Part shown: one piece after another, positions 1 through 64,000 of the stretch
Layout of the letters: the number at the start of each line of letters is the position of its first letter
Numbering within the stretch: position 1 is the stretch's first letter
Position numbers and translations under genes: made by a program
Notes under the pieces: generated by a model
Database searches by the model: none
What the model was told of the DNA's origin: nothing
Seen by the model: the letters and a program-made list of their open reading frames with translations, nothing else
Origin: Prochlorococcus sp. AG-436-K22
Lineage (GTDB): Bacteria; Cyanobacteriota; Cyanobacteriia; PCC-6307; Cyanobiaceae
Assembly: GCA_003212555.1 (NCBI GenBank)
Contig: QCPK01000002.1
Span: 1-64,000 of the forward strand
Length of the DNA: 64,000 bases
Direction of reading: 5' to 3'

Positions 1-27
1 AGCAATATCTTTTATCTTTTATCGACT

Positions 28-189
28 ATGACAAAAACACAATTACACGAGGAATACTCGAAGGCCATGAAAGAAGCTCAACATGCTTCTGGAAGAAGAG
101 AAACGATGGATCTTTTCAAAAAGGCTAACTCCATTAAAAAACGTCTCTATAGCGTGGATCATCCGTACCATCTAATCCATAACGGATAA
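28..189 (+). CDS. small hypothetical protein (53 aa)
   Basis: An ATG-started reading frame of 54 codons that is too short for the ORF track. It encodes a charged, soluble peptide beginning MTKTQLHEEYSKAMKEAQ, probably helical, with no signal peptide or membrane segment. I do not recognise the family. Short charged proteins of this kind are common in Prochlorococcus islands. Existence is inferred only from the open frame and composition. Confidence 0.4.
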   Translation: MTKTQLHEEYSKAMKEAQHASGRRETMDLFKKANSIKKRLYSVDHPYHLIHNG

Positions 190-502
190 ATAAAACGCTT
201 ATTATTTCTACCTACAGTAAAGCTGAAATAGAATAACTAAGAAGGTAGCAAGACTAAGAACAGCTGCATGAGCAACAACATCTTCTATAAGGCTTTATCT
301 GCAGTGAGCACCGCTGGAATCTTGGAATGAAACATCCGGTTATTTATTTATGCTCAATTCAGAAGTTTGTACTGGTTCATTCATTGATGCAGTGGAGATC
401 CATTAACAAAAGTTGCTGATAGATCTTGGTGTTAGTTCTGACCAATTACCTAGACTTAATCAATGTCAAGGTAATCTATTTGCTGTACTTGATTCCAACT
501 AA
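190..502. other. intergenic stretch, nothing recognised
   Basis: About 310 bases without a convincing frame, AT-rich. I saw no tRNA, terminator hairpin or repeat here. It may hold the promoter of the secreted protein that follows. Confidence 0.4.
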
Positions 503-919
503 ATGAAACGCTTACTTCTTGCCTGTCTTACGGCAATAATATTTTTCTTTGCTCCTGTCGCGACATTTGCATCCGCGGCAGATTTATCACCCGCTGTGTC
601 AGATGTAAGTAAGAATTTCTCAGAGAAGTTCTGTACATCTATTGAGAATGGACTCACTCCTGAAAAAGCTGGAGAGAGTGCTACTGCTCAACTATCAAAA
701 GGATTATTGTTCTCTCCTGTTATGAAAGAAATAATGTCTGCTCCAAAAGAAGATTTAGCTGCATCTTTATCCAATAACATTTTTAATGGATGTGGAAACG
801 ACCTTGGAGGCACTAAAGAAGAACTTGATGATTATCTGGTGCAATTAGCAAATAAAGTTCCAAGTAAATCCTCTGGTGGCTTGCAACTTCCTCCTACTCG
901 ACAGAAACCATCTAAATAA
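503..919 (+). CDS. secreted two-cysteine protein
   Basis: The 138-residue product begins with a clear Sec signal peptide (MKRLLLACLTAIIFFF, cleavage likely after the ASA near residue 25). The mature part is helical with two cysteines (in KFCTSIENG and in NGCGND). It is a distant paralogue of the protein at 35175-35528: both have a signal peptide, a [VI]SK(x)FS(x)xFC block and a second cysteine about 50 residues later. The two copies lie on the two outer sides of the tRNA-Pro island. Function is unknown; a periplasmic location is inferred. Confidence 0.7.
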   Translation: MKRLLLACLTAIIFFFAPVATFASAADLSPAVSDVSKNFSEKFCTSIENGLTPEKAGESATAQLSKGLLFSPVMKEIMSAPKEDLAASLSNNIFNGCGNDLGGTKEELDDYLVQLANKVPSKSSGGLQLPPTRQKPSK

Positions 920-1241
920 AGCTTATTACTAGCAGATGCTGAGCTTGTATATGAAAAGGCTAAAGGGTTCTTAAATGAGAACTGCCAAGATTTGGAATCA
1001 ATTAAGAATGTTCGGAACTAAATACATATGATTCATTCAATAAAAGCAAATGCAGAAGCTAAATAAAAAGGTCGCTTCATCTTACAAGTAATAGTTGAAC
1101 CATCTTGCTCTTGATAGAATAAATTCTTCATGGCTAATTTCCCTGTCAATAGGGTTACGTATACAACCTCTTTTTGTTCCAGCTCTTTTTATGTGATTCC
1201 ATTTTCACCATTTAATAGGTCTCCAATCTCACTTTTTATAC
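920..1241. other. intergenic stretch, nothing recognised
   Basis: About 320 bases with only short frames. The 60-residue plus-strand frame listed at 1130-1312 overlaps the TPR gene and has no family features, so I treat it as chance. Confidence 0.4.
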
Positions 1242-2444
1242 CTAAGCATGGTCCTTCAGAAACTCAGCGGACTCTTCATCTCCTAGTTCCACTGCTTTTT
1301 CAAAATCTATGATCGCTTCTTCTGGTTGATTGAGGTAATACTTGGCTAATCCTCTATGAAAGTAAATTGGAACATGATTTGGATCTGATTCTAAAACCTT
1401 GTTATAGCATTTAACTGCATTCTTAAAGTCCTCTACATCAAAGTCCGTAGAAGCAATATTATACATTGATTTTGAATACTGACGTTCTATGCCAATAGTT
1501 CGCTCATTATCTTCGATATCTCCTAAATGATTACCTATATGACTCTTTAAATATCCACGAGAGCTATATGACATACGACTTTGAACATTAGATTTAATTC
1601 CCTGCGCATAGCATTCAGTGGCACCTTCATGGTCTCCAAGTTGTTCTTTTAATCTTGCTGCAGCAAGAGAGTACAAGTATATCGACTGAAGCTCGGTAGC
1701 TTTCTCCAAATCACTAATTGCACCAACAAAATCCTCTAACTGGCTTTTAGTATGAGCACGGAAAGAGTAAAAGTCTGACCTTGTTGGCTCTAACTCAATT
1801 AATTTGGATAAATCTTCTAAAGCACCAGAGAAATCATTGAGATCTTTTTTGGAATTACTTCTAAAGAAATAAGCACTTTTATATGTTGGATTAATCTCTA
1901 GAGCTTTTGTAAAATCTAGAATTGCACCTTGATGTTCTCCTTTCTTCCCTTTACTGATACCTCTAAACAAATAGGGTTCATCATAATTAGGGCTTAGTTG
2001 AATAGCCTCAGTATGGTCTTCTATTGATCCTGAAAAAACATCTAGCTTCTCTTTTGAGATACCACGACCAACATATGCTGAAGCCATAAGCATCTTGTCC
2101 TCCGACTTGAAGACTGAATAGGGAGAAGCTTTGTTTTTGTTTTTTTCTAATGCAATTGAATAGGTATCAATAGCCAATTGATGCAAACCCAGTTTTTGTT
2201 TTACAAAAGCTTTATTGAGATAAGCCTCTATAAAGGTGTCGTCAATGTGTAGTGCTTTATCGAAATCCTGAATAGCATAAAAATAAGACCCAATTTTATT
2301 TTTTGAATATCCAAGCAAGTTATATGCTTTGGCATTTTTTGGATCAACATCAATCGCACAAGAAAATTTAGCAATTGAATCAAGGAAATTACCTTCCTTA
2401 TGTTTTTCTAAACCATCATTAATAAACTCTTCTGCTGTTTTCAT
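1242..2444 (-). CDS. TPR-repeat protein
   Basis: A soluble protein built almost wholly of tetratricopeptide repeats: about eleven 34-residue units with the usual pattern of a glycine/alanine pair, then D(F/L)xKAI and N/D-P-N, for example AIDFEKAVELGDEESAE at the C-terminus. There is no signal peptide. The open frame extends to 2525, but the methionine at 2444 (MKTAEEFINDGLEKHKEG) begins the first TPR helix directly, so I prefer it. TPRs bind other proteins; the partner is unknown. It is one of several TPR genes on the island and lies just outside the tRNA-Pro 3'-half relic. Confidence 0.75.
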   Translation of the reverse strand: MKTAEEFINDGLEKHKEGNFLDSIAKFSCAIDVDPKNAKAYNLLGYSKNKIGSYFYAIQDFDKALHIDDTFIEAYLNKAFVKQKLGLHQLAIDTYSIALEKNKNKASPYSVFKSEDKMLMASAYVGRGISKEKLDVFSGSIEDHTEAIQLSPNYDEPYLFRGISKGKKGEHQGAILDFTKALEINPTYKSAYFFRSNSKKDLNDFSGALEDLSKLIELEPTRSDFYSFRAHTKSQLEDFVGAISDLEKATELQSIYLYSLAAARLKEQLGDHEGATECYAQGIKSNVQSRMSYSSRGYLKSHIGNHLGDIEDNERTIGIERQYSKSMYNIASTDFDVEDFKNAVKCYNKVLESDPNHVPIYFHRGLAKYYLNQPEEAIIDFEKAVELGDEESAEFLKDHA

Positions 2445-2624
2445 TTTCACCTGGATTGGATAAACCCTTTGTTTAAGCATTCTAGTTACCCTTTGGACTG
2501 GAGCCAGATCAAAGGAACAATTCAAAAAACTAGTTGAATTATTGGATGTTTCTGAAATTTCTAGTGATTGAAAATCAGAAATGAGACCTAACTCCTCTTA
2601 GTAGTTGTGGCAAGAGTTCTTTTA

Positions 2625-2661
2625 GAGCACTAGGTCGTAGGTTCGAATCCTGTCGCCCCGA
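2625..2661 (+). repeat. tRNA-Pro 3'-half relic (attachment-site remnant)
   Basis: This segment matches the intact tRNA-Pro(TGG) at 16370-16443 from just after the anticodon to the discriminator base, with one mismatch in the T-stem. The 5' half is missing; upstream sequence is unrelated. It is on the plus strand, opposite to the intact gene. A break at the anticodon loop is typical of tRNA-targeted tyrosine recombinases, so I read it as an old attachment-site half. Confidence 0.8.
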
Positions 2662-2794
2662 CTAGGTTTTCAGGGAATAGCCCTAGCGTAAGGCACGCAA
2701 AAAGCACGTAAAAGCTAAGCAAGATCAATGGAGATAAATGGATCTAACGGACTGCTGAAAAGTTTCTTAGGATGTTTCTACTTTTAAGTTCACA

Positions 2795-2950
2795 GTGAAA
2801 AAAATTCTTCCATTAGTCTTTGCTATTTCAATTAGTGCTGGTCCTGCACTTGCTTGGGGATGGGGTGGAGAAAGCGATTGCCCTTTCTCGAAAGACAAAT
2901 CAAATCAAGAGGCAAAAACTGAGCAAGTAGAAGAATCAGAGAAGAAGTAG
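2795..2950 (+). CDS. small secreted peptide (51 aa)
   Basis: A GTG-started frame below the track's length limit. The product starts MKKILPLVFAISISAGPALA, a good Sec signal peptide with an A-x-A cleavage site. A short mature peptide follows with one tryptophan/glycine patch, a single cysteine and a Glu/Lys-rich tail. Family not recognised. It sits between the tRNA-Pro relic and a DUF1651 gene. Confidence 0.55.
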   Translation: MKKILPLVFAISISAGPALAWGWGGESDCPFSKDKSNQEAKTEQVEESEKK

Positions 2951-2953
2951 GTC

Positions 2954-3205
2954 TTGAAAATAAGAGAAGGCTGGTTAATTAACCCAAGCAGGGCATGGGC
3001 CATGAGGTTTTACCAAAACCCTCACCATCCTTTCCCACATGTTTATATTCATCGAGCTTTTTGCAAAAACTTATTTCTGCATGGCATTACTCCAGATGTA
3101 GTGATTATTGAAAGTAAAAATATTCCTAGACCGGATGCGATAACACTTTGGGTTGAATTATTGAATGAAGGCTGGAAGAAAAGCAAACCTTTATGGCTCT
3201 ACTAA
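2954..3205 (+). CDS. DUF1651 family protein
   Basis: An 83-residue soluble protein with the pattern I associate with DUF1651 of marine picocyanobacteria: an N-terminal GWLINPSRAWAMRF block, a middle YIHRAF segment and a C-terminal DAITLWVELLNEGWKK helix. The family has many small paralogues in Prochlorococcus and Synechococcus and no known function. It starts 3 bases after the stop of the secreted peptide gene, so the two are probably co-transcribed. Confidence 0.7.
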   Translation: MKIREGWLINPSRAWAMRFYQNPHHPFPHVYIHRAFCKNLFLHGITPDVVIIESKNIPRPDAITLWVELLNEGWKKSKPLWLY

Positions 3206-3278
3206 TGATTACGGCCTGAAGGCTTGAGCTGGTTCAGCCACTTAAATTATGTTTTGTTTAATTGGGACAAGGACGTCA

Positions 3279-3313
3279 ATGCCAACAGTAGAAGCAGCAA
3301 ATTCAGCAGTTGG
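3279..3313 (+). pseudogene. 5' fragment of a small membrane-protein gene
   Basis: These 35 bases (start codon through MPTVEAANSAVG) are identical to bases 15791-15757 on the minus strand, the internal-methionine start of an intact 42-residue membrane-protein gene. After 3313 the similarity ends and the frame runs into unrelated codons until a stop at 3375-3377. The copy therefore lacks its membrane helix. Like the tRNA fragment at 2625, it is inverted relative to its partner near 16 kb. Confidence 0.75.
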
Positions 3314-3326
3314 CTTCATTTATGTA

Positions 3327-3533
3327 TTACTCCAGAGCTTCAGGATTGATAAAACAGTGATCGCAACAATTCCATAGGTCCATATAAGTCCCGCTGTTAT
3401 CAGATAGTCGGTCTATCCATTGAGGAAGCCCTTTGTTGTCGATGATCAGGATGTAGATGAATCCAAGAATTAATAAAGGAAGGATGAGAGCTAGGAAGGG
3501 ATGCATTCGCAATGCTCTGATTATTTCTATCAT
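3327..3533 (-). CDS. small membrane protein (68 aa)
   Basis: One strong membrane helix (LALILPLLILGFIYILII, about residues 13-30) is followed by a short hydrophilic tail with a CCDHC cysteine/histidine cluster. I do not recognise a family. It is downstream of the pcb gene but separated from it by a terminator, so it probably has its own promoter. Confidence 0.55.
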   Translation of the reverse strand: MIEIIRALRMHPFLALILPLLILGFIYILIIDNKGLPQWIDRLSDNSGTYMDLWNCCDHCFINPEALE

Positions 3534-3543
3534 CCCTTAAATC

Positions 3544-3573
3544 AAAAAAAGACCCCTTAAAATGGGGTCTTTG
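3544..3573 (-). terminator. Rho-independent terminator after pcb
   Basis: A perfect 9-bp stem AAAGACCCC / GGGGTCTTT with a 7-base loop. On the minus strand it is followed by a run of seven Ts. It lies about 55 bases past the stop of the Pcb gene and would end the minus-strand photosynthesis cluster. Confidence 0.85.
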
Positions 3574-3626
3574 AAAAGAGAATTTCTTAAGCTGTTTTGT
3601 ATTGATCGAAGGAATTTACTTAAGAA

Positions 3627-4685
3627 TTAGCTTGATGTGATGTTGGCTTCTTCCATATTGTCAAAGGCTTGGCCAATTCTCTTAAAGTCAAAGCCCATTC
3701 CCCGCAGCGCATGCCAAAGATGACCTTGAAGGAAGAAAAAACCTATAAAGAAGTGAGCGTTTGAAAGCCAGGCTCTTGCAGTATGAATATTGTCAGGAAG
3801 ATTCGTAGCAGTGTCAGAAAAATACGGTGCAAATTCAAATTGAAGTTTAAGAACCTCACCATATAGATCAGTTGGATAAATAGTGGTGTTTGATGCACAC
3901 CAGAAAGCTGCTACAAATGCCATGTAAGCGGCACCTGCAAGAGAGTAAGAGAGGACTGACTCGGCTGAAAGTAAACCTTTGCCTTTGAATTCAGTGTATT
4001 CACCGAAATTTTTGGTGGCTATGTGGAATACGCCTCCAATAAGCAGAAAGAATGCTAAGAATGCATGACCACCCATGATATCTTCCAAGCTGTTTATTGA
4101 TAAGAAATCTACTTGATGGTTCCAGATCATTCCTAGGTCAAGATTGTAATTGACAGTTCTAGTAGAACCTTGAGCAGCATCGTAGATCCCATGAATTCTT
4201 GCCCATTCAACGAACTGAATGTTTCCAAGTCCAAGAAAAATCAGATGATGTCCAAGAATAAAAGTCAATCTGTCAGGATCATCCCACTCAAAATCAAACT
4301 TCTTAGCCCTTGATGTATCAGGGTAGTTACCAAGATCTCCTTCGTATCTCAGTGAATGAAGAAGTCCTCCAGCGCCTAATACGGCAGAAAATATTAGGTG
4401 TAATACACCTATTACTGTGCAGCCATATGGTTCAGTAATGACGCCATTTGCTACTCCTCCAATGCCAAGACCGGCAAGATGAGGTAGACAAATGAGATGT
4501 TGATTACCCATCGGCAGGGATGAGTCATAACGAGCAAGTTCAAAGAGAGTAAATGCACCGGCCCAAAACATCATCAAGCCTGCATGAGCGGCATGAGCGG
4601 CGATGAATTTGCCTGAACGGTTTGTTACCCCTGAATTGCCTGCATACCAGTCGTAGGTAACTTTTGGGTTCCCGTAGGTTTGCAC
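3627..4685 (-). CDS. pcb: Pcb divinyl-chlorophyll a/b antenna protein
   Basis: A six-helix CP43/IsiA-type light-harvesting protein of Prochlorococcus. It shows the family N-terminus (QTYGNPKVTYDWYAGNSGVT), RSGKFIAAHAAHAGL with chlorophyll-ligand histidines, the paired histidines of ILGHHLIFLGLGN, GGHAFLAFFLL and the final HFFIGFFFLQGHLWHALR helix. It lacks the large lumenal loop of CP43, as expected for Pcb. The open frame continues upstream to 4781 with a Lys/Cys-rich extension. A GTG at 4685 gives MQTYGNP and a 352-residue protein, the normal family start and length, so I choose it. It would bind chlorophyll in thylakoids next to a photosystem. It is last in a minus-strand cluster of photosystem-like small genes. 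Which pcb subtype it is cannot be told by eye. Confidence 0.93.
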   Translation of the reverse strand: MQTYGNPKVTYDWYAGNSGVTNRSGKFIAAHAAHAGLMMFWAGAFTLFELARYDSSLPMGNQHLICLPHLAGLGIGGVANGVITEPYGCTVIGVLHLIFSAVLGAGGLLHSLRYEGDLGNYPDTSRAKKFDFEWDDPDRLTFILGHHLIFLGLGNIQFVEWARIHGIYDAAQGSTRTVNYNLDLGMIWNHQVDFLSINSLEDIMGGHAFLAFFLLIGGVFHIATKNFGEYTEFKGKGLLSAESVLSYSLAGAAYMAFVAAFWCASNTTIYPTDLYGEVLKLQFEFAPYFSDTATNLPDNIHTARAWLSNAHFFIGFFFLQGHLWHALRGMGFDFKRIGQAFDNMEEANITSS

Positions 4686-4998
4686 GAGAAATATTTTTAA
4701 AGGCTTCCCAAATTTATTTAATTCTTCTTTTATTTTTTTATCTATTTTACATTCTTTATTGCAAATGTATTTTTTACACATCTAAATGTATCTAAACAAA
4801 TATAATGATGTTAAGTTTATACTAGACTTGCATTTTCTTGTTATCTATTATTCCAATTACCTCATGAATTATTTGATAATTAGCTCTTAAATTCTTCTAC
4901 TTTAACAAGATAATATAAAGACTCTGCAGACTTATATATCAAGATCAATAATTTCTTTCATTCGATTATCTTAGAGGTTATTCTTGTTAGATGTTACC

Positions 4999-5358
4999 CT
5001 AAGCTAAGCCATAAACTTTAAATCCACTTTGCAATCCATAAGTAAGAACTATAAATGACATGGCTCCTAAGCTGATTAAGATAGATGTGTATAACCTGTT
5101 AACGCCATATTCGCTCCCAACTGGTGTGAAATCGGCTATTACAAAGGATTTATTTGAATATTTACCCCTATTAGCAAGGCCTGATTTGTTTTGATAAGAA
5201 AAACGTAGTTTATTATATGTATCATAATTAGATGGATTAGAAGAATCTTCTCTAAAGAGATCTCTGAACATATAAGTATGCCAAAAAGCAATTACACTTA
5301 CCCAAAAAATTAGACTTGCACCAGTCAAGCCCAAAAGTAATGTCTTGAAAAGTTCCAT
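4999..5358 (-). CDS. two-helix membrane protein in the pcb cluster
   Basis: A 119-residue protein with one membrane helix at each end (about residues 7-26, LLLGLTGASLIFWVSVIAFW, and 90-110) and a polar, tyrosine/asparagine-rich middle. The segment TPVGSEYGVNRLYTSIL before the second helix faintly recalls the PsbH region before its helix, but this is too weak to name it. It is co-directional with and upstream of pcb, with a 313-base gap to the preferred pcb start. A thylakoid location is inferred from context. Confidence 0.65.
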   Translation of the reverse strand: MELFKTLLLGLTGASLIFWVSVIAFWHTYMFRDLFREDSSNPSNYDTYNKLRFSYQNKSGLANRGKYSNKSFVIADFTPVGSEYGVNRLYTSILISLGAMSFIVLTYGLQSGFKVYGLA

Positions 5359-5393
5359 GGAATAGAATATATAATGTAGTTATTTATTTAGCT

Positions 5394-5546
5394 TCAAGTA
5401 GAGATCTTTTTTGTTAATACAACTTCTTGTGATTTAGATTGTAAAAACCTACTTCTTATATACATAAATATGCAAACACATCCAATAGCAATAGGTGGAT
5501 GAAAAGCAATTAACTCACTTACTTGCTGAATTTCAGTACTTGTCAT
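5394..5546 (-). CDS. small single-helix membrane protein (50 aa)
   Basis: A minus-strand ATG frame too short for the track. The product is MTSTEIQQVSELIAFHPPIA followed by a short hydrophobic helix (IGCVCIFMYI) and a basic tail. Size and topology resemble the small single-span subunits of photosystems, but I cannot match it to a named one. It lies between the 119-residue protein and the PsbF-like gene, all in one direction. Confidence 0.5.
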   Translation of the reverse strand: MTSTEIQQVSELIAFHPPIAIGCVCIFMYIRSRFLQSKSQEVVLTKKIST

Positions 5547-5762
5547 TATTTAAATATAAAAAAATATCATCGCATGAATTATATTAAAAGTCCTGAAGAT
5601 TATTTCATTTCCAAGTGATTTAATTTACAGACAATTTATTCATAACATACAAGTTCAATTAAACTTTTTCTTAGGAAAGTTAAATCCTTATAGCTACTCT
5701 TAAAATGCTCTTGAATTACCTTTATTTATTTTTTCTATTACTTAGGATAATTTTCCCAGAAT

Positions 5763-5885
5763 TTATCGATATAAGTAGACACCTGTCAACTCTACGGATA
5801 TCCATATGAATGTAGTAATTGAGATCAGAAAAAATAATACCTGATCAGTTCCTTTAAAAAACATTGGATTATTTGGTTTAGGCAT
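5763..5885 (-). CDS. small single-helix membrane protein (40 aa), overlaps psbF-like gene
   Basis: A 41-codon minus-strand frame whose ATG lies inside the last codons of the PsbF-like gene (8-base overlap), which suggests translational coupling. The product has a polar N-terminus ([15 protein letters not shown]) and one membrane helix. In the canonical psbEFLJ operon psbL follows psbF and encodes about 39 residues, so position and size match PsbL, but the sequence does not resemble PsbL to my eye. Confidence 0.6.
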
Positions 5886-6165
5886 TCATCACTCCTCTCC
5901 TAATGAATTGCATTGCGAAAATTGCACCAAGAAAAAAGACCGCTGGAATACCTAAAGCATTTACAGCGAGTGTCCTAACAGTAAAAACTGGATAGCCTCC
6001 TTTAGGTCTGTTGTCAGGGATTATTCCACTATCTTCCCAGTCTTGATAATTTGCTAGTGATAGTCCATTGTCAAACTTGAAAACTCCCCAAACGGAGAGC
6101 CAAGCAATTGTTGAAACTGTTGCTATTAGAATAGGTGCTAATACAATCAAAATCTTGATAAGCAT
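5878..6165 (-). CDS. PsbF-like protein (cytochrome b559 beta fold) without haem histidine
   Basis: Residues about 58-91 ([20 protein letters not shown], then [13 protein letters not shown]) match cytochrome b559 beta, whose consensus is [20 protein letters not shown] / FLGAIAAMQFIQR. The haem-ligand histidine is Asn here, the preceding Trp is Thr, and four extra residues follow the usual C-terminus. An added N-terminal part of about 57 residues begins with a hydrophobic helix ([19 protein letters not shown]), faintly like PsbY, then a charged linker. The protein is thus about twice the length of PsbF and has two helices. It cannot bind haem in the normal way. It lies in a pcb cluster on a mobile island, so I infer an accessory thylakoid subunit. 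It is not the housekeeping psbF. Confidence 0.8.
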
Positions 6166-6361
6166 GTTTTGATTAATGAATAGAAAACTATCCCCTTATT
6201 CTTAATGACTGATTCAGTGAATAATGTCTTATATTGCCTATTAGATTGCAATGGTTTTTACTAAGTAGTGTTCTTTTTTGCTTGCTGTAAACATTGATAC
6301 ATCAATCAGTAAAGTCGATCCTAAATAGGTGTTTAAAATGTATTCAATATTGTTCCCCTAA

Positions 6362-6958
6362 TCAATCTAAAAGAGGATTTATTAAAAGATATTGTATAAA
6401 TATCGCAGTAATACCTAAAGGGAATACCCAAATTGCCATAAAACGAGCTCCAAAAAATCTCATAGAGCTGTTTCCTCTAAGTGCTTTTTGGGTTGATGTA
6501 TATATAGTCTCTGCTTTGTTAATAGAAAAATTAGATTGTTGATAAGGAGTTGTTATTTTATACAATACTTTTAGTAAGTCTCTTGTCTTCTTTATTAGAA
6601 CTAATGGAAAAACCCAAGTAGCCAGAAATCTTGGCCCAATCCAATATTGTGGATGAGGAAAATTTAACTTAGCTTTAGAAGTTTCTTTAGGGAATCCCTC
6701 TTCTATAGCACTATATATAGCTCCAACTGTGTTTAATTTATCTAATTTTATTCCTTCAGATACTATCTCTTTATATTCTTCGGGCTTTTCTATTTGTCTG
6801 GCTGCTGAAATTAGTTGTTCTTCATTCTCTTGTTCAATCTTTTCAGATGATTTTACGAGAAAAGCTTTCTCAACAGATGATTGAAGTTCTTTAGTTTGAA
6901 TAGTATCTACATCTTTATCTGGAGAAATAGAAGATACATTATTTTCTAGATTTTCCAT
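6362..6958 (-). CDS. membrane protein with duplicated FxGxRFxAxWVFPL motif
   Basis: A 198-residue protein. The first 95 residues are charged and probably helical or disordered. The C-terminal half holds two related hydrophobic segments, YWIGPRFLATWVFPLVLI and RFFGARFMAIWVFPLGITAI, about 75 residues apart. The R-(F)-x-A-x-W spacing recalls R-W-L-A-V-H of cytochrome b559 with Trp at the histidine place; AxW also recalls PsaJ. Neither likeness is strong enough to name it. It is the first gene of the minus-strand cluster ending in pcb, where psbE would stand before psbF. Confidence 0.65.
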   Translation of the reverse strand: MENLENNVSSISPDKDVDTIQTKELQSSVEKAFLVKSSEKIEQENEEQLISAARQIEKPEEYKEIVSEGIKLDKLNTVGAIYSAIEEGFPKETSKAKLNFPHPQYWIGPRFLATWVFPLVLIKKTRDLLKVLYKITTPYQQSNFSINKAETIYTSTQKALRGNSSMRFFGARFMAIWVFPLGITAIFIQYLLINPLLD

Positions 6959-7439
6959 ATGGTATATACAAAAGATAATTCTATCGCCTCATTTTGCTGG
7001 TTGAATAATAAAGAGCACACTCGAAAGTATCAATAATTCCAAGCTTCAGTTATAGATTAACATTATTCAATAGGGTAGAGATATATAGAAAATGATCTTT
7101 TCCATGGTTTAAAGAGGTGAAATTTGAAGTAATGTTTAGGGAGCGAAGTGTTGTATGCAGGTTTCCTTCACGCGTTATTGCAATTGGATTGCAGACCCCT
7201 TTATTATCCTTAAAAAACGGAATAAAAGTTCGAACAAGGTTCGAACAGGATTTTCTTAATCCTTCAGATCCCTTCCTGCAGCTATATGCTCATTCTTCAT
7301 TAGCCAGTAAGAAATGTCAGTTATAGTCTATGATCTTAGCGATATTTTGATTGTGGGTCCTTCTTAGAGCTTCCCATGAGGGTCGTCAAAAGCTCGAACT
7401 CTTCCTAGCGTCAATATCTCAAACTTGTAGACAATTAAC
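6959..7439. other. intergenic stretch with probable divergent promoters
   Basis: About 480 bases. The plus-strand 69-residue frame at 7117-7326 has no family features and an unconvincing composition, so I do not call it. The region upstream of 6958 should hold the promoter of the pcb cluster; I could not pick a clear -35/-10 pair. Confidence 0.35.
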
Positions 7440-7712
7440 TCACGCGTCCACATGGTTCATTATTTTAATTGGATTACTTGGTCGTAATTGAAGGATTCTT
7501 TTAACGCATATATCTAATGGAAAGTGCCCTCTTGGATTTAGATCGAGATATGTTTTCCCTTCAATACTGACTTCGTAAGGCTTTAACCAAACATCACGCT
7601 TGACTTTGTACAGTGTTGATCGGCCGGAGTATCCAAGGATGCGGACCGTTCTGAATAGGTAGAATAGGGCATGGATTTGATTTTGTAGACAGTCAGTGGC
7701 TTCCCTGACCAT
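7440..7712 (-). CDS. AlpA-like helix-turn-helix protein
   Basis: A 90-residue protein. The middle contains LGYSGRSTLYKVKRDVWLKP, the helix-turn-helix pattern of AlpA/excisionase-type regulators (S-x-S-T-L-Y-x-x-x-x-x-x-x-L-K-P), followed by a probable beta wing. Such proteins regulate integrases or cargo on mobile elements. The protein at 17933-18157 beside the integrase has the same layout. No integrase adjoins this copy, so it may be a leftover of an earlier element. Confidence 0.5.
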   Translation of the reverse strand: MVREATDCLQNQIHALFYLFRTVRILGYSGRSTLYKVKRDVWLKPYEVSIEGKTYLDLNPRGHFPLDICVKRILQLRPSNPIKIMNHVDA

Positions 7713-7782
7713 TACTCTTATACCCCTAAACCACGTTTAATTAACAAGAAGTGTCCATGAGAGCCTAGAAAAGGAACTTGCG

Positions 7783-7914
7783 TTAACCAAGATTCTGCCT
7801 GATAGGTTTCATCATTCCTCCATCGTCATCATCATCTCCAAATCCAAAGAACAGCCATGTAATAGCAAACACTGCAATTGAGCCAGAAAGGGTAAGTATT
7901 TCTAATTCGTTCAA
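7783..7914 (-). CDS. small membrane peptide (43 aa)
   Basis: A TTG-started minus-strand frame below the track limit. It has one membrane helix (LSGSIAVFAITWLFFGFG) followed by five aspartates and a short basic tail. No named family. Existence is supported only by the clear one-helix design. Confidence 0.4.
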   Translation of the reverse strand: MNELEILTLSGSIAVFAITWLFFGFGDDDDDGGMMKPIRQNLG

Positions 7915-8167
7915 AACGTAACCGATGCAATTTAAGGAACACTAGCTGTTATTTCTAATTTTGCTTGCATCGATAAGTTGGACTTATAGCACCTATGAGA
8001 GTTCCGGAACTTACTGGCGATTAGTTATTTGATTCGTTATCTTTCTATAAACAAACCCCACCTGTCTGAACCATGACAAAAGAGGTCTACGAAGCAGTAC
8101 TTGAAGCATCAAAGAATGGCGAGCTTTGGGGTGTAAACCGAGCTAGTTATTAATTATATTTGGGTCG

Positions 8168-8311
8168 TCATTTTTTAATGAGCTAGAAACAAGAGAAAGA
8201 TTTCAACTCGAAAATTCCCTGTATACAGATTTAGCGCAATCCAAAATTTCCTTTCACCTAAAGGTTCTCAAAGAGGCTGGTGTTATCACAGATAGGCAAA
8301 GTGTTCCCTGA
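8168..8311 (+). pseudogene. ArsR-type regulator remnant
   Basis: An open frame without a usable start reads ...TDLAQSKISFHLKVLKEAGV and ITDRQ, the recognition-helix region of ArsR/SmtB winged-helix repressors (L-x-Q-S-x-[IV]-S-x-H-L-x-x-L-x-x-A-G). It stops soon after. The N-terminal third and the C-terminus of a normal ArsR protein are missing. A 26-codon frame at 8073-8153 just upstream may be unrelated. I read this as a decayed regulator. Confidence 0.55.
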
Positions 8312-8446
8312 CTAATTAGCTAATCTTCCTAAACAGTGTAAGAAACAAATAAAGGGTCATCTGGATCACTTAAATAGAAATCACCTAATTGTAAAATCCC
8401 ATAATCATAGTAATAAAAAAAAGACCTGCCATGGAAATTAGTTTCA

Positions 8447-11400
8447 TTACTTCTCTTCCTGCTCCCTCTTTTCCATGGTCTTCTTTTTAAGAAAATTAAA
8501 GAAATTAGTAAATGCTTTTTCTTTATCATATTCACCATATATATCAGTAATTATTGTACTTATGATCGCGATAAGATGATTAAAATCATTTAAGTTTAAG
8601 ATCTCCGCTGATTCCATAACTTTAACTATCCCTCCTTCTTTAATCGTATAGCCATAAGAACCTTTTAATCGGTCAACATTTTCTTTTGTTCCTGGGTAAT
8701 ATCTAAAATATATGCTGCCATCATCATTTTCCTGCTGTCCCATCATTGGGATGGGATTGTTTTCTGCAAATGGAGTGTATCCCCAATATCCCAGAAGCAT
8801 TTCATTGAAGAAATCTCTATGTTCTATAACTGATTTCTTACTAGTATTAACAAAATTAGGATTTTTTGTTTCATGAATATATTCCTCTTGAATTGACTGA
8901 CAATTTTCTTCAAACAATTTCATTGCATCTGGGTCTCCTAGCTTTGTTGCTAATGCCCAGTCAGAGCATGCACCATTTAAGTCATTTGCTGATTGCTTTG
9001 TAGTACCTCTAGCATAGTAAGCATTAGAAAGTTTTGGATTAATTTCAATTGCCTTAGTGTAATCAGCAATTGCTTTTTCAGTATTACCAATTGCTTTATA
9101 TGCATGTCCCCGAAGAACATATAAGTCTTCATTGTCAGGTGTTATTTCTACTGCTTTATTGAAGTCTTCTAAGGAACCTTGAGTATCTCCAAGCATCATT
9201 TTAGATCTACCTCTCACATCAAATGAAAAAGCATCTTCAGGGTCTTTTTCAATCGCTTTTGTTAGCATTTCAATTGCTTCTTTAAAATCTTGTTTCTCAT
9301 AAAAAGCTTCTTTACCTAGGCTTCTATAATCTTCAGTTTCAGTGTATTGAATACTGCCATCTAGAAAAAGGGAAGCAAGTTCAAAACCTAAATCTTTTGC
9401 TTTATTCCAATCTTCACGGGCACCTATTAAATCTCCTAAGCATTTCTTTGATTCGCCGCGGGCTATATAAGCAATGCAACCTTTATCATTAGCAGCTTCG
9501 GGTTTAATTTCTATTGCTTTTGTGTAATCATCAATTGCTCCTTGATAATCCTTCAAGAATGACTTAAGTTCTCCGCGATTAATATATACAACTTCATTGG
9601 TTGGATCAATTTCTATGCTCTTGTTGTAATCAGCAAAACAACTTTGATAATTACTTTCTGAAAAGCCTACATCTCCTCTTCGCAAATAATTAAAAGGATT
9701 CCTTGGGTTTATATCTATAGCTTTACTGCAATCATCAATAGCACCTTGAGTGTCTCCAAGCTCTTTCTTTGCAATACCACGGATACTGTAGGCATCGTCA
9801 TCTTTCGGGTTTATCTTTATTGCAAGGTTAAGATCACTAATGGCTTCTTCATAATTGCTGGACTCTATTTTTTTAGAAGCAATTTGTGTATAAAGATTGG
9901 TTATAAATGGACTAAATCCAAGTGCTATTGAATAATCATCCATTGCACCCATTGTTTCCTTCCCATCTCCTTCACTTATTCCTATAAAGTTTCTTGCTAC
10001 ATAGCGATTATAATAGGCAAAGGCATTGCTCGTATTAAGATCAATTGCCTTATTAAAATCTACAATAGCAGCTTTGTAGTTATCATTTTTTAGGTTTTCA
10101 ATTCCTCTAGCTAAATAGCTATTTGATTCTTCATAGTCTTCTTCTTTCGTTTGGCTAACATCTCCAATTTTCTCTTTGGCAGTTGCAAGAAAAAGATTTA
10201 CATATGAATCCTTAGGATTTATTTCTAGTGACTTCTCATAATCAATAATTGCTCCTTCTAAATCGCCAAGTTTATCCTTTGCCTTACCTCTAAATGTATA
10301 GCCATCTTCTTCTTCCGGATTTATTTTTATAGCTATTGTGTAATCATTTATTGCTCCTGTTAAGTCTCCCAAAGAAGACTTTGCATCGCCCCTCTCTTTG
10401 TATGCATTATAGTTCTTTGAATTTAATTGTATAGCTTTAGTGAAATCTTGAATAGCATCTTGGTAATCACCACAAAATCCCTTGTATCCCCCTCGAACAA
10501 CATAATAATCTGAGTTATTAGGGTCTATTTTTATTGCCTTATTATAATCATCAATCTTCCCATTAGTATCTCCACTTCCTAGATCTTTTACCGCTCCCCG
10601 TTCAAAATATGCTTTTGCATTATTAGGGTCAATCTCTATTGCCTTACTAAAATCGGCAATGGAACCTTCTTCATCAGATAGGCTTTTAGCAAGACCTCTT
10701 TGATAATAGAACAGTGAATTACTAGAGTCGATTTCTATTGCCTTACTAAAATCGGCAATAGCATCTTTATCTCCACGCCACTTCTTCTTGCTTATAGAAA
10801 GACCTCTTTTGAAATAGAAAAGTGAATTATCTGGATCAATTCCAATTGCTTTGCTTAAGTCATCAATTGCACCCTCGTAATCCTTATTTTCATATTTTAG
10901 ATTTGCGCTTTCATACAAATCTTGAGCAGTTTTATTAGAGTCAGACATTCCTCCTTGAAACTCTTTTAGGCATTGCTGAGCAATATCTCGATTGGTATAG
11001 GCATTAGGATGATTTGGATTTATCTCAATTGCCTTAGTGAAATCAGCGATTGCTCCAGTATAATCTTTTAATTCTAGCTTTGCACTTGCTCGGTTGTTAT
11101 ATGCCTTATCATAATTAGGATTGATTTCTATTGCTTTTGTGTACTCAGATATTGCTCCTGAGTAATCTTTTGAATTCCACTTTGCATTACCTAGATTGTA
11201 TTGTGCAGCAGCAACTTCAGTTACAGATGTCTTATCTTTAATATTATTGTAGTAGGCAACTAGATCAGGATGTTTCTCTTTGCTTCTAGGGATAACTTCA
11301 GAATTTCTACTTTCTTGTTTGATCGGTCCGTATTTTCTATAATCAATTTTCCCTGAACCAGAGTCAATTTTTGATGAATGAGAACTATTCCCCTGAGTAA

Positions 11401-11461
11401 TCACTTTTAGTAAATACCATAGAAACCAAATGATAAAAACTAAAGAGATAAATTCACCCAT
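8447..11461 (-). CDS. very long membrane-anchored TPR protein (1004 aa)
   Basis: An N-terminal membrane anchor (FISLVFIIWFLWYLL, residues 4-18) is followed by a linker and about twenty TPR units from residue 80 to 860. Most have the pattern GD(Y/L)xGAIxDYTKAIEINP. The last 130 residues are a non-TPR domain with FFNEMLLGYWGYTPFAENNP and an amphipathic Lys/Glu tail. Near-identical units suggest repeat growth by internal duplication. The protein is probably a membrane-tethered scaffold; the side of the membrane is not certain. Confidence 0.8.
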   Translation of the reverse strand: MGEFISLVFIIWFLWYLLKVITQGNSSHSSKIDSGSGKIDYRKYGPIKQESRNSEVIPRSKEKHPDLVAYYNNIKDKTSVTEVAAAQYNLGNAKWNSKDYSGAISEYTKAIEINPNYDKAYNNRASAKLELKDYTGAIADFTKAIEINPNHPNAYTNRDIAQQCLKEFQGGMSDSNKTAQDLYESANLKYENKDYEGAIDDLSKAIGIDPDNSLFYFKRGLSISKKKWRGDKDAIADFSKAIEIDSSNSLFYYQRGLAKSLSDEEGSIADFSKAIEIDPNNAKAYFERGAVKDLGSGDTNGKIDDYNKAIKIDPNNSDYYVVRGGYKGFCGDYQDAIQDFTKAIQLNSKNYNAYKERGDAKSSLGDLTGAINDYTIAIKINPEEEDGYTFRGKAKDKLGDLEGAIIDYEKSLEINPKDSYVNLFLATAKEKIGDVSQTKEEDYEESNSYLARGIENLKNDNYKAAIVDFNKAIDLNTSNAFAYYNRYVARNFIGISEGDGKETMGAMDDYSIALGFSPFITNLYTQIASKKIESSNYEEAISDLNLAIKINPKDDDAYSIRGIAKKELGDTQGAIDDCSKAIDINPRNPFNYLRRGDVGFSESNYQSCFADYNKSIEIDPTNEVVYINRGELKSFLKDYQGAIDDYTKAIEIKPEAANDKGCIAYIARGESKKCLGDLIGAREDWNKAKDLGFELASLFLDGSIQYTETEDYRSLGKEAFYEKQDFKEAIEMLTKAIEKDPEDAFSFDVRGRSKMMLGDTQGSLEDFNKAVEITPDNEDLYVLRGHAYKAIGNTEKAIADYTKAIEINPKLSNAYYARGTTKQSANDLNGACSDWALATKLGDPDAMKLFEENCQSIQEEYIHETKNPNFVNTSKKSVIEHRDFFNEMLLGYWGYTPFAENNPIPMMGQQENDDGSIYFRYYPGTKENVDRLKGSYGYTIKEGGIVKVMESAEILNLNDFNHLIAIISTIITDIYGEYDKEKAFTNFFNFLKKKTMEKREQEEK

Positions 11462-11619
11462 TCTTTTTTTCTGTGAAAACCCATTGCAGTTGTTCTAAAT
11501 CCCAATGCAATAGTTGGACTTGAGAGAACGAACTAAACGCAATCTCCTTCTAGTTAATCTAGTCAGGACAGTCTCTCTAGTCAGAAAGCAGTAAATTTTG
11601 GTTATGGATTAAAGCAAAA

Positions 11620-11796
11620 ATGATATTTAAATCAAATGCTGGCAAATCCTTTAACCAAGAACAGGCAATCGATCTGCTGGTGTCCTTAGTCGCTACAGAT
11701 GCCAACTCAGAAAAGAAGTGGAGGAGTTTTTATAACTCCCTCTCAAGCACTGAACTACTGGATGAGTGGAACGAGTACTGGAAAACTGAGGCGTAG
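11620..11796 (+). CDS. small hypothetical protein (58 aa)
   Basis: An ATG frame shorter than the track limit. It encodes an acidic helical protein (MIFKSNAGKSFNQEQAIDLL, ending DEWNEYWKTEA). It has no signal peptide, and the family is not recognised. It follows the large TPR gene divergently. Confidence 0.45.
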   Translation: MIFKSNAGKSFNQEQAIDLLVSLVATDANSEKKWRSFYNSLSSTELLDEWNEYWKTEA

Positions 11797-12097
11797 ATAA
11801 ATCCCAAAAAAAATTCTCAAAGATTTAAGAGGTGGTTTAACGATGTAGGCAGGACATCAATTACCCCCTGACTCCCCCCCTAAAAACATTGAATACTCCT
11901 CATAGAAAAGCGAACCACCTTTCTATAACTAGATAGTGATTCAAAGTTGGAATGGATTCACAAAAAGGTTGGAATGAGCCGAAACCTCAATTCCTTAAAT
12001 CGACTGGTATTACTAGTTTTCTTATTTAGAACTGATCAATTGAGAATGGATAAATTTTTTATGAGATGCGATCTGTAGCTTCCAGTAATTCTTATTC
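11797..12097. other. intergenic stretch, nothing recognised
   Basis: About 300 bases, AT-rich, with no supported gene. Its right edge runs into the repeat that starts at 12100. Confidence 0.35.
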
Positions 12098-12099
12098 CT

Positions 12100-12230
12100 T
12101 TCAAATCCTAATTAGATAGAGTAAAGAAAAGAGATGGAAGAATGAGGTTTCATTCCAACTCCATTCCAACCACCGAGTATCGCTAAGATTACAGACTATG
12201 ACTGAACCCAACTACTGGCTAATGAAAAGC
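12100..12230 (+). repeat. direct repeat copy A (EVE gene leader)
   Basis: About 130 bases nearly identical to 14853-14983. Both begin TTCAAATCCTAATTAGATAG and run through a start codon at the same distance (98 bases). Weaker similarity continues past the broken reading frame into an AAAATACT-containing palindromic patch. The two copies are direct repeats 2.75 kb apart. Confidence 0.85.
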
Positions 12231-12269
12231 GAACAATCAACTCTACCAAGGGATCTCAGCGATTTTTGA
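12198..12269 (+). pseudogene. truncated EVE-domain gene start, copy A
   Basis: The frame opens with MTEPNYWLMKSEQ, which matches the conserved N-terminus of EVE-domain proteins (family start (x)YWLMKSEP). It leaves the family pattern after about 12 residues and stops at codon 24. EVE domains belong to the PUA-like fold, bind modified bases and often occur near defence genes. Only the leader and first codons survive. Between 12270 and 12714 I see no supported gene; the 71-residue frame at 12347 is doubtful. Confidence 0.6.
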
Positions 12270-12714
12270 AAAGCCATACTAGCAAAATACTAGCAAGCGT
12301 CTAACCGCAGAAATCCGTTGACATCAAAGCTCGTCTTAGAAGTTTTGTGCAAGAAGGTTTTAATAGTCCACTAGAACGAGGAGCCGGTCTCTTTGGCGCT
12401 AATGAACTAACACTACCTACAGCTAAAGGGAAAAGACTTACTAAAAACAAGAAAATTACTCTCATGCAGCTATTAAAGAGAGCAACGTGCAAAGAGAAAG
12501 TATTAGATATGACTAGACACCAAAAAAAACCGCCGTTAGGCAGGCCCTTTTGGAGATCTTAAGCAAGTGTTTCCTTGTTTCCACTGCTGGAAGATCTCAA
12601 CTCCTCACAGCAGTATTTTTTACCTATAAGTCTTTATTTGGCAAGTTTTTTTGACTATCACCTTCCCAACCCTCTAAATAACTTATACCTATTGTTGAAA
12701 AAGCTTTGCTATTT

Positions 12715-13152
12715 TCAATTTATATAGTTTACTTGAGAAGTTCTTTCTCTTTCACCCATTGGGGGAACAAGCTTATTCAGCGACCTAAGAAAATAAGGTA
12801 ATACAAAGAATGTTCCAGCAGCAATCGAAACTAATAAATTCATCCAAAACTCTTCATTCTTCTTTTGTGTCCACTTAGTTCTTTTCACATTTGAATTAAC
12901 TATAGAAAAAACCTTTTTTGATTTTGCTTCTTCTTGTTTTGCTTCTTCCTGCTTTTTAATTAAAACCATCTTCTCATAGGAATCAAAACCGTAAATGTTT
13001 TCATTTCTTTTTTCAGTACTATGTGTATCTTTGTTGATTCCTTGAAATGACTTAGACATTTCACCTTCCTTCTTGACAGGAATAGGAATACCGCAGTTCC
13101 AACAATAATTTACCTTTGAATTAATCTCTGCTCGGCAATTAATGCAAATCAT
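12715..13152 (-). CDS. zinc-ribbon membrane protein
   Basis: A 145-residue protein with an N-terminal zinc ribbon (MICINCRAEINSKVNYCWNC, two C-x-x-C knuckles), a long charged Lys/Glu linker with coiled-coil character (about residues 45-105) and one membrane helix near the C-terminus (NLLVSIAAGTFFVLPYFL). The ribbon differs from the CxxCGAP ribbons of the 18-31 kb cluster but the layout is alike: a cytoplasmic zinc ribbon tethered to the membrane. Such proteins accompany SPFH/PspA-type envelope systems in other bacteria. Confidence 0.7.
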   Translation of the reverse strand: MICINCRAEINSKVNYCWNCGIPIPVKKEGEMSKSFQGINKDTHSTEKRNENIYGFDSYEKMVLIKKQEEAKQEEAKSKKVFSIVNSNVKRTKWTQKKNEEFWMNLLVSIAAGTFFVLPYFLRSLNKLVPPMGERERTSQVNYIN

Positions 13153-13271
13153 TCAGAACATAAATATTACCTAAAGCATACCCACCAAAGGCAATTGCCA
13201 TACTTCATATGAACAAGAATCAATAGCAATCATTAACTATAGCCTTCTTCTTAGTGTCATTACCTTTACGC

Positions 13272-13670
13272 CTAATTAAAATCGCCAATTTTTTTACAAG
13301 ACGCTCCATGGCTTGCACCATGAGGATATATAAACTTATACCTCCAAGTAGAACGATCTATTATTGTTTCCCCATTACCAGTGAGAGGTTCTCCGTTAGC
13401 AAAAATTATGATTTGACTGTCTGTAATACTTACCTTGCTTGAACCATACCTCACAGGTTTAGAGAAGGAATCTAATTGGCTATAAAAATCAACTGTATTA
13501 GCTTTAATATTTATGTCGTATTTAGTAATCCACTGCTTACCATTATCAGCAAGGGTTCTGGAACACTCCAAGTAAAGATGATTTGCGGATTGATTTCTCT
13601 TGCAGCCAACTATTGAGAGTAACAGTACACTCACAATCGCAATCCCTTTAATTATGTTTGATGATCTCAT
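13272..13670 (-). CDS. lipoprotein
   Basis: The open frame reaches 13700, but the methionine at 13670 gives a standard lipoprotein signal (MRSSNIIKGIAIVSVLLLSI, then VGC lipobox), so I choose it. The upstream codons derive from a hairpin repeat. The mature 110 residues are beta-rich with a second cysteine (LYLECSRTL) and a third near the C-terminus. Function unknown; probably membrane-anchored by lipid. Its neighbour upstream is a SHOCT-tailed membrane protein. Confidence 0.65.
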   Translation of the reverse strand: MRSSNIIKGIAIVSVLLLSIVGCKRNQSANHLYLECSRTLADNGKQWITKYDINIKANTVDFYSQLDSFSKPVRYGSSKVSITDSQIIIFANGEPLTGNGETIIDRSTWRYKFIYPHGASHGASCKKIGDFN

Positions 13671-13679
13671 GTAAGAAGT

Positions 13680-13707
13680 ATGCCGCTTTTTAAGCAGCAT
13701 TTCAAAA
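13680..13707 (-). repeat. hairpin repeat copy 1
   Basis: A 28-base sequence identical to 14640-14667. It contains the imperfect inverted repeat ATGCCGCTT / AAGCAGCAT with a tiny loop. It lies at the 5' end of the lipoprotein gene. The two copies bracket the SHOCT-protein gene. Confidence 0.8.
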
Positions 13708-13736
13708 GAACAAAAGTAATAAGCATTTCACAAATG

Positions 13737-14555
13737 CTAAATGCCCAACTTCTTTTTTCTAATTGCTTGGTACTCTTCTTCCGAAATCAACCCTCTGTCC
13801 AACATGCTCTTCAATTTCTCTAGCTGTACTTCCATGTGATCCAGCTCATCTTTCTTTTCAAAACTAAAAGGAATTGTGCGAAGTAACTTATTTATTTTTC
13901 CTGTGATTGGCTCGGAATCATCATCTGAAGTCAAATCGTCTACATTTTCTCCATTATCATCCTCTCTCTCTCTAAGTATCACTTTTGCATGCACTCTAGC
14001 CTGATCAATGCCTAGTTTTGCCCAATATACGGTGGAAGCAAAACTGATGAGATAGATCAATGCGCCTAATCTACTATCAGGTTCAAACGGTATACCAAGA
14101 ATTAAAACTAGAAGAACAATTGCTAGCTGTCCACCAAGACAAAATAGATATGGGGTATATGTTGACCTACTTAAAGCATAATAAATCCCTACGCCTGGAA
14201 TGATATGTCCAAATGCATAACCCCAACCAACATCTCTTAACCTCCTTTGAAATGCTTTCTTCTTTCCATGAATCCAGCGCTTATCATTAAAACTCTGATT
14301 CATACGACTTCGGGCTAAACCAGGGTCGTATCCTTTAGGCACAGAACTCTCTGTTCGCAGTTCGTTACAAGCAGGTTCTATTAATAAGGCCCCTTTAGGT
14401 ACTTCTATGATTATTTTATGATCAATATTTCTCAAAACAAATAATTCGGAACCATACCATTCTGAATAAGATAACGAAGCTATTTCAGCACTACGCAACT
14501 CACCAGTCCTTAATGCAATTGCCACTGCTCGATTAAAAGCGTCTTCAAATTCCAT
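13737..14555 (-). CDS. membrane protein with C-terminal SHOCT motif
   Basis: A 272-residue protein. An N-terminal soluble domain of about 120 residues includes ELRSAEIASLSYSEWYGSEL. Two or three membrane helices follow (about residues 115-195, with YLFCLGGQLAIVLLVLILGI), then an acidic linker, and the last 32 residues form a SHOCT motif (LEKLKSMLDRGLISEEEYQA). SHOCT is a short helical tail found on many envelope proteins. The SPFH protein at 21406-22374 carries the same kind of tail, a link between the two halves of the island. Confidence 0.7.
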   Translation of the reverse strand: MEFEDAFNRAVAIALRTGELRSAEIASLSYSEWYGSELFVLRNIDHKIIIEVPKGALLIEPACNELRTESSVPKGYDPGLARSRMNQSFNDKRWIHGKKKAFQRRLRDVGWGYAFGHIIPGVGIYYALSRSTYTPYLFCLGGQLAIVLLVLILGIPFEPDSRLGALIYLISFASTVYWAKLGIDQARVHAKVILREREDDNGENVDDLTSDDDSEPITGKINKLLRTIPFSFEKKDELDHMEVQLEKLKSMLDRGLISEEEYQAIRKKKLGI

Positions 14556-14639
14556 GATGCTTTAACTTCAGCTGATTAATTCAAATAAAAGCCAGTAAAA
14601 AGTGCTTGTGAATTCATTAATGCATTTCATATAACTATC

Positions 14640-14667
14640 ATGCCGCTTTTTAAGCAGCATTTCAAAA
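14640..14667 (-). repeat. hairpin repeat copy 2
   Basis: Identical to 13680-13707 (28 bases). It is followed directly by a TPR-gene remnant. Could be a small mobile or structural repeat, or the trace of a duplication that carried the gene between the copies. Confidence 0.8.
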
Positions 14668-14673
14668 AAACAC

Positions 14674-14766
14674 GGAGACCTTAAAGATGCCTGTGAAGAC
14701 TGGAAGAAAGCAACAGAGTTAGGTGATGAAGATGCTGCAGAGTTATTGAAGGAGCATTGCGAATGA
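14674..14766 (+). pseudogene. C-terminal remnant of a TPR gene
   Basis: The frame reads GDLKDACEDWKKATELGDED and ends AELLKEHCE-stop, the typical last repeat of the island's TPR proteins (compare GACSDWALATKLGDPDAMKL in the 1004-residue protein). Everything upstream is gone, replaced by the hairpin repeat. The stop codon touches the tRNA-Pro relic, so this was the end of an older element. Confidence 0.7.
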
Positions 14767-14804
14767 CCTAGTGCTTCACATGCACCCGCGCTAAATCAAT
14801 GCAG
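14765..14804 (-). repeat. tRNA-Pro middle relic
   Basis: Two exact blocks of the tRNA-Pro gene, GACCTAGTGCT and GCACCCGCGCTA, are kept in order and spacing, with changes in the anticodon loop and D-arm side. It is on the minus strand like the intact gene 1.6 kb away. It cannot fold as a working tRNA. I read it as a degraded attachment site of an earlier insertion. Confidence 0.75.
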
Positions 14805-14852
14805 GATGAAGAATTAAGGGAAAGATGAATCCAACTTCTAATTCCTATTACC

Positions 14853-14983
14853 TTCAAATCCTAATTAGATAGAGTAAAGAAAAGAGATGGAAGAATGAGG
14901 TTTCATTCCAACTCCATTCCAACCATCGAGTATCGCCAAGATTACAGACTATGACTGAACCACGCTACTGGCAAATGAAAAGT
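14853..14983 (+). repeat. direct repeat copy B (EVE gene leader)
   Basis: Second copy of the repeat at 12100-12230, in the same orientation. Confidence 0.85.
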
Positions 14984-15010
14984 GAACCTGTAAGCATAGA
15001 GATGGATTAG
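14951..15010 (+). pseudogene. truncated EVE-domain gene start, copy B
   Basis: The frame reads MTEPRYWQMKSEPVSIEMD and stops at codon 20. The first 13 residues fit the EVE-domain N-terminus better than copy A does. The rest of the gene is absent. Confidence 0.6.
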
Positions 15011-15082
15011 AAAGAATACAAGGAATCCCTTACGAGTAAAATACTCGCAATCTATTCATGCAAGTTCCCAAGTAAAAAGCAA

Positions 15083-15487
15083 ATGAGTGAAGAAATCACA
15101 GCGGAGTATGCCAAAAAAGCTCAGAAAGATGCTGAATGGGCTTACAACAATGCAATGGAAAAGTTCTACTACTCAATGTTGGAGGTTATTTTCTTAAGAA
15201 TCAAAAGTCATCTCAGTCCACAGGGGTTAAAGAAAGTCATAGAGATGGATGAAAAAAGGAACAACAATGAAAACCTTGGAGTTGAATTTAGCCAAAAAAC
15301 TTGGGCGGTTTTAGCAGAATCTTGGGCAGGAGCAGAAGGTCTAGCTATGACAAAAATTGCTGATCTTTATGGACTTGAGATATCTGATTTGGATATATCA
15401 AAAATTGAGAGACTTAATAAAAACCCTGATACTCCAAAATGTGAGCCAACTAATAGAAAAGATAAGAAAGAATATAATGCATATTAA
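15083..15487 (+). CDS. hypothetical protein (134 aa)
   Basis: A soluble, mostly helical protein (MSEEITAEYAKKAQKDAEWA; LAESWAGAEGLAMTKIADLY) with a charged Lys/Asn tail. No signal peptide, membrane segment or known motif that I recognise. It follows EVE leader copy B and precedes the small membrane-protein gene. Confidence 0.6.
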   Translation: MSEEITAEYAKKAQKDAEWAYNNAMEKFYYSMLEVIFLRIKSHLSPQGLKKVIEMDEKRNNNENLGVEFSQKTWAVLAESWAGAEGLAMTKIADLYGLEISDLDISKIERLNKNPDTPKCEPTNRKDKKEYNAY

Positions 15488-15662
15488 CTGGAATCTATTC
15501 CCAACAAAATACTACCCAGCAATATAGCGAGAGATATAATTTCAAAACTTCTACAGCTAATACGGGAAAGGGTCTATGCAGTGTAGGGCGACAGGGATTG
15601 ATATAGAAGGGAATAGATTATGAAGACTATAGCTAGATCAGCTCTTCAGGTAGAACAAACGG

Positions 15663-15791
15663 CTATGAATCCTTTTTCTTGAAAAATTTTTGGAACATCC
15701 ACACTAAATAAATAGTTGAGCCTATAAACAAAATCAAGCTAAAGGTACCAACTGCTGAATTTGCTGCTTCTACTGTTGGCATCTCACCCAT
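15663..15791 (-). CDS. small single-helix membrane protein (42 aa), copy 1
   Basis: The product is MGEMPTVEAANSAVGTFSLI followed by the rest of one membrane helix and the conserved tail YLVWMFQKFFKKKDS. The same C-terminal half, GSTIYLVWMFQKFFKKKDS, occurs at 16185-16277, and the N-terminal MPTVEAANSAVG occurs at 3279-3313. The single helix with a basic tail resembles small photosystem or respiratory subunits, but I cannot name it. Retention of near-identical tails suggests selection. Confidence 0.6.
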   Translation of the reverse strand: MGEMPTVEAANSAVGTFSLILFIGSTIYLVWMFQKFFKKKDS

Positions 15792-15810
15792 GCTTTTTTC
15801 TCCTTTACTT

Positions 15811-16110
15811 TTAGTGAGTTACTGAGCCATCCATAATCGTGATATTGGTATCACTAGAGTTAGCCCAGCGTAATTTACTTAACTCTTGATAATCGGCTCT
15901 GTTGTAAGCCTCTGAAGCTACTTCTTTAGATGGAAATTCAATAATCACAGCAAGGTGACCGCCTTTACCTTCAACAGTTTTTGCATCTAGATCTTTAGCA
16001 GCAACCTTGCCACCAATTGATTCAATCCAGGTAGCAAAGCCTTGTACATATTCTCCAAACCCTTCTGGATTAGTGACTGTTGTTGTAACGATCCAATACC
16101 CCTTAGACAT
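15811..16110 (-). CDS. DUF1330 family protein
   Basis: A 99-residue protein with the dimeric alpha/beta-barrel pattern of DUF1330: YWIVTTTVTNPEGFGEYVQG, then a GGKVAAKD strand, HLAVIIEFPSKEVASEAYN and a C-terminal strand. The family is widespread and mostly uncharacterised. It lies between two related small membrane-protein genes, all on the minus strand next to tRNA-Pro. Confidence 0.85.
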   Translation of the reverse strand: MSKGYWIVTTTVTNPEGFGEYVQGFATWIESIGGKVAAKDLDAKTVEGKGGHLAVIIEFPSKEVASEAYNRADYQELSKLRWANSSDTNITIMDGSVTH

Positions 16111-16184
16111 GAAAATTTTCTATAAGAATAACAGCATCTCATATTTGATCCGTCAAAGGGCAACACTTCAGGCAGTTTTAAAAG

Positions 16185-16277
16185 CTATGAATCTTTCTTC
16201 TTGAAAAACTTTTGGAACATCCAAACCAAGTAAATGGTTGATCCAACTAGCAACAGCATTGGGAAAAGTGTTTCCAT
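16185..16277 (-). CDS. small single-helix membrane protein (30 aa), copy 2
   Basis: A 31-codon frame: METLFPMLLLVGSTIYLVWM then FQKFFKKKDS. The last 19 residues are identical to the 42-residue protein at 15663-15791, while the N-terminus differs. Confidence 0.5.
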   Translation of the reverse strand: METLFPMLLLVGSTIYLVWMFQKFFKKKDS

Positions 16278-16369
16278 AAGTCCCTTCAAGTCTCTGTTAT
16301 GCACGAAATATGCACGAAAGTAGTTTTGACCCTGTTTTGGCCTTCCCTGAGATCCCTTGCAAATACTAA

Positions 16370-16443
16370 TCGGGGCGACAGGATTCGAACCTGCGACCTA
16401 GTGCTCCCAAAGCACCCGCGCTACCAAACTGCGCCACGCCCCG
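16370..16443 (-). tRNA. tRNA-Pro(TGG)
   Basis: The minus strand folds as a full cloverleaf: acceptor CGGGGCG / CGCCCCG, D-arm GCGCAGTTTGGTAGCGC, anticodon stem-loop with TGG, and T-arm GGTTCGAATCC. CCA is not encoded. It is the only complete copy; three partial copies lie in the window. The integrase gene begins 143 bases beyond its 5' end. An inserted element would have restored the 5' half of this gene, leaving the old 5' half at 34973-35007. Confidence 0.97.
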
Positions 16444-16537
16444 TTTACAGACATTCTAGACCCTAACTAGAGTTAAGTGCCAGCAATGCTTTTGCTGCTT
16501 GCATCAACAAGCCTCAGATGCGATCATTTAGACAACG

Positions 16538-16570
16538 TTTGTCGCCCGTTTGTCGCCCGTTTGTCGCCCG
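16538..16570 (+). repeat. three tandem 11-bp repeats before the integrase
   Basis: TTTGTCGCCCG occurs three times without spacing, directly upstream of the integrase start at 16586. The unit resembles the 3' end of the tRNA-Pro gene (CTGTCGCCCCG). Tandem short repeats here could be recombinase arm-binding sites or control of integrase expression. Confidence 0.8.
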
Positions 16571-16585
16571 CTTTAGCTAAGAACA

Positions 16586-17781
16586 ATGCCCTCGCGTAAG
16601 CACGCTGATGATTGGGTACTGGCTCTGAGAGACCAGCTCCGTTTAAGCGTAGGTTCAGCTTACCGAGTTGGGGAGCGTCGTGGCAAAACAAAATTGGATG
16701 TTCGTTTTCAAAACGGCACAAGACAGTACGCAACTCTAGACATAGCTTGGCTTCCTGCTAACTCAAGAAAGATCCAAGAGAGTGTTGAAAAGGTTGCTGG
16801 ACTTGTAACAGGGGGAAGAAATGTCAAAGAAGCTTATGAAGCCCTTTTTGGAGCTTCTATACCAGTTCCAGAAGCAAACGAGTCAGCATCCGCTCTATTA
16901 GTTCAAGCATGGGATCTATTTGGGGCTTATAAAATTAGAAAAAATAAAATAAAAGCATCCACCTGGAATAAGGATTACGGGACAACTGGCAGACGATTAA
17001 AAGAAGTTTCTGATGCTAAAGACGCTTTTGACCTATTAGAGAGAGCTGGAGAGAAATGGGAAGCAGGATCAAGACAGAGGCAAATATCACTTCAACACAT
17101 TTCTGCAATGCTCAAGAGGGAGAAAAGATCTTAGCTGCTAATCGTTGGACTCCCCCAGTTGAATTAAAAGGGTTTTATGGGGATAAGGTTGAAGCCAAGC
17201 AAGATGCAGTTCCTTTGCAAGATGATGAAATTATTACTTTCCTAAAAAGCTTGCCTGTTGAATCCAAACATCCCCGAGACAAAGAGGCGGCAAAGCGTTG
17301 GAAGTTTGCTTTTGAATTAATGGCCGCCTTTGGTCTACGTCCAATCGAAATTAAACATCTAGCAGTTGAGAATGGAGAATTATGGTGCAATTACATTAAG
17401 CGCAGCGGGTCAGGTCAGACAAAACCTAGAAGACTTAGATGCCTAAATTCATGGGCTTCTGAATGGAATTTAATAGAACGTATAGCCAATAATGAACCAT
17501 TACCCCTATGCAAAGTAGGTGTTGCTGATGCTGCACGTACTTATCTTAAGAGACAAAAGTCATGGGATTCTTTAGCTAAGGCTGGCAAGACTTCCTACAG
17601 CTTCAGACATGGCTTTGCACTGAGATGTCACCAACAATATGGACTAAGCGTAAGGATTGCATCCGCACTGTTAGGACACAGTACAGATACGCACATTAGA
17701 TCTTATGGAACTTGGACTGATGAGGATGAAATTGATAAGGCTTTAGCTCGAGGCCAAAGATACAAGGAGTTGACAAGTTAG
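16586..17781 (+). pseudogene. tyrosine recombinase (integrase), frameshifted between domains
   Basis: The first frame (16586-17134) holds an N-terminal DNA-binding part and a SAM-like core-binding domain. The second (open from 17056, used from about 17120 to 17781) holds the catalytic domain. It keeps the active-site signs: Arg in AFGLRPIEIKHL, Lys near KRSGSGQTKPRR, SYSFRHGFALRCH, GHSTDTHIRSYG with the final histidine and tyrosine. The two join near GAGGGAGAAAAG with a one-base shift. Together they make a normal protein of about 400 residues. Either a base was lost, or this is an assembly error, or frameshifting occurs; no canonical slippery heptamer is seen. The enzyme would integrate the element at tRNA-Pro. 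Confidence 0.88.
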
Positions 17782-17875
17782 ACCAACCTGTTCACTATGG
17801 GTCTCAACAAGACTTTGCCGCGTGGGGATGCGTAATCCTCGCAGTTATTTTTATAACTGACTTGTCTGGTTAAAC

Positions 17876-17919
17876 GTCCAGAGGGTGCAAACGATATAAA
17901 CACCGACAGGTCCAGAGGG
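17876..17919 (+). promoter_or_regulatory. paired 10-bp direct repeats, candidate operator
   Basis: GTCCAGAGGG occurs at 17876-17885 and again at 17910-17919, 34 bases apart, close to three helical turns. The second copy ends 13 bases before the start of the AlpA-like regulator gene. Placement between integrase and regulator suggests autoregulation or recombination-directionality binding sites. Confidence 0.45.
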
Positions 17920-17932
17920 CCTTAATACACTT

Positions 17933-18157
17933 ATGTCTTATGAATTACCAGCGGGGCTTTGGCTCCGAACTAAGGATGTTGTAGGCGAATTAAATTTGTC
18001 TAAGGCAACTCTTTTTCGCAGAAAAAAGGAAGGCTATTTCAAGTTAGGGACTCACTTTGTAACTACTGGGCCAACTCCTAGAGCAAATGTTCTTTGGAAT
18101 GTTGATGCTTGCCGCAAAGTACTTTCTCTTTGGGAAGTTCCAGAGGAGAAAGGCTGA
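17933..18157 (+). CDS. AlpA/excisionase-like helix-turn-helix protein
   Basis: A 74-residue protein. LRTKDVVGELNLSKATLFRR is a winged helix-turn-helix of the excisionase/AlpA type, followed by a wing (GTHFVTTGPTPRANVLWN) and a short C-terminal helix. It starts about 150 bases after the recombinase and is co-directional, the usual place for an excisionase or element regulator. Confidence 0.75.
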   Translation: MSYELPAGLWLRTKDVVGELNLSKATLFRRKKEGYFKLGTHFVTTGPTPRANVLWNVDACRKVLSLWEVPEEKG

Positions 18158-18199
18158 TGTGTTCAAGGGTAAGGTCTTAGCAATGAAGATACTTGCCAT

Positions 18200-18409
18200 T
18201 TATTGGACTAGTGTCTGTAGATTCTTTGCAAGGACTCTCTTTACTGGATCAAACGTCTTTTCGAGTTGTCTACTAATAGGGTTAAGACTAAAAGGTTTAG
18301 TGTTTAAGGTATTAAGTTGACCACAAAATTCACAGCTAACAGAGGAAGCAGATTCGTCCCAATTGATTGGAGCACCGCAGCGACTACATTTTGTGGGAAA
18401 CGTTGCCAT
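18200..18409 (-). pseudogene. truncated zinc-ribbon paralogue
   Basis: The frame encodes the zinc ribbon MATFPTKCSRCGAPINWDES with the second knuckle CEFCGQ, then about 35 residues of linker and a stop before any membrane helix. The neighbouring full-length paralogue at 18412-19548 continues into a helix and a cytoplasm-distal domain. It is probably a remnant, though a free 69-residue zinc ribbon could still be made. It starts 3 bases after that paralogue ends. Confidence 0.6.
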
Positions 18410-18411
18410 AC

Positions 18412-19548
18412 TTATAAATTACTTCTCTTACAAACCTTCTTGAACAAGGCATCGTATTGAACACTGAGATGCTTCCTTTGAATCTTTTCATAAGCAAGAT
18501 CATCCTTACTCCTCTTTACTGCACGACGCCAAAGTTGAAGCATATCTTTTCTCTTCTGAGCAGTGCATTTATGCTCAAAGCCCTTACGAAGACCACAGGC
18601 TTTTTTATCCGCTAGTCTTTCAGAAAGTATTTTCTTATCTCTCCTGAGAATCTGTTTATGCCATGCTATATATTCGCCATCTTCAATGTCGGACATATAA
18701 GAATAGTTTGTAATCCACCACAGCTTTCCCATTCTTCTCGCAAGCATTTCAGGCTTTTCCCTTAAATATTGCTTCTCTTCCTCCTTCCCATATTGGCTAG
18801 GGAACCTTGATTGTCTTTCATAGAACTCATTCATTCCACCTGTTTGGTAATAAGCAATTAGTACTTGGCTACAATTGATAGCTAAATCAAAGAGGTTTTC
18901 TGTAGAAGGCTCTTCCCCGCCCTTTGAACTTGCTACCTTATAGACATTCCAATCTCCTGCTTCTCTTTTTGAACCAATGTCATAGTAATCTTTGCGCTGA
19001 GTGTGCTGATCTATGCATTCTGCAAGAGGTTTATTACGCCTATATTTAGTACACCAAGCTTTTTTATAAGCTATCGATGCTTTAGATTTCTCAGTCGCAT
19101 AAAGAACAAATTCTCCAGTTTCTTCTGGAAGTGGTGCTCTATAGGGTAGGTCTGGATAGAATGGTTTTGCGGTTTGTGGGTAATTTACTCGCATATATAT
19201 TTTCCAAGAAGCAACTAAACCTATTGGTATTGCAAATAGAAGTACAACATTCTTTTTTCGACTAAACAATCTGGTGATCTGTTTCCCTAAAAAATCAACT
19301 TGAGAGTCAGATAAAAGTTTCTGTTTTTTTAAAAGATTTCTTCCTTTTTCACTTACTGCATCTTTAGAAGGAATTGGGATACTCCTAAAAGCAAGTTTTG
19401 TTTTATTAAGGATGTCACCAACTACACCTATATATTGACTTCTTCCTGTAACTGGTTGACCACAGTACTCACAGTTTTTACCTACAGAGAATTTATCCCA
19501 TTGAATGGGAGCACCGCAGCGACTACATTTTGCTGGGACATTGCTCAT
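18412..19548 (-). CDS. zinc-ribbon / one-helix membrane protein (378 aa)
   Basis: Residues 1-35 form a zinc ribbon (CSRCGAPIQWDKFSVGKNC with CEYCG). Then come a linker with LLKKQKLLSDSQVDFLGKQI, a basic stretch, one membrane helix (VVLLFAIPIGLVASWKIYM, about residues 98-116) and a C-terminal domain of about 260 residues rich in charged residues and with several cysteines. The first 120 residues match the paralogues at 23158, 26465 and 29546. This one lacks TPRs. Its C-terminal domain is not recognised. Confidence 0.75.
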   Translation of the reverse strand: MSNVPAKCSRCGAPIQWDKFSVGKNCEYCGQPVTGRSQYIGVVGDILNKTKLAFRSIPIPSKDAVSEKGRNLLKKQKLLSDSQVDFLGKQITRLFSRKKNVVLLFAIPIGLVASWKIYMRVNYPQTAKPFYPDLPYRAPLPEETGEFVLYATEKSKASIAYKKAWCTKYRRNKPLAECIDQHTQRKDYYDIGSKREAGDWNVYKVASSKGGEEPSTENLFDLAINCSQVLIAYYQTGGMNEFYERQSRFPSQYGKEEEKQYLREKPEMLARRMGKLWWITNYSYMSDIEDGEYIAWHKQILRRDKKILSERLADKKACGLRKGFEHKCTAQKRKDMLQLWRRAVKRSKDDLAYEKIQRKHLSVQYDALFKKVCKRSNL

Positions 19549-19657
19549 GAATTAGGTTCGTTTCCCCTTGCCAGTTTAATGCCTTTCTTATCTCTTAAAT
19601 CATTACTGGCACAAATAGGGAAAGAGCGGCATGCTGATATTCCAAGCAGATTGAATA

Positions 19658-20006
19658 ATGAATACAGCAATTGCCTTTGAAACTGATTCTTTTGCTTACA
19701 CCAAAGAGGTTTGGAAAGGTGCTGCTAAATTCTTAGGTTTAGATAATAAAGATGGACGACTTCAAATCACCAGAGTTGGGACTAACCACATAAAAATAGT
19801 TGAGACAGAAGAACTTGGAAACAGGAATCCATTTGGGACTTTCTCCTGATGTAAGACCTTATGCAGCAATACAAGCCATATCAGAGTGTTTTAAGATCTT
19901 GCAGCAAGGGATTATTGATAAGAACAATAGAAATGAATTAAATAAAATAAGAGAAGCTTTAGATCAACTAGAAAGGCATGGTCAAGCAGAGATTATTGAT
20001 ATTTAA
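19658..20006 (+). pseudogene. hypothetical gene split by a frameshift
   Basis: Two overlapping frames (19658-19849 and 19800-20006) give a continuous small protein if joined near GGAAACAGGAATCC: first MNTAIAFETDSFAYTKEVWK and ITRVGTNHIKIVETEEL, then GLSPDVRPYAAIQAISECFK and a helical end. Alternatively they are two coupled genes. Family not recognised. Confidence 0.4.
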
Positions 20007-20099
20007 CTGAGCTGACAAAAAAGAGTACTAAAGGAAATAGTATTTTTTAGATGTCATTATTAAAAGACATGAGATAATAAGGGAAGAGGATTACTTATT

Positions 20100-21323
20100 T
20101 TGAAAAAAGAAATAACTAAAAATACATCATTAGTCTTACTAACCAGTCTGTACTGCTTTTTGCCAGCACCAAGTCTGGCGAATCCAAGCGAGGCTTATAA
20201 GGAGAAAGCAGATTGTATTGATAGCCCTGACTTTGTAACACCCAAAGAAAAGACATTTAAATACTGCCTCAAATCAAACGGTGTCATTAATAAAATCAAT
20301 GAGGAAGGAGAGCTTGTAGAAGAGAAAGCTCAACTCAACAAGACACTAGAAGACAAGGTAAGAAAAGGTTTTGGATCTACAACCAGTTTGCTTGAGTACA
20401 AGATTGAAGAAGATGAGTTAGTTCAATACAAATGCACAGCTAAAAAGGTTGGCTCAAAGTATGAGTGTGATGGATCAGGTGAGAGGTCTTTAAAAGGTGT
20501 GAGACCAGACGGATATTACCTTGAGAAAGGTTTGAAAGATATAGAAGATGAGAAGTGGAATGCTGCATTAGAGAACTTCACTTCTGAGATTGAGTTAAGC
20601 AAAGACAAAGATGCCTATTACCAAAGAGCTTTTGCAAAATTCATGCTTGAGGATTATTTGGGCTCAATTAAAGATGCCAATACACATCTGAAATCTGATA
20701 AGAACAACATCAAGGCATACAACTTAAGGAGTATGGCCAAGTACCAAATAAATGATCATAAAGGGGCTATTAAAGATTTAAACAAGCTCATCGTCCTATG
20801 GGAAAAGCTTGATGAGAGCGAGAGATCAGAGCTTGAGATTAAAGAAATCAACCCAGTCTTTGACAAGTTCTATTACCGACGTGCTTTGTCTAAAAGTGAA
20901 GCCGGTGACCAACGTGGTGCTGTAAAAGATTTTGACCAGGCGATTGAGAACAATCCACTTCATGGTCAAGCTTATTTCCAAAAAGGATTAGAGAATTATT
21001 GGTCTGATAGAGATTCAGCCTGTTCAGATATTCTGCAAGGCATGACTCTTGGGGCTTCTGATACAAGTAGCAACTTAATTAAAGAGAGAGCTGATTCTGA
21101 TTCGTTCCTTGATGAATTGTTTGACCAAGACAAAACATTGGTTGATGCTTGTGAAGATTCAAGTGATGAAAAGATCCAAAAGAATAAAGGCAATTATGAC
21201 TTTGAGCAACTGATGAATAAGTCCTATGAGCTATTAATTAAATACATATTGCTCGTGCCCATCTTCCTTATTGTCATTATTTCTCTTGTAATTAAATACA
21301 ATGGCAAAGATGATGATGAATAG
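20100..21323 (+). CDS. secreted/membrane-anchored TPR protein (407 aa)
   Basis: It starts at TTG with an upstream AAGAGG. Residues 1-27 are a signal peptide (TSLVLLTSLYCFLPAPSLAN). A cysteine-containing domain of about 110 residues follows, then about five TPR-like repeats (YYQRAFAKFMLEDYLGSIKD; YYRRALSKSEAGDQRGAVKD), and a C-terminal membrane helix (YILLVPIFLIVIISLVI, about 379-396) with a short acidic tail. It is anchored in the membrane with TPRs outside the cytoplasm, if the signal is used. It is followed co-directionally by the SPFH gene. Confidence 0.75.
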   Translation: MKKEITKNTSLVLLTSLYCFLPAPSLANPSEAYKEKADCIDSPDFVTPKEKTFKYCLKSNGVINKINEEGELVEEKAQLNKTLEDKVRKGFGSTTSLLEYKIEEDELVQYKCTAKKVGSKYECDGSGERSLKGVRPDGYYLEKGLKDIEDEKWNAALENFTSEIELSKDKDAYYQRAFAKFMLEDYLGSIKDANTHLKSDKNNIKAYNLRSMAKYQINDHKGAIKDLNKLIVLWEKLDESERSELEIKEINPVFDKFYYRRALSKSEAGDQRGAVKDFDQAIENNPLHGQAYFQKGLENYWSDRDSACSDILQGMTLGASDTSSNLIKERADSDSFLDELFDQDKTLVDACEDSSDEKIQKNKGNYDFEQLMNKSYELLIKYILLVPIFLIVIISLVIKYNGKDDDE

Positions 21324-21405
21324 GTTCTAATAATATAAAAATTAGTTTAAGCATCTGATAATTATTGACCCTACTGATAAACTGAATCAAATTGTTTAGC
21401 AGAAA

Positions 21406-22374
21406 TTGGCAATAGCCACGATAGAAAGTAATCCCCGGAAGGACTACTTAGTTTGGAGACATCCGAATAGAGATATCTCAGTTGGTTCGCAAATTCTTGT
21501 GAATGAAAGTGAAGAGGCTTTACTCTTTGAGAACGGACAGCTCCTACATATTCTTAAAGCCGGTAAACACTTAGTTGAAGCAGGTAATATTCCAGGTCTC
21601 GATGGACTGATTAGAAGATCTATTGGTAATAATTCAGCGATTAAAATTGATATTTGGTTCGTTACTAAGACCTCCTCTACTGACTACAAATGGGGCGTTC
21701 AATTACAAGCTAAAGATTCCACACATCAACTGATTGTTCCTGTTGGATCCTATGGCTCCATGCTCCTAAGAATTGAAGACCCAGCATCACTAGTGATACA
21801 GGTTGTTGGGAAGAAGATGTCTATGAGCAAAGATGAGCTCAAGGAATTTCTTGTTCCCAATATTGAGAGAAGCCTCAAGGACTACATCGCTGACAAGATT
21901 AAAAGAGGAACACTTGATATCTTTAGCATCGAATCAATTTTAGAAGAAGCCTCAACTGCAACAAAGAAATCTATTGAGCGCTCCTTTGAAAGATTTGGTT
22001 TAAAGCTGATTGATTTCTTCATTCAAGGGATTGAGGTTATTGGTGATAACCCTGAATACATCAAGATCAAAGAAAGTCTTGCAGATGCTGCAAGTTTAAG
22101 AATTAGAGCAAAAGCTGCTTCTGATACACAAGGTTTCTACCAACAGGAAAGAACACTTGATGCTCTTAATAAGGCTGCTGAGAAAGATACAGGAATGGCA
22201 GGCAATCTTCTTTCTAAAGGACTTGGAGGTATCAACATTGGCAGCTCTGGCAATAAGGATTCAGGTGGTGACATAAAACAAAAGCTCTCTTCCTTGAAAG
22301 ATCTATTTGATTCAGGTCTGATCTCAGAAGCGGAATATGAAAAGAAGAAACAGGATTTATTAGGACAAATTTAA
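21406..22374 (+). CDS. SPFH-SHOCT protein (YdjI / virion-core-like family)
   Basis: A 322-residue protein with a TTG start. Residues 10-215 fit the divergent SPFH family that includes Bacillus YdjI: LVWRHPNRDISVGSQILVNE, the ALLFENGQLLHILKAGKH strand pair, a conserved VPVGSYGSMLLRIEDP block and FGLKLIDFFIQGIEVIGDNP. Residues 285-322 are a SHOCT tail (LSSLKDLFDSGLISEAEYEK). YdjI proteins usually carry a C-terminal zinc ribbon and belong to a PspA-linked membrane-stress complex. Here the ribbon is absent but five neighbouring genes encode ribbons. I infer a peripheral membrane scaffold. Confidence 0.82.
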   Translation: MAIATIESNPRKDYLVWRHPNRDISVGSQILVNESEEALLFENGQLLHILKAGKHLVEAGNIPGLDGLIRRSIGNNSAIKIDIWFVTKTSSTDYKWGVQLQAKDSTHQLIVPVGSYGSMLLRIEDPASLVIQVVGKKMSMSKDELKEFLVPNIERSLKDYIADKIKRGTLDIFSIESILEEASTATKKSIERSFERFGLKLIDFFIQGIEVIGDNPEYIKIKESLADAASLRIRAKAASDTQGFYQQERTLDALNKAAEKDTGMAGNLLSKGLGGINIGSSGNKDSGGDIKQKLSSLKDLFDSGLISEAEYEKKKQDLLGQI

Positions 22375-22406
22375 ATCCTTATGATTAAAACCATCACGAG
22401 AGAGTC

Positions 22407-23084
22407 ATGAGAATAAAAAGAGCACTACCAATCCTTTGGCTTCCTTTAATAGGTTTCTGGACATTCCTCTTTGCTATACAGCTCAATACTCCTTCTACTG
22501 ACCTAGAAGGGGTTGTTCCATTAATCTCTTATTTACTGGTTTCATTCCTGCTTGTACTGCAGTTGCAGTTGGTTTTAGGCAATAAAAGGGAAGGAGCAAT
22601 CGTTAAATTTGGGACAACGAATGTCTTGTTATCATGCCTACTTGTTTCGAGTATTTCAGTCTTTTTAAATCTCGTTCAAGCTGCAGAGAATGAACTATCG
22701 ATTGCTCTAATCGTTGCACCGTTAATCATTAACACAATCATCGCCGAACTCTTCTCAGTATCCAACAAACAAATAGGTAAGAAGAGAGATGCTTGGATGA
22801 ATACCAACAAAGAGATTGAAGAAAGTCAGAGCAGATCCCTAGAAGACATTTCTAAAGAGAGAAATATCAGCCTGAGAACTAGAGAGGATTGGAAGAGATA
22901 TCTTCAACAAGCATCAATCGATCATTTGGGTAATAGTGAGATCTTAGATGAGATAACAAGAGTCAAAGATATTGTTCCCTTCAGCTCTTATTTTAGAACT
23001 GGCGAATCATCAGCAACTTTAAAGATGCTTGAGAGAGGGGTAGATGAGAGTCAGCTTCTTTTAGTACTTAAAACTATCAAATAA
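22407..23084 (+). CDS. four-helix membrane protein (225 aa)
   Basis: About four membrane helices in residues 8-115 (ALPILWLPLIGFWTFLFAIQ; LISYLLVSFLLVLQLQLVLG) are followed by a charged helical C-terminal half ending in TLKMLERGVDESQLLLVLKT, loosely like a SHOCT tail. It starts 32 bases after the SPFH gene on the same strand, so the two probably form an operon. Family not recognised; it may be the integral partner of the SPFH protein. Confidence 0.65.
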   Translation: MRIKRALPILWLPLIGFWTFLFAIQLNTPSTDLEGVVPLISYLLVSFLLVLQLQLVLGNKREGAIVKFGTTNVLLSCLLVSSISVFLNLVQAAENELSIALIVAPLIINTIIAELFSVSNKQIGKKRDAWMNTNKEIEESQSRSLEDISKERNISLRTREDWKRYLQQASIDHLGNSEILDEITRVKDIVPFSSYFRTGESSATLKMLERGVDESQLLLVLKTIK

Positions 23085-23157
23085 AAGAATAAGTAATGAA
23101 AAAACTAACAAGTAAATGTATTAATTATGGAGATCCATAAGAGAAGAAGCAGTAGCT

Positions 23158-25716
23158 ATGGGAAGAACATTTCAAAAATGTAATTACTGCGGAGCTCCAG
23201 TAAGCCTAAAGAATTCAGTCTTATTAGAAAATTGCAATTTTTGTGGTCAGCCAATTAATACAAGATTTAATTTCATAAATTTAGGCAACTCAAATAATTT
23301 TATATCTAGAGGATTTCTCTCACTAGAATCTTTTGCGATAAAGATAACAACTAGTTTAAAGGATAAGACTCTAGTATTAGCGAAAAAACAAACCATATTA
23401 TCCCAGTCGCAGATAGAAACTATATTTAAATATATTGATAAAATTTCTTCTAGTAGAAGAAATAGATTGTTGCTAATTGGTGTTCCCTTAGGTTTGTATA
23501 TTATAGCTACAATAAATGATCCATATAGAAAAAAATATAATCAACAGTGGTCTGAGAATAAGGAATGGTATGAAAGGAGATGTAGAAATGAATCTATGGA
23601 AGCTGGAAGTGAGTTTTTAGCTCGCAAATTATATTCAGATTGTTTCAAAGAGTTCAGGCAAGAAGTTAAAGAAGATGTAAAAGCTGAAATAGAAAAAGAA
23701 AAGATGAGGAAACAAAAAGAAAGAATAAGAAATAAAGAGCAAAGGAGGCAAGAAAAAATAAGAGTTAAAGAGCAAAGGGAGCAAGAGAGAAAAAGAATAG
23801 AAAAATCCAGGAAGGCTAAAGCAGCAAATGATAGGTGGATAGCTCAGAGAAAAAAGATAGCAGAGCAAGAGAAAAGGTTAGCTAAAAAAGATCTAAGAGT
23901 TAATCTAAAATTAGAGAAAAAGTTGACAATTCAAATATCAAAAAACAAGGATAATATATATATCCAATATAAAGAACGTGCAGATAAAAGAGATGAGATT
24001 GCTAAGGCAAATATTACCTTAGGGAAAAATAGCGAAGGAGATGGTTACAGACAGTTGGCTATAAATGATTACACCACAGCCATAAAACTCAGACCTGACT
24101 ATATAGATGCATATATTAATCGAGGTCTTACGAAGGAAGCCAGCTCTGACGTTATAGGAGCATGTAATGATTGGGCCAAAGCCTTTTCTCTAGGAGATAA
24201 AGAAGTTAAGGAATGGCTATCTCAAAGCTGTTTTTCTAAATATAGAAGAGCTGCAATTGAACAATTAGACAAAAATAATTATCAAATGGCTATTAAAGAA
24301 TTCACAAAGATTCTAAGCATTTGGCCCAAAACTGATTCTATTTTAGAAGAGCGTGCAAGCACACGGTTAAAATTAAATGACTATAAAGGAGCGATTAATG
24401 ACTATACTGAGGCCATAGAAATCAAACCTTCCGAGCACAATTATTATATTTCCAGAGCTAATACAAAATTAAAGTTAAAGGACTATAAAGGAGCGATGAA
24501 TGACTATACTGAGGCCATAGAAATCAAACCTTCCGAGCACAATTATTATATTTCCAGAGCTTATACAAAATTAAAGTTAAAGGACTATGATGGAGCTGAA
24601 GAAGATTATACAAAAGGAATTAAGATCAAACCATCTAAAGTTACTTATTACCTGTTAAGAGGAGATCTGAGAATTCAAGTTAAGAGTTACGATAAAGCTC
24701 TTTTAGATTACAATAAAGTCTTAGAATTAGAACAAGATAATGTAATTGCTTATCGAGAAAGAGGGCTTATTAAACTTAACTTAAAAGATGAAAATGGTTA
24801 TTGCAAAGATATAAAAAAAGCTTTGTCTCTAGGTGCAAGAAATATCAATAAAGAGCAAGTCAAGCAATATTGTCAACGACTAGAAATTCTAGCCAAAAAG
24901 CAATCTAAAAATGTGACTCTTTCAGAAAACGCAAAATATTATTTAGATAGGATAAGACCTATCTATCTAAAAAAAAGCAAATGTAAGGAAACGATTAGGC
25001 TTATTAATCTTTTGCTTCCACTATATGAAACTGATGTCATCTACTCCTATAGAGGAAAGGCTCAACAGCTATGTTCTAACTTTACAGAATCTATCAAAGA
25101 CTATAAAAGTGCTATTGAAATAAACAGTGAAGATTCGCTTTATTATAGCAACCTTGCTAAGAGTAAAAGCAAGCTTAAAGATTTCAAAGGAGCTCTTGAG
25201 GCTTATGACTTATCGATAAAATTAGCCTCAAAGGATTCTATTTATTATAGAGATAGAGGCATGATCAAAAATCAATTAGGAGATTACTTAGGTGCAATAT
25301 CAGATTTCCAAACATCTAAAACTACATTTAGAGAAAATTGCAAGTCTTCTGGATATTATTCTAATAGAAGTTGCAAACTAACAAAAGAAGGAAGAACATT
25401 TTACAAAAGCTCTTATGAATCTGAACTCAATGATGAAATTGGAAAAATTAGAATTAAGTTAAAAGATTATGTTCAAGCAATTTCGTCATTCGATAATTCA
25501 GGGTCGATGGAATCACGTCTATACCGAGGAATAGCAAAATATGAATTGCAAGATCTTGACTCTGCCTGCTCAGATTGGTATTACTACTCGAAGAAGAGAA
25601 AAGTGACAGGTTTTTTAAGTTACAAAGTTAAATATATAGCAGATCCTGATAAATTAAACTCGGTAAAACATAATGGCTCAACAATATATAGTTTGTATAA
25701 AAAGTATTGTAAGTAA
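23158..25716 (+). CDS. zinc-ribbon / one-helix / TPR membrane protein (852 aa)
   Basis: Zinc ribbon (residues 1-40, CNYCGAPVSLKNSVLLENC plus CGQ), linker with LAKKQTILSQSQIETIF, basic SSRRNR and one membrane helix (LLLIGVPLGLYIIATI). A cysteine-pair segment follows (RRC...LARKLYSDCFKEF), then about 80 residues of Lys/Glu/Arg coiled coil and some twelve TPRs from residue 290 on. Bases 24379-24582 are two near-identical 102-base TPR units. By charge, the ribbon is probably cytoplasmic and the TPR part on the other side, but this is not certain. Confidence 0.8.
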   Translation: MGRTFQKCNYCGAPVSLKNSVLLENCNFCGQPINTRFNFINLGNSNNFISRGFLSLESFAIKITTSLKDKTLVLAKKQTILSQSQIETIFKYIDKISSSRRNRLLLIGVPLGLYIIATINDPYRKKYNQQWSENKEWYERRCRNESMEAGSEFLARKLYSDCFKEFRQEVKEDVKAEIEKEKMRKQKERIRNKEQRRQEKIRVKEQREQERKRIEKSRKAKAANDRWIAQRKKIAEQEKRLAKKDLRVNLKLEKKLTIQISKNKDNIYIQYKERADKRDEIAKANITLGKNSEGDGYRQLAINDYTTAIKLRPDYIDAYINRGLTKEASSDVIGACNDWAKAFSLGDKEVKEWLSQSCFSKYRRAAIEQLDKNNYQMAIKEFTKILSIWPKTDSILEERASTRLKLNDYKGAINDYTEAIEIKPSEHNYYISRANTKLKLKDYKGAMNDYTEAIEIKPSEHNYYISRAYTKLKLKDYDGAEEDYTKGIKIKPSKVTYYLLRGDLRIQVKSYDKALLDYNKVLELEQDNVIAYRERGLIKLNLKDENGYCKDIKKALSLGARNINKEQVKQYCQRLEILAKKQSKNVTLSENAKYYLDRIRPIYLKKSKCKETIRLINLLLPLYETDVIYSYRGKAQQLCSNFTESIKDYKSAIEINSEDSLYYSNLAKSKSKLKDFKGALEAYDLSIKLASKDSIYYRDRGMIKNQLGDYLGAISDFQTSKTTFRENCKSSGYYSNRSCKLTKEGRTFYKSSYESELNDEIGKIRIKLKDYVQAISSFDNSGSMESRLYRGIAKYELQDLDSACSDWYYYSKKRKVTGFLSYKVKYIADPDKLNSVKHNGSTIYSLYKKYCK
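24379..24582 (+). repeat. tandem 102-bp TPR-encoding duplication
   Basis: Two 102-base units (24379-24480, 24481-24582) differ at only about two positions seen by eye; a third, diverged unit starts at 24583. One unit encodes exactly one 34-residue TPR, so the frame is kept. Confidence 0.9.
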
Positions 25717-25749
25717 TTTTTTTTATAGCCAGCTTGCTAGAGGTAATTA

Positions 25750-26364
25750 TTATTTCTGCAAACAGAACATTTTGTAGTAGGCATCTTTGATTTTCCCTTT
25801 AGAGTTTCCAAACCTCAATCCTGATCTAAGAGCTAACGCTCGATTCTCCCCAGCACCATGATGGGACTGACTATCAAATTCCTTATCTCCTAGCAAGGCA
25901 GCAGCAGTGATCATACTTTCAATATCGGATTGATTAAATGTCAGGTTAGGAATACTTGCAAGGATGACTCCAGCGAAGCAGTCCGCTTGAAGCTCAATCC
26001 TCATCGTGTTGTTTTGAGCTCTTGCGATTAATTGAGACTGAGCAAATTGAACGTGATGTGCATATTCATGAGCAACGACAAAAGCAACTGCAGCATCTCC
26101 TAATTTTGCTAACTGCTCCATGAACTCTTTCTCAAGGCAGATCAGTTGAGATCTTGAGTCGTAATAGGTGTCATCACACCAGTCCCACTTCACACGCTTG
26201 GCTTTAGATTTCTTCCCCATTGTCTTGGAGGCACCAGCCAGGACAACTTCAATCAATGACTCCATATCTTTTGTTCCATCCAAGGCTGCCTTAGCTGGGG
26301 ATTGCAACACTGGAACTGATAGCAATGCACAGAGTAAAGAAGATGAGAATATTTTTCTAAACAC
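25750..26364 (-). CDS. secreted neutral zinc metallopeptidase-like protein
   Basis: A 204-residue protein with a signal peptide (SSLLCALLSVPVLQSPAKAA). It has a zincin motif VVAHEYAHHVQFAQ (HExxH) and the downstream RIELQADCFAG glutamate, as in the YpfJ-type putative neutral zinc metallopeptidase family. A cysteine pair (WDWCDDTYYD; QLICLEKEF) precedes it. It would act outside the cytoplasm. It is on the opposite strand between two zinc-ribbon TPR genes, and may process them or another envelope protein; substrate unknown. Confidence 0.82.
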   Translation of the reverse strand: MFRKIFSSSLLCALLSVPVLQSPAKAALDGTKDMESLIEVVLAGASKTMGKKSKAKRVKWDWCDDTYYDSRSQLICLEKEFMEQLAKLGDAAVAFVVAHEYAHHVQFAQSQLIARAQNNTMRIELQADCFAGVILASIPNLTFNQSDIESMITAAALLGDKEFDSQSHHGAGENRALALRSGLRFGNSKGKIKDAYYKMFCLQK

Positions 26365-26464
26365 CTTGGGGCTTCTCTGGGTTTTTTAAAGTATAAGTTG
26401 ATTTCATTCCTATCCTTTATTTAGACAAGAAAGAGTCTAAATTATTTGGCATGAACTGGAATCA

Positions 26465-28282
26465 ATGAAAGGTCGATCTGCTAAATGCTTATACTGTGGG
26501 GCTCCTATCCGACTGGAACAGTCGGTACTATTTTCTAAATGTGATTTTTGTGGATCATCCTTTAACAAAACAGCTGAGATAATTCCATCAAATGCAATAA
26601 AAAACCTCTTTGATAGATCAACATCTGCTATATCTAAATTTGTCCAACCAATCCCAGGTAAGATAAAAGAAATAAGTCAAGAGTTACTTAAGAAACAAAC
26701 CATATTATCTAAACAACAAATTAATTCCCTTAACAGAAATAGAATAAGAGTTTTAAGTAAGAGAAGAAATATAGCTATTTTAATTGGAGTTCCAATAAGT
26801 CTATTTGCTTTTACAATCATTAATGACCCATTCAGAAAAGAGTTGAGTGAGAAAAGATCTTATATGGAAAGTTACTGTAGACGTCAAGCTGCAGGTATGA
26901 GCAATACATTTTTTGCAAGGAAGGAATATTCTGATTGCATTAAAGATTATAAAGAAGGGATAAGAGATGATATAAAGCGAGAGAAGAAACAGAGAAAAGA
27001 AAATATTAAAAGATCAAAAGAAAAAGCTAGAAGTCTGAAAATAAATAGTTTTATAACAGAAGGACGAAAGGCTTATGGGGAAGAAAATTATCAATTAGCT
27101 ATAAAGAATTATAGCAAAGCCATAAAGATGGAACCTAAGAATGCTTCAACATACAATAGAAGAGGCTTAGCTAATTTTGCCCTAAAGAAATACAGAAGAG
27201 CGCTCACTGATTTCACAAAAGCAATTAAAATAAATAATTTTGTAGCTGCTTATCATGCCAATTCAGGTAAATCAAGGTTTGAATTAAAACAATATAAATT
27301 AGCAATTCCTCATTATGAAAAAGCAATAGAATTATACCCTAGAAGAGATCTTTACCATAATATGCTAGGAGTAATTAGGTATAGTTTAGAGGAATACCAA
27401 ACATCAATTAAGCACTTCACAAAAGCAATCGAATTAGCTTCTAAGAAGCCAGTTTATTTTAGCAATCGTGGAAATGCAAGGTACAAAATTGGTCAATATA
27501 AGGAATCCTTGAATGATTATAATGTAGCTATAAAACTTAGCAAAAGTAATGCCAGCTATTACAATAGCAGAGGCAATATATATTACACTCTAGGTAATTA
27601 CTGGAACGCCATAAAAGATTACAAAACAGCCATTGAACTTAAACCAGAAGATAATTCAACTTTTCTAGAAAATCTTAAAGAAGCAGAAAACCAGTTAACT
27701 CCAAAAGATAAAAAAGAGAGGGAAGCAGAAGAAAAAAAGATGGAGCAGGAAAAAAGAAATAGGCAAAGTGCTAAGGGTTACTATGACAGTGCTATGAGTA
27801 AATATTACTTTGGCAAGTCATTTAAAGATAAAGTTAATGGTTGTGCTGATTATAGAAAAGCAATGCAATTAGGTTATCAACTCAAAGAAGGATCTTGGCC
27901 AAAGCTAGAATGCTACGGAAGCTCTAAAGAATCAAGCTACTACAAATCTGGAGTGAGCTTCTATTTTAAGGACGATTATAGAAATGCAATCTCTGAATAC
28001 AACAAAGGTCTTCAGTTAAACCCTTTTAATATTCGACTCTACGTAGCTCGTGGATTTTCTAAGTATTTGATTAAAGACTACAAAGGAGCAGTTTCTGATC
28101 AGACAAAAGCTATTGAATTAAGCCCAAATTATTCAGAAGGAATTGCCTACACCAATCGTGCTAATGCAAAATATAAGCTTGGTGAAATAGAAGCTGCATG
28201 TAGCGACAGAAATAAGGCAATGTCATTCCCATCAAGTACTCCAGTTAAGTTTAAGAGTAAGGTCTGTCGACCTTATGAGTAA
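26465..28282 (+). CDS. zinc-ribbon / one-helix / TPR membrane protein (605 aa)
   Basis: Same plan as the 852-residue paralogue: ribbon CLYCGAPIRLEQSVLFSKC plus CDFCG, LLKKQTILSKQQINSL, basic patch, helix IAILIGVPISLFAFTII, cysteine pair (SYCRRQ...FARKEYSDCIKDY), then about nine TPRs. A C-terminal part (VNGCADYRKAMQLGYQLKEG; SKVCRPYE) is shared almost word for word with the protein at 29546-31522. The stop overlaps the ATG of the following ribbon-helix-helix gene (TAATG), so the two are translationally coupled. Confidence 0.8.
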   Translation: MKGRSAKCLYCGAPIRLEQSVLFSKCDFCGSSFNKTAEIIPSNAIKNLFDRSTSAISKFVQPIPGKIKEISQELLKKQTILSKQQINSLNRNRIRVLSKRRNIAILIGVPISLFAFTIINDPFRKELSEKRSYMESYCRRQAAGMSNTFFARKEYSDCIKDYKEGIRDDIKREKKQRKENIKRSKEKARSLKINSFITEGRKAYGEENYQLAIKNYSKAIKMEPKNASTYNRRGLANFALKKYRRALTDFTKAIKINNFVAAYHANSGKSRFELKQYKLAIPHYEKAIELYPRRDLYHNMLGVIRYSLEEYQTSIKHFTKAIELASKKPVYFSNRGNARYKIGQYKESLNDYNVAIKLSKSNASYYNSRGNIYYTLGNYWNAIKDYKTAIELKPEDNSTFLENLKEAENQLTPKDKKEREAEEKKMEQEKRNRQSAKGYYDSAMSKYYFGKSFKDKVNGCADYRKAMQLGYQLKEGSWPKLECYGSSKESSYYKSGVSFYFKDDYRNAISEYNKGLQLNPFNIRLYVARGFSKYLIKDYKGAVSDQTKAIELSPNYSEGIAYTNRANAKYKLGEIEAACSDRNKAMSFPSSTPVKFKSKVCRPYE

Positions 28283-28461
28283 TGAATCAATCTAAGAACA
28301 GCACAGAAAAGACAATACGGGTCTGTGTAGATCTTCCTGAAAGTTTGATTGAGAGGTTCGATGAGCTCAAAGAGCAATGGGGTCTCCAGCACAGAGGAGC
28401 AGTGCTGGAAAGGCTTCTCGAGACTCTCTTCGAAGAAGATAAAGATAATCCAAAGAGTTAA
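28282..28461 (+). CDS. ribbon-helix-helix (CopG-like) regulator (59 aa)
   Basis: Not in the track because of its length. The product MNQSKNSTEKTIRVCVDLPE then SLIERFDELKEQWGLQHRGA is a typical ribbon-helix-helix: a short beta strand (TIRVCVDLP) and two helices. It probably controls its own operon, including the helicase gene that starts 84 bases later. The track's frame at 28349-28546 is its shadow. Confidence 0.75.
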   Translation: MNQSKNSTEKTIRVCVDLPESLIERFDELKEQWGLQHRGAVLERLLETLFEEDKDNPKS

Positions 28462-28545
28462 CGTGGAATCTAGGCTTCAGTATTTCTACCCCCTAGCGAA
28501 GTCAAAATTTCATGGTTTAGATGATGGTCCAGCCAAAAATAATTG

Positions 28546-29475
28546 ATGAGTAATCAGCAAGAGAAGAAGACGCAGCTCGAGATCAAAGGGACTGAACAAC
28601 TCAAGGACTCAGAAGAACTAAAAGCTGTAGCAAGCATCCTGACCACAACCTTCAATGAAATTGAAAACCGTTCATTAGGCGAATCTCTAAATAGTGTCCC
28701 AGTCAATTTCTACGACTTTGATGCATTAACACAAGGACTGCAGAGAGGCTCTTTGACTGTTGTTGCTGGTAGGCCAGCGATGGGGAAATCTTCTTTCGTA
28801 CTGAATATCTCTAAAAATGTAGCTCAAGTACATAACCTCCCAGTTTGCTATTTCAGCTTGGAGCTGAGTAAGGAGCAAATAACTTATCGATTACTTTCAA
28901 TGGAAATTGGAATTGAATCAGGGAGGTTACGCACTGGTCGTATACATAAAGATGAATGGCCAACCCTTGGTAAAGGTATTGAAGGACTGGGTAAATTACC
29001 GGTCTTCATCTGCGACAAGGGTTCAATCACAGTCAAAGAGATATTGGATAAGAGCCAAAAGATCAAAGAAGAATGGGGTAATGGTGAACTTGGGTTAATC
29101 GCCGTCGATTATGTGCAAATGATGGATGGACCGAATAAACAATCCAGAGATGATGAGCTCTCAAAGATCATTCTTGATTTTAAAGAAATGGCAAAAGCGT
29201 TAAATGTACCTGTCATTTTAATGTCTCAACTTAGTAGGGATATTGAGTCTCGAATCAATAAACGTCCAATGCTTTCTGATTTAAGAGAAACACAAGCATT
29301 AGAAAGTCATGCTGACTTAGTCGTGATGATCTATCGAGATGAATATTATGACGCTGACACGGCAGACCGAGGGATTACAGAACTCATCACTTGCAAACAT
29401 CGCAATGGTCCTGTTGGGACAGTGAAACTCCTATTTGAGCCCGAATTCACAAGGTTTAGAAATTTAGCAGCGTAA
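28546..29475 (+). CDS. DnaB-like helicase, RecA domain only
   Basis: A 309-residue protein with the DnaB C-terminal motor: Walker A AGRPAMGKSSF, CYFSLELSKEQITYRLL, Walker B LGLIAVDYVQMMDG, MSQLSRDIESRINKRPMLSD and the C-terminal DLVVMIYRDEYY. The N-terminal primase-interaction domain of DnaB (about 150 residues) is missing. It is an accessory, element-borne helicase and not the cellular replicative one. It may help the excised element replicate. Start taken at ATG 28546; a TTG lies one codon upstream. Confidence 0.88.
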   Translation: MSNQQEKKTQLEIKGTEQLKDSEELKAVASILTTTFNEIENRSLGESLNSVPVNFYDFDALTQGLQRGSLTVVAGRPAMGKSSFVLNISKNVAQVHNLPVCYFSLELSKEQITYRLLSMEIGIESGRLRTGRIHKDEWPTLGKGIEGLGKLPVFICDKGSITVKEILDKSQKIKEEWGNGELGLIAVDYVQMMDGPNKQSRDDELSKIILDFKEMAKALNVPVILMSQLSRDIESRINKRPMLSDLRETQALESHADLVVMIYRDEYYDADTADRGITELITCKHRNGPVGTVKLLFEPEFTRFRNLAA

Positions 29476-29545
29476 TTAAGCTCCCGCAGTGCTTCATTGG
29501 TATTCGCTAGAATGAAGTTTAAATGATAATTAAAGTTAATACTGA

Positions 29546-31522
29546 ATGAAAGGCATACCAGACAGTTGCAGTAGATGTGGAGCACCAATCAAATGGCATG
29601 AAGGCTCTTCATCAATTAACTGCGAATTCTGTGGAACTAAAAACTATATAAAAGATGATCTCAACCATTCAACAGTAACCAAAAATAATTTATTTTCTAA
29701 TTGGTTCAATAAAAAAAGGGGCTTCTTAATCACTTTAATTATAATAATTATTCCAGTCAGTTACTTTCTAATATCCAAAGCAGAAAATGAATATCTCTCT
29801 AAAAATAAAAAGGGCTGTCAAAATAAATCAGCCAACTATTTAAATGAATTCACTGCAAAAAAAGCATATTCAGATTGCATGAAGCAATTACGATTAGACT
29901 ACAAAGAATATAAAGCAGAAAAATATAATAAGCTCGCTAATGAGAAAATCGATGAAGGTGACAGAAAATCAGCAATTAAGTATTTTTCCAAGGCTATCAG
30001 AGTTAACCCTAAAGCAAGTTATTATCATTCTAGAGGTGACTCGAAAAGCTATTTAAATGATATTAAAGGCCAATTGAAGGACTATTCAAAAGCTATAGAA
30101 ATTGACCCTGTTCCAAGCAATTATCATATTAGAGGTGACCTAAAAGGTAAGTTAAATGATATTAAAGGGGAAATGGAAGATTATACAAAGGCTATAGAGA
30201 TTAGCCCTAGCTATAAAAATTATTCGTTGAGGTCAGATAAAAGGGAGTTCAGAGGAGATTACGGAGGAGCCATTAATGACATTACCAATCTTATATCTAA
30301 AACTCCTTATCATAATCCTGATCGTGTTAGTTCTCTTTACTATAGAAGAGGAGATTTAAAAACTAAAATTAATGATTACAATGGAGCGATTCAAGACCTT
30401 ACTAAAGCTATTACAAAAGCCCCTAAACGCAGTAAATCATTAATATTACGGTCATTTAAATTAAGAGGAGAGACTAAAGTAAAGATATTAGATTACGATG
30501 GTGCATTAGAGGATTATAGTAACAGTATAAAATATATACCAAGAAACAAATTCAGCTCTAATAGTAAGAAAGCAGCAATGTATATAGAAATAGCTAACAT
30601 ATTAATTATACAAGAAAGAATTGGAGAAGCTATAGATAATTACTCGAAAGCCATCGACATTTGTAAAATCAATGAAAAGAATGTAACTCGATGTGTTAAT
30701 TCAACATGGTCTGATTGGAATTCAGAGCCTCCTTATATCCAAAGAGCTCAGGCCAAAATAAGATTGAATAACACGCAGGGAGCAGTAGATGATTATATAA
30801 AAGCTATAGAGAGAGATATAGACGCTTATCGTTCTTATGAAGCATTTGAAAATCTAACAATAAAATTAGACAATCTTGAAACTTCTTGCAATAGTTGGGA
30901 AAGACTAAATAAAGTATTGAACAAGAAGACAACAGAATTCTTTATGGTAAGAGATATAAAAGGTGTATCCAAGGCAGAGGTAGCTACTAAGCTTAAAGAA
31001 TGTAAAACTAAATTAGAAAATCTTAAAGATGCAAAAAACCAGTTAACTCCTACAGATAAGAAAGAAAGGGAAGCAGAAGAAAAAAAGATGGAGCAGGAAA
31101 AAAAGAATAAGCTAGATGCTCAGGGTTACTATGACAGTGCAACGGCAAAATATTACTATTCAAATTCATTTATAGAACAAGTAAATGGCTGTGCAGATTA
31201 CCGAAAGGCCTCCAAGTTAGGCTATCAGCTTAAAGATGGATTTTGGCCTAAAAAAGAATGCAGCGGTAACTCAGATAGTGCAACTTATTACTCATATGGA
31301 AGAAATGCATTTTCCAAAAAGCAATACATTGAAGCTATCAATCTATATAACAAAGGTATTCGTCTAAATCCTTTTCATTCCAAGCTCTACAATGCACGTT
31401 CCAATGCAAAATATAAGCTAGGTGAAATTGAAGGTGCTTGTAACGACAGAGCGAAAGCTATCGAATTAGGGATAACAACCCCAGTAGATTTAAAAAGCAA
31501 GGTCTGTAGACCTTATGAATAA
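29546..31522 (+). CDS. zinc-ribbon / one-helix / TPR membrane protein (658 aa)
   Basis: Ribbon CSRCGAPIKWHEGSSSINC plus CEFCG, helix GFLITLIIIIIPVSYFLISK, cysteine pair (KGCQNKS...AKKAYSDCMKQL), then about nine TPRs and the C-terminal VNGCADYRKASKLGYQLKDG / CRPYE block shared with the 605-residue protein. Its linker before the helix is shorter, without the KKQTILS motif. It is the first gene of the second, partly decayed TPR-regulator-helicase module. Confidence 0.8.
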   Translation: MKGIPDSCSRCGAPIKWHEGSSSINCEFCGTKNYIKDDLNHSTVTKNNLFSNWFNKKRGFLITLIIIIIPVSYFLISKAENEYLSKNKKGCQNKSANYLNEFTAKKAYSDCMKQLRLDYKEYKAEKYNKLANEKIDEGDRKSAIKYFSKAIRVNPKASYYHSRGDSKSYLNDIKGQLKDYSKAIEIDPVPSNYHIRGDLKGKLNDIKGEMEDYTKAIEISPSYKNYSLRSDKREFRGDYGGAINDITNLISKTPYHNPDRVSSLYYRRGDLKTKINDYNGAIQDLTKAITKAPKRSKSLILRSFKLRGETKVKILDYDGALEDYSNSIKYIPRNKFSSNSKKAAMYIEIANILIIQERIGEAIDNYSKAIDICKINEKNVTRCVNSTWSDWNSEPPYIQRAQAKIRLNNTQGAVDDYIKAIERDIDAYRSYEAFENLTIKLDNLETSCNSWERLNKVLNKKTTEFFMVRDIKGVSKAEVATKLKECKTKLENLKDAKNQLTPTDKKEREAEEKKMEQEKKNKLDAQGYYDSATAKYYYSNSFIEQVNGCADYRKASKLGYQLKDGFWPKKECSGNSDSATYYSYGRNAFSKKQYIEAINLYNKGIRLNPFHSKLYNARSNAKYKLGEIEGACNDRAKAIELGITTPVDLKSKVCRPYE

Positions 31523-31653
31523 TGAATCAATCTAATAACAGCTCAGAAAAGACAATTCGAGTCTCTGCAGATCTTCCTATAAGTCTGGTTGAAAGAGAAG
31601 TAGCCAATAAAAGAATGAGAGAGTGCAAGTCGTCATTAGGTCACAGATCGTGA
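31522..31653 (+). pseudogene. truncated ribbon-helix-helix regulator
   Basis: Paralogue of the gene at 28282-28461: same TAATG overlap with the TPR gene and same start (MNQSNNSSEKTIRVSADLPI). The second helix is lost after SLVE, and an unrelated tail ends at codon 44. Confidence 0.75.
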
Positions 31654-31731
31654 CTGAAACTAAGTACTGCACTTCCCTTTTGAGGCTAAAGTACGGGAAT
31701 GGGAGCCTTACCATTTCAAAAGCAATCAACG

Positions 31732-32136
31732 ATGAATAAGTTCCAATTACGCTTTACTAGATATTTAGCTGTGGGAATAATTTTAAACCTGATTTTTTAT
31801 TTATTATATTTAACTTTGACTTTTATTGGACTGGAACCAAAGATAACAAGTTGTACTCTTTTTCTTATAGCTTTAACAGCTAGCTACATAGGTCATAATA
31901 ATTTTACATTTAAAGATTATTTAATTTCATCAAGGTCATTTATAAAATATCTTTTTATACAATTGTCATGTTTAACTTTTAGTTTAACAATGCTTTTTCT
32001 ATTTTCAGATCTATTAGGATTCCCGCATCAAGTAATACAATTAACCAATATCGTATTACTGGCACCATCCAATTTCTTTCTAATGCGTAAATATGTTTTT
32101 AAGGCTAACGTACAAGGGCAGAACCTATTCTATTAA
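31732..32136 (+). CDS. GtrA-like membrane protein
   Basis: About 134 residues with four membrane helices: RYLAVGIILNLIFYLLYLTL, TLFLIALTASYIGHNNFTFK (the N-F-x-F-K-D signature after helix 2), a third helix and a final NIVLLAPSNFFLMRKYVF. The pattern is that of GtrA family flippase-like proteins linked to surface polysaccharide or lipid-linked sugar transport. The internal methionine at 31732 fits the family better than the track start. It interrupts the decayed second module between the truncated regulator and the helicase scar. Confidence 0.78.
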   Translation: MNKFQLRFTRYLAVGIILNLIFYLLYLTLTFIGLEPKITSCTLFLIALTASYIGHNNFTFKDYLISSRSFIKYLFIQLSCLTFSLTMLFLFSDLLGFPHQVIQLTNIVLLAPSNFFLMRKYVFKANVQGQNLFY

Positions 32137-32391
32137 TTTTATCATTCTTCGAATCTTTAAATCTCTAATCTTTCAGCGCATTATTTACTCTTAAAAGCTA
32201 CTGAAGGATTTTTCCCTATTAGATGTTCATATTTTTGTATTTATTCTTTGGGGTGTTTCGAAGATAACTTTTTGAACAAGTAAAATTAGTAAATATCATT
32301 GTACGTTACCGTTACCGAAATTTGCTCTATGTAGGCTATTGACAGCATCAAATAAGAATGTATCTCGAATACTTCCAAATAATTTCTCTGA

Positions 32392-32475
32392 GCCAAAACG
32401 TTAAATGTTCCTGTCATTTTAATGTCTCAACTTAGTCGGGATATTGAATCTCGAATCAATAAGCGTCCAATGCTT
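32392..32475 (+). pseudogene. DnaB-like helicase fragment
   Basis: About 80 bases closely match 29193-29275 inside the element helicase gene (VPVILMSQLSRDIESRINKR region). Nothing else of the gene remains. At its right end the sequence switches to integrase-leader sequence. The 255 bases before it (32137-32391) hold nothing I recognise. Confidence 0.85.
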
Positions 32476-32728
32476 TTGCTGCTTGCATCAACAAGCCTCA
32501 GATTCGATCATTCGGGCATCTTTACCACCAGTGAAGCTCACTGACTATGCCCCTTACGAAAAGACGCTGATGTTGAATACTGGCTCTAAGAGACCAGGAC
32601 CGCTTAAGCGTATTTCCAGCCTATCGGGTTGGGGAGCGTCGTGGCAAAACAAAATTGTATGTTAGTTATGATAACGGAACAAGACATTACACAACTCTTG
32701 TTATAGCTTGGCTTCCAGCTAACTCATA
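32468..32728 (+). pseudogene. integrase leader and 5' fragment
   Basis: From 32468 the sequence follows 16484-16530 (TTGCTGCTTGCATCAACAAG), loses the tandem 11-bp repeats, and from about 32555 follows the first 190 bases of the integrase gene with several substitutions and stops. It is a dead copy of the recombinase start, co-oriented with the live one. Confidence 0.85.
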
Positions 32729-32781
32729 ACAAAGTTGTATAAACTAAAACTTATGCTAAATACAAATTAGATGCTCCAGTA

Positions 32782-34659
32782 TTACTTTAAGCTTTCAACC
32801 TTAATTGGAATTAACCAAATATTATTAGGACGAGGGTATCTATACTCCTCTCCTGTTGCTTTAGAATAGAAATCATAGTCCTCTTTAAAGTTAAGGTTAT
32901 CATTAGCAATATTAGTTCTAATTTTGTCAGGAGCATATGAATTAATAAGCTTGGCAAATAATTTCCGGTAACTGTGGCTTAAATTATAAATCGTTGAATT
33001 TTTATTCAAGGAATCAAAGTATATATTTGACTTTACAATAAAAGGAGTAGAAACAATTTCTATTTGAACATCTTTAGAGTAAACATTTATAATATCTCCT
33101 TTGCTAGGTTTACCGGCGAATAAATATTGCGAGAATTCATCTTGAAATTGACTCGGCCTTTGGCTGATGAATAGTTTAAGACCAGGTTCATATAAATTGC
33201 TAGAGCTGTGTGGATATTTTAAATTATATCTGAACTTCTTCTCTGTGAAGTTAGCATATAAATAATGAGGAGAGCACTCAACAATTGAGTAATCTATATC
33301 TTTTGAATTTTTAATAAAGCTTGTAATGCTATCTGGCAAGTAATCTCTCTTAAGTACATCTACTCGCTCAAAATTAGCTTTGCTTGAAGAAATTAAGGAA
33401 AGTGAAATTAAGAATGCTATTGCTGGAGAAATAATTTTATTAACAGTAAGTATATTGCGAGATTTAATAGATTTAATTAATTCTTCTAATCCAAAAGAAG
33501 CAATTGTCAGGATAGCAGGGATAATAAAGATTGAATGTCTTGTAGTTGCTAGAGTAAGTTGAAATAGTAATACAAATATTGAAAATATTATCAAGAAGCA
33601 AATACAATGAATATTGACATTGTATCTATTTATATAGGAAATTCGCTTGAGGTCAATTTTTCTATCTATACAATGATAAGTAAACGCATTAACTTCTATA
33701 CTTTTAAAATAATTGAAGGTATTAAAGATAGCAATTAAAAGCAAAGAATGCAAACAGAATGAGAAGATTATAGCAAAGGTATTATCAATATTATTCAGAG
33801 GAGTAAAACTATAAATAGAATAAAAACCTCTTAAATCAGGTCCAGCTCTATCGCCTGATCCAAAAGGAAAAAATAAAACAAGATTTATTATTATTCCAAT
33901 TATGGTTAAAGACCTATTCTTGAATATATACCGTACTAAATCTAATAGAGACTGAGAATTAATACCTTTCATTCTGTAAAAATATAGGCTTCTAACTAGT
34001 CCCAGGCTAGCCGTCCATAAAAGATATGGGTAGCTAAGAAAGAGCATGAGGAATGAAATACTGTCTTTAGTAAAACTATTATTTACTGTAAGTAAAAATA
34101 TTCCAATACTTATAGATAGTATGAACCAAACAGTACTGCCCAAATGATAAGAATATGAGTTCGTCGCATAGAAAGTTAGCAGTAGAGTTGAGCTAAGAAC
34201 ACTAACTGGCTTTGAATAATTTAACTTTAGGCATGTGATATATAAAAGCAAAGAGCTAGCTTGTAAGGCTAAACCATTTGCAAAACTTGCAAATCTATAA
34301 AAATTCTCAAAAGAGTTAATACTTATTTGCCCATATATCATACCCATTAGAGGAGTATATGTAGAAAGGTAAGGAAGTTGAAAGAATTTCTGCATTGGTT
34401 TTGATGATATATTCTGACTAAACTCTGCTACCTTGTAACGTATATCAAGAAGAAAACCTGGAGTAACTGAATTTATATGTGAATTCATCAACTCAGTTGA
34501 TGAATATTTCATCCATTCATATACATTTGAGGAATCACATTCATGGAAATGATATAAACCAAAATAAAAGTGATGAGCTATAAAAATCAATGATGAAAAA
34601 AAGAATAATAAATTCCAAAATTCAAATAATCCTTCTCTAATTTTACTTAAACAATGCAT
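32782..34659 (-). CDS. large polytopic membrane protein, glycosyltransferase-like
   Basis: A 625-residue protein with about ten to twelve membrane helices through residue 430, then a soluble C-terminal domain of about 190 residues. The layout (many helices, an early aromatic/acidic loop, a C-terminal extracytoplasmic domain) is like GT-C fold transferases that use lipid-linked sugars. I see no diagnostic motif, so the class is a guess. A GtrA-like gene lies nearby, which fits surface glycan modification. AT-rich composition suggests recent acquisition. Confidence 0.5.
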   Translation of the reverse strand: MHCLSKIREGLFEFWNLLFFFSSLIFIAHHFYFGLYHFHECDSSNVYEWMKYSSTELMNSHINSVTPGFLLDIRYKVAEFSQNISSKPMQKFFQLPYLSTYTPLMGMIYGQISINSFENFYRFASFANGLALQASSLLLYITCLKLNYSKPVSVLSSTLLLTFYATNSYSYHLGSTVWFILSISIGIFLLTVNNSFTKDSISFLMLFLSYPYLLWTASLGLVRSLYFYRMKGINSQSLLDLVRYIFKNRSLTIIGIIINLVLFFPFGSGDRAGPDLRGFYSIYSFTPLNNIDNTFAIIFSFCLHSLLLIAIFNTFNYFKSIEVNAFTYHCIDRKIDLKRISYINRYNVNIHCICFLIIFSIFVLLFQLTLATTRHSIFIIPAILTIASFGLEELIKSIKSRNILTVNKIISPAIAFLISLSLISSSKANFERVDVLKRDYLPDSITSFIKNSKDIDYSIVECSPHYLYANFTEKKFRYNLKYPHSSSNLYEPGLKLFISQRPSQFQDEFSQYLFAGKPSKGDIINVYSKDVQIEIVSTPFIVKSNIYFDSLNKNSTIYNLSHSYRKLFAKLINSYAPDKIRTNIANDNLNFKEDYDFYSKATGEEYRYPRPNNIWLIPIKVESLK

Positions 34660-34972
34660 TCTTTACTGATTAAATATTTTCCCTATATTAATAAAAGCTT
34701 TAAGTTAATTCCACAAAAAGAAAGGATTCTTTAGCTTCCAAAAATACTTAAAAAGGTATTAATCAAAATATCAGAGAATAAATATATTGAGTTATAGCAA
34801 AGAAACAAACCTCTGGGTCTATCTAAAATAGGACGAGTGTCTTGTATGCACAATTACTTCTGTTAACACCTGTGTCTATATTGCTTTTGCCACCCGCCTT
34901 CACTCGCATGGATAATTTTACATTTACAAAGCACTCCTATAAAAGAGTAACTCTTATTTCAAGTAATATTCA
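34660..34972. other. intergenic stretch, right edge of the island
   Basis: About 310 AT-rich bases between the membrane-protein gene and the tRNA relic. I see no gene or repeat in it. Confidence 0.35.
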
Positions 34973-35007
34973 CAAAGCACCCGCGCCCTAAAGTGCGCTA
35001 AACCCCG
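34973..35007 (-). repeat. tRNA-Pro 5'-half relic (right attachment-site remnant)
   Basis: Matches the 5' half of the tRNA-Pro gene from the anticodon to the first base: CAAAGCACCCGCGC is exact, followed by a diverged D-arm and the terminal CCCCG. It has the same orientation as the intact gene 18.5 kb away. It is what an insertion at the anticodon loop would leave at the far end, and marks the right border of the island. Confidence 0.8.
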
Positions 35008-35174
35008 TAAAATAAATTTCAATTTGCCATTTGTTCATTTAAGCGAAAAGTCATTAGATTCTGTCTCAACAATAATCACATCGCCTAAGAACATGTCATG
35101 AAATATTTTTGCGACCAAAACTCATAAAGAATGATCTTTCTGTAGCAAAATAGTTATGCAACGCATAGGTAAAA

Positions 35175-35528
35175 ATGAGATGTTTCCTAATTGCCTTGTT
35201 AATAACTGTACTTAGTGCAGGCATGGCAAGTCCAGCAGCAATGGCAGCCCAAGACATCGAGAAGCAGACGATAAAACTAGAGCAGAAAATATCGAAGAAA
35301 TTCTCAAAGACATTTTGCAATAGTACTGGCTTTGGCATTTCATATGATGGTGCTTTAAAGTTTGCCTTAGGGGAAACCAAAGGTGAATTTGCAAGAAATC
35401 AACTCATTAGCAACGTAGACCTAGAAAATCTTAAAGATCAAATCTTGGCAGATATAGCGAGCACCTGTTACTACTTTGAACTTACTAAAGGTGATTTAGA
35501 TGGGCTAAAACTTGAAACAGTGAATTAA
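35175..35528 (+). CDS. secreted two-cysteine protein
   Basis: A 117-residue protein with a signal peptide (MRCFLIALLITVLSAGMASP, cleavage near AMAA). The mature part has ISKKFSKTFCNSTGFGISYD and a second cysteine in DIASTCYYFE. It is the paralogue of 503-919, which lies on the other flank of the island. Function unknown. Confidence 0.7.
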   Translation: MRCFLIALLITVLSAGMASPAAMAAQDIEKQTIKLEQKISKKFSKTFCNSTGFGISYDGALKFALGETKGEFARNQLISNVDLENLKDQILADIASTCYYFELTKGDLDGLKLETVN

Positions 35529-36027
35529 TTATTTCTTCCAAAGACCTACAAAAAAATCAGCCTAGGAAACAATAAGATCACCTCTAGATCTATGTCTTGG
35601 CAACATTTAGAGTGACTCTAGATCTTCTTAGCAATCAAAAAGATACACTCTGGCCTTCTAATTAATTAATTGTTTAACACAAATTAAACTTAAGCACTAC
35701 ATATTACTACCACCTAATAGGAATTATTAATATTAAATCTACATTTAGGCTACTATCAATAGCAGAACTGCGTTGGGATTAATTGCCCATTTAAACGTTT
35801 TTTATATTTTCCATAAGAAAAATATATCCCTAAAATATTTCCTAAATATCTTCAAAATTAAAAAAATCCTTTCTCATATGCTAGGAAAGAAACTATTATT
35901 CAAAATAGTATTGAAATCAAAATCATTTAATCCAAAATTAAGATTTTATTCAAAAAATTTGTTTTGACAATTTTTACAGAGAATTATTCATAACTCATTT
36001 ATTATTTATAAGTGTCCTAAGAAACAA
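35529..36027. other. intergenic stretch, nothing firm
   Basis: About 500 AT-rich bases. The 64-residue frame at 35773-35967 is almost all Lys/Ile/Phe/Leu from A/T runs, and I do not call it. Confidence 0.4.
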
Positions 36028-36252
36028 ATGACTGATTTCAAAGAAACTGATGAACAAAAAGAATTGATGAATGATGCTTATAAAATCATCTCAAGTGTAT
36101 TGGCCGAATTAAGGGATCAAGGTGTACCTGACGAAGTGATTTTTAACTTTAGCCAATCTCTTATTCGACACTATGACCCAATTGAGCAAAAGAGACTCCA
36201 AGAGTTGTCAGAAGAGAAAGATGCACTCTTCAAAGAAGCAAATGATCTATAA
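36028..36252 (+). CDS. small helical protein (74 aa)
   Basis: A soluble, acidic, all-helical protein (DEQKELMNDAYKIISSVLAE; QKRLQELSEEKDALFKEAND) with a coiled-coil C-terminus. No family recognised. Confidence 0.55.
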   Translation: MTDFKETDEQKELMNDAYKIISSVLAELRDQGVPDEVIFNFSQSLIRHYDPIEQKRLQELSEEKDALFKEANDL

Positions 36253-36361
36253 GCTGAAATAGGAAAGATAGGAATGATCTATGAAAAAGATATTTTGAGA
36301 CTATTCAAGACAAAGCTCTAAAAGACTATAAATGCTTTAAAAAGCAAATAACATAGATCCA

Positions 36362-36724
36362 TTAATCTATCTCAGGCAATTTACATTCATGTTCTACAAC
36401 ATAACCATTTGCAAGCTTTTGAGCAAATCTAGGAGTTTCTTCATGAAGACCAATTTCATTATCTTGATAACTCCATAACCATTTTTTATCTGTAAAGCTT
36501 ATTTCACCTTTCTGAAAAGAAACAGGAAGCATTAAGCTTAAATCATTCCAATCGAGAACAACAAAAGCTCCCTCGTCTATTTCTTCAAGATCAGTTACAT
36601 GAGCAAAGTCACCATTCACATTATTCCTAATGGTTACTAAAAGCTTTTCTCCATCACAATCAAACTGTGCTGAGGGAGTAATAGTAAGTAAAAAACTTAA
36701 AATCAATGCGAGTAGATTCATCAA
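36362..36724 (-). CDS. secreted hypothetical protein (120 aa)
   Basis: Begins with a short signal peptide (MMNLLALILSFLLTITPSAQ). The mature domain is beta-rich, with two cysteines at its ends (FDCDGEKLL and EHECKLPE), likely a disulfide. Function not recognised. Confidence 0.6.
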   Translation of the reverse strand: MMNLLALILSFLLTITPSAQFDCDGEKLLVTIRNNVNGDFAHVTDLEEIDEGAFVVLDWNDLSLMLPVSFQKGEISFTDKKWLWSYQDNEIGLHEETPRFAQKLANGYVVEHECKLPEID

Positions 36725-36748
36725 TTCAAAGCTTTATGAACAAATTAA

Positions 36749-36883
36749 CTATTCCCATGGTTGCTTAACATCATCTGAATTGCTTTCTTTCATAAAACCA
36801 TCAAGCCAAAGCCAAATATAATAGAGACCAGAGAAAGCAAGAAAAAGCAAGGCGCCAATCATAATTTTATCTTGGTAATTCAT
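36749..36883 (-). CDS. small membrane peptide (44 aa)
   Basis: A frame below the track limit, upstream of the previous gene on the same strand (24-base gap). One membrane helix (IGALLFLAFSGLYYIWLWL) with a polar tail. Family unknown. Confidence 0.45.
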   Translation of the reverse strand: MNYQDKIMIGALLFLAFSGLYYIWLWLDGFMKESNSDDVKQPWE

Positions 36884-37404
36884 GAGATTCTTTTTTTAAT
36901 ATCTACAAATAAATGGTAAGAGGGAACAGGTGACAAGGAGTTTCAGCTTCTGCTGAGCCAAGTCTATAAACTCTCAATTAACACAATTACATTAACCGAT
37001 TGAATAGACTCCTTACTGCCTGATGTGGCTAAATTTAATTAGCTTTTTTTAAGAAACCACTCAAATCTAAGTACTAGAGAAGAAAGGTGTCCCCCCTATT
37101 AATCTTATTTCTTTTCATTGAGATAAAATCAAGCATATCTTTTTTGTTTTCTGATTGTATGCTTAGACTATTAGCAATATTTTTCCCAATCAAAGAATTA
37201 GGCAAACTCAAGATTAAAAAGCTGGAAGGGAGAGGAACCCATTCTATAACTCCTTAAATTTTTCTTCATAACACAAGATTACATAGAATTAATACTGGAA
37301 AAATATCTCGTAGAGCTTGAATGAACAAGCGTAAATTCAAGCCTTATTGTTAAGAGCGGCTTGCAAAAAATGAATAGTCAAGTAATCATTATGATTGTGA
37401 GGAG
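36884..37404. other. intergenic stretch, promoter of the sRNA locus at its end
   Basis: About 520 bases with no supported gene. A TATGAT box at 37390-37395 lies 7-8 bases before the proposed start of the small RNA. Confidence 0.4.
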
Positions 37405-37495
37405 TTAGCTTCACTAGAAGGTGGAAACTAGGTAACACTTTCTAGTGAAGCTCAACGAAAAGACCGCCTTTTAGGCGGTCTTTTCGTTGAGTGAA
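37402..37495 (+). ncRNA. candidate small RNA (stem-loop plus terminator)
   Basis: A -10-like TATGAT at 37390 is followed by an 11-bp perfect stem CTTCACTAGAA / TTCTAGTGAAG with a 20-base loop containing GGAAACTAGG, and right after it an 18-bp terminator-like hairpin. A short promoter-driven unit with a GGAAAC loop and a terminator resembles the Yfr2-type RNAs of marine picocyanobacteria, but the loop lacks the exact AGGAAACA motif as I remember it. The identity is therefore open. Confidence 0.5.
37451..37491 (+). terminator. long perfect hairpin, probable (bidirectional) terminator
   Basis: An 18-bp perfect inverted repeat (CTCAACGAAAAGACCGCC with its complement) and a 5-base loop. The T-rich half of the stem would act as the uridine run in either direction. 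Confidence 0.75.
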
Positions 37496-37500
37496 TTTTC

Positions 37501-37532
37501 CAGTGAGTCTTGTAGGTCATAAAGACTCACTG
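37501..37532. other. third hairpin next to the sRNA locus
   Basis: CAGTGAGTCTT and its perfect complement AAGACTCACTG are separated by 10 bases. It follows the terminator by 9 bases and may belong to a second, oppositely directed RNA. Confidence 0.6.
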
Positions 37533-37947
37533 ATATCAGAGCAAAGTAAAATAGTGTGAGGAGTATATAAGGCTATGAATATTTGATATCTAAGTCATCT
37601 GAAGCTAGACCTAAAGTATTTGAAATCATTTCATTTAGGAAGTGTGACACTTTAAATAGGACTACAAGAAAGCTCCTTATAACCCAGTTTGATACCAATT
37701 AAATGTTAAATCTCAACTTCACATCAATGCTCAAAAGATGGCAAACGCCCCTTTCTAAAGTCTCATTGAAATCAACCTTTCTTCACAAAAAGAACAAAAA
37801 AAATTACGATGGCTAAAAAATGCTGTCCTGGAAGGGAAGAGCCTTGGAATTAAGAATTTTCTTTAGTCCCTCTATTTCTAAGGATTTTGTAATCGATGGT
37901 CATATTTGATCTATACCTGTTAATGTAGAATATTCATAAAATTTCTT
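37533..37947. other. intergenic stretch before rpsU
   Basis: About 415 bases with no supported gene; a 14-codon frame near 37810 is too short to judge. It should include the rpsU promoter. Confidence 0.35.
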
Positions 37948-38127
37948 TTGACTCAAGTTATAGTTGGCGAGAACGAAGGCGTTGAATCTGCACTGCGTAG
38001 ATTTAAACGAGAGGTTTCAAAAGCTGGTGTATTTAATGAACTAAAGCGTATTCGTCACCACGAGACGCCGGTAGAGAAATACAAGCGTAAGCAAAGGCTT
38101 AAGAATAGAACAAAGCGTCGTAAATAA
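37948..38127 (+). CDS. rpsU: 30S ribosomal protein S21
   Basis: A TTG-started 59-residue frame not in the track. The product ([40 protein letters not shown]) has the S21 pattern: a VxVxExExxxxALRRFKR start, [15 protein letters not shown] and a Lys/Arg-rich end. S21 contacts the 3' end of 16S rRNA in the small subunit during initiation. It marks the start of core genome to the right of the island. Confidence 0.95.
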
Positions 38128-38355
38128 GCTTTTTTTTAATTTTTTCAACTCTAGATCAAGCTCAGAAGGAGAAATCAACAAAGTTGTATTTATAGGTCAT
38201 ACCTTATCAATTTTTATTAAATTAAAATTTTAACAAGAAATAAAAAGAAGAAGATTTAACTTTGTAATAGGATTGACAGGTCTAAAATATAATGAGAAAT
38301 GATTATTAGTTAAAATGTATTCATTATACTTTCAGCTAGAAAGAAGAAAGTTAAC

Positions 38356-38655
38356 TTATGCAGATTCCTTTATTAAATCAACAAGCTCTTCTGTTGACAA
38401 ACCAAGCTTATAATCCCAACTCATTCCGAATTTATTGCGCCAAGGACTGAAAACTCTATACAAAACAGCTGCACTTTCCGCCCTACATATAACTGTACCT
38501 GTTCCATCTTGTGGGGTGTGTACCCATGCAATCCTCTCATATCCCTCAAATGAATCATCCAGCTTTCCGCTATCAACATATTCCCTTAAAGCCTGAGCAG
38601 CAAAGGTTTGATATTCAGCAGACTGGAACCTCCAAGTTACTACGTAAAGTTGCAT
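38356..38655 (-). CDS. DUF3303-like protein
   Basis: A 99-residue ferredoxin-like alpha/beta protein: MQLYVVTWRFQSAEYQTFAA, then a WVHTPQDGTGTVICRAE strand pair and a C-terminal helix. This fits the DUF3303 family of marine cyanobacteria. Function unknown. Confidence 0.65.
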   Translation of the reverse strand: MQLYVVTWRFQSAEYQTFAAQALREYVDSGKLDDSFEGYERIAWVHTPQDGTGTVICRAESAAVLYRVFSPWRNKFGMSWDYKLGLSTEELVDLIKESA

Positions 38656-38766
38656 ATTTGAAGTAGGTCTTAGGATGATTCCTTTTTAATATAGTTAAGA
38701 GTCTAACTAAATACCAAGCCAATAAATAAAATAAAGACCAAGTATTTTCAATATTTACTTACTAAA

Positions 38767-39105
38767 TCATCCTTTAAACCAACTCTTTAGTTTTCGCTGA
38801 GCTGCTGAAATTCTTAAAAGGGCTTGTCTCCCTGAGCTGACGAGAGTATATCTAACTGCCTTTCCGGATTTGAACATTGCCTCACTAATCGCTTTTGCTC
38901 TTAAAAGTTCTTGCTGAAAAGCTCTGTTAACAGCTCTCTCTGCATCAACATTTGCCAACTGAGCTTGTTTTGCGAGGCGTTGGGTCTTTGATTTTGGTAT
39001 TACAGTTAAAACGCTCTCATCCTCAGCCCAGCGTAATAGCCAAGGACGAGTTGTCTTTGAAAGAGTGGAAGATTTCTTAGGCATTTGTTCTATTACTATG
39101 TTCAC
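38767..39105 (-). CDS. basic hypothetical protein (112 aa)
   Basis: A Lys/Arg-rich helical protein (RLAKQAQLANVDAERAVNRA; LLRISAAQRKLKSWFKG) without signal peptide. The start could be the second methionine (MPKKSSTLSK). Family not recognised. Confidence 0.55.
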   Translation of the reverse strand: MNIVIEQMPKKSSTLSKTTRPWLLRWAEDESVLTVIPKSKTQRLAKQAQLANVDAERAVNRAFQQELLRAKAISEAMFKSGKAVRYTLVSSGRQALLRISAAQRKLKSWFKG

Positions 39106-39470
39106 CCTTCTCAGAATGATTCTTAAAGGGCCATATCTAGCTAAAAAGTTGCTCTCTGAAATTTCATTTAGTAATACTTAAAGAAAAATTACTAGAAGAA
39201 ATAAGCAGTTACGCATGGCAAAGTATTAGATTTTGAAATTTCAACCATCAATATCAAAAAGATATATATATCCAATTAGCCATTTAAGGGAGAGGGTTGT
39301 TCAGCAAAAGCCAAAGGTAAAGAGAAATATTGGCTGAGATAGCAAACGCAATAGCAACGAGCTTCATTTTCTATTTTGTAGAGGGCTGCACTCCTAATGC
39401 AGCAAAGAAATTGCCTGTCTGGGGAGTCTTTATGTCTATTCCCAAACAGATGTCAAAGTAAAAAGCTGAC
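39106..39470. other. intergenic stretch with a possible 27-residue membrane peptide
   Basis: About 365 bases. On the minus strand 39284-39367 reads MKLVAIAFAISANISLYLWL plus a short tail, a single membrane helix that might be a tiny thylakoid subunit or chance. Nothing else is seen. Confidence 0.3.
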
Positions 39471-39821
39471 TTAGCTAGGCAGATAAAGAAGCCCCTTGCG
39501 GCATTCTTGAAGCATGCTTATAACTTCTCTCACATCATTCAAGCTAGGTATTTCTCTCAATGAGACCCCTTCAGGAACAATAAATTCATCATTCCGATTT
39601 ATTCGAACTTTTTCTGCAAACCACGTTCCATTCCCTTTTAAAAATGCTCTACAAAAAATTTGTTTTGTTTTAGCGTCAAATTTTTGTTCAATTCTCCACT
39701 TCCCTAATGAATCAATCACAGTAAAATGATCAAAACCTGCCTGAGCAAAAGGGATCTCACCAGTGAAGGATGAGAGCAAGTAAATTGCAAAAAACCTTGC
39801 AAAGAAATTTTGCATGCTCAT
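39471..39821 (-). CDS. secreted hypothetical protein (116 aa)
   Basis: A signal peptide (FFARFFAIYLLSSFTGEIPF, ending near AQA) is followed by a beta-rich domain with cysteines at IFCRAF and LQECRKG. Family not recognised. It lies next to tRNA-Lys. Confidence 0.55.
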   Translation of the reverse strand: MSMQNFFARFFAIYLLSSFTGEIPFAQAGFDHFTVIDSLGKWRIEQKFDAKTKQIFCRAFLKGNGTWFAEKVRINRNDEFIVPEGVSLREIPSLNDVREVISMLQECRKGLLYLPS

Positions 39822-39836
39822 GCAAACTTAAAAAAA

Positions 39837-39908
39837 TGGGTCGCCTGAGATTCGAACTCAGGACCAGCCGGTTAAAAGCCGGATGCTCTACCGCTGAGCT
39901 AGCGACCC
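39837..39908 (-). tRNA. tRNA-Lys(TTT)
   Basis: Minus-strand cloverleaf: acceptor GGGTCGC / GCGACCC, D-arm GCTCAGCGGTAGAGC, anticodon stem CCGGC with loop TTTTAA around TTT, T-arm CTGAGTTCGAATCTCAG. CCA is not encoded. Confidence 0.97.
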
Positions 39909-40121
39909 ACACTTTTGAACCTTAAAGGTCCACCAAGAAGTTGTCACGTGACAATCTTGATATGAAAAAAGATTATTTGCAAACAACAAAGTAGGTCCTG
40001 GATAAATAAATGAAAGTTCATCAAAAGAAGCATTATCCCAACGCTTAGTTAAATGAATTCACTTAGAAATGACAAATATGCCACTCTTGACTGTAAAATC
40101 ACGACGAAACAACTCATCTTC

Positions 40122-40244
40122 ATGCTAAACCTTATAGTTATCACTCTTCCAATCCTTGCTGCAGTTGCCTGGGTGGTATTCAACATTCAAGGCCCTGCTA
40201 GAGAACAATGGAATCGTCAGTTTGATGACAACAGCCCTTTCTAA
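40122..40244 (+). CDS. psbY: photosystem II protein PsbY
   Basis: The 40-residue protein [20 protein letters not shown] then [10 protein letters not shown] has the PsbY signature (LPILxAxxWxxFNI) in one membrane helix. The track starts 23 codons earlier, but the ATG at 40122 gives the normal PsbY length. PsbY is a peripheral PSII subunit beside cytochrome b559. Confidence 0.85.
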
Positions 40245-40285
40245 GCTTTCTCTTAAAAACCTGAATATTTTCTAAAAATTTATTT

Positions 40286-41692
40286 TTGAGGCCATCTCCC
40301 CATTTGTCAGTAATTGGTGCAGGTCTGGCAGGATCTGAAGCTGCTTGGCAAATTGCCAAAGCAGGTTTACCTGTCAGCCTGATTGAAATGAAGCCTCATA
40401 TGAGGTCTCCAGCTCATCATTCAAATGATTTTGCAGAACTTGTATGTAGCAACAGTTTCGGTGCTCATAGCAGTGACCGAGCATCTGGACTACTCAAAGA
40501 AGAGCTAAGACAGTTAGGTTCATTTATTATCAATACAGCAGATAAGTATTCTGTACCAGCTGGAGGAGCACTTGCTGTTGACAGAACTAAATTCAGCAAA
40601 TTCATCACTGAAACAATATCCAAACATCCATTAATAAAAATAAAAAGGCAGGAAAGCAAGTTTCTTCCACATGAAGATCAAATTGCTGTCATAGCATCAG
40701 GTCCTCTTACTAGTAATGACTTAGCGATAAATATTAGAGCTTTTACAGGCCTTGAAGAATGCCATTTCTTCGATGCTGCAAGTCCAATTATTGAAGGTGA
40801 AAGTATTGATCTATCTTTAGCATTTAAAGCAAGCCGGTATGACAAAGGAGATGCTGATTACATAAATTGTCCAATGAATAAGGAGCAATATCTAAATTTT
40901 AGAGCTGCATTACTTAATGCTGAGCAAGCAGAAGTGAAAGACTTTGACAAAGAATCTGCTACTTTTTTTGAAGGTTGTCTACCAATAGAAGAATTAGCAA
41001 GAAGAGGCGAAGATACGATGAGATACGGTCCCCTTAAACCTATTGGGCTTTGGGATCCTAGGTGGGGTGATTTGAAAAACAAGGAACTAAGGCAAGCAAA
41101 AAGAGCGTATGCAATAGTCCAACTTAGAAAAGAAGATAGCAATGGTAAGCTTTGGAACTTAGTTGGATTTCAGACGAACTTAAAATGGGGAGAACAAAAA
41201 AGGATTCTTCGATTAATTCCTGGATTGCAAAATGCAGATTTCATACGTTTTGGTGTAATGCATAGAAACACATTCCTTGAGTCACCAAAACTTTTAGATC
41301 CAACTCTGCAATTTAGAAAAAGATCCAAACTTCTTGCTGCAGGTCAAATTACTGGCACTGAAGGATATGCCGCTGCAGTAGCTGGAGGGTGGCTCGCTGG
41401 AACAAATGCAGCCTTATTGGCAATGAACCGTGCACCAATAACACTTCCGAGAACAACAATGATAGGGGCCTTAATTAATTTCATAAGTGGTCTTCAACAA
41501 GAAGAAAAGCCAAGTCACAAAAATATGTTTCAACCAATGCCACCTAATTTTGCTCTTTTACCTGAGCTAAATCAACGAATACGTGACAAACGTTGTCGCT
41601 ATGGTGCCTATCGTGATAGAGCATTAGAAGAGATTAAAACTATTAAGAAAGGAATGGCAATGTCTAACCCTATTGATCCTAAGAAGCAATGA
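40286..41692 (+). CDS. trmFO: methylenetetrahydrofolate-tRNA-(uracil-5-)-methyltransferase
   Basis: A 468-residue flavoprotein with a TTG start. The Rossmann FAD site [16 protein letters not shown] is near residue 10. [38 protein letters not shown] and [15 protein letters not shown] are TrmFO hallmarks. It makes the T54 (ribothymidine) of the tRNA T-loop using methylene-tetrahydrofolate and FADH2. Its stop overlaps the start of the isomerase gene. Confidence 0.95.
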
Positions 41693-43257
41693 ACTTAGAT
41701 AAAGATATTCTTGAAAATAACAATGACAACTTGTGGGATTCAATAGTTATTGGCTCAGGGATTGGAGGGTTGGTTACTGCAACTCAACTAGCTGCAAAAG
41801 GAGCAAAAGTATTAGTTCTTGAGCGCTACACCATCCCAGGCGGGAGCAGCGGGGGCTTTCACCGAGAAGGTTATACTTTTGATGTTGGAGCCTCAATGAT
41901 CTTTGGGTTTGGAGAAAAAGGCTACACAAATCTTTTAACAAGAGCACTCTCCGAAGTAGGAGAGAAATGTGAAACTATTCCAGATCCAGTTCAACTTGCA
42001 TATCATCTTCCAAATGGTGACGAAGTTGTCGTAAGTAAAAATTATGATCAATTCATATCAAACCTAACTACTCTCTTTCCTCATGAAGAGCTAGGAATAA
42101 AAGCTTTCTATCAGACATGTTGGAAAGTTTTCAAATGTCTTGATTCAATGCCTCTCCTATCCATTGAAGACCCCATGTATCTAGCCAAGGTCTTTTTCAA
42201 AGCACCATTAGCATGCTTAGGACTTGCACGATGGTTACCTTTCAACGTTGGAGACATAGCACGTCGATATATAAAAGACAAGGAGCTCCTTAATTTTATA
42301 GACATCGAATGTTTTTGCTGGTCTGTAATGCCAGCTGAGAGAACTCCAATGATAAATGCTGGCATGGTTTTTTCAGATCGCCATGCTGGTGGCATTAACT
42401 ATCCTAAAGGAGGTGTTGGAATTATAGCCGAGAAATTAGTCAAAGGTCTAAAGACAAATGGTGGAGAGATAAAATATAGGTCAAGGGTTACAAAGATCAT
42501 TCTGAAGGGCAAAAAAGCCGTTGGAGTCAAACTAGCCAATGGAAAAGAATTCTATGCACGAACAATAGTTTCAAACACTACTCGTTGGGATACGTTTGGA
42601 GGTGAAGGGGTGAAAGAACCACTAATAGGAGCAGAAAATACTCCCAGCACTGAAATCAAATGGAGAAATCGTTATCAACCCTCTCCATCTTTCTTATCAA
42701 TTCACCTTGGTGTTAAGCAAAATTGCATTCCAAAGGGATCACACTGCCATCACTTAATCCTTAATGAATGGGAAGAAATGGAAACTGAACAAGGAGTAGC
42801 TTTCATTTCTATCCCAACATTATTAGATAAATCCCTAGCACCAGAAGATCGCCACATTGTCCATGCATTCACGCCATCTTCCCTTTCAGAATGGAAAGGA
42901 TTAGATCCATCGAGCTATGCAAAGAAGAAAGAACTTGACGGCAACCTTCTGATTTCAAAAATTCAGGAGGTCTTCCCTCAGTTGAAAGATAATATTGTTC
43001 ATCAAGAAATTGGAACTCCCAAAAGTCATCGAAGGTTTCTAGGTCGACACAATGGTAGCTATGGTCCAATACCTAGGATGAGGCTCCCAGGACTGCTGCC
43101 AATGCCTTTTAACAGTACAGCTATCGAGGACCTCTACTGTGTAGGCGATTCTTGCTTCCCTGGACAAGGTTTGAATGCTGTAGCTTTCAGCGGCTTTGCA
43201 TGTGCTCATAAGGTAGGAGCCAAGCTCGGCATTAACCCTTGGGCTCTCCCAGATTAA
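41689..43257 (+). CDS. crtH: prolycopene (carotenoid cis-trans) isomerase
   Basis: A 522-residue FAD-dependent protein of the CrtISO/CrtH family. It has the N-terminal dinucleotide site [20 protein letters not shown], the [20 protein letters not shown] block, [12 protein letters not shown] and the C-terminal [20 protein letters not shown] flavin motif. It turns poly-cis lycopene to all-trans lycopene before cyclisation to carotenes. ATG overlaps the trmFO stop by 4 bases. Confidence 0.92.
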
Positions 43258-43269
43258 TCAAAAAAACGA

Positions 43270-43866
43270 TTATAAGATGGAACTGATTGTGATAGTCACC
43301 CCCGCACCAAAAATAGACCATAGAATAATGTTCTTATTATCCCAAAAGCGCCTAAGAGCAAACCGACCAAGATAAACAAGGAGCGTTTCAATAACTAAAA
43401 GTCCTAAGCAGTATGCAATTAAGGGTGTTTGTTCAACTCCAATCATTGCGTTTCCCAAGACAAAACCATGGCTAAAAACAAATATTGGGATAAGGACGAG
43501 AGGTAGTCTTCCAAAAGCAACTAAGGAAGCACAAGCAACACTAAAGCCCATTACTGTCTCTGCTCCTGAAAAAATAGGTAAGAATTGAGAAAGTGCTGTC
43601 CCCAATAAACCAACAAATAATAATAGTGGAACTCTTGTAAATAGAGAAACACCTCCAACCAAACCAACAGATATAAGAAAAAGCAAATGATCAAAGCCAA
43701 GTATCGGATGAGCTAAACCACTTGCAAATCCCTGGAGAAAATTAAAATCCCCCATTTGAGATTCCCATGGATGATGAGCTTCAGCTGGAAAGGAAATAAA
43801 GGAAAAAGAAAGAAGGGTTAAACCAATAGTTGAAAAAATTTTTTTTGATATGGTTTCATTAATCAT
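43270..43866 (-). CDS. hupE: HupE/UreJ family membrane protein
   Basis: A signal-like start is followed by a histidine patch (PAEAHHPWESQ), the HPILGFDHLLFLISVGLVGG signature and about six membrane helices, with a second histidine in FVFSHGFVLGN. The family is thought to move Ni or Co across the membrane. The frame extends to 43959 into queD, but the methionine at 43866 gives a proper signal peptide, and I use it. No urease or hydrogenase genes are nearby. Confidence 0.8.
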   Translation of the reverse strand: MINETISKKIFSTIGLTLLSFSFISFPAEAHHPWESQMGDFNFLQGFASGLAHPILGFDHLLFLISVGLVGGVSLFTRVPLLLFVGLLGTALSQFLPIFSGAETVMGFSVACASLVAFGRLPLVLIPIFVFSHGFVLGNAMIGVEQTPLIAYCLGLLVIETLLVYLGRFALRRFWDNKNIILWSIFGAGVTITISSIL

Positions 43867-43909
43867 ATTTTCTGTGCTTTGCATTAAGATATCTTTATTG
43901 ATAACGATC

Positions 43910-44398
43910 TTATAGAGAATTGTCGTCAATAGAGCTAAACCAATCAGGAATTGACTCAAAATAACCAGAATTGAAATTATTCTCGCTTGCTTTTGCCCGA
44001 AAACAACAAGTTCTCCCAGAATGATTTATCAACAAGATGTTGTTTGCCCACTCCCAAACAAGCTTGGCGGTAGATTCCATCCCTACGTTCTCCATTATAC
44101 GTAGATCTAAAGCCTTCTGAGAATGCAACTCCCTCCATTGAGGAATAAGAGGATCATCTTGATTAACTAAAAAGGTATGGTCAAATTGTTCTTTCAACTT
44201 TTCTCTTAACTGTTTAAAGCTAGAGAAGTCAACAACAAAGCCATGCTGGTCTAATGACTTGGCTTTAAACCAAAAAGTAAAACTTCGACTGTATCCATGC
44301 ACAAAGCTACAATGGCCAGAATGCTTCCATTGTCTATGGCAACATGGGTAACCCTCAAAATGCTTACTGCAGCTAAAGCTAGTAATTTGATTAGACAT
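43910..44398 (-). CDS. queD: 6-carboxytetrahydropterin synthase (QueD/PTPS family)
   Basis: A 162-residue PTPS-fold protein. The zinc site histidines are in CSFVHGYS and near the start (SKHFEGYPCCHRQW). The catalytic FDHTFLVNQDDP and FVVDFSSFKQLREKL segments are present, as is the late glutamate region (ENVGMESTAKLVWEW). It converts dihydroneopterin triphosphate to 6-carboxytetrahydropterin in queuosine synthesis. Confidence 0.85.
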   Translation of the reverse strand: MSNQITSFSCSKHFEGYPCCHRQWKHSGHCSFVHGYSRSFTFWFKAKSLDQHGFVVDFSSFKQLREKLKEQFDHTFLVNQDDPLIPQWRELHSQKALDLRIMENVGMESTAKLVWEWANNILLINHSGRTCCFRAKASENNFNSGYFESIPDWFSSIDDNSL

Positions 44399-44467
44399 CT
44401 AACTCATGGTTGAGGGAACTCAATAAAAAGATGGTCGAAATCAAAGTTTTCTTTCTTTATTAAGAAT

Positions 44468-45127
44468 ATGACGCCAATGAACCAAGAATTCATAGAAAAA
44501 CTTCGTTTTAACGAAAAAGGTCTGATCCCGGCAATTGCTCAGGATTGGTTAGATGGAGCTATATTAATGATGGCTTGGGCCAACAAAGATTCACTAAAGA
44601 AAACCTTACAAACAGGCGAAGTACATTACTGGAGCAGATCAAGAGAACAGCTCTGGCACAAAGGTGAAACAAGCGGTCACACTCAACGACTTAAAGATAT
44701 TCGATACGATTGTGATTCAGATGCAATAATTCTTTCTATTGAACAAGTTGGTTCAATAGCATGCCATAAAGGTTCAAGAAGCTGTTTCTTTAATGACATT
44801 AAAGAAACTACTTCACAGGAAGCGAGATCAAACTTCCTACCTCCAATCGCAGATTCTTGTAGTGAACTCTTTGAAACAATAAAAGATAGATCAATAAACC
44901 CAAAGACTAAAAGTTACACCAATAGCCTTCTAAAAGGAGGAGACAATAGCATCCTCAAGAAAATAGGAGAGGAATCTGCTGAATTTGTAATGGCATGCAA
45001 AGACAATGAGCCTGAGTCCATTTCAAATGAAGCCGCGGATTTAATTTACCACTTACAAGTTGCTCTTAAATATCATAATGTCGACTGGAGAGATGTATTA
45101 GAAGTTCTAAAAAAAAGACGATCCTAA
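44468..45127 (+). CDS. hisIE: phosphoribosyl-AMP cyclohydrolase / phosphoribosyl-ATP pyrophosphatase
   Basis: A fused 219-residue enzyme. HisI (residues 1-115) has LMMAWANKDSLKKTLQTGEV, HYWSRSREQLWHKGETSGH, the metal DCDSDAI motif and ACHKGSRSCF. HisE (125-219) has a MazG-like KKIGEESAEFVMACKD and NEAADLIYHLQVALKY. It performs steps 2 and 3 of histidine synthesis. A later start (MNQEF, 44477) is possible. Confidence 0.96.
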   Translation: MTPMNQEFIEKLRFNEKGLIPAIAQDWLDGAILMMAWANKDSLKKTLQTGEVHYWSRSREQLWHKGETSGHTQRLKDIRYDCDSDAIILSIEQVGSIACHKGSRSCFFNDIKETTSQEARSNFLPPIADSCSELFETIKDRSINPKTKSYTNSLLKGGDNSILKKIGEESAEFVMACKDNEPESISNEAADLIYHLQVALKYHNVDWRDVLEVLKKRRS

Positions 45128-45166
45128 AAAAATCTTAAATCATTAATTCCCTATTCTCTTTAAATC

Positions 45167-45664
45167 TTAAGCCCCTGGCAGCCCTATGCCACGTGACATA
45201 GAAGTAGCCATTAATGGAATCAATGAAAAACCAATTAATTCTATATTAATTATTATCCTAAACCTTGATACTAAATTTGAGGTAAGAGAAGGCAACTTAT
45301 TTTTACTTATAGGTATAGCCCAAAGAATATATGTAATGGTTGGATAAAGCGAAAGTAGTCCAATAGCAATATAAGACCCTACTTTAAACCAAAACAATGG
45401 ATTATGAGTATAGAAATCTGGACCTTGTCCAAAATATATAACTCTTAAAATTCCAGTAACTATTATGATTAAACCTGCCAAGCCATAAACAATATCTGCC
45501 AAGATTATCGCGATGGCATCATCTCTATTTAAATCGATTTTTAAACGTAACCTTTCAAAAAGTAGTGCTCCAAAACAAAGAACTATGCACAAATAATGTA
45601 AGTATGCAATGAATGCGCTTTGAAAAACTGGCTGATCAAAGAAGGTGGCTAAGAGCATCAGCAA
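45167..45664 (-). CDS. DUF2214 family membrane protein
   Basis: A 165-residue protein with four membrane helices. It has FIAYLHYLCIVLCFGALLFE and DIVYGLAGLIIIVTGILRVI, then YFGQGPDFYTHNPLFWFKVG, the pattern of DUF2214 proteins. The histidines in helix 1 and after helix 2 could bind haem. Function unknown. Confidence 0.75.
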   Translation of the reverse strand: MLMLLATFFDQPVFQSAFIAYLHYLCIVLCFGALLFERLRLKIDLNRDDAIAIILADIVYGLAGLIIIVTGILRVIYFGQGPDFYTHNPLFWFKVGSYIAIGLLSLYPTITYILWAIPISKNKLPSLTSNLVSRFRIIINIELIGFSLIPLMATSMSRGIGLPGA

Positions 45665-45864
45665 AAAACAATGCGATATGAGCCTAGCTAAAAGATGTCA
45701 TTTCCGTAATAACTTGGGCCAAAAAGTGGCTAGTTAGTGAGAAATATTCAGAATAAAAAAAGACTTGATTAAGAACCTAAGATGAACTTAAAACTCTCGC
45801 CTGCATTAAGCGAAAGTTAATATTTTTATCTTGATTTTACTTATAATAAAAGGAGTTTGAAATC

Positions 45865-46797
45865 GTGAGTTCTTTAAGTGACTTTCTTGGAGAGATAGGA
45901 AGACATCCACTACTGACACCTGAAGAAGAACTCACTATGGGAAGAAAGGTTCAAACTATGGTTGCTCTTATAGAGCGATGCAACTCAACTGACAACAAAG
46001 ATAAACAATGTAATTACTCAGATCTTGAAAAGAAAGCCATCAAAGTAGGAGAGAAAGCCAAAAATGAAATGATCACGGCAAACCTAAGGCTAGTGGTTAA
46101 CTTGGCTAAAAAATATCAAGGGAAAGGGCTAGAGCTACTAGATCTAATTCAAGAAGGTACTATTGGATTAACTCGTGCAGTCGAAAAATATGATCCCAAA
46201 AGAGGTCATCGTTTCTCTACCTATGCATATTGGTGGATTAGGCAAGGATTAAACCGAGCTTTGTCAACTCAGAGCAGGACTATAAGAATCCCAGTAAATA
46301 TTAACGAGAAACTAACAAAGCTCCGAGCTGCAAAGTCTCAATTGATGCAAAAAAATGGCACTCATCCAACTGTAGCTCAGCTAGCTCAAAAGATGACTAT
46401 CTCTGCTGAAGATGTTGAAGAACTCCTTGAGTGCGAAATGAGAAGTATCACAGTCAGTCTTCAAGGAGTTATTCAATCAAAGTCAGAGCCTTCTGAACTG
46501 GGTGATCTTTTACCAAGCGATGAAGTTCCCCCTATGGAACTTGCAGAATTAGCAGAAAGAAATGATTCCGCATGGTCCTTGCTGAACAAAGCCAATCTCA
46601 CATCTAAAGAAAGAACAATTGTTAGCCTTCGTTTTGGTCTTGATGGCACTAATGAATGGAGGACTCTGGCTAAAGTTGCGGAGCATATGAACTGCAGTAG
46701 AGAATATTGCAGACAAGTGGTGCAAAGAGCCTTAAGAAAACTTAGGAAAACAGGGATGCAAAGTGGCTTGGTTGAGTCAAGTCTTCAGAATGAATAG
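45865..46797 (+). CDS. group 2 RNA polymerase sigma factor (RpoD-like)
   Basis: A 310-residue sigma-70 family protein with a GTG start and AGGAG 9 bases upstream. Region 1.2 DFLGEIGRHPLLTPEEELTM, region 2 ANLRLVVNLAKKYQGKGLEL, DLIQEGTIGLTRAVEKYD and YAYWWIRQGLNRAL, region 3 and region 4 SREYCRQVVQRALRKLRK are all present. The short N-terminus marks it as a non-essential group 2 sigma, used in cyanobacteria for stress, light or diel responses. Confidence 0.93.
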   Translation: MSSLSDFLGEIGRHPLLTPEEELTMGRKVQTMVALIERCNSTDNKDKQCNYSDLEKKAIKVGEKAKNEMITANLRLVVNLAKKYQGKGLELLDLIQEGTIGLTRAVEKYDPKRGHRFSTYAYWWIRQGLNRALSTQSRTIRIPVNINEKLTKLRAAKSQLMQKNGTHPTVAQLAQKMTISAEDVEELLECEMRSITVSLQGVIQSKSEPSELGDLLPSDEVPPMELAELAERNDSAWSLLNKANLTSKERTIVSLRFGLDGTNEWRTLAKVAEHMNCSREYCRQVVQRALRKLRKTGMQSGLVESSLQNE

Positions 46798-46852
46798 AGA
46801 ACATAGACATTCCCAGTTTCTACCTTTAATTAAATAATAATCACCTATCAAC

Positions 46853-47218
46853 ATGTCAGAAGAAGCAAGCAATGAACAAAAGATTTTCGAAGCAGAAGTG
46901 ATTGATAGTTCAGTTATTGATGAGAATATTTTTAAGAAGGTTTTACTAAAAGCTGGGAGAACTCTTGCTAAACCAGCATTAGAAGCATTTGAAATGATTT
47001 TAGATCCATTAACCCCCCCTCAAGCAAGAGTTTCTTTAATTGCAGCCCTTACATACTTAATTATGCCTATTGATTTAATGCCAGATTTTATTCCCGTCGC
47101 AGGATTTAGCGATGATCTTGTTGCTCTTACCGCTGTACTAAGTCTATGGAACAAACATATGAGCCCTGCTATACGTAATAGAGCTCGTCAAAAACTTGAC
47201 AAATGGTTTCCACTTTAA
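46853..47218 (+). CDS. DUF1232 (YkvA-type) membrane protein
   Basis: A 121-residue protein. The DUF1232 core ARVSLIAALTYLIMPIDLMP, DFIPVAGFSDDLVALT occupies residues 57-95, with an acidic N-terminal extension. One or two membrane helices. Function unknown. Confidence 0.85.
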   Translation: MSEEASNEQKIFEAEVIDSSVIDENIFKKVLLKAGRTLAKPALEAFEMILDPLTPPQARVSLIAALTYLIMPIDLMPDFIPVAGFSDDLVALTAVLSLWNKHMSPAIRNRARQKLDKWFPL

Positions 47219-47222
47219 AACA

Positions 47223-47537
47223 ATGACTAAATGGAATAAGGAAATAGAAGAAGAAATTACTCTTCTAGTCAAAGATTGGCTTAAACAAAAAAAGAAAACT
47301 CAAAAAGATCTTAAAAGAATTCTAAATGCAAGCTCAGAGCGAATGCCTGTATTAATAGAAATGCTGAAATTAGAGTATTCTGCAGGAGGATTAGCTCAAC
47401 TTTTAAAGGTTCTCTGCTCAGCAGAAGAATACTGGGAACAAGACAATCAGATCAAGCAAAGTGAGGAATTTTTTTCAGACCCATTTGGGCAACTTGATCT
47501 TCTTCTAGAAGAACTCAAAGAAGACTGTAATACTTAA
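47223..47537 (+). CDS. conserved hypothetical protein (104 aa)
   Basis: The track starts inside the preceding gene; the ATG at 47223 (MTKWNKEIEEEITLLVKDWL) lies 4 bases after its stop and is the likely start. Soluble helical protein (KKTQKDLKRILNASSERMPV) with an acidic C-terminus. Co-transcribed with the DUF1232 gene; family not named. Confidence 0.7.
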   Translation: MTKWNKEIEEEITLLVKDWLKQKKKTQKDLKRILNASSERMPVLIEMLKLEYSAGGLAQLLKVLCSAEEYWEQDNQIKQSEEFFSDPFGQLDLLLEELKEDCNT

Positions 47538-47566
47538 TCCAAGATAAATCATCTATGGTCAATTGA

Positions 47567-47953
47567 ATGAAATTCAAATATGTATTTAAAAATTGTTTGG
47601 TTAAATTTTTAAATCAGATTAAGGTATTTTTCTTAATTACACTGTTTATTGCATCATTTGCAAGTCAACCAAACAAAGTCTTTGCTCTTAATGAAAATAT
47701 AGGGGAACATCTCTTCATTGAAAATTGTTCAGGATGTCACATAAATGGTAGGAATATCATAAGAAGAAATAAAACCTTAAAGGAGAAAGACTTAAAGCGA
47801 AATGGAGTAGATACAAAAGAGAAAATTGCAAAGATCGCCAGAGAAGGGATAGGGATTATGGATGGTTATGAAGAAGTTCTAGGTGAAAAAGGAGATCAGC
47901 TAGTTGCAAATTGGATATGGGAACAAGCTCAGAAAGCCTGGGTCCAAGAATAA
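47567..47953 (+). CDS. secreted c-type cytochrome (cytochrome c6-like)
   Basis: A 128-residue protein with a long signal peptide (IKVFFLITLFIASFASQPNK, cleavage near VFA). Then come NCSGCHINGRNIIRR, the C-x-x-C-H haem site, and an IGIMDGYEEVLGEK segment with the probable methionine ligand, followed by the usual C-terminal helix LVANWIWEQAQKAW. Class I monohaem cytochrome; likely a lumenal electron carrier. It differs from typical c6 in the region after the haem, so a c6-like variant is possible. Confidence 0.88.
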   Translation: MKFKYVFKNCLVKFLNQIKVFFLITLFIASFASQPNKVFALNENIGEHLFIENCSGCHINGRNIIRRNKTLKEKDLKRNGVDTKEKIAKIAREGIGIMDGYEEVLGEKGDQLVANWIWEQAQKAWVQE

Positions 47954-48204
47954 ATATCTAATGAAGTCCATATTTGCTCTTTCCAGTAAACGTCATCTTC
48001 TAAAAGTTTCTTTACATCATCAATAGTTGAAGCTTCAAAAACTCCAAATACATATCTATTACATTTCGTAGGTCCCAAAGTTATGAGTATACCTTCTTCC
48101 TTGAGTTTACTAAGCCTAGATAAATGCTCATCACGAAAAGGTGTTCGCTTTGAAATAGCATTTTCACAATAAGTACCGAAAAGAACAAATCGCTCCATTG
48201 CCAT
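47929..48204 (-). CDS. YciI-like protein
   Basis: A 91-residue ferredoxin-like protein: MERFVLFGTYCENAISKRTP, FRDEHLSRLSKLKEEGILIT and FGVFEASTIDDVKKLLEDD. YciI proteins have an unknown, perhaps enzymatic, role with a His/Asp pair; the His of DEHL fits. Its 3' end overlaps the cytochrome gene tail-to-tail by 25 bases. Confidence 0.8.
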   Translation of the reverse strand: MAMERFVLFGTYCENAISKRTPFRDEHLSRLSKLKEEGILITLGPTKCNRYVFGVFEASTIDDVKKLLEDDVYWKEQIWTSLDIYSWTQAF

Positions 48205-48302
48205 CAGAGTTTAATTAATTGAATGAAAATTACAATTAAATGATTGCACAATTGGCATACTAATTGCTATGTTATTTATGTAGATCAATTTATTACTTAA
48301 CT

Positions 48303-48671
48303 ATGCTCACAGGTAGCGACCTGCTCACTAAAGTCAAAGAACTTGGTGATGTCAGTAAATCAGATCTTGTTCGTGCATGTGGATATGTATCCAACAAGAA
48401 GGATGGTGGTGAAAGACTAAACTTCACTGCCTTTTATGAAGCTCTACTAGAAGCGAAAGGCGTAAGCCTAGGAGCAACTGGTGTTGCAGGTATTGGAAAA
48501 GGTGGTAGAAAGCTTAGCTATGTTGCAACTGTTCAAGGCAACGGCAATCTATTAATTGGTAAAGCATATACTGCTTTACTAGACCTCAAAGCTGGGGATG
48601 AATTTGAAATCAAACTAGGTCGTAAACAAATCAGACTTGTTCCTGCTGGCGCAGAAGATTCTGACGATTAG
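48303..48671 (+). CDS. cyAbrB transcription factor
   Basis: The ATG at 48303 gives a 122-residue protein (MLTGSDLLTKVKELGDVSKS). The C-terminal AbrB-like half YVATVQGNGNLLIGKAYTAL and GDEFEIKLGRKQIRLVP is the cyanobacterial AbrB type. Such proteins are broad regulators of carbon/nitrogen and other genes. A clear terminator follows. Confidence 0.9.
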   Translation: MLTGSDLLTKVKELGDVSKSDLVRACGYVSNKKDGGERLNFTAFYEALLEAKGVSLGATGVAGIGKGGRKLSYVATVQGNGNLLIGKAYTALLDLKAGDEFEIKLGRKQIRLVPAGAEDSDD

Positions 48672-48731
48672 GAAAATAAATATGTAACTTGATTTTTCAA
48701 GAATACATAATCTCTTAAAAGCTTTAAATCT

Positions 48732-48760
48732 AAGCCTCAGAATAAATCTGAGGCTTTTTT
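48732..48760 (+). terminator. Rho-independent terminator after cyabrB
   Basis: Stem AAGCCTCAGA / TCTGAGGCTT with a 5-base loop and a run of Ts on the plus strand. Confidence 0.9.
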
Positions 48761-48804
48761 ATTTTCGTATAGCACTTTATCTTTATCATTTTTTCTAAAA
48801 ATCT

Positions 48805-49641
48805 CTAACCAGCTGCTTTACGAAGTTCTCTACAAAAATCACCTGCTTCATCTACTGCATTCTTATCAGATGCATTAGCAATCCTCTTAACAAGAGCACT
48901 GCCAACTATCGCACCATCTGCCCCCCATTCTCTAACTTGACGTACATGTTTAGCATCAGAAATACCAAACCCGACAGCAACAGGATTAGAACTAAATTGC
49001 TTAATTTTTTGCACTAGCAAGTTAACACGATCTTCAAGATTTGAACGTTCACCAGTAACTCCAGTGACGCTTACAAGATAAGTAAACCCTTTACTTCTTA
49101 AACAAATTTTTTTCATACGTTCTAAAGGAGTTGTAGGTGCAACTAACAGAACTAAATCAAGTTTTTTCTCTGCTGCAATTGAGGATAATTTATCCGCTTC
49201 TTCTAAGGGTAAGTCTGGAACAACTAAACCAGAGGCTCCGGCCTTAGCAGCCTGACAACAAAAGTTCTCCATGCCACAATTAAGCAAAGGATTGCTATAT
49301 GTAAAAAGTACGATCGGAATGGTTAGTTTTCCTTTCAAATTAGACAGCATTTCTAAAACTGCTTTTGGAGAAGTCCCAGAAGAAAGTGCTCTAGCAGCAG
49401 CCAACTGTATTATCGGTCCATCTGCAAGAGGATCGCTATAGGGGATTCCCAATTCGATAATATCTGCACCTTCAGCCTGAAGTCTTAATAATATTTGAGC
49501 TGATGTATTAAGATCTGGGTCTCCTGCCATTATAAAAGGCATTAATGCAATTTTCTCTTCTTTTTTTATTTGAGCAAAACAGGTTTCTAATTTTGAGGAT
49601 TGAATCGAATCACTACTAAGAATTTCTTGCTTAAAATTCAT
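48805..49641 (-). CDS. trpA: tryptophan synthase alpha chain
   Basis: A 278-residue TIM barrel. The catalytic Glu and Asp lie in [50 protein letters not shown] and [17 protein letters not shown] are family signatures. It cleaves indole-3-glycerol phosphate to indole, which passes to TrpB. Confidence 0.97.
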
Positions 49642-49675
49642 TAAGGAATAACTGAGAACGAAGAAAAGACTCTAA

Positions 49676-50017
49676 TTAATTAGTTTCTTTGTTCTTATTG
49701 TTATCTTTTTCAAGCTCTTTAAAAAATCTAATCTTATCTTCGTTAGACATTGAATCAAATTTTTCTTCCAGCTCTCTATCTGTAATCTGTTGATATTCAC
49801 TACGGTAACGTTTACGTTGCTCCATAAAAGTCATCTTGCCAGTTATAACTCTAAGAAAATAAGAAAAAACCCATATCAGCAAAAGCAGTACCAAAACCAA
49901 TTCAGAGGCAATTCCTGCTTTAGTCAAGTCAAAGCCATAGAACAAAAAGACACCATAAGCTAATCCTCCTAACAGAAAAAGGAGTAGGCCTAATTGAAGA
50001 ACATTTGCCTTAGTCAA
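49676..50017 (-). CDS. DUF3007 membrane protein
   Basis: A 113-residue protein with two membrane helices (QLGLLLFLLGGLAYGVFLFY; ELVLVLLLLIWVFSYFLRVI) and a charged cytoplasmic tail. This matches DUF3007, which commonly sits between ndhL and trpA in cyanobacteria, as here. Function unknown; context suggests a thylakoid or NDH-1 link. Confidence 0.85.
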   Translation of the reverse strand: MTKANVLQLGLLLFLLGGLAYGVFLFYGFDLTKAGIASELVLVLLLLIWVFSYFLRVITGKMTFMEQRKRYRSEYQQITDRELEEKFDSMSNEDKIRFFKELEKDNNKNKETN

Positions 50018-50020
50018 TCT

Positions 50021-50260
50021 TCATCTATCTCCTTGACCATACATGCGAAGATTTAGAAAAGGAGCGAACAAGAGCATTCCAGGGAAGAAAAGGAACACTA
50101 GACCGTAAACAAACAACCTCTCATATTTGCCCATAAAATTCCACCTGGCATTCATCCAAAAGTAAAGGAAAAGTGGAATAGCCACTAAATAAAGCCCACC
50201 AAGGAATAAATAAGTTCCTATTACGAAGAAAGAATTATTAAACACTTCGTTGGTTATCAA
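50021..50260 (-). CDS. ndhL: NAD(P)H-quinone oxidoreductase subunit L
   Basis: A 79-residue protein with two membrane helices ([40 protein letters not shown]) and the [16 protein letters not shown] loop typical of NdhL. It is a small membrane subunit of the photosynthetic NDH-1 complex. It is followed by the DUF3007 gene after 3 bases. Confidence 0.92.
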
Positions 50261-50638
50261 AAGGAAGGCTCCTTAATCAGTCATTTCTCTCATTGTAATA
50301 TCAGATTAATCTGATTGGCTAAAGATTTTAAAGTAAAGACTTTTCTTAAACTAAGCACGCTTATCTCAGAATTCTACCAATGCTAATAATTAAAGGCATG
50401 ACCCTTTGAAATGAAAGATATCCATTACGATTTCTAATTTTTTTAATATGAGAAAGCCACACAGAAGAGTCAATCTAAATTCAAAGGTTCTATTAATTTC
50501 AGCTCGTATTTGTTTCAATATTATTTTTTATGCCAAGAACAGAAAAGCTATCTATCAATTCCTTTGTTCTTCTAGAGAAAGTCTATTAAACGTGAAACAA
50601 AAAATAATTTCCTATCGAAGCTTAACTCAAATAACTTA
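50261..50638. other. intergenic stretch, nothing firm
   Basis: About 380 AT-rich bases between ndhL and tRNA-Leu. The 69-residue frame at 50448 runs into the tRNA on the other strand and has no family features. Confidence 0.4.
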
Positions 50639-50724
50639 TGCGAGTGGAGGGACTTGAACCCTCACGACCATTGCTGGTCTCAGGATTTTAAGTCCTGTGT
50701 GTCTACCAATTCCACCACACTCGC
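50639..50724 (-). tRNA. tRNA-Leu(TAA)
   Basis: Class II cloverleaf on the minus strand: acceptor GCGAGTG / CACTCGC, D-arm with TGGTAGACACA, anticodon stem AGGACTTAAAATCCT with TAA, long variable arm GAGACCAGCAATGGTC and T-arm GGGTTCAAGTCCC. CCA is not encoded. Confidence 0.96.
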
Positions 50725-50922
50725 ACTAACTGACCCTAGCTATCCTAGGTATCTATAGCTAGCATAGATCCACTCCAAACAAAATTCTGCGAATTAACAA
50801 CTTTTTCTAACATCATTTTGCTGACGTTGATAAATTTTAAAGAGAGTCTTTAAGAAACCTCTCAAAGAATCTCCCTTCAATTCAAAACAGCTTTGCTCAC
50901 TTTCATATTTCAAAATCTCATG

Positions 50923-51993
50923 CTAAATAAAATTAGGATCAAAAGACCAATTCAAAGTTTCTCCTGCGTGAAAAGGAACTAAATACTCAAAGGGATTATC
51001 GGCTTTCACAAGTTCAAATCTTGAAGAGATAATATGAGGATTTTTAACCAAAGAAATTCTTTTTTCATTCATCGGCAATCCATAGAAATTAGGCCCAAAA
51101 ACACTTGAGAAGGCTTCTAGCTGATCCAAAGCTCCTTCCTCTTCAAAAACTTGCGCATAACTTTCAATAGCATTTGGTGCATTGAATATACCAGCACAGC
51201 CACATGAACTTTCCTTAAATTCACGAAGATGCGGCGCCGAATCAGTACCGAGAAAGAAACAAGGCTCCCCACTTGTAGCAGCCTGCCTAAGAGCAATTCG
51301 ATGACGCTCTCTTTTAGCAACAGGGAGGCAAAAGAAGTCACTCCTTAAGCCACCGTTAAAAAGAGCATTTCTATTAATATGCAAATGATGAGGGGTTATT
51401 GTTGCCGCCAATGATGCTGAACTGTTCTGAACATATTCAACAGCCTCCTCAGTCGTAATGTGTTCTAAAACTACTCTGAGAGCAGGAAATCTCTTTAGTA
51501 AAGGCTGAAGGTGAGATTCAAGAAAAACGGCTTCTCTATCAAAAATATCAATAGAATCGTCTGCCACTTCTCCATGAATTAACAATGGCATTCCGATCTC
51601 TTCCATTGTCTCAGCAATAGAGTAGATATTTTCAACAGTGGTAACTCCTGCCGCTGAATTAGTAGTTGAATTTGCAGGATATAGTTTTGCAGCAAAGAAA
51701 ACGCCTCTTTCAAAGCCCTCTCTTAAAACTTCTACAGAAAGGTGATCCGTAAGATAGGCAGTCATGAGAGGAGTAAACAAATCCCCTTCAGGAACCGCAG
51801 CCAAGATTCTTTCTCGATAATCAATAGCAGATTGAATGCTCGTAATTGGGGGATCAAGATTGGGCATTACTATCGCACGCCGAAACACTCGCGAAGTAGG
51901 TGCAACAAAAGTTTTCAGGGCATCTCCATCTCTAAGATGAAGATGCCAATCATCAGGTTGACGTATTATTATTTGGTCTTGGGTCAAATGCAA
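50923..51993 (-). CDS. pyrC: dihydroorotase
   Basis: A 356-residue E. coli-type dihydroorotase. The metal histidines are in DDWHLHLRDGD, the bridging lysine in FAAKLYPANSTTNS, further ligands in PLLIHGEV and LEHITTEEAV, and the catalytic Asp in FLGTDSAPHL. It closes carbamoyl-aspartate to dihydroorotate in pyrimidine synthesis. Confidence 0.96.
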   Translation of the reverse strand: MHLTQDQIIIRQPDDWHLHLRDGDALKTFVAPTSRVFRRAIVMPNLDPPITSIQSAIDYRERILAAVPEGDLFTPLMTAYLTDHLSVEVLREGFERGVFFAAKLYPANSTTNSAAGVTTVENIYSIAETMEEIGMPLLIHGEVADDSIDIFDREAVFLESHLQPLLKRFPALRVVLEHITTEEAVEYVQNSSASLAATITPHHLHINRNALFNGGLRSDFFCLPVAKRERHRIALRQAATSGEPCFFLGTDSAPHLREFKESSCGCAGIFNAPNAIESYAQVFEEEGALDQLEAFSSVFGPNFYGLPMNEKRISLVKNPHIISSRFELVKADNPFEYLVPFHAGETLNWSFDPNFI

Positions 51994-52133
51994 AGGAATC
52001 AGACTTAAATTAATCTATGGACTAAATACCATTACCTTTAAAATACACTGAATTACTATGTAAGAGAATACTCAATCAAATTTGATTAAATATCTAGTCA
52101 AACTAAAGCTATTTTTTTCTTGTCTCTCTACTA

Positions 52134-53219
52134 ATGTCAACACTGCTAATACAATCCTTACTAGAAATCATTATCGGAATTTTTACCCTTTTCGCTGGGG
52201 GTGAATTCTTTGTTCAAGGGGCTGCATCACTATCTCTTATCTTAGGAATACCACAACTTGTTATTGGTCTAACTGTTGTATCACTCGGTACTAGTGCACC
52301 AGAACTATTTGTCAGCATAGGATCTTTTCTTAGAGGGTCAGATGCAATTGCTGTTGGGAATATAGTTGGGAGCAATATCTTCAACGTCTTGGTTGTTTTA
52401 GGAAGCAGTGCTCTTGTTATGCCTTTGAGAGTAGAAAGTCGTCTAGTCAGAAGAGATGTACCTTTATTACTAGCTGTTTCTGCAGCTGTGTGGGGGATGG
52501 CATCTTCAGGAAGCTTTAGTTGGCAATCAGGCTTTGCACTATTAATTGCTCTTGGAATTAATACAATCTGGGAAATTCGAACCGCAAGAGAAGAACCTCA
52601 AGGAATTAAAGATGCTGAGCCTGAAATAAAGTTCAATTCATATTCTAAAAAGTGGATAAGGGCTATCGGGAAAATCATTGCTGGAATATTGATCCTAGGA
52701 TTTGGCTCAAACCTATTAATTAGTGGTGCTAAATCTTTAGCCGGTGCATACGGCTGGAGTGAAACTGTGATCGGGCTAACGCTTGTATCAGCAGGGACCT
52801 CAATGCCTGAATTAATCACTTCCTTAGTGGCATCTCTACGTGGCAAGACAGACTTGGCCATTGGCAATGTAATAGGGAGCAGTCTACTTAATCAACTATT
52901 AGTACTAGGAAGCTGCGCTTTCTTCTCAGGAAGTAAAGGACTTGCAGTTGAAGAGATATTAATTCAAAGAGACATTCCCATTATGATTCTTTCAGTTTTA
53001 GCTTGCATGCCAATCTTCTGGACAAAAGGAATAATCAGTCGCTCAGAAGGGGCAATCCTTTTACTACTCTATTTATTGTATTTAGCTGATCAAATCATTC
53101 CATATACCATACCAACATTTCATGAAGAATTGCGTATAATAGCTATATATCTAATTTTACCAGTTGTTCTACTATTGGTTTCTTTTAAAGCATATCGTTA
53201 CTGGCACAAATTAACCTAA
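52134..53219 (+). CDS. calcium/sodium antiporter, CaCA family (YrbG type)
   Basis: A 361-residue membrane protein with two alpha repeats: VVSLGTSAPELFVSIGSFLR with GNIVGSNIFNVLVVLG, and LVSAGTSMPELITSLVASLR with GNVIGSSLLNQLLVLG. About ten helices with a central hydrophilic loop. It exchanges Ca2+ or K+ for Na+ or H+. Ion choice cannot be told from sequence. Confidence 0.92.
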   Translation: MSTLLIQSLLEIIIGIFTLFAGGEFFVQGAASLSLILGIPQLVIGLTVVSLGTSAPELFVSIGSFLRGSDAIAVGNIVGSNIFNVLVVLGSSALVMPLRVESRLVRRDVPLLLAVSAAVWGMASSGSFSWQSGFALLIALGINTIWEIRTAREEPQGIKDAEPEIKFNSYSKKWIRAIGKIIAGILILGFGSNLLISGAKSLAGAYGWSETVIGLTLVSAGTSMPELITSLVASLRGKTDLAIGNVIGSSLLNQLLVLGSCAFFSGSKGLAVEEILIQRDIPIMILSVLACMPIFWTKGIISRSEGAILLLLYLLYLADQIIPYTIPTFHEELRIIAIYLILPVVLLLVSFKAYRYWHKLT

Positions 53220-53253
53220 CTAGTAATTTATTTTAAACCTTTGTTAATCATCG

Positions 53254-54642
53254 CTACATAGTAACAAATTCTTCTGCAATTGTTGGGTGTAAGGCCATTG
53301 TTTTGTCAAAGTCTGATTTCTTTGCACCCATTTTAATAGCAATTGATGCCATCTGAATAATCTCAGAAGAATCATCTCCTAGCATGTGGCAGCCAAGAAC
53401 TAATCCTGATTTACGTTGAACAACTAATTTCAATAGACATTTTTCTTCTGAGCTAGTTAGCATTTTCGACATAGGTCTAAATCTTGCTTTATAGATAGAA
53501 ATATTGCCCTCACCGTACTTATCTAAAGCTTCTTCTTCTGCAAGCCCAACGCAAGCAATCTCAGGTTGAGAGAACACTGCCTTAGGGATAAATTCATAAT
53601 CAACAAATCTATTCTTATTATTAAAAAGATTATCAGCAAAGACTCTACCTTCTTCAATGGCTACAGGTGTAAGGTTCACCCTGTCAGTAACATCACCGAC
53701 TGCAAAAATATTAGAAATATTTGTCTGATTTCTTGTATCTACTACAATCCGATTCTGAATAGTTTGTAAGCCAATTGAATCAAGATTAAGTCCCTTAAGG
53801 AATGGCTCTCTTCCAGTCGCAAAAATAACGGCTCCGCAATTATAGTCAAAACCATGCTTGTCGGTTAAGACCAGATCTCCAATTTGACCTTCTACAGAAA
53901 CGATTTGTTTAGAAAATTGAAGATCTATTCCTCTAGAAATCATAGATTTTTTTAATTCCGAGGAAAGCTCTTTATCAAAGCCTTTTAATAAGCTGCTACC
54001 TCTAACCAGTTGTGTTACAGCAATACCCAATCCATTCAAAATACATGAAAATTCGCAAGCAATAAAACCGGCCCCAATCACAACAACCTTTTCAGGAAAA
54101 CTTTTCTGCAAAAATACATCATCACTTACCCAACCTAAAGAAGCTCCTGGAATATTGGGTCTAAAGGGGCGCCCTCCAACAGCAATCAAAATATTTTTAG
54201 CCTCAAGTTTGATGGGTGAGCTGAAGTCAGAAGTTCTAACTCCTACTGAATTTAAACCAGCAAAGTATCCCCAACCTCTTATAAGTTCGACATTCGCTTT
54301 CTCAAGCAAGTCCATATGTAATTTATTTAATCGATTAACTTCCTTTCGAACATTCTCAAATAAAGTCCCTGGATTTATTCTTATCGCATTTAGCTCTATT
54401 CCAAACCTTGAGGCATTTCTAACATTTTCAACATGCTTAGATCCATACACCAACAATTTCTTAGGGACACAGCCTCTAATAACACATGTGCCTCCTACAC
54501 GATCACCTTCTATAATGGCAACTCTAGCTCCATATCTTGCGGCTCTTTTAGCTGCAGCAAGCCCTCCCGAGCCAGCACCTAATACAATCAAATCAAAAGA
54601 ATGGTTCTTCAAAATAAACCTCCTACTGAGCCTTTTAATCAT
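53254..54642 (-). CDS. gor: glutathione-disulfide reductase
   Basis: A class I pyridine-nucleotide disulfide oxidoreductase. FAD site LIVLGAGSGGLAAAKRAARY, redox pair GGTCVIRGCVPKKLLV, NAD(P) site VVIGAGFIACEFSCIL, FAVGDVTDRVNLTPVA and C-terminal His-Glu MALHPTIAEEF. The GTCVIRGCVPKK form is that of glutathione reductases. The track start at 54678 overlaps the divergent GST gene; ATG 54642 avoids this. Confidence 0.92.
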   Translation of the reverse strand: MIKRLSRRFILKNHSFDLIVLGAGSGGLAAAKRAARYGARVAIIEGDRVGGTCVIRGCVPKKLLVYGSKHVENVRNASRFGIELNAIRINPGTLFENVRKEVNRLNKLHMDLLEKANVELIRGWGYFAGLNSVGVRTSDFSSPIKLEAKNILIAVGGRPFRPNIPGASLGWVSDDVFLQKSFPEKVVVIGAGFIACEFSCILNGLGIAVTQLVRGSSLLKGFDKELSSELKKSMISRGIDLQFSKQIVSVEGQIGDLVLTDKHGFDYNCGAVIFATGREPFLKGLNLDSIGLQTIQNRIVVDTRNQTNISNIFAVGDVTDRVNLTPVAIEEGRVFADNLFNNKNRFVDYEFIPKAVFSQPEIACVGLAEEEALDKYGEGNISIYKARFRPMSKMLTSSEEKCLLKLVVQRKSGLVLGCHMLGDDSSEIIQMASIAIKMGAKKSDFDKTMALHPTIAEEFVTM

Positions 54643-54656
54643 TCTCCTACTAATCC

Positions 54657-55904
54657 ATGAAAGAAGCCACACAAGCAATGAGCTGGGAAGAACTTGAAAA
54701 TCTTACAGACAAAGATGAAGACTTAATTAATGGTCCAAACAACTCATATGCATTATTAAGACTATTTGGTCAAGACATCTCTTCGATAAGGGTAACCTTT
54801 TATAGAGATAAGCATGCTTGGTGTCCATACTGTCAAAAGATATGGCTATGGCTTGAATGGAAGAGAATCCCTTATGAAGTAAAAAAAGCAACGATGAGAT
54901 GCTATGGGAAAAAAGAACCTTGGTACTTACAAAAAGTGCCTTCTGGTATTTTTCCTGCAATAGAGATAGACAACAAACTTATAACTGAGAGTGATCAAAT
55001 TCTTTTAAAACTTGAAAAGGTTTTCGGTACTTTAGGAATGCCACTTGAGAAGCCAGAGATTCTTGACTTGCGTAATTTAGAAAGACAGTTATTTAGAGCT
55101 TGGTGCATCTGGTTATGTAGTCCATCTTTCAGCAAAGGGCAGGCAGTAAGAAAAGAAGAACAATTCAAATTAATAGCGCAAGAAGTAGATGATCGGCTAT
55201 CAAAAACAACTTCCAAATGGCTCGACCCTTCCATTAAAAATTCACCAAAATCATTTCCAGGTAGTGTCGATGTCGTTTTCATCCCATATTTAGAAAGGAT
55301 GAATGCTTCTTTGTCATACTACAAAGGTTTTGAGTTAAGAAAAGAATTCTCAAATATTGACAACTGGTTTAAAGCACTTGAACTACTTGATGAATATCGA
55401 GGTACACAAGGAGATTTTCATACTCATGCTCATGACTTACCGCCTCAGATGGGAGGGTGCTGGCCAGATAACAATAAAAATCAAAAATTACTATCGCATC
55501 AAATCGACATCGGGTATGGGCTCGGCGAAAAAGAAACAACCTACCAATCAAGCAAAGCTGATAACCCCTCCAGAATTGCATTAAAGAGGGTTTTGAAACA
55601 TCGTGATCAAATTAAAAAGGTTAATCCTTTAGATGATGAATTATTTGATCAACCCTTAAGAGCAGCTCTTAGCAAAATGATTTATAAGCAAGATTTCACT
55701 CCAACCAAAGGAAGTGCGATGGGGCTAAGATATTTGAAAGATAGAGTGTCAGTCCCAAGAGACATGCCCCTACTTGCTGCAAGAGCGTTTAGGAAAGCAT
55801 TAGAAGAGACTGCTCAAATTGATGGGCCTACTCAGGGACCATCAATTCCAATTAAAAACCGTTTCGATCAAAATCCTATTAATTTTTCAAGGCAAAGTCA
55901 ATAA
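54657..55904 (+). CDS. glutathione S-transferase family protein
   Basis: A 415-residue protein. The thioredoxin-like GST N-terminus has a YRDKHAWCPYCQKIWLWLEW redox/catalytic region and VPSGIFPAIEIDNKLITESD, the cis-proline and Ser/Glu binding site. The helical GST C-domain follows to about residue 250, then a 160-residue extension typical of a long cyanobacterial form. It is divergent from gor with only 14 bases between starts, so the two glutathione genes share a promoter region. Confidence 0.88.
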   Translation: MKEATQAMSWEELENLTDKDEDLINGPNNSYALLRLFGQDISSIRVTFYRDKHAWCPYCQKIWLWLEWKRIPYEVKKATMRCYGKKEPWYLQKVPSGIFPAIEIDNKLITESDQILLKLEKVFGTLGMPLEKPEILDLRNLERQLFRAWCIWLCSPSFSKGQAVRKEEQFKLIAQEVDDRLSKTTSKWLDPSIKNSPKSFPGSVDVVFIPYLERMNASLSYYKGFELRKEFSNIDNWFKALELLDEYRGTQGDFHTHAHDLPPQMGGCWPDNNKNQKLLSHQIDIGYGLGEKETTYQSSKADNPSRIALKRVLKHRDQIKKVNPLDDELFDQPLRAALSKMIYKQDFTPTKGSAMGLRYLKDRVSVPRDMPLLAARAFRKALEETAQIDGPTQGPSIPIKNRFDQNPINFSRQSQ

Positions 55905-55919
55905 GGATGTCCAACTTAA

Positions 55920-57311
55920 TCAAAGCTTGCTTCGGGAATCTATCTGCAATAAATCTCTTATTTTCTGTACCTGACTAGCCAATTGAGGATCACTAGATAA
56001 CTTCTTCTCGATCTGTTCGATAGCATACATCACAGTCGTATGATCTTTTCCCCCAAAAGCATCGCCTATTCGAGGCAAGCTAAGATTAGTTCCTTGACGC
56101 ATTAGATACATACCTACCTGTCTTGCTTGACTAACAGGCCTACGTCTACTTGCACTCTTCATCTCATCTGAAGTTACCTGAAAAACCTCAGAAACTTTCT
56201 CTAATACTTGTCTAGGGGTAACTTCAACCCCCTGGCCATTCGGGTCTAACATTGGAGCTATGGACTCAACTGTCATAGGAAGCCCGGTAATAGAAGCAAA
56301 GGCAATGGCCCTAGTTAGGGCTCCTTCTAACTCACGAATATTTGAGGTGAATCGTCCGGCGATGAAATGGATTAGATCTCGAGGTAGCCCAACTCTTTCT
56401 TGCTCAGCCTTCTTCTGTAAGATAGCCATTCTAGTTTCCAAATCAGGAGCTTGGATGTCCGCAATCAATCCCATTGAGAATCTAGACATCAAACGTTCCT
56501 GAAGACGAGGTATCTGACTAGGCGGACGATCGCTAGCAAGAACAATTTGACTACCTGCATCATGCAAAGCATTAAAAGTATGAAAAAATTCTTCCTGGGT
56601 ATACTCTTTACCTTCAAGGAACTGAATATCATCTACAAGTATTAAATCTGCAGCTCTGTATTTATCTCGAAAAGATTGCATGCGGTCTTGCCTAATAGCA
56701 AGAATCAAATCATTCGTAAAAGTTTCGGTTGAAACATAAGAGACTTTCGCAGCAGGATCAATCTCCATTCGGTAATGGCCTATTGCCTGCATTAAATGGG
56801 TTTTACCAAGCCCTACTCCGCCACATATAAACAAAGGGTTAAATTCACGTCCTGGGGACTCTGCTACAGCCATCGCAGCGGCATGGGCCATACGACTATT
56901 AGGGCCAACAACAAATCTATTGAAAACATACCTCAAGTTCAGTAATGGGCTTGATTTCTTAGAAAGATTCAAAGATTCATTACCTAATCTCTTTACAGGA
57001 GAATCAGAAGGAGCAGTAGAGGAACTTTTCGAACTAGAAGAAGTAGAAGAAGAATCAGAGACTTCTGATTCTTCTTTTACTTTTACATTTACAGTTACAG
57101 GTTCTCCAAAAATCTCTTCAGCTGTTTCTTGAATTGTTTGTGAGTAATTATTTCTCAACCAAGCACTGGAAAAACTATTAGGCGCAATTAAAGTGAGCTC
57201 ACCATTTTCGAAGCTACTGAATTGAGTTGGGCGTATCCATGTTTCATATGAAGGCTTGCTTAAATTCTTCTTTAACGAACTCTGTACTTTTCCCCATGAC
57301 TCTTCACGCAT
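55920..57311 (-). CDS. dnaA: chromosomal replication initiator DnaA
   Basis: A 463-residue AAA+ protein: N-terminal domain I ([20 protein letters not shown]), Ser-rich linker, Walker [17 protein letters not shown], Walker [13 protein letters not shown], box [20 protein letters not shown] and the DNA-binding signature [20 protein letters not shown]. It binds DnaA boxes and opens the origin. I see no cluster of TTATCCACA boxes in the 294 bases upstream, so the origin is not shown here. Confidence 0.98.
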
Positions 57312-57605
57312 TAGTCCAGATTCTCCTAATTAGAGGCTGAATCTAAACGTGGTTATCAAATTAGGCATTGAAAAATCAGAAAACCAGGTTTTTCTTGACA
57401 CAAATAATGTCCTTAAGACAAGAGCTAGCAAAGGAATGAGAACAAACGAGACAAGAAGACCTGTTAAAGAAGCTTATTAAAGCGATGCAGGATGCAACCA
57501 AAAATACTCTAAGTAACCTAAATAATCACAAAACCAATCACAGTTTTTGCGACAGGTCCACGTCCAAACAGCCAATCTCTAAAAAAGATCAAGTAAAACT
57601 ATGTC

Positions 57606-58247
57606 ATGAGCAAGCCTCTACTAATCTTAATGACTCGTTGGCCAGCACCAACTAGATGCAAAAAACGTCTTTCTCAAGATATAGGTGCATCTAGAGCTGC
57701 TGCAATACAAAGAAAGTTAATTTTGCACACAATAGCTGTAGCAAAAAGTCTTCGGGAGAAGGGCTACCTTGAAATACGATTGGCTGTAGAAGGAATTGGG
57801 AGTAAAAAAATTTCACGGTGGGCACGCTCTTATGGAATAACCCAGGTCGAGTATCAAGGCAAAGGAAGCCTTGGAGTAAAAATGAAGCGACAGCTCGTTT
57901 TAGCTCAACGAAAAAGAAACTTAAGCACGAAAAACAATAGAGAAATTATTTTTATAGGAACAGATGTTCCAGATCTATGCAAAGATGACATTATCTCTGC
58001 CATAAGTTATCTAACTAGAAACGAAATAGTAATTGGTCCTGCAGTGGATGGGGGGTATTGGCTAATAGGCTTTTCGAAAAATATTCTCTGCCCAGTTGTT
58101 TCTTGGCCTTTTGCGGGCATAAAATGGGGTTCAAACTCGGTCTTAAAGGAGACTCTTAGGAAGGCTAAAGTAGAAAGAGTTAAATATGAATTAATACACA
58201 AAAAATCTGATATAGATAGGTTGTCAGATTTAGGATCCTGGTGCTAG
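57606..58247 (+). CDS. DUF2064 / TIGR04282-type nucleotidyl- or glycosyltransferase-like protein
   Basis: A 213-residue GT-A-like protein: LLILMTRWPAPTRCKKRLSQ, then IIFIGTDVPDLCKDDIISAI with the DxD-like GTDVPDL, and IGPAVDGGYWLIGFSK. The family usually pairs with the next gene's family in loci for arsenosugar or related lipids. Reaction unproven. Overlaps the next gene's upstream codons. Confidence 0.85.
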   Translation: MSKPLLILMTRWPAPTRCKKRLSQDIGASRAAAIQRKLILHTIAVAKSLREKGYLEIRLAVEGIGSKKISRWARSYGITQVEYQGKGSLGVKMKRQLVLAQRKRNLSTKNNREIIFIGTDVPDLCKDDIISAISYLTRNEIVIGPAVDGGYWLIGFSKNILCPVVSWPFAGIKWGSNSVLKETLRKAKVERVKYELIHKKSDIDRLSDLGSWC

Positions 58248-58264
58248 TAAAGCTTAACAATAAA

Positions 58265-58957
58265 ATGCTTAGTGTTATTATACCTACAATAAACGAAGCA
58301 GAAAGACTTCCTCTTCTATTAGCAGATATTAATTACTACCCCAATCAACTCGAGTTAATAATTAGTGATTTCGAAAGTTCAGATCTAACTGAATTAATTG
58401 CAAAAATAGGAGGTGCAAAAATAATTCATAATGAAACAAAGGGCAGGGGGCACCAACTGCACAACGGAGCCAATAAGGCATTAGGAGAATGGCTCCTATT
58501 CTTACATGCAGACTCCAGGCTAGATGCTCATTGGGGTTGGAAGGTAAATCAAATAATCAAAGAGGATTGCAACAAATCATATGCATGGTTCTTTGATTTT
58601 AAAATTGACAAAGACGGTTTCAGCTGGTTTTTACTTGAGTTAGCTGTATTTATTAGAAGTTATATTTTGCAAAGGCCTTATGGAGACCAGGGTCTTCTAA
58701 TCAGCAAAAGTTTATATTTCCAGATGGGAGGCTATAAACAAATCCCTATTATGGAAGACATTGATCTAAGCATTCGCCTCAGTCAAAAAACAAAAATGAA
58801 GAGAATAGGATCAGGCATGGAAACAAGTAGTAGAAGATATTCAAGAAGCAATATAATTAAAAATGCAATCAAGAATACCAATTTAATAACCAGCTGGAAG
58901 CAAGGGGAAAATCCAACTGTATTAGTAGAAAGATATTATTCAGATCAAAAAAGTTAG
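58265..58957 (+). CDS. family 2 glycosyltransferase (TIGR04283 type)
   Basis: About 230 residues with a GT2 fold: MLSVIIPTINEAERLPLLLA, the ELIISDFESSD strand, KGRGHQLHNGANKALGEWLL, FLHADSRLD (DxD site) and GGYKQIPIMEDIDLSIRLSQ. It is the usual partner of the preceding DUF2064 gene. Start: ATG 58265 begins the family directly; a GTG at 58241 overlaps the upstream stop and is also possible. Confidence 0.88.
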   Translation: MLSVIIPTINEAERLPLLLADINYYPNQLELIISDFESSDLTELIAKIGGAKIIHNETKGRGHQLHNGANKALGEWLLFLHADSRLDAHWGWKVNQIIKEDCNKSYAWFFDFKIDKDGFSWFLLELAVFIRSYILQRPYGDQGLLISKSLYFQMGGYKQIPIMEDIDLSIRLSQKTKMKRIGSGMETSSRRYSRSNIIKNAIKNTNLITSWKQGENPTVLVERYYSDQKS

Positions 58958-58969
58958 CAATAACTAAAA

Positions 58970-59512
58970 CTAATTGGCATACCAAAATGCACACCTATAC
59001 CCCTTCGGCTCAAGAACCCATCCCTGACTCTTATAAAAACTTACAACTCCTGGATCAGCAAAAAGGACTACTCTTTGAATATTCATTTCTTTAAGACTTT
59101 GAAGGACATAGGCCATCAATTCTTTACCTAAACCAAAACCTTGATAAACCGGATGAATAGCAACATCCCAGACTGTTGCATGAAGAACACCATCGCCTGT
59201 ACATCTGGCAAAGCCTACTAAACGAGGAAATCTTGAATCATGTTGCCATAGACCAACTTTAAGCAAGCTATTATCCAAGGCTTTTTGCACTCTCCTCATT
59301 GGTCTTCTACTCCAACCCACAGATTGCAGCAACTGTTCAAGTTCAATCAAATCAAGAGGTTTAGACTGACTAAAGACAAACTTAAACTTGTCCGACTTAG
59401 AAAGACATTCACGGGATTCTGCTCCATAGATCTCTTTAAAATCATTAAAAGGTTGACGATTATTCGTCCAACCCATGAGGTCTATTTTCCCTTGTACCAC
59501 TTTTCTAATCAT
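58970..59512 (-). CDS. GNAT N-acetyltransferase
   Basis: A 180-residue protein. The GNAT core is at residues 75-180: LVGFARCTGDGVLHATVWDV, AIHPVYQGFGLGKELMAYVL (acetyl-CoA Q/R-x-x-G-x-G/A loop) and VVLFADPGVVSFYKSQGWVL. Substrate unknown; the N-terminal 70 residues are an extension seen in cyanobacterial members. Confidence 0.88.
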   Translation of the reverse strand: MIRKVVQGKIDLMGWTNNRQPFNDFKEIYGAESRECLSKSDKFKFVFSQSKPLDLIELEQLLQSVGWSRRPMRRVQKALDNSLLKVGLWQHDSRFPRLVGFARCTGDGVLHATVWDVAIHPVYQGFGLGKELMAYVLQSLKEMNIQRVVLFADPGVVSFYKSQGWVLEPKGYRCAFWYAN

Positions 59513-59531
59513 TGATTAGTAGCCTCTCCAA

Positions 59532-61325
59532 TCAAAATTTGGCAAGTCCTTGTTCCTGCAACTTTGCCAACTGGGCATACAATCCCCCTTGAGAAACAAG
59601 GTCTTGATGATTCCCTTGTTCAATAAGCTTTCCTTTCTTCATTACTAAAATACGATCTGATGATTCAATTGTCGCAAGGCGGTGAGCAATAACCAAAGCT
59701 GTTCTTTTCTCAAGTAATCTATCCAAATCTCGTTGCAAGGTTGCCTCAGTAGAAGGATCCATAAATGCTGTTGCTTCATCCATTATCAAGATTTTTGGGC
59801 TACGAATAGCTACTCGAGCAACAGAGAGCAACTGTCTCTCTCCAGAAGAAATATTGCTACCTCTTTCTCTTAACGTAGTTTTTAAACCATTTGGGAACCT
59901 ATTCAACAATGCTCCTAAACCTAAATTATTACATATTTGAGCCAATCGCTCATCTGTAATAGACGAATCCAATCTAAGATTATCTGCTACGTTTCCACTA
60001 AATAAAAAAGTATCTTGCAAAACTACGCCTATTTGTTTTCTTAAATCAGACAAAGGTATGTCCTTTATATCAACTCCATCAATAAGTATCCTTCCCTCTT
60101 GAGGCTCGTATAACCTACACAATAATCTTATTAATGTTGTTTTTCCAGAACCGGTTGGACCGACAAGTGCGATATGTTCTCCGGGGGAAATCCTAAAACT
60201 AAGATCACTAATAATCTGATCATCGGGTCTATAATGAAAGCTAACATTTTCAAAAACCACTTCACCAAGAGAAGATTTTTTTGAATTTTTTAAGCTTATA
60301 TTTTCCTGAACTCCCTTGATATCTAATATCTCTATATCTTCTTCTAATAATTCACCAATTCTTTCAACTGCAGTCAAACCACCTTGTATTTGAGTAAATC
60401 TTTCTGCTAACTGTCGCAAAGGCTCAAAAAGTCTCTGAGAATAAAGAATAAATGCTGTCAATGTCCCCAGCCCCATAGAACCAGCTGTAACCAACCATCC
60501 ACCCAAAGCAATTACTAATGCAACTACTGCCAAAGAAACCCATTCAATAAAAGCAGATATGCTGCTGTCATAGAAGATAATACTATTCACGGCATTTCGA
60601 TAGGCAATACCAGTTTGATTAAAACGCCTGGCATTTACACCTTGTCTTCTAAACATCTGAACAACCTCAATGCCTTGTAGATTTTCTTGAAAATCAGCAT
60701 TAAGTTCAGAGAGCTCTTCTCGAACTCGATAATTAGATCTTCTATACCTCTTCTGTAACCAAAGAATAAAAAGAGTTACTGGTACTTGTGTAGTTAAAAG
60801 TAATAATCCTAATTTCCAATCAATTAAAAGCATTGTAATTGAAATTACAATCAAAGTTACAACATCTGCCAGGACTCCAACGGCTCCACTTCCAAAGACT
60901 TCTGAAAGTGCATCCACATCACTTGTTAGCCTTGTAAGCAATTTACCTACAGGCATTGAATCGTGATACCTCAATGAGAGATTAATTGCATGAGAAAATA
61001 AATCCTTCCTGATTCGAGCAGTTAAGCTTTGACCAACTGATTGAATGTTATATGACTGAAATCCCTGGAGTGCTAGACGAATAAGTACAGAAATTAATAA
61101 CAGAGTTATCAGAATTCTAATTGCATATTGCGTAGGGAGCGCACTCAGCCATGAAAAAGCAATTTCACCCTTTAAAACGCTAATAGCTTGTCCAACTAAC
61201 AAAGGCTGAATCGCACCAGCAAAAGAAAGCGGAAGGAGTAAGAATAAAATTACTAATAGTCGTTTTCTGTCCTTCTGAAGGTAACGACCAAGTCGTCTGA
61301 CTCGTTGTAAATCCTGAAATGCCAT
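59532..61325 (-). CDS. ABC exporter, fused membrane and ATPase domains (MsbA-like)
   Basis: A 597-residue half-transporter. Six membrane helices lie in residues 20-310, with the GQSLTARIRKDLFSHAINLS coupling segment. In the ATPase domain are Walker A LVGPTGSGKTTLIRLLCRLY, signature NISSGERQLLSVARVAIRSP (SSGER instead of LSGGQ), Walker B KILIMDEATAFMDPSTE and the H-loop LVIAHRLATI. It would work as a homodimer or paired dimer exporting lipid or drug-like substrates. Confidence 0.93.
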   Translation of the reverse strand: MAFQDLQRVRRLGRYLQKDRKRLLVILFLLLPLSFAGAIQPLLVGQAISVLKGEIAFSWLSALPTQYAIRILITLLLISVLIRLALQGFQSYNIQSVGQSLTARIRKDLFSHAINLSLRYHDSMPVGKLLTRLTSDVDALSEVFGSGAVGVLADVVTLIVISITMLLIDWKLGLLLLTTQVPVTLFILWLQKRYRRSNYRVREELSELNADFQENLQGIEVVQMFRRQGVNARRFNQTGIAYRNAVNSIIFYDSSISAFIEWVSLAVVALVIALGGWLVTAGSMGLGTLTAFILYSQRLFEPLRQLAERFTQIQGGLTAVERIGELLEEDIEILDIKGVQENISLKNSKKSSLGEVVFENVSFHYRPDDQIISDLSFRISPGEHIALVGPTGSGKTTLIRLLCRLYEPQEGRILIDGVDIKDIPLSDLRKQIGVVLQDTFLFSGNVADNLRLDSSITDERLAQICNNLGLGALLNRFPNGLKTTLRERGSNISSGERQLLSVARVAIRSPKILIMDEATAFMDPSTEATLQRDLDRLLEKRTALVIAHRLATIESSDRILVMKKGKLIEQGNHQDLVSQGGLYAQLAKLQEQGLAKF

Positions 61326-61329
61326 TTAT

Positions 61330-61977
61330 TTATAAGCAGGAACTATCAGACTGAGATTGAATAGTATCAACAATTTGCTGAAGCTTTCCATTGTCTAATC
61401 TTAAAGAAAGTGGGTGAGCAATTAATCGAGCGGTTGAATAGAAAAGTTGATCAATCTCAACCAATCCATTTTCACGAAGTGTGCGTCCAGTAGCGACAAG
61501 GTCAACAATCGCCTCTGCAATTCCAGTTAACGGTCCAAGTTCAACTGAACCTGTCAAATGAACTAATTCAACTGGTAGATCAATTCCTTCAAAAAAACGT
61601 CTTGCACAATTAGTAAACTTACTTGCTACTCGACAGTGAGGCGGCAGTTCTACTGCACTCTTATAGCCACTTGTTGATTTTACTGCCACCGACATACGGC
61701 AGCCCCCAAAACCAAGGTCAACCAAGTTCCCAACTTGCATTTGCTTTTCTCTAAGGACATCGAAGCCTACAATTCCCAAGTGAGCCTGCCCATAAGCAAC
61801 ATACACAGGTACATCCCCATTCCTTACTAGAAGAGCCTTGGCTCGACCACATACGGAAGGAACCATTAAAAGACGATTAGAAGGTTCCAACACTGCTGAA
61901 AAATCTAAACCCGCTTTGGCAAATGTTGTAACAGAGTCTTTTAGTAAAGCCCCTTTTGCTAAGGCAACAGTAATCAT
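61330..61977 (-). CDS. hisG: ATP phosphoribosyltransferase, short form
   Basis: A 215-residue His[22 protein letters not shown], the substrate strand [14 protein letters not shown], and the PRPP site [20 protein letters not shown]. It lacks the C-terminal regulatory domain, so it needs HisZ (not in this window). First step of histidine synthesis. It starts 4 bases upstream of the ABC gene on the same strand. Confidence 0.95.
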
Positions 61978-62027
61978 GAGTCAATTAATCAACGTTTATT
62001 TTAACTATTCGAGCTACTTTTAAAGCT

Positions 62028-62789
62028 ATGGAACTAGAAAAAAAAGATTTCATAATTCATCCTATCCCTGTACTAAAAGACAACATCATATGGATCTGGG
62101 TAAAAGGGAATCAAGCTGTAGTTGTGGATCCTGCAATTTCACAACCTGTTATCAGTTGGTTGGAAGAAAATGAGCTGACACTTACCTCAGTATTACAAAC
62201 CCATCACCACCAAGATCATATAGGGGGAACGGAAGATCTTCTAAAAATCTGGCCATCTTCCTCAGTAATCGCTTCTAAAAGCGATCTCGATCGAATCCCC
62301 TTTCAAACTATCTCTGTCCTAGATAATGATGTTTTTGTTCTCTTAGAAGAAGAAATCAAAGTCTTAGAGGTGCCTGGGCATACAAAAAATCATGTCTCTT
62401 ACTATTTAGGAGGTTCCAAAATAAGCACAATGAACCCTGTTCTTTTTTCAGGGGATACATTGTTCGGGGGTGGATGTGGTCGATTGTTCGAAGGGACTCC
62501 CAATCAAATGTTTAATTCATTAAATCGATTAAAGGCTTTACCGAGTGAAACCAAAATTTACTGTGCTCATGAATATACAGAAGACAACTTGAAATGGGCA
62601 AAGTCAATTTATCCGGATGATCCTAAAATAATCTCAAGATTAAAGAAAGTTATAAAACAAAGGTCAAAAGGCTTGCAAAGCCTACCGAGTACTATTCTAG
62701 AAGAAAGAAAAAGTAATTTATTTTTTCTTTCTAAAAGCTCCTCGGAATTTGCAAAATTACGTTTACATAAAGACAACTGGACTAATTAA
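62028..62789 (+). CDS. gloB: hydroxyacylglutathione hydrolase (glyoxalase II)
   Basis: A 253-residue metallo-beta-lactamase-fold protein: the metal motif TH-x-H-x-D-H as LQTHHHQDHIGG, then VPGHTKNHVSYYL, SGDTLFGGGCGRLFEGTPNQ and CAHEYTEDNLKWA. These are glyoxalase II hallmarks. It hydrolyses lactoylglutathione to lactate and glutathione, fitting with gor and GST in the same region. Confidence 0.94.
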   Translation: MELEKKDFIIHPIPVLKDNIIWIWVKGNQAVVVDPAISQPVISWLEENELTLTSVLQTHHHQDHIGGTEDLLKIWPSSSVIASKSDLDRIPFQTISVLDNDVFVLLEEEIKVLEVPGHTKNHVSYYLGGSKISTMNPVLFSGDTLFGGGCGRLFEGTPNQMFNSLNRLKALPSETKIYCAHEYTEDNLKWAKSIYPDDPKIISRLKKVIKQRSKGLQSLPSTILEERKSNLFFLSKSSSEFAKLRLHKDNWTN

Positions 62790-62834
62790 GTAAGTATAAG
62801 AGATAAATTTATTTGTAATTTAATAGTTGCCCTT

Positions 62835-63233
62835 ATGAGTTCCTTGTCAATAAAAGCAATTGAATCAGGAGCAGCGCCTTCTCCTGTTGGCCCTTACAAC
62901 CAAGCGATTCTGGCAGCAGGATGGCTTTATTGCTCTGGGCAGATCGCACTTAATCCATCTACTGGGGAGATGGTTGGGGATGGAGATGTTGAAGAAGAAA
63001 CTCATCAAGTTCTTAAAAATCTTTTAGCAGTACTCAAGGCGGCAGACGCTGATGCTTCAAATATTGTTCGAACTACAATTTTTTTAGCAAATTTAAATGA
63101 CTTCAATAAAGTAAACAAAATTTATTCTGAGATTTTCAAAGATAAAGTTAGTCCTGCCAGAGCCTGCGTCGAGGTTTCTGCACTACCAAAAGGGGGACTT
63201 GTAGAGATTGATTGTGTCGCTTGGCTTGGTTAA
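62835..63233 (+). CDS. ridA: RidA family enamine/imine deaminase
   Basis: A 132-residue protein. SGAAPSPVGPYNQAILAAGW, then LYCSGQIALNPSTGEMVGDG, and the active-site arginine of KVSPARACVEVSALPKGGLV are standard for RidA (YjgF). It removes reactive 2-aminoacrylate. Confidence 0.95.
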   Translation: MSSLSIKAIESGAAPSPVGPYNQAILAAGWLYCSGQIALNPSTGEMVGDGDVEEETHQVLKNLLAVLKAADADASNIVRTTIFLANLNDFNKVNKIYSEIFKDKVSPARACVEVSALPKGGLVEIDCVAWLG

Positions 63234-63320
63234 TAAAGTCAGAAATCAATGGATATCTTACTTTTAATTTGCATGCCGGTCACATGATTGTCTAGATTAA
63301 GTCTTGACCTGCGACAAAAT

Positions 63321-63542
63321 ATGTCCGCAGCAAAGCTGACAATTGGCGAACTAGAGGCTGGCTATCCCCTCTATTGCAAAGCACTAAGGCGTCTCCTTCA
63401 ATTAGGGCGAACTCGCCAAGAAATTGAGCGAACCGTCTGTTGGAGCCATCTAGAAACACTTAATAGGTGCCTGCCAGGAAGGTATAAGGCGCCAGCATAT
63501 TTAATGGCTCTTATCAAAAGAGACATTTCAGAAGGCAAGTAA
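63321..63542 (+). CDS. DUF3136-like small protein
   Basis: The ATG at 63321 (MSAAKLTIGELEAGYPLYCK) gives 73 residues; the track starts 11 codons earlier. RRLLQLGRTRQEIERTVCWS and the C-terminal YKAPAYLMALIKRDI fit DUF3136 of marine picocyanobacteria. Function unknown. Confidence 0.75.
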   Translation: MSAAKLTIGELEAGYPLYCKALRRLLQLGRTRQEIERTVCWSHLETLNRCLPGRYKAPAYLMALIKRDISEGK

Positions 63543-63570
63543 TATTTAACTCAATCATAGAGAAGGCCTA

Positions 63571-63825
63571 TTAATTCTCTGTCAAACCATCTATCTCTGA
63601 AGCAAACTTGATGTCATCTTCTGACAGAGTGGCATCTTTTTCCTCACTTTCTGGCTGCAAAGTTAAATTCACGTAAGTTTTCCCAAAACTGATATCTGGA
63701 AATCTGTTACGTTTTTCAGAAAGCTCACCAAGGCGATCCAGGAAATCTCTAGTCAACTCAAAGGTTGAGAATTCGAATCTTCGTTCTAATCTTATAGGTC
63801 TAGACCTTTCATTCCATTTATGCAT
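63571..63825 (-). CDS. PCD-like protein, candidate alpha-carboxysome Rubisco assembly factor (acRAF)
   Basis: An 84-residue protein with a pterin-carbinolamine-dehydratase-like core: RPIRLERRFEFSTFELTRDF, LDRLGELSEKRNRFPDISFG and TYVNLTLQ. The catalytic histidine pair of true dehydratases is not seen. In alpha-cyanobacteria such a gene near the cso genes encodes the Rubisco assembly chaperone acRAF, and the next gene upstream here is a CsoS1-type shell gene. Assignment is from fold pattern plus context. Confidence 0.75.
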   Translation of the reverse strand: MHKWNERSRPIRLERRFEFSTFELTRDFLDRLGELSEKRNRFPDISFGKTYVNLTLQPESEEKDATLSEDDIKFASEIDGLTEN

Positions 63826-63896
63826 ATTTAAAAATTGCTAGAGAAGAAGATTTACTGATGAAAAGTTTGTGTATCTCAAATCTTACCAACCCTCCA

Positions 63897-64000
63897 TCAA
63901 AGGCGACGTTTTGCTCCACTTACCTTTAGGACAGGTTCAACTTCCGAATGAGGTCTTGCAATAATATGGGCAGCAACCAATCCGTCCCCAACCCGCTCAC
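63897..64000 (-). CDS. CsoS1-type carboxysome shell protein, C-terminal part
   Basis: The frame leaving the window reads ERVGDGLVAAHIIARPHSEV then EPVLKVSGAKRRL-stop, which is the end of a bacterial-microcompartment hexamer domain of the CsoS1 type. Only about 33 residues are inside, so the CsoS1 subtype is not decidable. It implies the carboxysome operon lies just to the right. Confidence 0.85.
   Translation of the reverse strand, partial: ERVGDGLVAAHIIARPHSEVEPVLKVSGAKRRL

Follow-up and report, generated by a model that had tools for sequence, protein, structure and literature searches.

Positions 20100-26364 of the window (the whole 64,000-nucleotide stretch of Prochlorococcus contig QCPK01000002.1 analyzed here) appear to hold the cargo core of an island that targets tRNA-Pro. 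With moderate confidence, we propose that this core encodes a mobile, PspA-independent SPFH device for envelope surveillance or membrane organization, with zinc-ribbon proteins as its exchangeable adaptors. A specialist would be surprised by the exchangeable ribbon slot and by the lack of dependence on PspA. The SPFH-SHOCT fusion itself is ordinary, since SHOCT partners PF13421 most often (PMC3581485).

Gene Content of the Region

The region consists of five genes, encoding a TPR-helix protein, an SPFH-SHOCT protein, a four-helix membrane protein, a ribbon-helix-TPR protein and, on the opposite strand, a peptidase (Table 1). The SPFH protein matches PF13421 (Band_7_1, E 2.5e-26) and PF09851 (SHOCT, E 2.7e-9). 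A zinc ribbon was looked for in this protein and its relatives and none was found, the SHOCT tail being present instead; no hydrophobic segment was found in it either, i.e., it has no membrane helix of its own. The first gene of the region likewise has no ribbon. The four-helix protein contains four hydrophobic segments, and a family search returned no match for it, TPM domain included. The peptidase matches PF04228 (Zn_peptidase, E 3.2e-13), has a signal-peptide-like N-terminus and carries an HExxH motif (HEYxHH) that is invariant in nine relatives. As it scores under the NCBIfam equivalog cut-off for the KPN_02809/YpfJ type, it probably represents a divergent branch of that PF04228 type. A reading made earlier from the letters alone (hereafter the sequence-only reading) was correct on these points, as it had described an SPFH protein with a SHOCT tail and no ribbon, with a four-helix protein and a secreted metallopeptidase nearby.

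Comparison of the window with a 95%-identical relative gave dN/dS values of 0.07-0.29 across the module genes, which indicates purifying selection; the peptidase, at 0.07, is under strong constraint. The host genome is a low-GC, 1.27-Mb, 72% complete Prochlorococcus; among named records that carry these genes, Prochlorococcus sp. AG-402-G10 is the nearest. A sequence search of the PDB returned no matches, and monomer structure models, predicted from two near-identical sequences, reached pLDDT values of 37.5 and 47.8, below 50.

Table 1. Features of the island in window coordinates, with the basis of each assignment.
Feature	Position	Strand	Basis
Intact tRNA-Pro(tgg), left island end	16370..16443	-	ARAGORN and Rfam
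Tyrosine recombinase, broken frame (ORFs 16586-17134, 17056-17781)	16586..17781	+	PF00589 E 2.6e-4; phrog_1 E 3.7e-12
Small ORF, AlpA/excisionase-like by eye only	17933..18157	+	No family match
Ribbon-gene stub, 69 aa, without membrane helix	18200..18409	-	DNA 96% identical to L004:14293-14486, elsewhere placed there
Ribbon, KQxxLSxxQ linker, one membrane helix, predicted outward domain	18412..19548	-	Alignment; homolog L036:6755-7861, 46%
TPR protein, predicted secreted, conserved cysteines and C-terminal membrane helix	20100..21323	+	Alignment; orthologs in carriers
SPFH (Band_7_1) and SHOCT protein	21406..22374	+	Family matches and alignment
Four-helix membrane protein, conserved predicted cytosolic tail (EIxRIxDIVEYSSYFR)	22407..23084	+	Alignment; seen only with type I SPFH
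Hypervariable-slot gene: ribbon, helix, TPR domain, 852 aa	23158..25716	+	Slot comparison with L004
HExxH zinc metallopeptidase, predicted secreted (PF04228)	25750..26364	-	Family match, motif, start region
Zinc ribbon, helix and TPR protein	26465..28282	+	ORF and family search, alignment
DnaB-type helicase C-terminal domain protein of the element	28543..29475	+	PF03796 E 4.4e-84; L004 66%, L037 74%
Zinc ribbon, helix and TPR protein, partial duplicate of 26465-28282	29546..31522	+	Family search, repeats
dnaB fragment fused to recombinase-start fragment	32392..32726	+	Direct repeats D4, D6, D8
Decayed 5' half of original tRNA-Pro, right island end	34970..35008	-	Unbroken match of L093:13769-14328 to 34970-35528, 73%

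Zinc-Ribbon Genes

Five ORFs of the window begin with a common CxxCGAP...CxxCG ribbon (all listed in Table 1). The sequence-only reading had placed five neighbors with ribbon and membrane helix around the SPFH gene. The number of ribbon ORFs agrees, but only the slot gene lies inside the region, the other four being outside it, and the stub has no helix. The slot protein's helix has only moderate hydrophobicity (mean 1.58 over 19 residues). In the alignment, most of the longer ribbon proteins share a KQxxLSxxQ linker ahead of the helix. In eight out of nine ribbon proteins tested, the more positive flank of the helix was on the ribbon side, with one tie, and by the positive-inside rule this would place the ribbon end in the cytosol.

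Beyond the tRNA-Pro, a second SHOCT protein with one membrane segment (13737-14555) and a small ribbon-helix protein (12715-13152) are encoded on the reverse strand within 12715-14555, so that, counting the main block, SHOCT/ribbon pairs are seen twice in the window.

Recurrence and Co-Inheritance

Among the 400 Cyanobiaceae genomes searched, 17 have a clearly related SPFH protein (36-96% identity), while others reach 25-30% only; carriers make up about 4% of the set. G073 gave an additional match, to the four-helix gene, on a contig that ends exactly at the expected SPFH start. Lack of a recurrent neighborhood in other genomes had been named beforehand as an outcome that would refute the sequence-only reading, to be checked by co-occurrence analysis. 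The neighborhood does recur: the four-helix gene is present in 15/15 genomes of type I, i.e., those with a close SPFH, and a ribbon gene, of several unrelated kinds, lies near SPFH in 16/16 assessable loci. In type I the four-helix gene directly follows SPFH except at contig ends, the G356 copy being split over two contigs. The other genomes sampled do not have this gene, no convincing case of it outside the SPFH family was found among 386 genomes across the phylum, and profiles built without the outlying G058, G224 and G345 still recover them.

The first four-helix profile included all loci, and a split-profile test was hence made. The membrane gene of the type II loci was not detectably homologous in this test, and the statement that all SPFH genomes have the four-helix gene was narrowed to type I. 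The two type II loci, G010 and G179, belong to different genera, and their SPFH proteins are 59-62% identical to each other. Besides SPFH and this unrelated membrane gene, they have a small ribbon gene and a two-helix gene of 240 aa, and neither a TPR nor a peptidase gene. Therefore, the universal set would comprise SPFH, a membrane protein and a ribbon only.

Co-occurrence was counted in 80 genomes, 18 carriers and 62 non-carriers, with Fisher tests. Full-length orthologs of the TPR-helix gene were found in 14/18 carriers and 0/62 non-carriers, and peptidase orthologs in 12/18 and 0/62, respectively, one of the 12 being a broken partial copy. The ribbon module was present in 14/18 carriers vs. 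2/62 non-carriers, an enrichment that is partly circular because the ribbon profile was made from these loci. Ribbon genes at remote places provide a cleaner test, with few copies (6/18 carriers vs. 1-2/62 non-carriers, p ~1e-3 or less). Ribbon-like ORFs are also concentrated around SPFH, accounting for 20/110 ORFs within 4 kb of it and 2/75 beyond 6 kb (p = 7e-4). Together with the recurrence of the block, this clustering indicates that the arrangement is not due to chance. Gene-to-gene distance matrices correlate with r 0.81-0.93 (Mantel p ~5e-4), which could be caused by shared transfer instead of contact. These comparisons show that the TPR-helix, SPFH-SHOCT, four-helix and peptidase genes form a conserved block that is inherited together, always with a ribbon gene near it.

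A Hypervariable Ribbon Slot

Downstream of the four-helix gene, a ribbon gene occupies a hypervariable slot that has been swapped in two genome pairs with 89-95% identical flanks. In the first pair, window positions 20098-23104 match L004 at 94.7% identity and positions 25749-26363 at 94.0%, while the 2.6 kb between them has been replaced, the window having the 852-aa ribbon-TPR gene and L004 an unrelated 197-aa ribbon gene. In the second, G026 and G052 have flanks of 91.5% and 89.3% identity and slot genes of 687 and 175 aa, respectively. When G396 is compared with G374 and G335, the ribbon protein shows 72-83% identity over its first ~95 residues and differs thereafter. The membrane anchor is retained and the outer part of the slot protein exchanged. 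The earlier description of the system as modular fits well with this in-place exchange of the ribbon gene between near-identical copies.

The Island and Its Mobility

In G151 and G093, which belong to the same genus and have no module, the site is unfilled, and the homolog of gene 35175 lies ~170-200 bp from tRNA-Pro. In the window, half of a tRNA-Pro is joined to the resident flank at 34970-35008. It follows that 18.6 kb (16.37-35.0 kb) was inserted in tRNA-Pro, with the intact tRNA and the recombinase at one end and the tRNA remnant at the other. The mobile element postulated by the sequence-only reading thus corresponds to an island whose empty site can be recovered from relatives and whose far end retains part of the tRNA. 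At 32392-32726, a dnaB fragment meets a recombinase-start fragment (32468-32726) at CAATGCTTT. This stretch looks like the remnant of an earlier copy of the element, which was probably deleted via short homology.

The SPFH identities reverse the ranking given by TrmFO. Against same-genus G010, SPFH is 38% and TrmFO 77% identical, whereas against other-genus G052 and G003 SPFH is 83% identical and TrmFO only 72% and 68%. The block has thus moved between genera. Closeness to tRNA genes was dropped as evidence of mobility, since finding a tRNA within 20 kb at 7/14 loci is close to what tRNA density would predict. Searches of phages and IMG/VR with the SPFH and ribbon module gave no matches; IMG/VR matches to the peptidase (28-34% identical) and plasmid matches to SPFH (21-30% identical) were generic and were rejected.

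Further tRNA-Pro fragments were observed at 2616-2678 and 14765-14793, which suggests a putative older island at ~2.6-16.4 kb, on the 3' side of tRNA-Pro. In this neighboring island, 8447-11461(-) encodes a 1004-aa protein that is nearly all TPR repeats. Two Cyano-1 sRNA genes (RF01701) were seen at 12549-12614(-) and 37391-37456(+), the latter near a strong palindrome at 37451-37491.

Proposed Function and Alternatives

To get an idea of how the parts could work together, we propose the following. The region would be the cargo core of a tycheposon-like, tyrosine-recombinase island, and its SPFH protein would form an oligomer on the inner membrane face. Since this protein has no helix, the four-helix protein would hold it at the membrane, in the way that YdjH does for YdjI, and the cytosolic ribbon ends of the single-pass proteins would dock on the SPFH scaffold. 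The variable domains of these single-pass proteins, TPR or other, would extend into the periplasm or lumen and serve there as exchangeable sensors or adaptors, close to the secreted TPR protein and to the metallopeptidase, which may be the executor. Envelope surveillance is the likely role, and we prefer it because all parts are predicted either to be secreted or to sit in or at the membrane, and because related SPFH proteins act in membrane stress.

The exchangeable slot could also be read as part of a previously undescribed mobile immune or superinfection-exclusion system, which we consider unlikely. Here the variable outward domains would act as ribbon-anchored receptors that recognize phage contact or injection, the PspA-independent SPFH would read them, the SPFH/peptidase part would execute a membrane response, and the slot would be swapped by recombination between the conserved flanks. 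The patchy distribution of the module (~4% of the 400 genomes), its mobility and a hypervariable slot between conserved flanks are what an arms race would predict, and an Mrr-like nuclease (L043:4614-5693) and an LmuA-like gene (L044:5699-6979) lie near the G335 and G224 copies, respectively. However, such candidate defense genes stand next to these two relatives only and are not consistent, most neighbors are non-defense genes, and PADLOC gave no match to the module beyond weak, chance-level HExxH or TPR similarities (E ~1e-3). Its absence from phages and IMG/VR neither supports nor excludes this reading.

Somewhat less probable still is membrane-protein quality control, in which SPFH would enclose a membrane patch in an HflK/C-like manner and the TPR proteins and metallopeptidase would fold or trim envelope proteins. 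The secreted, strongly constrained HExxH peptidase is linked to the block, and there is precedent for SPFH proteins fencing proteases (PMC9950537). Nevertheless, the peptidase is not found in about one third of the carriers and lies on the opposite strand, and the exchangeable slot would be left unexplained.

The sequence-only reading had drawn the comparison with the PspA-linked complex of Bacillus, and a membrane-repair system of that YdjI/PspA kind, here in split form, would be in line with the shared SPFH family and the separate ribbon and membrane partners. We regard this as very improbable, and it is largely refuted by the distribution of PspA: PspA_IM30 (PF04012) was not found in 9/18 carriers and, where present, it is distant and never adjacent. 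Carriers without it include G000 and near-complete g1 and g17 genomes; G374, G335 and G010, also without it, are 99-100% complete, against 72% for the genome of the window. In addition, the four-helix protein has no TPM domain and the SPFH no ribbon. The remaining explanation, unlinked cargo genes sharing the island by coincidence, is the least probable, for although islands gather unrelated genes and the content around the block varies, it is strongly contradicted by the adjacency of SPFH and four-helix genes at different genomic places and by the four-way co-occurrence.

The module offers a small and well-delimited set of genes for studying how SPFH-ribbon assemblies function where PspA is absent. 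It also raises the question of whether the islands of Prochlorococcus, beyond nutrient genes, carry functions in the envelope or against phages.

Comparison with Known Systems

In B. subtilis, YdjI has no helix, binds the membrane only with the help of YdjG and YdjH, and recruits PspA there (PMC8581546), while YdjG bears ribbons in a separate gene and YdjH has a TPM domain (PMC11237479). The module resembles pspA-ydjGHI in having a PF13421 SPFH without its own helix, adjacent membrane protein(s) and an adjacent ribbon-bearing membrane protein, and by analogy its SPFH may, like YdjI, rely on a membrane partner for tethering. In contrast to YdjI, the Prochlorococcus SPFH has SHOCT in place of the C-terminal ribbon, and the four-helix protein differs from YdjH in having no TPM domain. 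The module also adds a secreted TPR protein and a metallopeptidase, is mobile and has the exchangeable ribbon slot. It does not belong to the YdjGHI-PspA system.

The sequence-only reading had put forward a split between SPFH and ribbon. This split is not distinctive, as YdjG and about 15 large-genome Cyanobiaceae (L073-L089) also have a separate ribbon gene, the latter as a chromosomal SPFH followed by a ribbon/zf-TFIIB-like gene and, in most of them, a dephospho-CoA-kinase-like (coaE) gene, with zf-TFIIB and coaE assigned by eye. Ribbon in trans therefore seems to be a family-wide rule. The chromosomal pair, for which no published description was found, differs in its SPFH (25-30% identical, with a GYF-like or proline-rich tail), its soluble ribbon protein, the lack of four-helix, TPR or peptidase genes and its stable place upstream of coaE.

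The 18.6-kb insert presumably matches the tycheposon island type. It shares with tycheposons the complete tRNA beside a tyrosine recombinase, the tRNA remnant at the far end, the empty site in relatives and the variable cargo, and differs in that the recombinase frame is broken in the window copy. A secondary account of this island type gives a tRNA border with a tyrosine recombinase (PMC10872708). HflK/HflC-FtsH and other SPFH scaffolds share the scaffold idea and the associated protease with the module, but there the SPFH subfamily is another one, while here the protease is of the secreted PF04228 type. To our knowledge, hardly any work exists on SPFH proteins of PF13421 or on SHOCT tails, common as both are. 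Here, such an SPFH is found with a dedicated four-helix partner, in cells without PspA, beside a slot in which the outer domain is swapped.
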